Below, one piece after another: positions 1 to 20,888 of a DNA stretch of 20,888 nucleotides (position 1 is its first letter; every line of letters begins with the position of its first letter). Source of the DNA: a virus; the IMG/VR virus record IMGVR_UViG_3300047553_000386, positions 1 to 20,888 of that record, one strand, 5' to 3'. A program made the translations under genes and the position numbers. The notes below the pieces were generated by a model. That model was not told the DNA's origin and did no database searches. It worked only from the letters and a program-made list of their open reading frames with translations.

Positions 1-3000
1 GACACTGTCATACCTTGAGCATCTGGCCAAGAGATTGTGGTCTCGGTCCAAGATGTTCCATTTGTCGAGTATGCAATCTTTCCGCCCGCAGCGCACATAA
101 CGTATTTACCATTACCGTAGGCAATATTCAAATACGTATTGTTTAGAGTATTTCTGGTCCAGTTAACGCCATCTGCCGAGGTGTAAATTGATGCGTCATA
201 CCACATAGGTGCTAGGAACTTACTGCCGTCCCAAATCATGTCGTAAGGGCCAGAGTTGGTTGGCATATTGGGCCAGGTACGTTGTGTCCAGGTTATGCCG
301 TCTGTAGAAGTGTAGTAATAAGTGTAGCTACCAAAGTAACTATGTGTCACAAAGGTGGTGCCGTTGTGTATTAGTCCGCTTGCATACCAGGTGCCGTTGT
401 TGGGCAGTCCGACAAAGCTACGCTGAGTCCAGCTTCCAGTTCCAGTGGTAGAAGTGTATACATAGTTTCCGTATCCAATAGCTACATATAGCCCAGATTT
501 ATACGCAACGTAATACAGCTCATCGGCTGGCATAGTTATTGTAGTCCAGGTGGATCCGCCGTCATCCGAATAGAAAGCTGTAGTAGTATCAGTACATAGA
601 TATAGACGTGATCCAGCTGTAGATAAGCCGTAATATCTAAGCTGTCCAGGGACAGTGCCCAGAACTGACCAAGATGAAGCATCGGTAGATGTTATCCACA
701 TAGGTGACCACCACCCACCAGCTATAAATCTACCTGCACCAAAGGCATACCCCATTGCGATGGTGGCAAGGCCAACTGACGATGGAGCGGTTCTCTGAGT
801 CCAAGAAATTAAGTCAGTCGATGTGTAAGAGTAAGAACCATCGTAGCTAACTGCAGAGTATAAGCCATTACCGTAAGCAATGTTATACCAAGTTGAAGTT
901 GCTGGCATAGTTCTTTGCGTCCAGTTAACTCCATCTGGCGAAGTGTGGTATATGTTTGTTCCAGGTGACGAAGAGCCTCCAAATGTCACAAACATGCCAT
1001 TCATATATTTTCCACTTGCACTGGAAGCTATATTGGCAACTGTGACGTCTACCCAACTGATACCAGCATCATCAGAGTACTCTACTTTGCCGTCAGATAT
1101 GATAACTAACCGAGTACCATTGCTTATAATTTTGTACCTATAGCTACCAGAAGTTAGCGGATTGCTGGATGCCCAGTTGATGCCATCAGTTGATCTGAAC
1201 AGATATCCGTTTCCCGCAACAGCAACAAATACGCCCTGCGCATACGCAACGCTAGCTACATAATCATTAGCTCCTCCAGGGTGATTTATTTTCACCCATG
1301 AAACGGAGTCTTCAGAGAATGCAAATCCGTCAGTATATGTAGTTACAACTACACCTTTACCAGAACCGTAAGCCATACCAGAAGGGCTACCAGTTAGGCC
1401 AGGAATGGCCTGGTAGGTCCAGGTGTATCCGTCTTGAGACTTAAATACACCGTCAAACTGACCCGAGTTGATTCCAATAAATCCAAATTGGTCGTAGTAA
1501 TCTAATACTCTCAGTTGGACATCTGAAGCGCCTGGGAGGAATACTCTAGAAGGTTGTGCTGTCCAATCAGCCCCTGGAATTGATATCTGACCAATTAGAG
1601 CAGCTGTAGTTTCAGATGCATCAACTGCGATCGACACACGTCCGCTAAAAGTAGACAGTGACACAAAGCCATCAATAGATGATGTTAACGATATTCGGTA
1701 CTTGGAGTACTCAGTTACATTAGAGATTTCCACTAAAGGATATAAGCTAGGTAATTCACCAGTGTAGCTGTGAAGCGTGACTTGACCAGCTCCTTCGAAA
1801 GATAAAATATAGTCACCAGCAGCAAATGGACCAACTATGGTGTTTATGTCAGAGTTGATGCTATATAGGTCCTCTTGGACACCTGTGCCAGCAGGTCCAG
1901 CTGCTCCAGTAGGGCCTGTCGGGCCAACAGGTCCAGTGTCGCCTTGAGCCCCGTCGAGGCCTGGCAATCCCTGTAGCCCTTGTTCACCCTGAGGGCCAGT
2001 CGCACCAGTTGCACCAGTAGGGCCAGTATCACCAGTAAGTCCAACATCACCTTGAGGGCCAGTAGGGCCAGTATCACCAGTAAGTCCAACATCACCTTGA
2101 GGGCCAGTAGGGCCTAATATTGACCCTAAGTCGTCATAGACTTCAGTAGTAGCATTCCAAAAAAAGAGGTGTCCGCCTACAATGTAGGCAACTCCAGCCT
2201 CTCCTGTCTGAATACTTAAGTTAAATTCTTCTTCAGTAGAGAATGTACCTAGGATTTGGAAAGATGCCCCGTCAATTCCAGAGGATCCTGTAGGTCCTAC
2301 TTCACCTTGAATACCTTGAATACCCTGAACACCTTGCTCGCCCTGTGGTCCAGTAGGTCCTGTAGGACCAACATCACCCTGAGGACCCGTAGGACCAGTA
2401 TCTCCTGTAAGCCCCTGTAGTCCCTGAATACCTTGCTCGCCCTGTGGGCCAGTAGGTCCTGTAGCACCGTCTAGTCCAGATAGTCCCTGTAATCCTTGTT
2501 CGCCCTGAGAACCCTGAGGACCAGTAGGTCCAGTCGCACCAGTTGCACCAGTAGGCCCCTGAATCTCGCCAATAATTAGCCAGGCATTTGTGTGCACATC
2601 CCAAACGCAGAGATAGCCTGATATAAGGTAAGCATCCCCAGGGTTGCCAGTTGGATGGGCTGCTTGCAAGTCTTCTAGGGTAGGATAGCTGCCCAGTACC
2701 TCAATTCCTTGACCCGTGGCTCCAGTTGGTCCAGTAGGACCTACATCTCCCTGAACACCTTGAACACCCTGAGGGCCAGTCGCACCAGTTGGGCCAATAT
2801 CTCCTTGAAGCCCCTGAAGTCCTTGAAGTCCTTGCTCACCCTGAGGGCCTTGAGGCCCAACCTGCCCCTGAGGTCCAGTATCTCCTTGAGGACCAGTAGG
2901 ACCAACTTCACCCTGAGGTCCGATGTCACCTTGAAGTCCTTGAACTCCCTGAGGTCCAGTAGGTCCGATATCTCCGCGGTCACCCTTTTCACCAGTAGCG

Positions 3001-3353
3001 CCCACTGCGCCAGTAGGTCCTACTTCTCCTTGTATGCCCTGTAACCCTTGTTCACCTTGTATGCCTTGTAGCCCTTGAGGACCAGTCGGACCAACATCGC
3101 CAGGGATGCCTTGTGGACCAGTATCTCCCGTGGTTCCAGTCGGGCCAATTGGACCAGTATCTCCCTGAGGACCAGTTGCTCCTGTAGGCCCTGGAACAGT
3201 GCTAGCTTCACCTGCTGGACCAGTAGGACCAGTCGGCCCCACGCCAGATTCTGCAACTACAGCAGACCAAACAGTGCCATTCCACTCCCAGGCGTATTCG
3301 CCAGACATGAATTGCTGCCCGATTGACGGGTTATCTGGGAAATTTAGGGGCAT
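1..3353 (-). CDS. Collagen-like tail fibre with C-terminal Asp-box repeats (3' end outside window)
   Basis: This frame stays open from an ATG at 3353 (preceded by AGGAACTGAA, a good ribosome binding site) to the left edge, giving at least 1117 residues with no stop. Residues 1-37 carry the motif [12 protein letters not shown]...WEWNGTVW, shared with the two fibres encoded at 4234-5586 and 5640-6647 and probably a docking segment. Residues about 38-490 are Gly-X-Y repeats ([17 protein letters not shown]) interrupted by small folded inserts, such as one containing [12 protein letters not shown]. From about residue 638 on there are about nine Asp-box-like motifs (S-x-D-x-G-x-x-W), for example [22 protein letters not shown] and STDGITW, as in beta-propellers of sialidase-like or glycan-binding proteins. 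I infer a trimeric fibre whose distal part recognises the host. Catalytic activity cannot be judged. The C-terminus is missing only because the window ends. Confidence 0.85.
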
Positions 3354-3417
3354 TTCAGTTCCTAACTAGGGAAAAGTACATATATATTTTACCCTAAAAT
3401 GTCTAGTTGTTAGTTAG
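3354..3417 (-). other. Intergenic hairpin upstream of the long fibre gene
   Basis: The gap between the FPP-repeat protein and the long fibre contains an imperfect inverted repeat. On the minus strand TAGGGTAAAA and TTTTCCCTA (3367-3375 and 3387-3396, one bulged T) flank an 11-base AT-rich loop. No U-tract follows the stem, so it is a weak candidate terminator; it could equally be a leader structure or processing site. The ribosome binding site of the fibre gene lies just downstream at about 3357-3363. Confidence 0.35.
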
Positions 3418-4224
3418 CTACTGGGACTTATCCCAGGTGGCTGTGGCGCTGTTGTATACATACACCTTGCCTTCTTCCCACTGGGAAGTATTGGAGTTAT
3501 ATACGTACACCGTTGACTCCTCCCACTGGGAAGTAGCTGTGTTGTAGACGCGTAGCTTACCGCCATCGTCTAGCACAGTTAAGTACAAGGTGTTTGTGTA
3601 GATAGTTCCGCCATCACCGCTAGCACTTATCACAAAGCTGTACGATCCAGCTGATCCCTGGGCTGGAGTTCCAGAGACCACTCCAGTAGAAGCGTTAAGC
3701 GATAGACCTGCTGGCAGCGAGCCAGAGTAGATTGCGTAAGTATTAACGTAGTTGGCCGAGACCCCATCCGAGAAAGGTTGACCCTCCACTAAGTTGCCAT
3801 CCGTGTTAGCCAAAATTCTAGTAATCCACGATGGATTGGGCGGAAAATACGGTGGAAAGAATGGCGGGAAGTAAGGCGGGAAGTATGGTGGAAAAAATGG
3901 TGGAAAATACGGCGGAAAATACGGGGGAAAGAACGGAGGCGGCGGTGCGGGGGTTGTGACTGTTGTCGAGTATGAATTGTAGAGGGTGCCAGATGTTGCT
4001 CCGATTAGCATAGACGAGAAGGTGTACTGGGTAGAAGGCTGAGTATTCACTGTCACTAAGTACTGAAGCATCGATTGGGTTTTAGCCAATTGGTAGTATG
4101 CTATCTGAGCACCATTCATATAGAAATAGCAGTCAACAGCGCCACCTAAGTCGTTACCAGCTACGCAGTTAACTTGCACCGAGTACGGCGTATTAGATGT
4201 TACCTCAATGCCAATGTATGCCAT
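3418..4224 (-). CDS. (F/Y)FPP-repeat protein with Ig-like domains, putative virion surface protein
   Basis: The 268-residue protein has an ATG start preceded by AGGAATTTTAG. Residues 1-96 look like a beta-sandwich (Fn3/Ig-like: TPYSVQV...YTFSSMLIG). Residues 94-129 are proline-rich: PPPP followed by eight tetrads of FFPP or YFPP in a 12-residue period. Residues about 130-225 contain SGSLPAGLSLNASTGVVSGTP, the signature of the putative Ig (He_PIG) family found in bacterial surface and phage proteins. The last 40 residues hold three copies of a short unit, VYN-x-x-TSQWEE-x. It lies between fibre genes, so it is probably a structural protein of the tail or capsid surface. The repeat resembles that of the protein at 19912-20826, the only other such protein here. 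Exact function is unknown. Confidence 0.8.
   Translation of the reverse strand: MAYIGIEVTSNTPYSVQVNCVAGNDLGGAVDCYFYMNGAQIAYYQLAKTQSMLQYLVTVNTQPSTQYTFSSMLIGATSGTLYNSYSTTVTTPAPPPPFFPPYFPPYFPPFFPPYFPPYFPPFFPPYFPPNPSWITRILANTDGNLVEGQPFSDGVSANYVNTYAIYSGSLPAGLSLNASTGVVSGTPAQGSAGSYSFVISASGDGGTIYTNTLYLTVLDDGGKLRVYNTATSQWEESTVYVYNSNTSQWEEGKVYVYNSATATWDKSQ
3838..3933 (-). repeat. FFPPYFPPYFPP tandem repeat (8 tetrads)
   Basis: This stretch encodes residues 98-129 of the 268-residue protein. The amino-acid pattern is FFPP-YFPP-YFPP repeated with a 36-base DNA period built on gaa(a)gaacgg / gaagtatgg units on the plus strand. Codon variation between units shows the repeat is not brand new. Confidence 0.9.
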
Positions 4225-4233
4225 CTAAAATTC

Positions 4234-5586
4234 CTAAGGAATGTCGATCCAAATGTCGCCGTGTGCCATTCCCGACGTAGGAGCGGAACTCTGCACGAAA
4301 ATAGTTCGTCCACCGACTTTCTGTGAGTCAGTAGCGGTGCCAACTACGTTTCCAGTCACATCTCCTGTCAAAGATCCAGAGAATGAGTCAGCCGTAACTG
4401 TTCCAGTAAATGTTGGATTTTCTTTTATAGAAATTTGATCGTTGCTAATAACTACTGGAGATAGCGTTGAGTACACTCCCGCTGGGCCTGTTGGGCCAAT
4501 ACCTCCAGTGGCACCAGTCGGCCCCTGTGGACCCACGATTTGGCCAGCATCTGTCCAAGATGATCCGTTATATACATACAGGTTTCCATCTTCATCGTTG
4601 ATATATGCGTCATTAACATCAGCAACTGTAGGTAATTGTGCTGCGGTTGTGACTGACCCAGCGAAGTGAATGTCAGTGCCCTGTGGCCCAGTAGGACCAG
4701 TTGGACCTTGTATAGACCCCAGATCATCATAGACTTCAGAGATGGTATTCCAGAAATAAAGATGCCCATCTACAATGTAAGCTGTTCCAGCTTCATTTGC
4801 CAGCGTGGCTAGATTGAACTCGCTAGTTGTGTTAAATGAACTTAATATAGTAAATGATGCACCATCTAGTCCATTTTGACCATCTACACCATTTAAACCA
4901 TCAGCTCCAGCGGGACCAGTTGGACCAGTTGCTCCAATTTCACCGCGAGGTATCGTGAAATCTAATATTGCGTAGGTTGCAGTGCCAGAGTTGGCTACAT
5001 AGGCCTGGGTACCAGGAGCACCAGTAGTTATTGAACCAATTGCTACAGTTGCTGCTGCACCGTCTTGACCATCTGCGCCATCTAGTCCAGCGGCCCCCTG
5101 AGGACCAGTAGCTCCGTCTAATCCAGCAGGACCTGTTGGACCAGTATCTCCTGTTGCGCCTGCAATACCCTGAGGTCCAGTCGTACCCTGTGGACCTTCG
5201 GCCCCCGTGTCTCCCTGTGGTCCCGTTGGTCCAGCTGCTCCAGTAGGGCCTGTCGGGCCAACTTCACCCTGCGGACCTACAATCTGTCCAGCGTCAGTCC
5301 AGGTTTCTCCGTCGTATACATAAAGATTTCCGTCTTCATTATTTATATATGCGTGGTTAGCCTGAGCATTAGTAGGTAGATTACCTAAAGCTATAACAGA
5401 GCCTTTAAACTGTATGCTTGTCCCAGCAGCGCCTCTAGGACCAGTAGGTCCTGCAGGTCCAGTTGGACCTAACTGGGTCGAGGTCACGTCCCAGTAGTCG
5501 CCATTCCAAGTCCAAATTGGACCATCAACCTCTGGCTGATACGTAGTACCTACAACTGGATTATCTGGAAAATTTAATGCTGCCAC
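4234..5586 (-). CDS. Collagen-like tail fibre with interspersed modules
   Basis: The 450-residue protein starts with GTG, supported by AGGA upstream. Residues 1-38 carry the LNFPDNP...WTWNGDYW docking-type motif. Gly-X-Y tracts ([24 protein letters not shown]) alternate with small folded inserts. Two copies of an insert with AYIN(N/D)EDGNLYVY(D/N)G..W occur at about 56-104 and 304-352. One [12 protein letters not shown]...LDFTIPRG insert lies at about 180-214, and one ASFTILSSF...[12 protein letters not shown] insert at about 243-293. The last 60 residues ([23 protein letters not shown]...[11 protein letters not shown]...GDIWIDIP) are a common terminal module of phage tail fibres. Very close insert copies occur in the neighbouring fibres, indicating domain shuffling. 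The role is probably structural or receptor-binding. Confidence 0.85.
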
Positions 5587-5639
5587 GGTGTCGTCCTATT
5601 TTCTATGTTAAACACTGAATAAACTCGTACCAACTTCAT

Positions 5640-6646
<1,007 letters not shown>

Positions 6647-6647
<1 letters not shown>

Positions 6648-9538
6648 TATGGGGTTCCTCCATCAACAACGCTCACGTTCACCCATGTGCCTGAAGCCGA
6701 GTCATACGATAGCATGTCGCCGTCCTGTGGGTTAGGGACGTTTACTGTATTTAGGTCGTTAAGAGCTAGACCAAAGATTGCACGAACTAGAGCTCTACCA
6801 GTTTGTGCGTGCTGTCTAGTTACGGCAGCAAAGGCAGTCTTCCAAGCTGGCGCTGCTGGCATAGTTGTAGTCCAACCGCCAGGCACAAGTGGGTCTACGT
6901 AGAGCATCGATCCTACTGGGTAGTTTTCAGTATTTATATTGTTGATAAACCCAAACTGAGTAGCAAACCCGAATCCATCAGCTGGAATCTCTTCAGTTGT
7001 AACACCAACAATATATTCTGCTGGTACTGTACCATCTGCAACTGCTGGTGCAACGGTCACGGTGTCACCAGTAGATCCAACAAACATCACTGGAGTGAAG
7101 TCTGCAATGGGTGTAGTCCCAGAAGCATTTTTTACTCGAATTAGGTGCTCTTGTCCAAGCTGGAGAGTTGCTCCGTTGAGTTTTACGTCAACAGTCTCCA
7201 TATCTGGGTTCCAAGCAAGCATACCTACTTCGGTAGCTCCACCTGTGTATGTGGTATCAAACTGAATGTAGGAAGCTTCGGCAAGAGATCCAGCAGGTCC
7301 TTGGGGGCCTGTTGCACCAGTAGGACCAGTCGGACCAGGCACTGTACTATCTGCACCAGTAGGACCAGTAGGTCCTACTAACCCTTCTAATCCTTGAGGT
7401 CCAGTTGGGCCTTGAGGTCCTTGTGGTCCAGTTGGACCGATAAATGAGAAGTTGTTCCAGTAGACTCCGATAGCGCCCTCTGCTGTTGGAGCTATCGCAT
7501 CATTCTCGGCGAGACAGATATAGTAAAGACCACCGTAGAATACTATTTCGCCTGGCTGATATCCATTTGGGTAAACCCTATTTGAATCCCAAATAAATGC
7601 ATCTAATCCCTGAGCACCTGTTGGGCCAATTGGTCCCTCTTCACCCTGGATACCCTGTTCGCCCTGCGGCCCAGTTGGGCCAGTTGGTCCTACTTCACCT
7701 TGTGGGCCTGTAGGTCCTTGCTCGGTGGTGGCAACTTCAATCCAGAAGTTATCGTAGTAGATAAAGAATTTTGCAGTAGAAGTGTTGAACCAAGAGTCAC
7801 CTTGAATTGGTTCTGCTGGAGGAGTATCAGATACAGTATATGTACCCCTCTGTCCAGTAGGTCCAGTGGCTCCAGTAGGGCCGATTGGTCCTACGTCCCC
7901 TTGGGGTCCAGTAGGGCCGATTGGTCCAGTATCTCCAGTTATGCCTATTGGCCCTGTCGGACCAACTTCACCTTGAGGCCCTATAGGTCCCGTGTCGCCA
8001 GTAGCGCCAGTTGGACCCTGAGGAATTATGAACTCTAGAACCTGAGAAGGCGAGTCTCCAGTGATGGTTACTTGAGCATCTCCACCTGGAGTTCCAGTGT
8101 AAACGTTACCTACTGTCAGTTCGTTGCTAGCACCAGTAGATCCCGTAGGACCTAAGGCTCCAGTTGGTCCTACGGGACCAGTATCTCCAGTCGCACCAGT
8201 TGGACCTGTTGGACCAATTTCCCCCTGAGGTCCGACAATCTGACCTACTGACCCCCAGGTGGTTCCATCCCACACATATAGATCGCCATCAGAGCTGACA
8301 ATATAAGCATCATTGGGCTCGTTGCCAGTCTGAGGTAAGTCGTTTGCAGAAGCTACAGTCCCCACGAAATTAATACTGGTACCTTGTGGACCAGTTGCAC
8401 CAGTTGGACCAGTTGCACCAGTTGGACCAGTTGCACCAACTCTGTTGGCATTTACTTCAATCCAGAAGCCGTCATAGAAGAAATAGAACTTTGCTTCTGA
8501 ATCATTGAACCAAGCATCACCAGCCTCTGGATTTAGAGGAGGAGAAGAGGATACATAGAAATTGCCTTCAGCACCTGTAGCACCAGTTGGACCTGTAGGC
8601 CCAGTTGCGCCTTGAATACCTTGCAATCCAGGAATACCCTGCGCACCAGTTGGGCCTATAGCACCAGTTGGACCTGTAGGCCCAGTTGCGCCAGTTGGAC
8701 CAGTTATAGATAGACCAGGGATACCCTGAGACCCTGTAGCACCTGTGGCACCTGTGGGTCCTATCGGCCCCTGAGCTCCTGTTGGACCAGTTATAGATAG
8801 ACCTGCTGCACCAGTTGCACCAGTCGGACCCTGAGCTCCAGTTGGACCTTGAGCACCCGTTGGACCAGTGGCACCAGTAGCACCATCTACACCATCTACA
8901 CCGTCTACACCATTTAAACCGTCGGCTCCAGCAGCACCTGTAGGTCCTATAGGTCCCTGAGCACCTGTAGGTCCAGTTGCACCAGTAGCACCCGTCGGAC
9001 CAGTTATAGAAGCACCAGGAATACCTGCTGCACCAGTTGCACCAGTCGGACCAGTTGGTCCAGCTGAACCAGCTGCTCCTGTTGGACCAGTTATAGATAG
9101 ACCTGCTGCACCAGTTGCACCAGTTGCGCCAGTAGGTCCTGCTGCACCAGTTGGACCAGTGACACCAGTAGGGCCAGTTATTGATAGTCCAGGTAAACCT
9201 TGAGCACCAGTTGGTCCAGTAGCTCCTATAGACCCTGGGGCACCAGTTGGGCCAGTAGCTCCGTCTACGCCATCGATACCGTCTCTACCTGCTACACCAG
9301 TTGCGCCAGTAGGTCCAGTTGCACCAGTTGCGCCAGTTGGGCCTGGGACGGTGCTATCTGCACCAGTTGCACCAGTTGGACCAGTGGAACCAGTAGAACC
9401 AGTTGCACCAGTTGGGCCAGTTGCACCAGTGGGACCAGTCGGACCGCCAGCTGGCCCCGCTGGGCCTGTTGGTCCTGCTGGACCTTGGGGTCCTGGACCT
9501 TTAACGTCAACATATGCGAAGTTGTCAGAGAGTGCCAC
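6647..9538 (-). CDS. Major collagen-like tail fibre, 963 residues
   Basis: The start is GTG overlapping the TAG stop of the adaptor gene (TAGTGG), with GAGG about 10 bases upstream. Residues 13-320 are almost pure Gly-X-Y (GPTGATG). They are interrupted five times by a (L/A)SITGPTG element that breaks the triplet register. Folded inserts follow: WFN...YYDGFWIEV types at about 321-366 and 562-607, a [16 protein letters not shown] insert at about 386-440, a [11 protein letters not shown]...LEFIIPQG insert at about 470-507, and a module at about 642-700 ([18 protein letters not shown]) resembling carbohydrate-binding CBM5/12-like folds. The C-terminal ~215 residues (FDTTY...[16 protein letters not shown]...[13 protein letters not shown]...) match a domain seen in phage structural proteins. 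It lies directly downstream of the BppU-like adaptor, so it probably attaches to the baseplate. Confidence 0.88.
8570..9505 (-). repeat. Long GPT/GAT collagen-like tandem repeat
   Basis: Almost continuous 9- and 18-base imperfect repeats (plus strand caccagttggaccagtt) encode residues about 13-320 of the 963-residue fibre. Internal duplication is plain, with five near-identical copies of a block ending in SITGPTG. Such tracts are prone to length change by slippage or recombination. Confidence 0.85.
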
Positions 9539-9912
9539 TATTTGGTTACCTCGGCTCTCACGATAAATTTGCCTTGAATGATTCGAGTAGTTTCGCTATC
9601 TGAAGACTCAACTTCGATATCGTATACATAAGTTTTGGGCTCGTATGCAGCCATATCTGCAGGCGGAATTAGAAGAGTCACTGTCCCTGCAGCTCCATTT
9701 ACTGTTAAATAGCCGTTTTCCGTAGTGTATTCGGCGATTACGATGGGCGCTGGATCCCTGTTTTCCGTGTCCCATTGTCTGACTTGCATACGAGCCGTGT
9801 ACCCTGTAAGAGTTATGGGCTTTTTTGCGGAATTTTTAACGCCAAAAACCTGATGTACGGTAGATCCTTGATCCGTAATCAGGTCGTGCACATTGCCGCG
9901 GAGATAACCCAT
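9538..9912 (-). CDS. Baseplate/tail adaptor, BppU N-terminal-like
   Basis: The 124-residue protein starts at ATG with AAGGA seven bases upstream. It contains [13 protein letters not shown] (residues 11-23), [11 protein letters not shown] (35-45), a central [16 protein letters not shown] stretch and [10 protein letters not shown]...[14 protein letters not shown] at the end. This pattern ([10 protein letters not shown], then a beta-rich YDIEV...G-F-V--EVT) is that of the BppU N-terminal-like domain found in small phage proteins just ahead of tail fibres, which plugs receptor-binding proteins onto the baseplate. It is the first gene of the fibre operon, consistent with that role. The family assignment is by motif only, and a general Ig-like tail protein is the alternative. 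Confidence 0.65.
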
Positions 9913-10013
9913 TGAGAGTCCTTACAGGGAAGCTAGACTAGTCCCTATAATTTTACCGCACTTTAACTTTTACTAGTTTGCTGAGTCCTAGAATATTGAG
10001 GTAGAATTACTGT
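9913..10013. promoter_or_regulatory. Divergent intergenic region
   Basis: These 101 bases separate the start of the fibre operon (minus) from the lone plus-strand oxygenase, so promoters for both directions are expected here. Visible elements are AT-rich TATAATTTTACC (plus, about 9945-9957; GGTAAAATTATA on minus) and a short inverted repeat AGGGA...TCCCT at about 9926-9946. I cannot define a convincing -35/-10 pair, so the promoter call rests on gene orientation. Confidence 0.4.
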
Positions 10014-10598
10014 ATGTTGACTCAACCGTTCGGTCCTGACTTAGAAATATACGTAAATGAGCTATTTTTGTCAAGTGAAGAGCTCGCGTATCTAGACGCC
10101 GAAATTGAAAAAGCAAACCTAGAAAATACATGGGCTGGAGAATCTGGCAACACAATGGATACTGGCACTTGGGGTGGTAGGAACCTATTTCTCCCAGCCA
10201 GCGAGAAGCTCTCTCAGATCCTTTCAAGGGTTATTGGTGAATATGTTGAAACAATTAAACCTCTATCTGCTGGCGAAATTGAGTTAGCTTTTGAAAAAGG
10301 CGTTGGTCCACTAAACAGAACGATGCCTGGCCAAAGCCTGCCTGCCCATGATGACATGGGGCCTCCAGAACTGGATCTGCCAGTAGCTCATGGGGTAGTT
10401 ATTTATATAAATGACTACTATGAAGGTGGTCAGCTCTACTACTCGAAGCTTGGCTTAGAGATAAAACCAAAACGAGGAATGCTAGTAATCCACTCTGCTG
10501 CAGCGCTGTATGAGCACGGTGTACGACAGGTGACTTCTGGTATCAGGTATGGCTTAACTTTGTTTGTAAATAATCCAGACAAAATGCAAAAAAGTTAG
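10014..10598 (+). CDS. 2OG-Fe(II) dioxygenase, P4H-like (plus-strand, lone)
   Basis: The 194-residue protein is the only gene on the plus strand. The double-stranded beta-helix core is clear: iron ligands H112-x-D114 (AHDDMGP), the strand YINDYYEGGQLYY (131-143), KPKRGMLVIH (151-160), distal histidine H168 (YEHGV) and 2-oxoglutarate-binding R178 exactly ten residues later (SGIRYG). This is the layout of prolyl-4-hydroxylase-like oxygenases, which couple 2OG decarboxylation to substrate hydroxylation. The N-terminal half is less conserved and probably forms the substrate pocket. GAGG lies about 12 bases before the ATG, rather far. It ends four bases into the convergent oxygenase gene. The substrate is unknown. 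Confidence 0.85.
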   Translation: MLTQPFGPDLEIYVNELFLSSEELAYLDAEIEKANLENTWAGESGNTMDTGTWGGRNLFLPASEKLSQILSRVIGEYVETIKPLSAGEIELAFEKGVGPLNRTMPGQSLPAHDDMGPPELDLPVAHGVVIYINDYYEGGQLYYSKLGLEIKPKRGMLVIHSAAALYEHGVRQVTSGIRYGLTLFVNNPDKMQKS

Positions 10599-11194
10599 TT
10601 ATTTTTTATCCAAAATACTGGTGACATGTACTTCTCCCCTGAGACTATCTCAAGTGATTGATGATAAAAAGGTTTTACGGAGGGGAAAATTACAATGCTT
10701 CCTGCTTCTGGTTTAATTCTCACCCCTTGCTGCGGGAAATCTAGCTCCCCTCCAACGCAATCATCATTAAGATAAATTACACCAGACATTACTGGCTCTT
10801 TTGTTTGACCAGGATATTCATCCACATGTGGTCCCATCGAGCCGCCTTTTATGTATTTCGAAATACTTAGTGGTGATGGCGGAAAGTACTCTAGCCCTAA
10901 TGTCTCACAGTAGTGGCGTCCAGCACTAGTCAGTGCATCCATCAATGTTTTATATAGTTCTTGTATTTCGAGTGAACTGGTTGCGAGCTTAGCGGCGTCT
11001 ACTTGTTTTTGATAACCAAATACGTATGACTCGTCGTCGGAAGCAGTCCATTTTTTCCACGAAAAAAAGGCATCCGAGCTAGTTAGAAGTGGATCAGTAG
11101 ATTCTATGAGGTCTACTAGAGCTTTTGGATTACTTACTATGTCTTTATAGTAAAAAATTCTCTGATGAAAAACTTCAGGGGTTAGATTAGCCAT
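10595..11194 (-). CDS. 2OG-Fe(II) dioxygenase, lysine type
   Basis: The 199-residue protein has iron ligands H123-x-D125 (GPHVDEY) and H178 (YHQS), with K188 (SGEKY) ten residues beyond the distal histidine in place of the usual arginine. Lysine at this point is how animal collagen prolyl-4-hydroxylase binds 2-oxoglutarate. The core strands YLNDDCVGGELDFPQQGVRIKPE and GSIVIFPSVKPF are intact. It is the last gene of the oxygenase operon and closely resembles the next gene upstream (11204-11848), consistent with tandem duplication. Its stop overlaps the end of the convergent plus-strand oxygenase by four bases. Only a weak ribosome binding site is visible. The substrate is unknown; protein-bound proline is the favoured guess from family. 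Confidence 0.85.
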   Translation of the reverse strand: MANLTPEVFHQRIFYYKDIVSNPKALVDLIESTDPLLTSSDAFFSWKKWTASDDESYVFGYQKQVDAAKLATSSLEIQELYKTLMDALTSAGRHYCETLGLEYFPPSPLSISKYIKGGSMGPHVDEYPGQTKEPVMSGVIYLNDDCVGGELDFPQQGVRIKPEAGSIVIFPSVKPFYHQSLEIVSGEKYMSPVFWIKNN

Positions 11195-11203
11195 AAGGCT
11201 ATC

Positions 11204-11848
11204 TTAGCCCATTGAGCGCTTCCAGGCAGTTCCAATGTGGTACTTCTCGCCCTCGGTGATTAAGGTAGATTGGTGAAAAAATGGCTTGACGCAAGGAAAA
11301 ATTACTAAAGTCCCCATTGAAGACTCGACAAAAACATCTTGATCTTTGAAATAAAGATCTCCACCCTTTTTGTCACTATTTAGGTACAGCAATCCAGTTG
11401 CTACAGGGGCTAGATATGGCTCGCCATCATAGTCGACGTGTGGGCCCATCTCTTGTCCGTTAGTGTATTGAAACGTAGAGAAGTCAGTCCAGTGAGCGCC
11501 ATTTTCATAGTCTATGCCTAGAGATTCGTGGTAAAACTCTCCTACTTTGTAGAATAAATCTTTTACCCAATTAAAATACCCCAGAACTCTAAGATCTGTA
11601 GTGTTGTTAGCTCTAGCTGGTGACCACTCGGCGGATCGCTTTGTTCCATATACGTGCGGGTGGTCTATAGAAGATGTCTTCCATGGCTCTAGCTTTTTGA
11701 TGATTTGATTGTCTTCCTCCCCCAGAAAAGCATCCATGTTTTTGTGATAATCAATCACCATGTCTGCTTCTTCTTGAGTTAAGACATTTTTCATAACTAG
11801 AATTTTTTCGGCAAAGAATTCTGCCTTGGCAAAATCTAAATTAGGCAT
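11204..11848 (-). CDS. 2OG-Fe(II) dioxygenase, lysine type
   Basis: The 214-residue protein has an ATG preceded by AAGGAAATAGCA. Iron ligands are H137-x-D139 (GPHVDYDGEPY) and H192 (FFHQS); the co-substrate lysine is K202 (EGEKYHIG), ten residues on. The core is LLYLNSDKKGGDLYF followed by GTLVIFPCVKPFFHQS, which aligns with the 10595-11194 product (VIFPSVKPFYHQS). The usual NDDYEGG is altered to NSDKKGG. The start overlaps the upstream oxygenase gene by eight bases. It is a P4H-like enzyme by motif, with unknown substrate. Confidence 0.84.
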   Translation of the reverse strand: MPNLDFAKAEFFAEKILVMKNVLTQEEADMVIDYHKNMDAFLGEEDNQIIKKLEPWKTSSIDHPHVYGTKRSAEWSPARANNTTDLRVLGYFNWVKDLFYKVGEFYHESLGIDYENGAHWTDFSTFQYTNGQEMGPHVDYDGEPYLAPVATGLLYLNSDKKGGDLYFKDQDVFVESSMGTLVIFPCVKPFFHQSTLITEGEKYHIGTAWKRSMG

Positions 11849-12551
11849 TGCTATTTCCTTGATGCCATAGAGCTTTTTGCTCTGTCTGTAGAATTCTTTC
11901 GAAGGCTACCTCAGCTTGGCGGGCGTCTAATTCTTCGGGGGTGTAGTAGGAGTCTGCGAAATCCCAGAATCCTACTACTGTAATTCTATCGCCAGATGTA
12001 ATCTCTTCAACCATGTGAACGTTGTTGATTCCACCTGGGAAAGTAATCAGGCTCCCCTGAGGAAGCTTAACCCTTAGATCGTGGTCCCTAAATACTAAGT
12101 CTCCACCTTCGTAGTTGTCGTTTAAGTAGAGGATGCTAGCAAACTTGTTGTCACTCCATGCCGTAGGATTTCCCTCAATATCAGAGTTGTCTGAATGCCA
12201 CCTAGCAAATGACCCTGTTGGCCAGAGTTGCGCGTGAGTAGAGTTTGTCTTGACTTCTCGACCGAAAGCTTGTTCAATAGCGGCCTTAATTTCTAGGCGC
12301 AGCCATTCAAAGTAGTCCTTGCGACGCTCTTCTAGTCCAGATCTACTCAAGGCATCCTCGCTGGATACAAGTGCCATTCCTTTAGAATCGTAAAAGCAGG
12401 TCTGCATCCAGTGACCCTCGTTAACGCCCTGATCTTCGAAAAAAGCAATAATCTGCTCGCACTGCTCTTTGTCCATAAACCCAGGGAATGTGGCAACATC
12501 ATCTTTTAGCCAAACTATTTCTCTAGTCTGCTGCTCTACTGCGTTACTCAT
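11841..12551 (-). CDS. 2OG-Fe(II) dioxygenase, HSDNSD group
   Basis: The 236-residue protein starts at ATG with AAAGGATTATAA upstream. Iron ligands are H119-x-D121 in WHSDNSDIEGNPTAW and H179 (NNVHMVEE); R189 (SGDR) binds 2-oxoglutarate. It shares the HSDN-(S/T)-x-x-x-G-x-P block, YLND-x-Y-x-GGDL and the (F/V)G-x-(W/F)D(F/Y)AD tail with the products of 14153-14887 and 14890-15576, forming one subfamily of three. This copy is separated from the other two by a pair of a different group. A 34-base gap upstream holds only its ribosome binding site. Charged residues after position 205 form a short helical tail. The substrate is unknown. Confidence 0.86.
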   Translation of the reverse strand: MSNAVEQQTREIVWLKDDVATFPGFMDKEQCEQIIAFFEDQGVNEGHWMQTCFYDSKGMALVSSEDALSRSGLEERRKDYFEWLRLEIKAAIEQAFGREVKTNSTHAQLWPTGSFARWHSDNSDIEGNPTAWSDNKFASILYLNDNYEGGDLVFRDHDLRVKLPQGSLITFPGGINNVHMVEEITSGDRITVVGFWDFADSYYTPEELDARQAEVAFERILQTEQKALWHQGNSNA

Positions 12552-12585
12552 TTATAATCCTTTAATGGTGAGGGTGACCTTACAA

Positions 12586-13377
12586 TTATAAATCTAAATG
12601 CCAATCTTGTATTCTAGGGGCATCGTGGATCTTAGCTTTTTCTACCTCTTTTTGAAGCTCAGCCCATGCCTCTTCCCCGTGGAGAGCTTCTCCTTCTAGC
12701 CACTCTGGTGTCCCAGGAAAGTGCTCTAGCCAGAAGGTTCTAATGATATATCTGGAGCCCGAAACCAGCTTAGTTACCCCGTGATAGTAGGGAGGAGTAG
12801 ATGGGAACACAACTACATCCCCCGCGGATGGCTTGAATTTGACTAATTTATACGTACTTGGATCGTTAGGGGCGTCTGTGACAACAAAAGCAAGCTCGGC
12901 ACCTTCGTAGTCATCATTTAGATACATAGTGCAAGTTAGCTTAAACTTATCTCCCCTGGCTTCCTGCTTCTCGAACTGCCAGTCCGTGTGAAATGACATT
13001 GTTATAGGTCCAGTCTGCTCTTCTGGATTAGGCTCATACACATTAAAGGACGGCGAGTCCATAATCCAGTTGTCTAGGTCGAACCCCTGAGTCTCCACGT
13101 AGTCTTTGGTGGCTAAATAGAAATATTTTTTAATCTCAAGGACAGCGTTTTTTAGGTTGCTATTAGATTGATCTCTCTCTAATTGATCTAAGTGTTGCTG
13201 CCACTGTTCCTCTGTTGGAAAGTTATCCCACTGCTCTGGAGGACACACGCCTTGAGCCATTTTTCCAAAAATCCACCACTTATCCCAAGTGGCGTTATTT
13301 TCAATCTCTTGTATTAGGTTTTGCGGATCTTTAATTAGTCCTTTGTACACCTTTATTCTAGGATCTAAGTTGTCCAC
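12586..13377 (-). CDS. 2OG-Fe(II) dioxygenase, HTDW group
   Basis: The 263-residue protein starts with GTG overlapping the TAG stop of the upstream gene (TAGTGG). Iron ligands are H130-x-D132 (SFHTDWQFEK) and H199 (YYHGV), with R209 for 2-oxoglutarate. Long stretches match the adjacent 13377-14162 product: KFKLTCTMYLNDDYEGAELAF, AGDVVVFPS, and a distinctive C-terminal extension FPGTPEWLEGEALHGEEAWAE that other oxygenases here lack. This marks a recent tandem duplication. In this copy the conserved GG of the YLND strand reads GA. The N-terminal half has a tryptophan-rich WDKWWIFG block, perhaps part of the substrate site. Confidence 0.86.
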   Translation of the reverse strand: MDNLDPRIKVYKGLIKDPQNLIQEIENNATWDKWWIFGKMAQGVCPPEQWDNFPTEEQWQQHLDQLERDQSNSNLKNAVLEIKKYFYLATKDYVETQGFDLDNWIMDSPSFNVYEPNPEEQTGPITMSFHTDWQFEKQEARGDKFKLTCTMYLNDDYEGAELAFVVTDAPNDPSTYKLVKFKPSAGDVVVFPSTPPYYHGVTKLVSGSRYIIRTFWLEHFPGTPEWLEGEALHGEEAWAELQKEVEKAKIHDAPRIQDWHLDL

Positions 13378-14162
13378 TATTCAACCGTTCTACGAGAAGA
13401 GATGAACTCGTGCTCTCTCTTTTTCTCCATCTCGGCCCAAGCCTCTTCGCCGTGCAGTGCTTCTCCCTCTAACCATTCAGGGGTGCCAGGAAAATACTCT
13501 AGCCAAAAGTTTCTAATAAAGAATCTATCTCCATTAGTTAGTGGTTTTACTCCATGATAAAAAGGTTCTGTTGACGGAAAGACTAGGATATCGCCTGCTG
13601 TAGGTTTATAATCAAACTTGAAATCGTTAGATGGGTCATCCCTATTTTCACGGATAATGAATGCTAACTCGCCACCATCGTAGTCGTCGTTTAGATACAT
13701 AGTGCAAGTCAATCTAAACTTAGTACCTCGTGACTCTGCCTTCTCTGGCTGCCAGTCAGTGTGGTAGTGCATTGTCATCTCACTGGTAACTCCAGCGTCT
13801 GACTTATATAAGCAGACCGAAGGGGTTTGATGTACCCAGTTGTCTAGCTCGAACCCGTGATGTTCTACGTATAACTTTGTAGCTTCGTAGAAATAGTTAT
13901 CAATTTCGGCTGTCAGCTCTGGGTGCTTCGTTTGACGCAAAGATGTTATGTGCTCTTGCCATTGTTCGTCATTTGGGAAATTCTCCCAAGTGCTATCTGG
14001 CCCACCCAGCTCATCATTGATTAGGCCGAAGACCCACCAGGGTTGCCAGTTAGGTAAAGCCTTCAAGTTTTCCATCAATTTTTCAGGATTTTTAATAGCT
14101 CCACGAAAAACCCATACTTGTGGGTGAAGTTCTTCTAGTGAATCTGCTAAGTTTATGCCCAT
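13377..14162 (-). CDS. 2OG-Fe(II) dioxygenase, HTDW group (duplicate)
   Basis: The 261-residue protein is a paralogue of the 12586-13377 product along its whole length, including the N-terminal WQPWWVFG block and the C-terminal LEYFPGTPEWLEGEALHGEE extension. Iron ligands are H134-x-D136 (HYHTDWQPEK) and H203 (FYHGV); the 2-oxoglutarate arginine is R213 (GDRFFIRN). The ATG overlaps the previous gene by ten bases, with GGGGCAATAA before it. The best-conserved parts of the pair are the core strands and the tail. The middle region (residues 60-90) differs, as expected if the two enzymes diverged in substrate preference. Confidence 0.87.
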   Translation of the reverse strand: MGINLADSLEELHPQVWVFRGAIKNPEKLMENLKALPNWQPWWVFGLINDELGGPDSTWENFPNDEQWQEHITSLRQTKHPELTAEIDNYFYEATKLYVEHHGFELDNWVHQTPSVCLYKSDAGVTSEMTMHYHTDWQPEKAESRGTKFRLTCTMYLNDDYDGGELAFIIRENRDDPSNDFKFDYKPTAGDILVFPSTEPFYHGVKPLTNGDRFFIRNFWLEYFPGTPEWLEGEALHGEEAWAEMEKKREHEFISSRRTVE

Positions 14163-14887
14163 TTATTGCCCCTGGCCCATTCTTCTCTAGCTGCAGCCTT
14201 CTCGGCTTCTACTCTTTCGCGCTCTGCAGCCCACTCGGCCTGTCGCTCCTCGCTATACTCTGCCTCGGCAAAATCCCAGAAAGAAACCATTGTATAACGT
14301 ACGCCATCCGTAACCTCTTCGACACCGTGAATGTTTTCAATACCACCAGGGAAGATAATGTAGGACCCAGCCTTAGGGGTTATTGTTAAAGTTTTCTCGT
14401 TGATGTTGTCGGTTTTCGTGAAGAAAAGATTACCGCCCTCATACTCGTCATTGAGGTACAAGATTCCTACGTATTTATTAATCTCGAATAGGGTAGGATT
14501 TCCATCAAAATCTGAGTTGTCGGAATGTGGCGATGCAAATCCGCCAACTTCCCATTTTTGCGCGTGTGACGTGTTTGGTTTTACTGGTCTACCAAAAACT
14601 TCACCTACAGCTTCTTGAAATCTTTTTGTCAGTGTCTCAAAGAACCTGGGTGGTAGGCCCACTTTTTCAATATTGGGGTCTTCTGGGGCAATACCCATGC
14701 CACTTGACTTGTAGAAAGCTACATCGCCCCAGAGGTCGCTGCGGGCCTCAAAAAAATCAATCATCTTTGCAGCAGTTTCCCTATCAACAAAGTCAGGGAT
14801 TTCCACGATTCGATTTTGAGTGACGCCAAGCTTATTTACTGTTGTCGGCTCGTCTCTGTAGACCACGAAGGTTGATTTATCTAGCAT
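14153..14887 (-). CDS. 2OG-Fe(II) dioxygenase, HSDNSD group
   Basis: The 244-residue protein starts at ATG with GGAGCGAATAATC upstream. Iron ligands are H121-x-D123 (SPHSDNSDFDGNPT) and H187 (ENIHGVEEV), with R197 (DGVRY) for 2-oxoglutarate. The pattern ILYLNDEYEGGNLFF, FPGGIENIHGVEEVTDG and VSFWDFAEAEY matches the 11841-12551 product, and it forms a neighbouring pair with 14890-15576. The C-terminal ~35 residues are a highly charged glutamate/arginine/alanine-rich helix, possibly coiled coil. The substrate is unknown. Confidence 0.86.
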   Translation of the reverse strand: MLDKSTFVVYRDEPTTVNKLGVTQNRIVEIPDFVDRETAAKMIDFFEARSDLWGDVAFYKSSGMGIAPEDPNIEKVGLPPRFFETLTKRFQEAVGEVFGRPVKPNTSHAQKWEVGGFASPHSDNSDFDGNPTLFEINKYVGILYLNDEYEGGNLFFTKTDNINEKTLTITPKAGSYIIFPGGIENIHGVEEVTDGVRYTMVSFWDFAEAEYSEERQAEWAAERERVEAEKAAAREEWARGNKWA

Positions 14888-14889
14888 GA

Positions 14890-15576
14890 TTATTCGCTCC
14901 TCAGAACTCTTTCTTCTGGCATACCCTCAGTCTCCCATTCCTGGCGCTGTTGCTGATGGATTTTAGCTGTTTCCTCTAATTCTAGTCTCTTTTGTTCCCA
15001 GTAATCTTCAGGGTACGTTGAATCTGCGTAGTCGAATGAAGCTAGCATTGTCCACCTGCTACCAGCTGTAACCTCAGTCACTCCATGGACGTTTTCTATG
15101 CCGACATCAAAAACTACAACAGTCCCAGCCTTAGGGGATATCTTTATAGGGTGGTCCCTGAAAATTAAATCACCGCCAGAATAATCATCATTTAAGTAGA
15201 TTATTGTAACTAGCTTATTTTCTCGCCAAGCATTAGGTGTACCGTCTAGCTCTGTGTTGTCAGAGTGATAGTCAGCAAAAGCACCTTCTAACCACTTGTG
15301 GGCACTCAGGCTAAGGTTTTTTAGCTCTTTAGAAAACAGCTCTTCTGCCAGACTCTGTAGTTTAAATCTGAGATTTTTCATATAATCTTCATCAATAGAT
15401 AAAGATTTTCCAGCCTGCCACGGCGCTATCGGGTCCATAACTCTAGCGTTATAGAAACAAGTTTGCTGCCATGAGTCCTTGTCTGACTCAAAATATGCGA
15501 TTAGGCTGCTTACTTCATCTGTGGAGAGGAAGTTCTCAACCTCATAGACGTCTGGTTTGTGGGCGATTACTTTCAT
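14890..15576 (-). CDS. 2OG-Fe(II) dioxygenase, HSDNTE variant
   Basis: The 228-residue protein has an ATG preceded by AAGGGTAGTTT. Iron ligands are H104-x-D106 (DYHSDNTELDGTPNAW) and H164 (ENVHGVTEV); R174 (AGSRW) binds 2-oxoglutarate. The core IIYLNDDYSGGDLIFRDH and AGTVVVFDVGIENVHGV aligns with the other two HSDN-type members. The C-terminus is a charged glutamine/glutamate-rich helix (QKRLELEETAKIHQQQRQEW). Two bases separate its stop from the next start. It is a P4H-like fold by motif, with unknown substrate. Confidence 0.86.
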   Translation of the reverse strand: MKVIAHKPDVYEVENFLSTDEVSSLIAYFESDKDSWQQTCFYNARVMDPIAPWQAGKSLSIDEDYMKNLRFKLQSLAEELFSKELKNLSLSAHKWLEGAFADYHSDNTELDGTPNAWRENKLVTIIYLNDDYSGGDLIFRDHPIKISPKAGTVVVFDVGIENVHGVTEVTAGSRWTMLASFDYADSTYPEDYWEQKRLELEETAKIHQQQRQEWETEGMPEERVLRSE

Positions 15577-15579
15577 AAA

Positions 15580-16266
15580 CTACCCTTTAGAGACGTTATG
15601 TTTCACGATAGTCCAGAAAAATGGCACGGTATACCTAATGCCAGACTCTATTGGACTAACTCCGTGAATGTAATTCATATCTCCAGGGAAAAAGTAAGCT
15701 GCTCCAGCTTTAGGCTTGAATTGAATTCCCTGGTTCGGAAAATACAACTCGCCGCCAACGTAGTCATCGTTTATATAGAACAAGCCAGCAATATCGTAGT
15801 AAGGAAAGTCATTAGGCTTACCCCTACCTTCCCCCTCGTGCAACTCCTTATCGGCATGCGGCATTTGTAGTTGTCCAGGTAGCCACCTAACAATGGCTGG
15901 ACTAGTTGCTCTAGCATCAACATCGAAAAACGCGTCTACTCTCTCTTTTAGACGCGCTTGCATTCCGATAATTATTTGCGTAATTCTAGGGTCCACTTTG
16001 TCTAACGTAGTTGCAGTGGCTACTCTATCTTCCCAGTATCCTGAGTCATAGATAACCGTACCATCCTCATTATAGTGAGTTTCTGTTTTATCCCATTCTG
16101 TATTGCGTCTCGCAAACTCGTTGAGGATTGTCAACTCTTCTTCGGTCATGAAGTCTTCAATTGTGATGATATTGTCTGCAGAGTCTCCAAAAAATCCTGA
16201 CGGAGTTATTGAAGCCCTAAGATCGTCATGCCTATTTGTGTAGTCTGTAGAAGTTTGATCCATCAT
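15580..16266 (-). CDS. 2OG-Fe(II) dioxygenase, HAD type
   Basis: I choose the ATG at 16266, 13 bases after the stop of the upstream gene with TAGGT ahead of it, giving 228 residues. An in-frame ATG at 16329 would add 21 polar residues and a 50-base overlap. Iron ligands (from 16266) are H137-x-D139 (MPHADKELHEGEG) and H201 (NYIHGV), with R211 (SGIRY) for 2-oxoglutarate. The core reads AGLFYINDDYVGGELYFPNQGIQFKPKAG. It has no close sibling in the cluster, and a charged glycine-rich loop (KELHEGEGRGKPND) follows the iron site. It is downstream of the DUF6065-like pair. The substrate is unknown. Confidence 0.83.
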   Translation of the reverse strand: MMDQTSTDYTNRHDDLRASITPSGFFGDSADNIITIEDFMTEEELTILNEFARRNTEWDKTETHYNEDGTVIYDSGYWEDRVATATTLDKVDPRITQIIIGMQARLKERVDAFFDVDARATSPAIVRWLPGQLQMPHADKELHEGEGRGKPNDFPYYDIAGLFYINDDYVGGELYFPNQGIQFKPKAGAAYFFPGDMNYIHGVSPIESGIRYTVPFFWTIVKHNVSKG

Positions 16267-16279
16267 GGTTATATTATAC

Positions 16280-17020
16280 CTATTCGTATTTTCTGCGTTC
16301 CCAGACTTCTTTGATGTAGATTCCGCCATCTGGTTGGCGGTATTTCTCGCTATTTAAACGATTCTTTTCCATCATTTCCTGGGGTGATATTTCGAGATCT
16401 ACCTCGGACTCCCAGTGTTCACGCTTAAATGGCAATATCTGAGCATATGGTGTGCCAGCAGGGATGACCCCCGTGAATCCTTTAATGATAAAGAATGGCA
16501 TAGTTCCAGGAAGCTTAACTTTGTCATTATCAATAATTCCGCTAGTGGTCAAAAATGGCAGTTCGTACCTATTAAACGGCTGAGTATATAGCGCACTGTA
16601 GCCTTCAGGTAGTTCTACTGCCCAGTCTGCCCACCAAGCAAAGTGCTTATCATGGTACCCGTGAGGGTGCTTGAACTGAGGCATTGGCGATCGCTCTTGG
16701 ATAAAATCTTTGCTGCGCTCGTCTTCTATTTTTATCTGAACCATACCCATGGTATCGATAAAAACCTCTATGTCACAGGGGGTCTTATAGACGTATCCGC
16801 TGCCCATAATGTCGAAGACCGCTGGACAAGCCTTCCAAGTTGGGATCTTTCCGCTACCATCTGGCATCTCCCATGGCTTCCCTGTTGCTGGATTAGTTGC
16901 AAACCTGTCAGCTTTCCTGTACCAGTTAGGTAGGGTTTTGATTATTGGAGAAGGTACAGAAGAACTTTCCTCATTTAGCCATGGCCTATTTTTTACAAAT
17001 TTAATCTTCTGCGTGTCCAC
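16280..17020 (-). CDS. DUF6065-like protein of unknown function (first paralogue)
   Basis: The 246-residue protein starts with GTG behind GAGG and overlaps the upstream gene by 20 bases. It has no oxygenase HxD...H core. Residues 23-40 (PSPIIKTLPNWYRKADRF) and 60-84 (PTWKACPAVFDIMGSGYVYKTPCD) precede a beta-rich part with YSALYTQPFNRYELPFLTTSGIIDN (141-165) and VIPAGTPYAQILPFKREHW (185-203). The second half aligns with the neighbouring 17001-17762 product, whose VITIPAGQPIAAILPI is the same element, so the two are probably distant paralogues. My assignment to the DUF6065-type family is from memory of the pattern and is tentative. Its place in the middle of the dioxygenase operon suggests a shared pathway, perhaps as a substrate-binding or sugar/peptide-handling partner. 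This is inference. Confidence 0.7.
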   Translation of the reverse strand: MDTQKIKFVKNRPWLNEESSSVPSPIIKTLPNWYRKADRFATNPATGKPWEMPDGSGKIPTWKACPAVFDIMGSGYVYKTPCDIEVFIDTMGMVQIKIEDERSKDFIQERSPMPQFKHPHGYHDKHFAWWADWAVELPEGYSALYTQPFNRYELPFLTTSGIIDNDKVKLPGTMPFFIIKGFTGVIPAGTPYAQILPFKREHWESEVDLEISPQEMMEKNRLNSEKYRQPDGGIYIKEVWERRKYE

Positions 17021-17762
17021 TAGCCTCGGTGTCCTCTACTTCATATGTCTGGCCAGTAAATGGGCAGTGCACAGTTTTTAATTTAATAGACTTTGTTTCG
17101 TGCTGGCCCACTTGCTCTCCTCTGTAGTTGACTGCATCTCTATACATTTTTGACCAATCGCCAACACCATTTTTTATTTCAGCCTCGTCGCCATACTTTT
17201 TGACTTCATCCCAGTATTCGGTTCCAAGCGGAGTTTCATCCAACTCTAAAACGTAATCTTCTTGCAATGACGTCAACGAAATTGGCAGGATCGCAGCTAT
17301 TGGTTGTCCCGCTGGGATTGTTATGACTACGTTTGGTTCCGTAACTCTCCAAGCAAGAGGAAGTTCTGGCATATAAAACGAGGTGCTAATCAGCGTTGTA
17401 TAACATTGAGCACCTCTGACAAAAAGGTTCGGCACTGGCATAGTCAGTGTGCTTGTTTCTGGATCTGTCCTAACTAGCAATCCAGAATAAAAACTAATAG
17501 TTGCGTTTCCTCGGACAGTGCTTACGTATTTTTGTCCACTTAATATTTTTATGTGATCTGGAGTTGTGTCAGTTATGCCGTCCCAAATGAATGAAATATC
17601 TTCGGGAAAAGATATACCCCAGCCTAGTCGATTGGTCAGAGATAGCGGAAAGCACATGTAAGCGTGCTTTTCTTGGGTCTCATTCATCCACTCCCTAGTT
17701 CCAGGTAGCTGCTCTATGTGGGCTGCTCCTGGGTGGGTTTTTTGTACAGCAAACTTCTTCAT
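17001..17762 (-). CDS. DUF6065-like protein of unknown function (second paralogue)
   Basis: The 253-residue protein begins at ATG 17762 and lacks a strong ribosome binding site; its start is three bases from the upstream stop. Residues 22-61 (TREWMNETQEKHAYMCFPLS...LGWGISFPEDISFIWDG) match what I recall of DUF6065 family proteins, which have an N-terminal W-M---P--F-Y-C-P--I-N---GW pattern. Residues 146-160 (VITIPAGQPIAAILP) are the element shared with the 16280-17020 product. No signal peptide, membrane segment or known catalytic motif is visible. It sits between two groups of oxygenases in the same operon. The biochemical role is unknown. Confidence 0.7.
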   Translation of the reverse strand: MKKFAVQKTHPGAAHIEQLPGTREWMNETQEKHAYMCFPLSLTNRLGWGISFPEDISFIWDGITDTTPDHIKILSGQKYVSTVRGNATISFYSGLLVRTDPETSTLTMPVPNLFVRGAQCYTTLISTSFYMPELPLAWRVTEPNVVITIPAGQPIAAILPISLTSLQEDYVLELDETPLGTEYWDEVKKYGDEAEIKNGVGDWSKMYRDAVNYRGEQVGQHETKSIKLKTVHCPFTGQTYEVEDTEASGHAED

Positions 17763-17765
17763 GTT

Positions 17766-18524
17766 TTAAGAGTTTGTCTCTTCCAAAAACATACCGCCGT
17801 GGAATTTGTCCGAGTAGTCCAACATAGTAACCATCGAGTACTTAGTTCCAGATACTACTGGCATTGCTCGGTGTGGGTACATAAAGTTCGATGGGAAGAT
17901 AAACAGATCCCCCGCTCTGGCTTTAATCTTGATATTTTGAAGTCTGAAGTACAGCTCTCCACCCTCGTAGTCGTCATTCGGATATCCAACTAGAGACACT
18001 ACACAGTTGTAAGAGTAGCCATGATCATGGTGCTCTTGGAAGTGCTGCCCTGGGCCATATTTAATATAGTTTGTGGCTTCCCAGTAACGCAGCTCACCAA
18101 TATTGTAGCGACGAGTGTAGTCCTTAACTACCTGCTTCTGTCGATAGATGGTTTCGTCTGCAAGCTCTCTAAGCTTGTCGCCCCACTCTGAAGTATCGTG
18201 GTCAAAGTCATGTCTTTTGTATTTAAAATCATAGCAGTCTCGATACTCTGGAATCTTCATTGAGTACCCAACCATAGCTTCTTGGTACTCGTAATCGTTG
18301 TCTGGAGAGTGCAAGACCTCCTCGATTCGCTCGATTATGTTCATATCTTTAGGTAGAACGTCGTGATATACCCAGATGCCCGATCCAGGGCGAACCTCTT
18401 CTGCAGAGCTCCAAGTAATCTCGTCCAGTGTGTACCACTTAGCAAGCCGATCATTTAACATTTCTTGCTCTGCTTGGCCTTCAGTGGCAGTTGCCTTCTT
18501 TACCTCGTTAGTATTTGAGTTCAT
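17766..18524 (-). CDS. 2OG-Fe(II) dioxygenase, HxDHG lysine type
   Basis: The 252-residue protein starts at an ATG just after AAGGA (only two bases' spacing) and overlaps the previous gene by 17 bases. Iron ligands are H165-x-D167 within EHHDHGYSYN, and H218 (YPHRA); K228 (SGTKYS) takes the 2-oxoglutarate position ten residues on. The core is VGYPNDDYEGGELYFRLQNIKIKARAGDLFIFPS. It is a sibling of the 18508-19239 product, sharing HxDHG-x-x-Y, NDDYEGGEL-F and SGTKYS-V-M-DY. The long N-terminal half (residues 1-150) is rich in tyrosine, aspartate and arginine. The substrate is unknown. Confidence 0.86.
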   Translation of the reverse strand: MNSNTNEVKKATATEGQAEQEMLNDRLAKWYTLDEITWSSAEEVRPGSGIWVYHDVLPKDMNIIERIEEVLHSPDNDYEYQEAMVGYSMKIPEYRDCYDFKYKRHDFDHDTSEWGDKLRELADETIYRQKQVVKDYTRRYNIGELRYWEATNYIKYGPGQHFQEHHDHGYSYNCVVSLVGYPNDDYEGGELYFRLQNIKIKARAGDLFIFPSNFMYPHRAMPVVSGTKYSMVTMLDYSDKFHGGMFLEETNS

Positions 18525-19239
18525 ATTCCTTAACCGTCTGCGATACTCTGTGGTTCACGCCGTCTCTATCATTATAGTCACTCATTATTACAACAGAGTA
18601 CTTAGTTCCACTAATCATTTCCTGGGACGCATGCTCATAGATATAAGTAGATGGAAATACCACTATATCTCCTGCTTTTGGTTTTATAACTAAATTGAAT
18701 CTAGGAAACCAAAGCTCTCCTCCTTCATAGTCATCATTGAGGTATGCAACTATAGATGTCGTTGAGACATAAGTAGGTCCGTGATCCGCGTGAATCCTAA
18801 AATGAGTACCAGCTCCTTCATATTTTACAAAATTGAAGGCTTCGTAGGAATTAATTCCTACTCCCCAGTACTGGCCGTAATCGTCTACACAGCGTCTAGT
18901 GGATTGAAAAATCTCTTCATGCATAGAGTAAAGAGCAGCAGTTTCTTGAGTCTTCGGTCCTAGACCAGTTGAATTAAACTTAAAATCCTTAGCATTTCTA
19001 GACTCTAAATCCAACTCTTCTGATGTAGTAACGTAAGCGCCGCTCCAACGAAACCGAGTTTGACCATTTAAATGTGACTCTAAAGTCGAGATATACTTTT
19101 TACAATTAGGTTCGCTCAGAGCATTTCTATAAATATTTATACCGAGAGCTGGATTTAATACTTCTATTTGACCTATATATCTAGCAGGCATCCTATTGCT
19201 TGCGGTCTCTGACCTGTCTTTAGTAAACCAATCATCCAT
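18508..19239 (-). CDS. 2OG-Fe(II) dioxygenase, HxDHG lysine type (duplicate)
   Basis: The 243-residue protein has iron ligands H150-x-D152 (RIHADHGPTY) and H203 (YEHAS), with K213 (SGTKYS) as the likely 2-oxoglutarate anchor. The core reads VAYLNDDYEGGELWFPRFNLVIKPKAGDIVVFPSTYIYEH. It pairs with the 17766-18524 product over the catalytic half, while the N-terminal halves have diverged. The ATG overlaps the first gene of the operon by eight bases. This pair and the 10595/11204 pair are the lysine-type enzymes of the window. Confidence 0.86.
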   Translation of the reverse strand: MDDWFTKDRSETASNRMPARYIGQIEVLNPALGINIYRNALSEPNCKKYISTLESHLNGQTRFRWSGAYVTTSEELDLESRNAKDFKFNSTGLGPKTQETAALYSMHEEIFQSTRRCVDDYGQYWGVGINSYEAFNFVKYEGAGTHFRIHADHGPTYVSTTSIVAYLNDDYEGGELWFPRFNLVIKPKAGDIVVFPSTYIYEHASQEMISGTKYSVVIMSDYNDRDGVNHRVSQTVKEYELKY

Positions 19240-19840
19240 GAGACGAGTCTACAGGATTTCTACCTAAAACTGCTGGACTTAGATGATATGAGTCGCCCTC
19301 TGGTAATAGTCCATTGTCCATTAAATCGTACATATACTCTTGCCCGTGAGTGAAGTACCAGTGATCATCTAAGCAGAAGTGGAACATAATTACTTCAACT
19401 CTATTATTTTCTGGATCTGGCATATCGTTTCGCCAGTGATAATCGTGTCCACCAGTAAACACTAAAGCCTGGTTTGGGCCAAAAACAAACTCTTCGCCCT
19501 CGACTACTACCCCCCATGGGGTTTTAGCAGATACGCAATAATCAACTGTATAAGTACAAGCATTATTGTCGAGATGTGCTGGCAGCTTTGATGTTGGTCG
19601 ATCGTAATCTAAGTAAACCGCGTAAGTTGATTTAATACGAGTACTGCCGAATATTTCTTGAACTATTGGCTCTATTTTTTTGCTGAAATATGAGTCAAGC
19701 TCGGTGAATTTTAAGACTCTCCTATCATTATTAGGGTCTAGCCAATTCTTGGCGTATGACTTCGAGTTCAGCAGCTGCCTAAGGTACTGCACATCTTCGC
19801 TACTAAATACGTCATTAAGAACTACTGGATTAAAGTGCAA
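19232..19840 (-). CDS. Divergent 2OG-Fe(II) dioxygenase-like protein, first gene of operon
   Basis: The 202-residue protein starts with TTG, placed six bases after a strong GGGAG; no better ATG exists nearby. It is the most divergent member. A candidate iron site is H89-x-D91 (PAHLDNN) with distal H135 (DYHWRND) and R147 (NNRVEVIMFHF), twelve residues on instead of ten. The YLNDDYEGG strand is replaced by YTVDYCVSAKTPWGVVVEGEEF. Downstream, HFCLDDHWYFTHGQEY is unlike the others. It resembles more distant 2OG oxygenase families in phages, and activity is less certain than for its neighbours. It follows the terminator at 19859-19892 and so is likely the promoter-proximal gene. Confidence 0.7.
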   Translation of the reverse strand: MHFNPVVLNDVFSSEDVQYLRQLLNSKSYAKNWLDPNNDRRVLKFTELDSYFSKKIEPIVQEIFGSTRIKSTYAVYLDYDRPTSKLPAHLDNNACTYTVDYCVSAKTPWGVVVEGEEFVFGPNQALVFTGGHDYHWRNDMPDPENNRVEVIMFHFCLDDHWYFTHGQEYMYDLMDNGLLPEGDSYHLSPAVLGRNPVDSSHG

Positions 19841-19858
19841 TATAGTCTCCCGTTAAGT

Positions 19859-19892
19859 AATAAAGAGGCAGTCCGAAGACTACCTCTTTATT
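19859..19892 (-). terminator. Hairpin with UUCG loop, putative terminator
   Basis: On the minus strand a 15-base-pair stem (AATAAAGAGG-U-AGUC with its complement, one U-G wobble) closes a cUUCGg tetraloop, the very stable RNA loop. The wobble pairs only on the minus-strand transcript; the plus-strand copy has a C-A mismatch, which supports a minus-strand role. The 3' arm ends CUCUUUAUUACUU, moderately U-rich. It lies 20 bases after the stop of the FPP-repeat gene and 19 bases before the TTG of the oxygenase operon. Confidence 0.75.
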
Positions 19893-19911
19893 TTATACCT
19901 AACTACTAGTA

Positions 19912-20826
19912 CTATTCGGTATCCCACTCTGACATGTACTTGTCTAGCTCTCGTGGGTCAATCGAGTAACCACCAAAGCGAGGAGGGAAGAACGGTGGGA
20001 AGTAAGGTGGGAAGTAAGGGAATCTAGGCGGGAAGTAAGGCGGGAAGTAAGGCGGGAAGTAAGGCGGGAAGTATGGAGGGAAGAACGGTGGGAAGTATGG
20101 TGGGAAGTATGGAGGGAAGAACGGTGGGAAGTATGGTGGGAAGTATGGAGGGAAGAACGGTGGGAAGTAAGGTGGGAAGTATGGTGGGAAGAACGGTGCA
20201 ACAGTTGTAACGTCAGCAGTTAGAGAGCCAAGCGAAGTTCCGTTAGCATTTACATGGTATAGAGTATAGTTCTGGGTTGAACCACCATTTTCAGCCTCTG
20301 TCCAAGGATTTGTAGTCATAACTACTTGACCAGGGTTAGTTGCCTGGTCACTAGATACAAAATATGTGCTAGTGATTGCTTTACCGCCGTCAGCACCGTT
20401 AGACCACGAAATCACGTCTTGATTAGCTGCAGTAGATACAGCTGACGCATTCTGAGGGGCTTGAGGTACTGTCGTTATGGGAGTTGAGCTTGAAGCTGCG
20501 GACTCGGCTGACGTTCCAGATGCGTTAGATGCAGTGACTTTAAAAGTGTAAGAAATCCCAGAGTCTAGACCAGTAATTGTAATTGGTGAAGATGCCCCAG
20601 TGTTGGTTGCAACTTGTGAATCTAAGGTGCTCCCATTCTTATAGGCGTTTACAGTATAAGAAGTTGCTGCAGGAGAGTCAGCTGACAGCTCGAACGAGAC
20701 AACAGCAGCTCCATCGTTATATGGTCTGTTTGTACCTACGTCAGTAGCTGATACATTGATAGGCGGTTTCGGCTCAAGAAAGTCATTTTGAGAAGCTGAC
20801 TTTCCACCTGCTTCTTTCTTTGCCAT
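19912..20826 (-). CDS. Fn3-like protein with long (F/Y)FPP repeat, putative virion protein
   Basis: The 304-residue protein starts at ATG behind GAGAG. Residues 19-116 are a fibronectin-III domain (INVSATDVG...VVSFELSADSPAATSYTVNAYKNG...ITGLDSGISYTFKVTASNASG), followed by a second, shorter Ig/Fn3-like segment to about 209. Residues 212-284 are 17 tetrads FFPP or YFPP with a single RFP break, a strikingly regular aromatic-proline tract. The last 20 residues (GGYSIDPRELDKYMSEWDTE) form a charged tail. There is no signal peptide. Fn3-like domains are common on phage capsids and tails, so a surface-exposed structural protein is likely. It ends in front of a terminator and the oxygenase operon. 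The tract may be a substrate for the neighbouring hydroxylases (inference). Confidence 0.82.
   Translation of the reverse strand: MAKKEAGGKSASQNDFLEPKPPINVSATDVGTNRPYNDGAAVVSFELSADSPAATSYTVNAYKNGSTLDSQVATNTGASSPITITGLDSGISYTFKVTASNASGTSAESAASSSTPITTVPQAPQNASAVSTAANQDVISWSNGADGGKAITSTYFVSSDQATNPGQVVMTTNPWTEAENGGSTQNYTLYHVNANGTSLGSLTADVTTVAPFFPPYFPPYFPPFFPPYFPPYFPPFFPPYFPPYFPPFFPPYFPPYFPPYFPPYFPPRFPYFPPYFPPFFPPRFGGYSIDPRELDKYMSEWDTE
19975..20193 (-). repeat. (F/Y)FPP tandem repeat, 17 tetrads
   Basis: The tract encodes residues 212-284 with a 12-base unit (plus strand ggtgggaagtat or similar) nested in a 36-base higher-order period FFPP-YFPP-YFPP that is nearly perfect at DNA level. The near-identity of copies implies recent expansion or active homogenisation. 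Confidence 0.92.
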
Positions 20827-20845
20827 TAGTTACTCTCTCTTAACT

Positions 20846-20888
20846 TTATGCTGTCAAATCGCCGTATAGGACCCAGCTGTCGGTACCA
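20846..20888 (-). CDS. C-terminal end of an upstream gene (5' part outside window)
   Basis: On the minus strand the frame reads ...GTDSWVLYGDLTA followed by TAA, 20 bases before the ATG of the Fn3/FPP gene. Residue composition and position suit a real coding end. Too little is present to identify the protein. Confidence 0.45.
   Translation of the reverse strand, partial: GTDSWVLYGDLTA

Follow-up and report, generated by a model that had tools for sequence, protein, structure and literature searches.

A conserved array of 2OG-Fe(II) oxygenase genes behind a Phe/Pro-repeat gene in uncultured freshwater phages, a putative cassette for hydroxylation of a fibre protein

The window, the whole 20,888-nucleotide stretch of IMG/VR virus record IMGVR_UViG_3300047553_000386 that was analysed, carries an array of 2OG-Fe(II) oxygenase genes flanked by genes for repeat-containing and collagen-like proteins (Table 1). 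All twelve ORFs described in an earlier note on this DNA are present; the one at 10014-10598 is on the plus strand and the others are on the minus strand. The note had given each of them an HxD, a distal histidine and an R or K anchor, ten residues after the distal histidine in eleven. For eleven genes this is borne out: they match PF13640 (2OG-FeII_Oxy_3) with scores of 28 to 50.3 bits, the curated cut-off being 27 bits, the R/K stands exactly 10 residues after the distal histidine in every one and the metal ligands are intact in all of them. The twelfth, at 19232-19840, has the HxD, an HLD at residue 89 that is invariant in five homologues, but does not stand as a proven member of the family. 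As it matches no Pfam family and lacks an R/K at +10, phrog_2954 being its sole profile match, and as its hhalign comparison with the other eleven was not significant (probability 3.5%), the safe count is eleven oxygenases and one probable, distant member.

Table 1. Features of the window
Feature	Position	Strand	Evidence
Collagen-like fibre protein, open at contig end; possible second substrate	3..3353	-	long GXY tracts
Second (F/Y)FPP-tract protein with Ig-like domain; possible substrate	3418..4224	-	He_PIG 6.9e-12; 8 PP units
Collagen-like fibre protein; possible second substrate	4234..5586	-	PF01391 4.9e-18; tail-fibre PHROGs
Collagen-like fibre protein; possible second substrate	5640..6647	-	PF01391 1.9e-23
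Collagen-like (GXY) fibre protein; possible second substrate	6647..9538	-	PF01391 6.3e-64
2OG-Fe(II) oxygenase, opposite strand (variable part)	10014..10598	+	PF13640 32.9 bits
2OG-Fe(II) oxygenase (variable part)	10595..11194	-	PF13640 43.3 bits
2OG-Fe(II) oxygenase (variable part)	11204..11848	-	PF13640 33.7 bits
2OG-Fe(II) oxygenase (variable part)	11841..12551	-	PF13640 39.7 bits
2OG-Fe(II) oxygenase (variable part)	12586..13377	-	PF13640 43 bits
2OG-Fe(II) oxygenase (variable part)	13377..14162	-	PF13640 47.9 bits
2OG-Fe(II) oxygenase (variable part, widely shared)	14153..14887	-	PF13640 44.9 bits; reciprocal best matches in most arrays
2OG-Fe(II) oxygenase (variable part)	14890..15576	-	PF13640 47 bits
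2OG-Fe(II) oxygenase O3 (core, most conserved)	15580..16329	-	PF13640 28 bits; reciprocal best match at O3 slot in almost all arrays compared, mostly 54-78% identity
phrog_7084 protein (S), cassette core, remote DUF6065 homologue	16280..17020	-	phrog_7084 1.3e-32; hhalign to DUF6065 protein 87.7%, E=3.4e-6
DUF6065 protein (D), cassette core; predicted dUTPase-like beta fold	17001..17762	-	PF19541 2.1e-26; model pLDDT 89.7
2OG-Fe(II) oxygenase O2 (core), structure modelled	17766..18524	-	PF13640 50.3 bits; AlphaFold2 pLDDT 94.1
2OG-Fe(II) oxygenase O1 (core)	18508..19239	-	PF13640 44 bits; reciprocal best match at O1 slot, 45-75% identity, in most arrays compared
Probable distant 2OG-oxygenase-like gene, accessory	19232..19840	-	TTG start; HxD, no Pfam match; phrog_2954 6.5e-10
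FN3-domain protein with C-terminal (F/Y)FPP repeat tract; first cassette gene, proposed main substrate	19912..20826	-	PF00041 E=3.5e-8; 17 PP units

The genes are tightly spaced, the distance between neighbours inside the array running from -50 (an overlap) to +34 bases, but they are not strictly consecutive since two other genes, encoding a DUF6065 protein and a phrog_7084 protein, lie inside the array. Pairwise identity between the oxygenase paralogues is mostly 20-39%, with 50% for the top pair, so the array is not the product of one recent amplification. The eleven oxygenases within 9.3 kb are the joint maximum among the related loci examined, as eleven are also found in one other lineage and eight to ten in many, and the window is therefore the extreme case of a common arrangement. 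Comparison of the array with cultured phages by DNA (megablast) found no relative. The earlier note's view of the array as exceptional holds against cultured phages, while within its group of uncultured freshwater phages the array is ordinary. WhiB-like genes point to a freshwater actinobacterium as a likely host for this group.

The four residues H-D-H-R/K are retained in 712 of 734 distinct oxygenase homologues (97%). Sequence profile searches matched P4H, PiuC, PBCV-1 P4H, prolyl 3-hydroxylase 1 and LH3. PKHD-type hydroxylases (PiuC/YbiX) have the PF13640 core region in common with the window genes, though in the nine of the eleven that were scored the best value was 38.1 bits against an NCBIfam cut-off of 143 bits. 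An AlphaFold2 model of O2, the one member of the eleven that was modelled, has the double-stranded beta-helix fold, and Foldseek matched it to P4H structures with E-values down to 3e-11. Almost all of its best 50 matches are prolyl hydroxylases; they include the P. putida P4H-EF-Tu complex, which is the nearest, PHD2, the Chlamydomonas P4H-(Ser-Pro)5 complex, the PBCV-1 viral P4H, B. anthracis P4H and C-P4H-II (7zsc, E=2.8e-9). By predicted structure the modelled enzyme is thus closest to prolyl hydroxylases. Members of the 2OG oxygenase superfamily can hydroxylate Pro, Phe, Tyr, Lys or Asn.

The two genes inside the array are direct members of the DUF6065 (PF19541) and phrog_7084 families and form a fixed pair within the hydroxylase arrays. 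In Foldseek, the best matches of the monomeric DUF6065 model were dUTPases, with E-values of about 5e-4 to 6e-3 and target-normalised TM scores of 0.5-0.7, and a sequence match to Wsv112 was weak (E=0.11). A halovirus relative of phrog_7084 has adhesin and tail-fibre genes as neighbours, and no oxygenase is annotated there. DUF6065 was not mentioned in the literature searched. The predicted dUTPase-like fold, together with the label 'DNA endonuclease' carried by PHROGs of related families, might suggest that the oxygenases modify DNA or nucleotides in the manner of TET/JBP or AlkB, in a pathway to which the putative dUTPase-fold proteins would also belong. This is highly improbable: PF13640 alone was matched by the window oxygenases at E<=0.01, with no match to the AlkB or TET/JBP Pfam families, the fold matches are prolyl hydroxylases, and the genomic partner of the array is a structural repeat protein. 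Moreover, when the conserved columns of DUF6065 and phrog_7084 were read by eye for the five dUTPase motifs, none was recognisable, neither GVIDxDYxG nor PRSxx being present.

The window array is a member of a conserved cassette of uncultured phages, in which the genes run in the order Phe/Pro-repeat protein, O1, O2, DUF6065, phrog_7084, O3 and then the variable oxygenases, sometimes ending with collagen-like or further Phe/Pro-repeat genes. The core order from O1 to O3 is kept across divergent phages. Together with the family matches, the conserved ligands and the confident fold model, this order gives good support to the earlier note's suggestion of a dedicated hydroxylation locus.

The partnership with the repeat gene was examined from both sides. 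When loci were selected solely by the (F/Y)FPP DNA pattern and oxygenases were scored within 5 kb, these lay downstream in 69/82 loci and upstream in 0/56, or in 32/39 and 0/28, respectively, once the loci had been clustered; the counts are not fully independent because the array and repeat loci are related by descent. At control loci with an ordinary tail-fibre motif, oxygenases were found downstream in 0/58 and upstream in 0/78, and at general collagen-like loci in 4/47 and 0/77, respectively. Of the 24 repeat loci whose examined slice lacked an oxygenase, PF13640 matches occur on other parts of the contig in 15, and in 11 of these there are six or more. A separate set of fifteen repeat loci, in which no ORF was called, are in-frame tracts, either cut at contig ends or lacking a start that the simple caller recognised. 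Seen from the arrays, a Phe/Pro-repeat gene defined by composition lies just upstream (within three genes, or among the array's first genes) in 50 of 55, 30 of the FFPP type and 20 of the FFxPPx type, and none of 184 other genes of the same loci satisfies the same rule. An apparent lack of the repeat gene in half of the arrays under the strict FFPP pattern was dropped, as those genes carry the second repeat type. The (F/Y)FPP repeat is nearly virus-specific: prokaryote genomes totalling 257 Gb gave 18 matches, and oxygenase and DUF6065-family genes are also present in those MAGs whose tracts are long (L385, L390/L397, L398). The window repeat protein, DUF6065 and a large structural protein of a relative had no match among 50,697 phage records. 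Oxygenase number and repeat-tract length are not correlated (rho=-0.02). The tail-fibre neighbours and FN3 domains of the repeat protein suggest that it would be part of the virion.

That the arrays in uncultured freshwater phages stand almost always directly behind a gene with a Phe-Phe-Pro-Pro tail suggests that the enzymes hydroxylate that tail. The same arrangement bears on a metabolic reading, where the oxygenases would reduce or sense the host's 2-oxoglutarate or oxygen and their proximity to fibre genes would be incidental. It has been suggested that 2OG oxygenases play such a role in T4-like cyanophages (PMC3037559; PMC9602691), but a single enzyme consuming 2OG would suffice. The arrays instead contain numerous diverged paralogues whose order is conserved and which follow the repeat gene directly, with none upstream of it in 56 loci, and this makes the metabolic role very unlikely here. 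Numerous 2OG genes in one phage are already known: cyanophages S-SCSM1 and S-CREM1 have 24 (PMC9602691) and 10 (PMC9964418) 2OG-Fe(II) oxygenase genes, read by their authors as metabolic. Like those of the window these are diverged, and several in S-SCSM1 lie among tail-fibre genes; in S-SCSM1, however, they are spread genome-wide in small groups, and neither a DUF6065/phrog_7084 pair nor FFPP repeats beside the oxygenases were detected. Literature searches on phage prolyl hydroxylation found nothing, and the present cassette appears to be undescribed.

The collagen-like fibre proteins encoded at 3-9538 could instead be the main targets, as in animal collagen or in a viral pairing of P4H with collagen-like protein. 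Their genes lie directly behind the window array, such genes occur within three genes of 14/67 arrays, and arrays with a collagen-like or Phe/Pro gene behind them hold more oxygenases (mean 9.1 versus 5.35, p=1.5e-4). The P4Hs of B. anthracis and PBCV-1 are also among the nearest relatives. However, most arrays have no collagen-like neighbour, and collagen was demoted as the primary partner because so few collagen-like loci have downstream oxygenases. The canonical C-P4H site is the Y-position proline of collagen, and proline occupies this position in 2% of the GXY triplets in the window. It would seem unlikely, then, that collagen-like proteins are the main substrate. EF-Tu, a glycopeptide or some other host protein or surface polymer is quite unlikely as the target; although the nearest fold match was crystallised with EF-Tu, a single host target would leave unexplained both the consistent place of the array after one structural repeat gene and the larger arrays beside more fibre genes.

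Among the closest known systems is the prolyl 4-hydroxylase of PBCV-1 (vCPH, PDB 5c5t/5c5u), a viral 2OG enzyme related by sequence (E=2.7e-8) and fold. It is reported to hydroxylate proline-rich repeat peptides that the virus itself encodes (Eriksson 1999, cited in PMC9301287). It differs in being a single enzyme of an algal virus, with no array and different repeats, and is not known to have DUF6065 or phrog_7084 partners. The best solved relative by profile is the peptidyl-prolyl hydroxylase of the bacterium Bacillus anthracis (PDB 5hv0, E=1.8e-10), which is encoded by a single chromosomal gene and has other substrates.

We infer that a phage fibre protein is hydroxylated at multiple sites, probably on proline residues. 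The locus is fairly likely to be a protein-hydroxylation cassette whose oxygenases are peptidyl, most likely prolyl, hydroxylases of the adjacent fibre repeats. Late in infection, they would modify the neighbouring fibre protein at its (F/Y)FPP or FFxPPx repeats, with O1-O3 doing the universal part and the variable enzymes hydroxylating other positions or additional collagen-like and Phe/Pro fibres. Hydroxyproline stabilises polyproline-II and collagen helices, and the modification may stiffen or stabilise the repeat, alter its surface chemistry or supply anchor points. More weakly, the DUF6065 and phrog_7084 pair, with its putative dUTPase fold, may serve as a scaffold or substrate-presenting factor and not as nucleotide hydrolases. 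The number of enzymes per repeat, three to eleven, is left unaccounted for by this explanation.

More tentatively, the cassette may represent an undescribed phage system in which a Phe-Phe-Pro-Pro fibre gene brings its own modification line, made up of three core peptidyl hydroxylases, a dUTPase-fold scaffold pair and an expandable hydroxylase set that is larger where more fibre genes adjoin, and yields hydroxylated aromatic-proline virion material. Aquatic phages often carry 2OG-Fe(II) oxygenases, which the literature consulted mostly treats as metabolic genes and for which it names no substrate. The conserved order of proposed substrate and enzymes points to one defined repeat on which hydroxylation would be expected. 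If the proposal is correct, phages would build hydroxylated structural polymers by multi-enzyme arrays, comparable to the processing of collagen or extensin, and would encode in the FFPP repeat a new material together with the enzymes that modify it.

Between positions 10014 and 19840 of the window, a single IMG/VR contig of 20,888 bases, lie twelve nearly gapless ORFs, eleven of them on the minus strand, as called by a simple longest-ORF method. PF13640 (2OG-FeII_Oxy_3) is matched above the curated cut-off by 11 of the 12, in agreement with a six-frame search, and all eleven carry the HxD, the distal histidine and the R/K ten residues on that the earlier note had described. Its count of twelve 2OG-Fe(II) dioxygenases holds for these eleven; the gene at 19232-19840 is a probable distant member, which has the HxD and matches phrog_2954 but has no Pfam match and no R/K anchor at +10; its profile comparison with the other window oxygenases gave no significant match, and close homologues were found in only a few relatives. 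The genes are near-consecutive, as that note had it, with almost no gaps, except that two non-oxygenase genes (DUF6065 and phrog_7084) lie within the array. At eleven oxygenases in 9.3 kb the array has the joint highest count among the related loci compared. The PHROG labels ‘DNA endonuclease’ (phrog_2297, phrog_274) and ‘ferrochelatase’ (phrog_3531, phrog_2954) that match genes of this region are probably misannotations of the oxygenases; RefSeq cyanophage records give 2OG genes the same names.

Features of the window and of related loci
Feature	Position	Placement
FN3 domain, then long (F/Y)FPP tract	19912-20826	directly upstream of array in reading direction
Core oxygenase O1	18508-19239	array
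Core oxygenase O2	17766-18524	array
DUF6065 gene	17001-17762	inside array, not an oxygenase
phrog_7084 gene	16280-17020	inside array, not an oxygenase
Core oxygenase O3	15580-16329	array
Four collagen-like genes	within 3-9538	beyond far end of array
Second FFPP protein	3418-4224	beyond far end of array
phrog_7084 homologue, Haloarcula virus HJTV-3	L002:6908-7744	adjoins adhesin and tail-fibre genes; no 2OG oxygenase annotated there
Hint/intein-like ends of relatives' repeat proteins	L090:9873-11210, L101:17379-18698, L104:2011-2916, L095:2478-3953, others	directly after repeat tract
SDR-like and methyltransferase-like genes (named by eye)	G027:C1:41988-43805; L141 (G030)	inserted in variable part of array

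Structure models were made for two proteins, O2 and the DUF6065 protein. The AlphaFold2 model of O2, the one oxygenase for which the prediction proposed in the earlier note was run, has a pLDDT of 94.1, and the solved structures nearest to it are prolyl hydroxylases: the P. putida P4H with EF-Tu, PHD2, the Chlamydomonas P4H in complex with (Ser-Pro)5, PBCV-1 vCPH, the B. anthracis P4H and C-P4H-II. The oxygenase sequence profile agrees with these matches and adds prolyl 3-hydroxylase 1 and LH3. For DUF6065 (pLDDT 89.7) the best structural matches, at modest scores, are dUTPases, and dUTPase motifs were not visible by eye in its conserved columns. DUF6065 and phrog_7084 are remotely homologous (hhalign E=3.4e-6). 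Homologues of phrog_7084 also occur in 49 halovirus records.

Among the best 80 loci of the matches listed in an IMG/VR alignment search, the gene order is highly stable, running P-O-O-D-S-O-O-O... or, as a variant, P-O-S-O-D-O-O... (P, Phe/Pro-repeat gene; O, oxygenase; D, DUF6065; S, phrog_7084). Reciprocal best hits place O1, O2 and O3 at the same positions in the majority of arrays, with identities chiefly of 45-78%, while the number and order of the other oxygenases differ. All 48 relative records searched whole have PF13640 genes, 3-13 per record, and H-D-H-R/K is kept in 712 of 734 distinct oxygenase homologues, the loci being related by descent so that counts between them share ancestry. 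The SDR-like and methyltransferase-like genes inserted in some arrays are possibly further fibre-modifying enzymes. A near-identical second contig of 34,651 bases (G001; 99.99% over 16.7 kb) extends the window: tail-fibre-type genes precede the FFPP gene, and the collagen-like genes are followed by a primase-like gene and by glycosyltransferase-like genes, all named by inspection only.

Counted from the enzyme side, 55 arrays have one or more genes upstream, and in 50 of these a Phe/Pro-repeat gene lies just upstream (30 FFPP-type, 20 FFxPPx-type such as FFAPPG); such a gene is found among 0 of 184 other genes of the array loci. In more divergent arrays (L063, L065, L070, L072) the hexapeptide FF(A/S/G)PP(G/L/N/R) takes the place of FFPP. 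From the substrate side, IMG/VR was scanned for DNA encoding two and a half (F/Y)FPP units, with no other criterion, which gave a sample of at least 119 analysed loci in 57 clusters; those without a called repeat ORF all proved on inspection to hold in-frame tracts. Among the matches listed, at loci with at least 3 kb available, oxygenases occur in the 5 kb after the repeat in 69/82 (clustered 32/39) and upstream of it in 0/56 (clustered 0/28). The same counts for a common tail-fibre motif, taken as control and likewise among the matches listed, were 0/58 downstream and 0/78 upstream, and for collagen-like GPTGPT loci 4/47 and 0/77. Of the 24 repeat loci that lack an oxygenase close by, 15 have PF13640 matches in another part of the same contig, in many cases a full array. 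Prokaryote genomes, 257 Gb in all, gave just 18 stretches with this pattern. A few MAGs hold long tracts (Verrucomicrobiales, Gammaproteobacteria and Chitinophagaceae; L385, L390, L397, L398); oxygenase and DUF6065-family genes are present there too, and these are therefore probably binned phage contigs, or prophages.

The best-supported reading is that the cassette would encode a structural repeat protein together with the enzymes that hydroxylate it. The oxygenase substrate would be peptidyl, with proline as the target, and the repeat protein would be located in the virion; core and variable oxygenases may divide the labour, with DUF6065 and phrog_7084 in a putative scaffold role. In many relatives the Phe/Pro-repeat protein has a Hint/intein-like domain (C-D-G-D-T... 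...HN; PF14890 at 33 bits, just under the cut-off) at its C-terminus, which suggests that the fibre cleaves itself or is modified at that end. Collagen-like genes lie at the far end in 14 of 67 arrays, against 2 of 184 genes elsewhere, and arrays with a far-end collagen-like or Phe/Pro gene average 9.1 oxygenases against 5.35 without (Mann-Whitney p=1.5e-4, 7 vs 40 arrays, phylogenetic dependence still included); oxygenase number showed no relation to repeat length across arrays. Canonical collagen hydroxylation is a less probable main role, given that in the window's collagen-like proteins P takes the Y position in only 2% of triplets (P at X 41%, T at Y 44%) and that most arrays lack a collagen-like gene nearby.

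WhiB, characteristic of Actinobacteria and of their phages, has relatives encoded in 7 of the 21 larger related contigs (G012, G020, G023, G026, G029, G031, G033), which makes freshwater Actinobacteria the likely hosts for some or all of this phage group. Among cultured phages, neither the repeat protein nor DUF6065 was found to have a relative at the sensitivity used.

In PBCV-1 the hydroxylation substrates are reportedly proline-rich repeats. Cyanophages usually have one to five 2OG oxygenases each (PMC3037559, via PMC9602691), with ten in S-CREM1 (PMC9964418) and 24 in S-SCSM1 (PMC9602691); these have been interpreted as metabolic genes. Several of those in S-SCSM1 are interleaved with tail-fibre genes, although, unlike in the window cassette, neither a DUF6065/phrog_7084 pair nor an FFPP gene was seen there. 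Viral hydroxylation of this general kind is already known, PBCV-1 being the precedent for prolyl hydroxylation (Eriksson 1999, via PMC9301287), and the multi-enzyme phage cassette with its repeat partner appears to be a new form of it.
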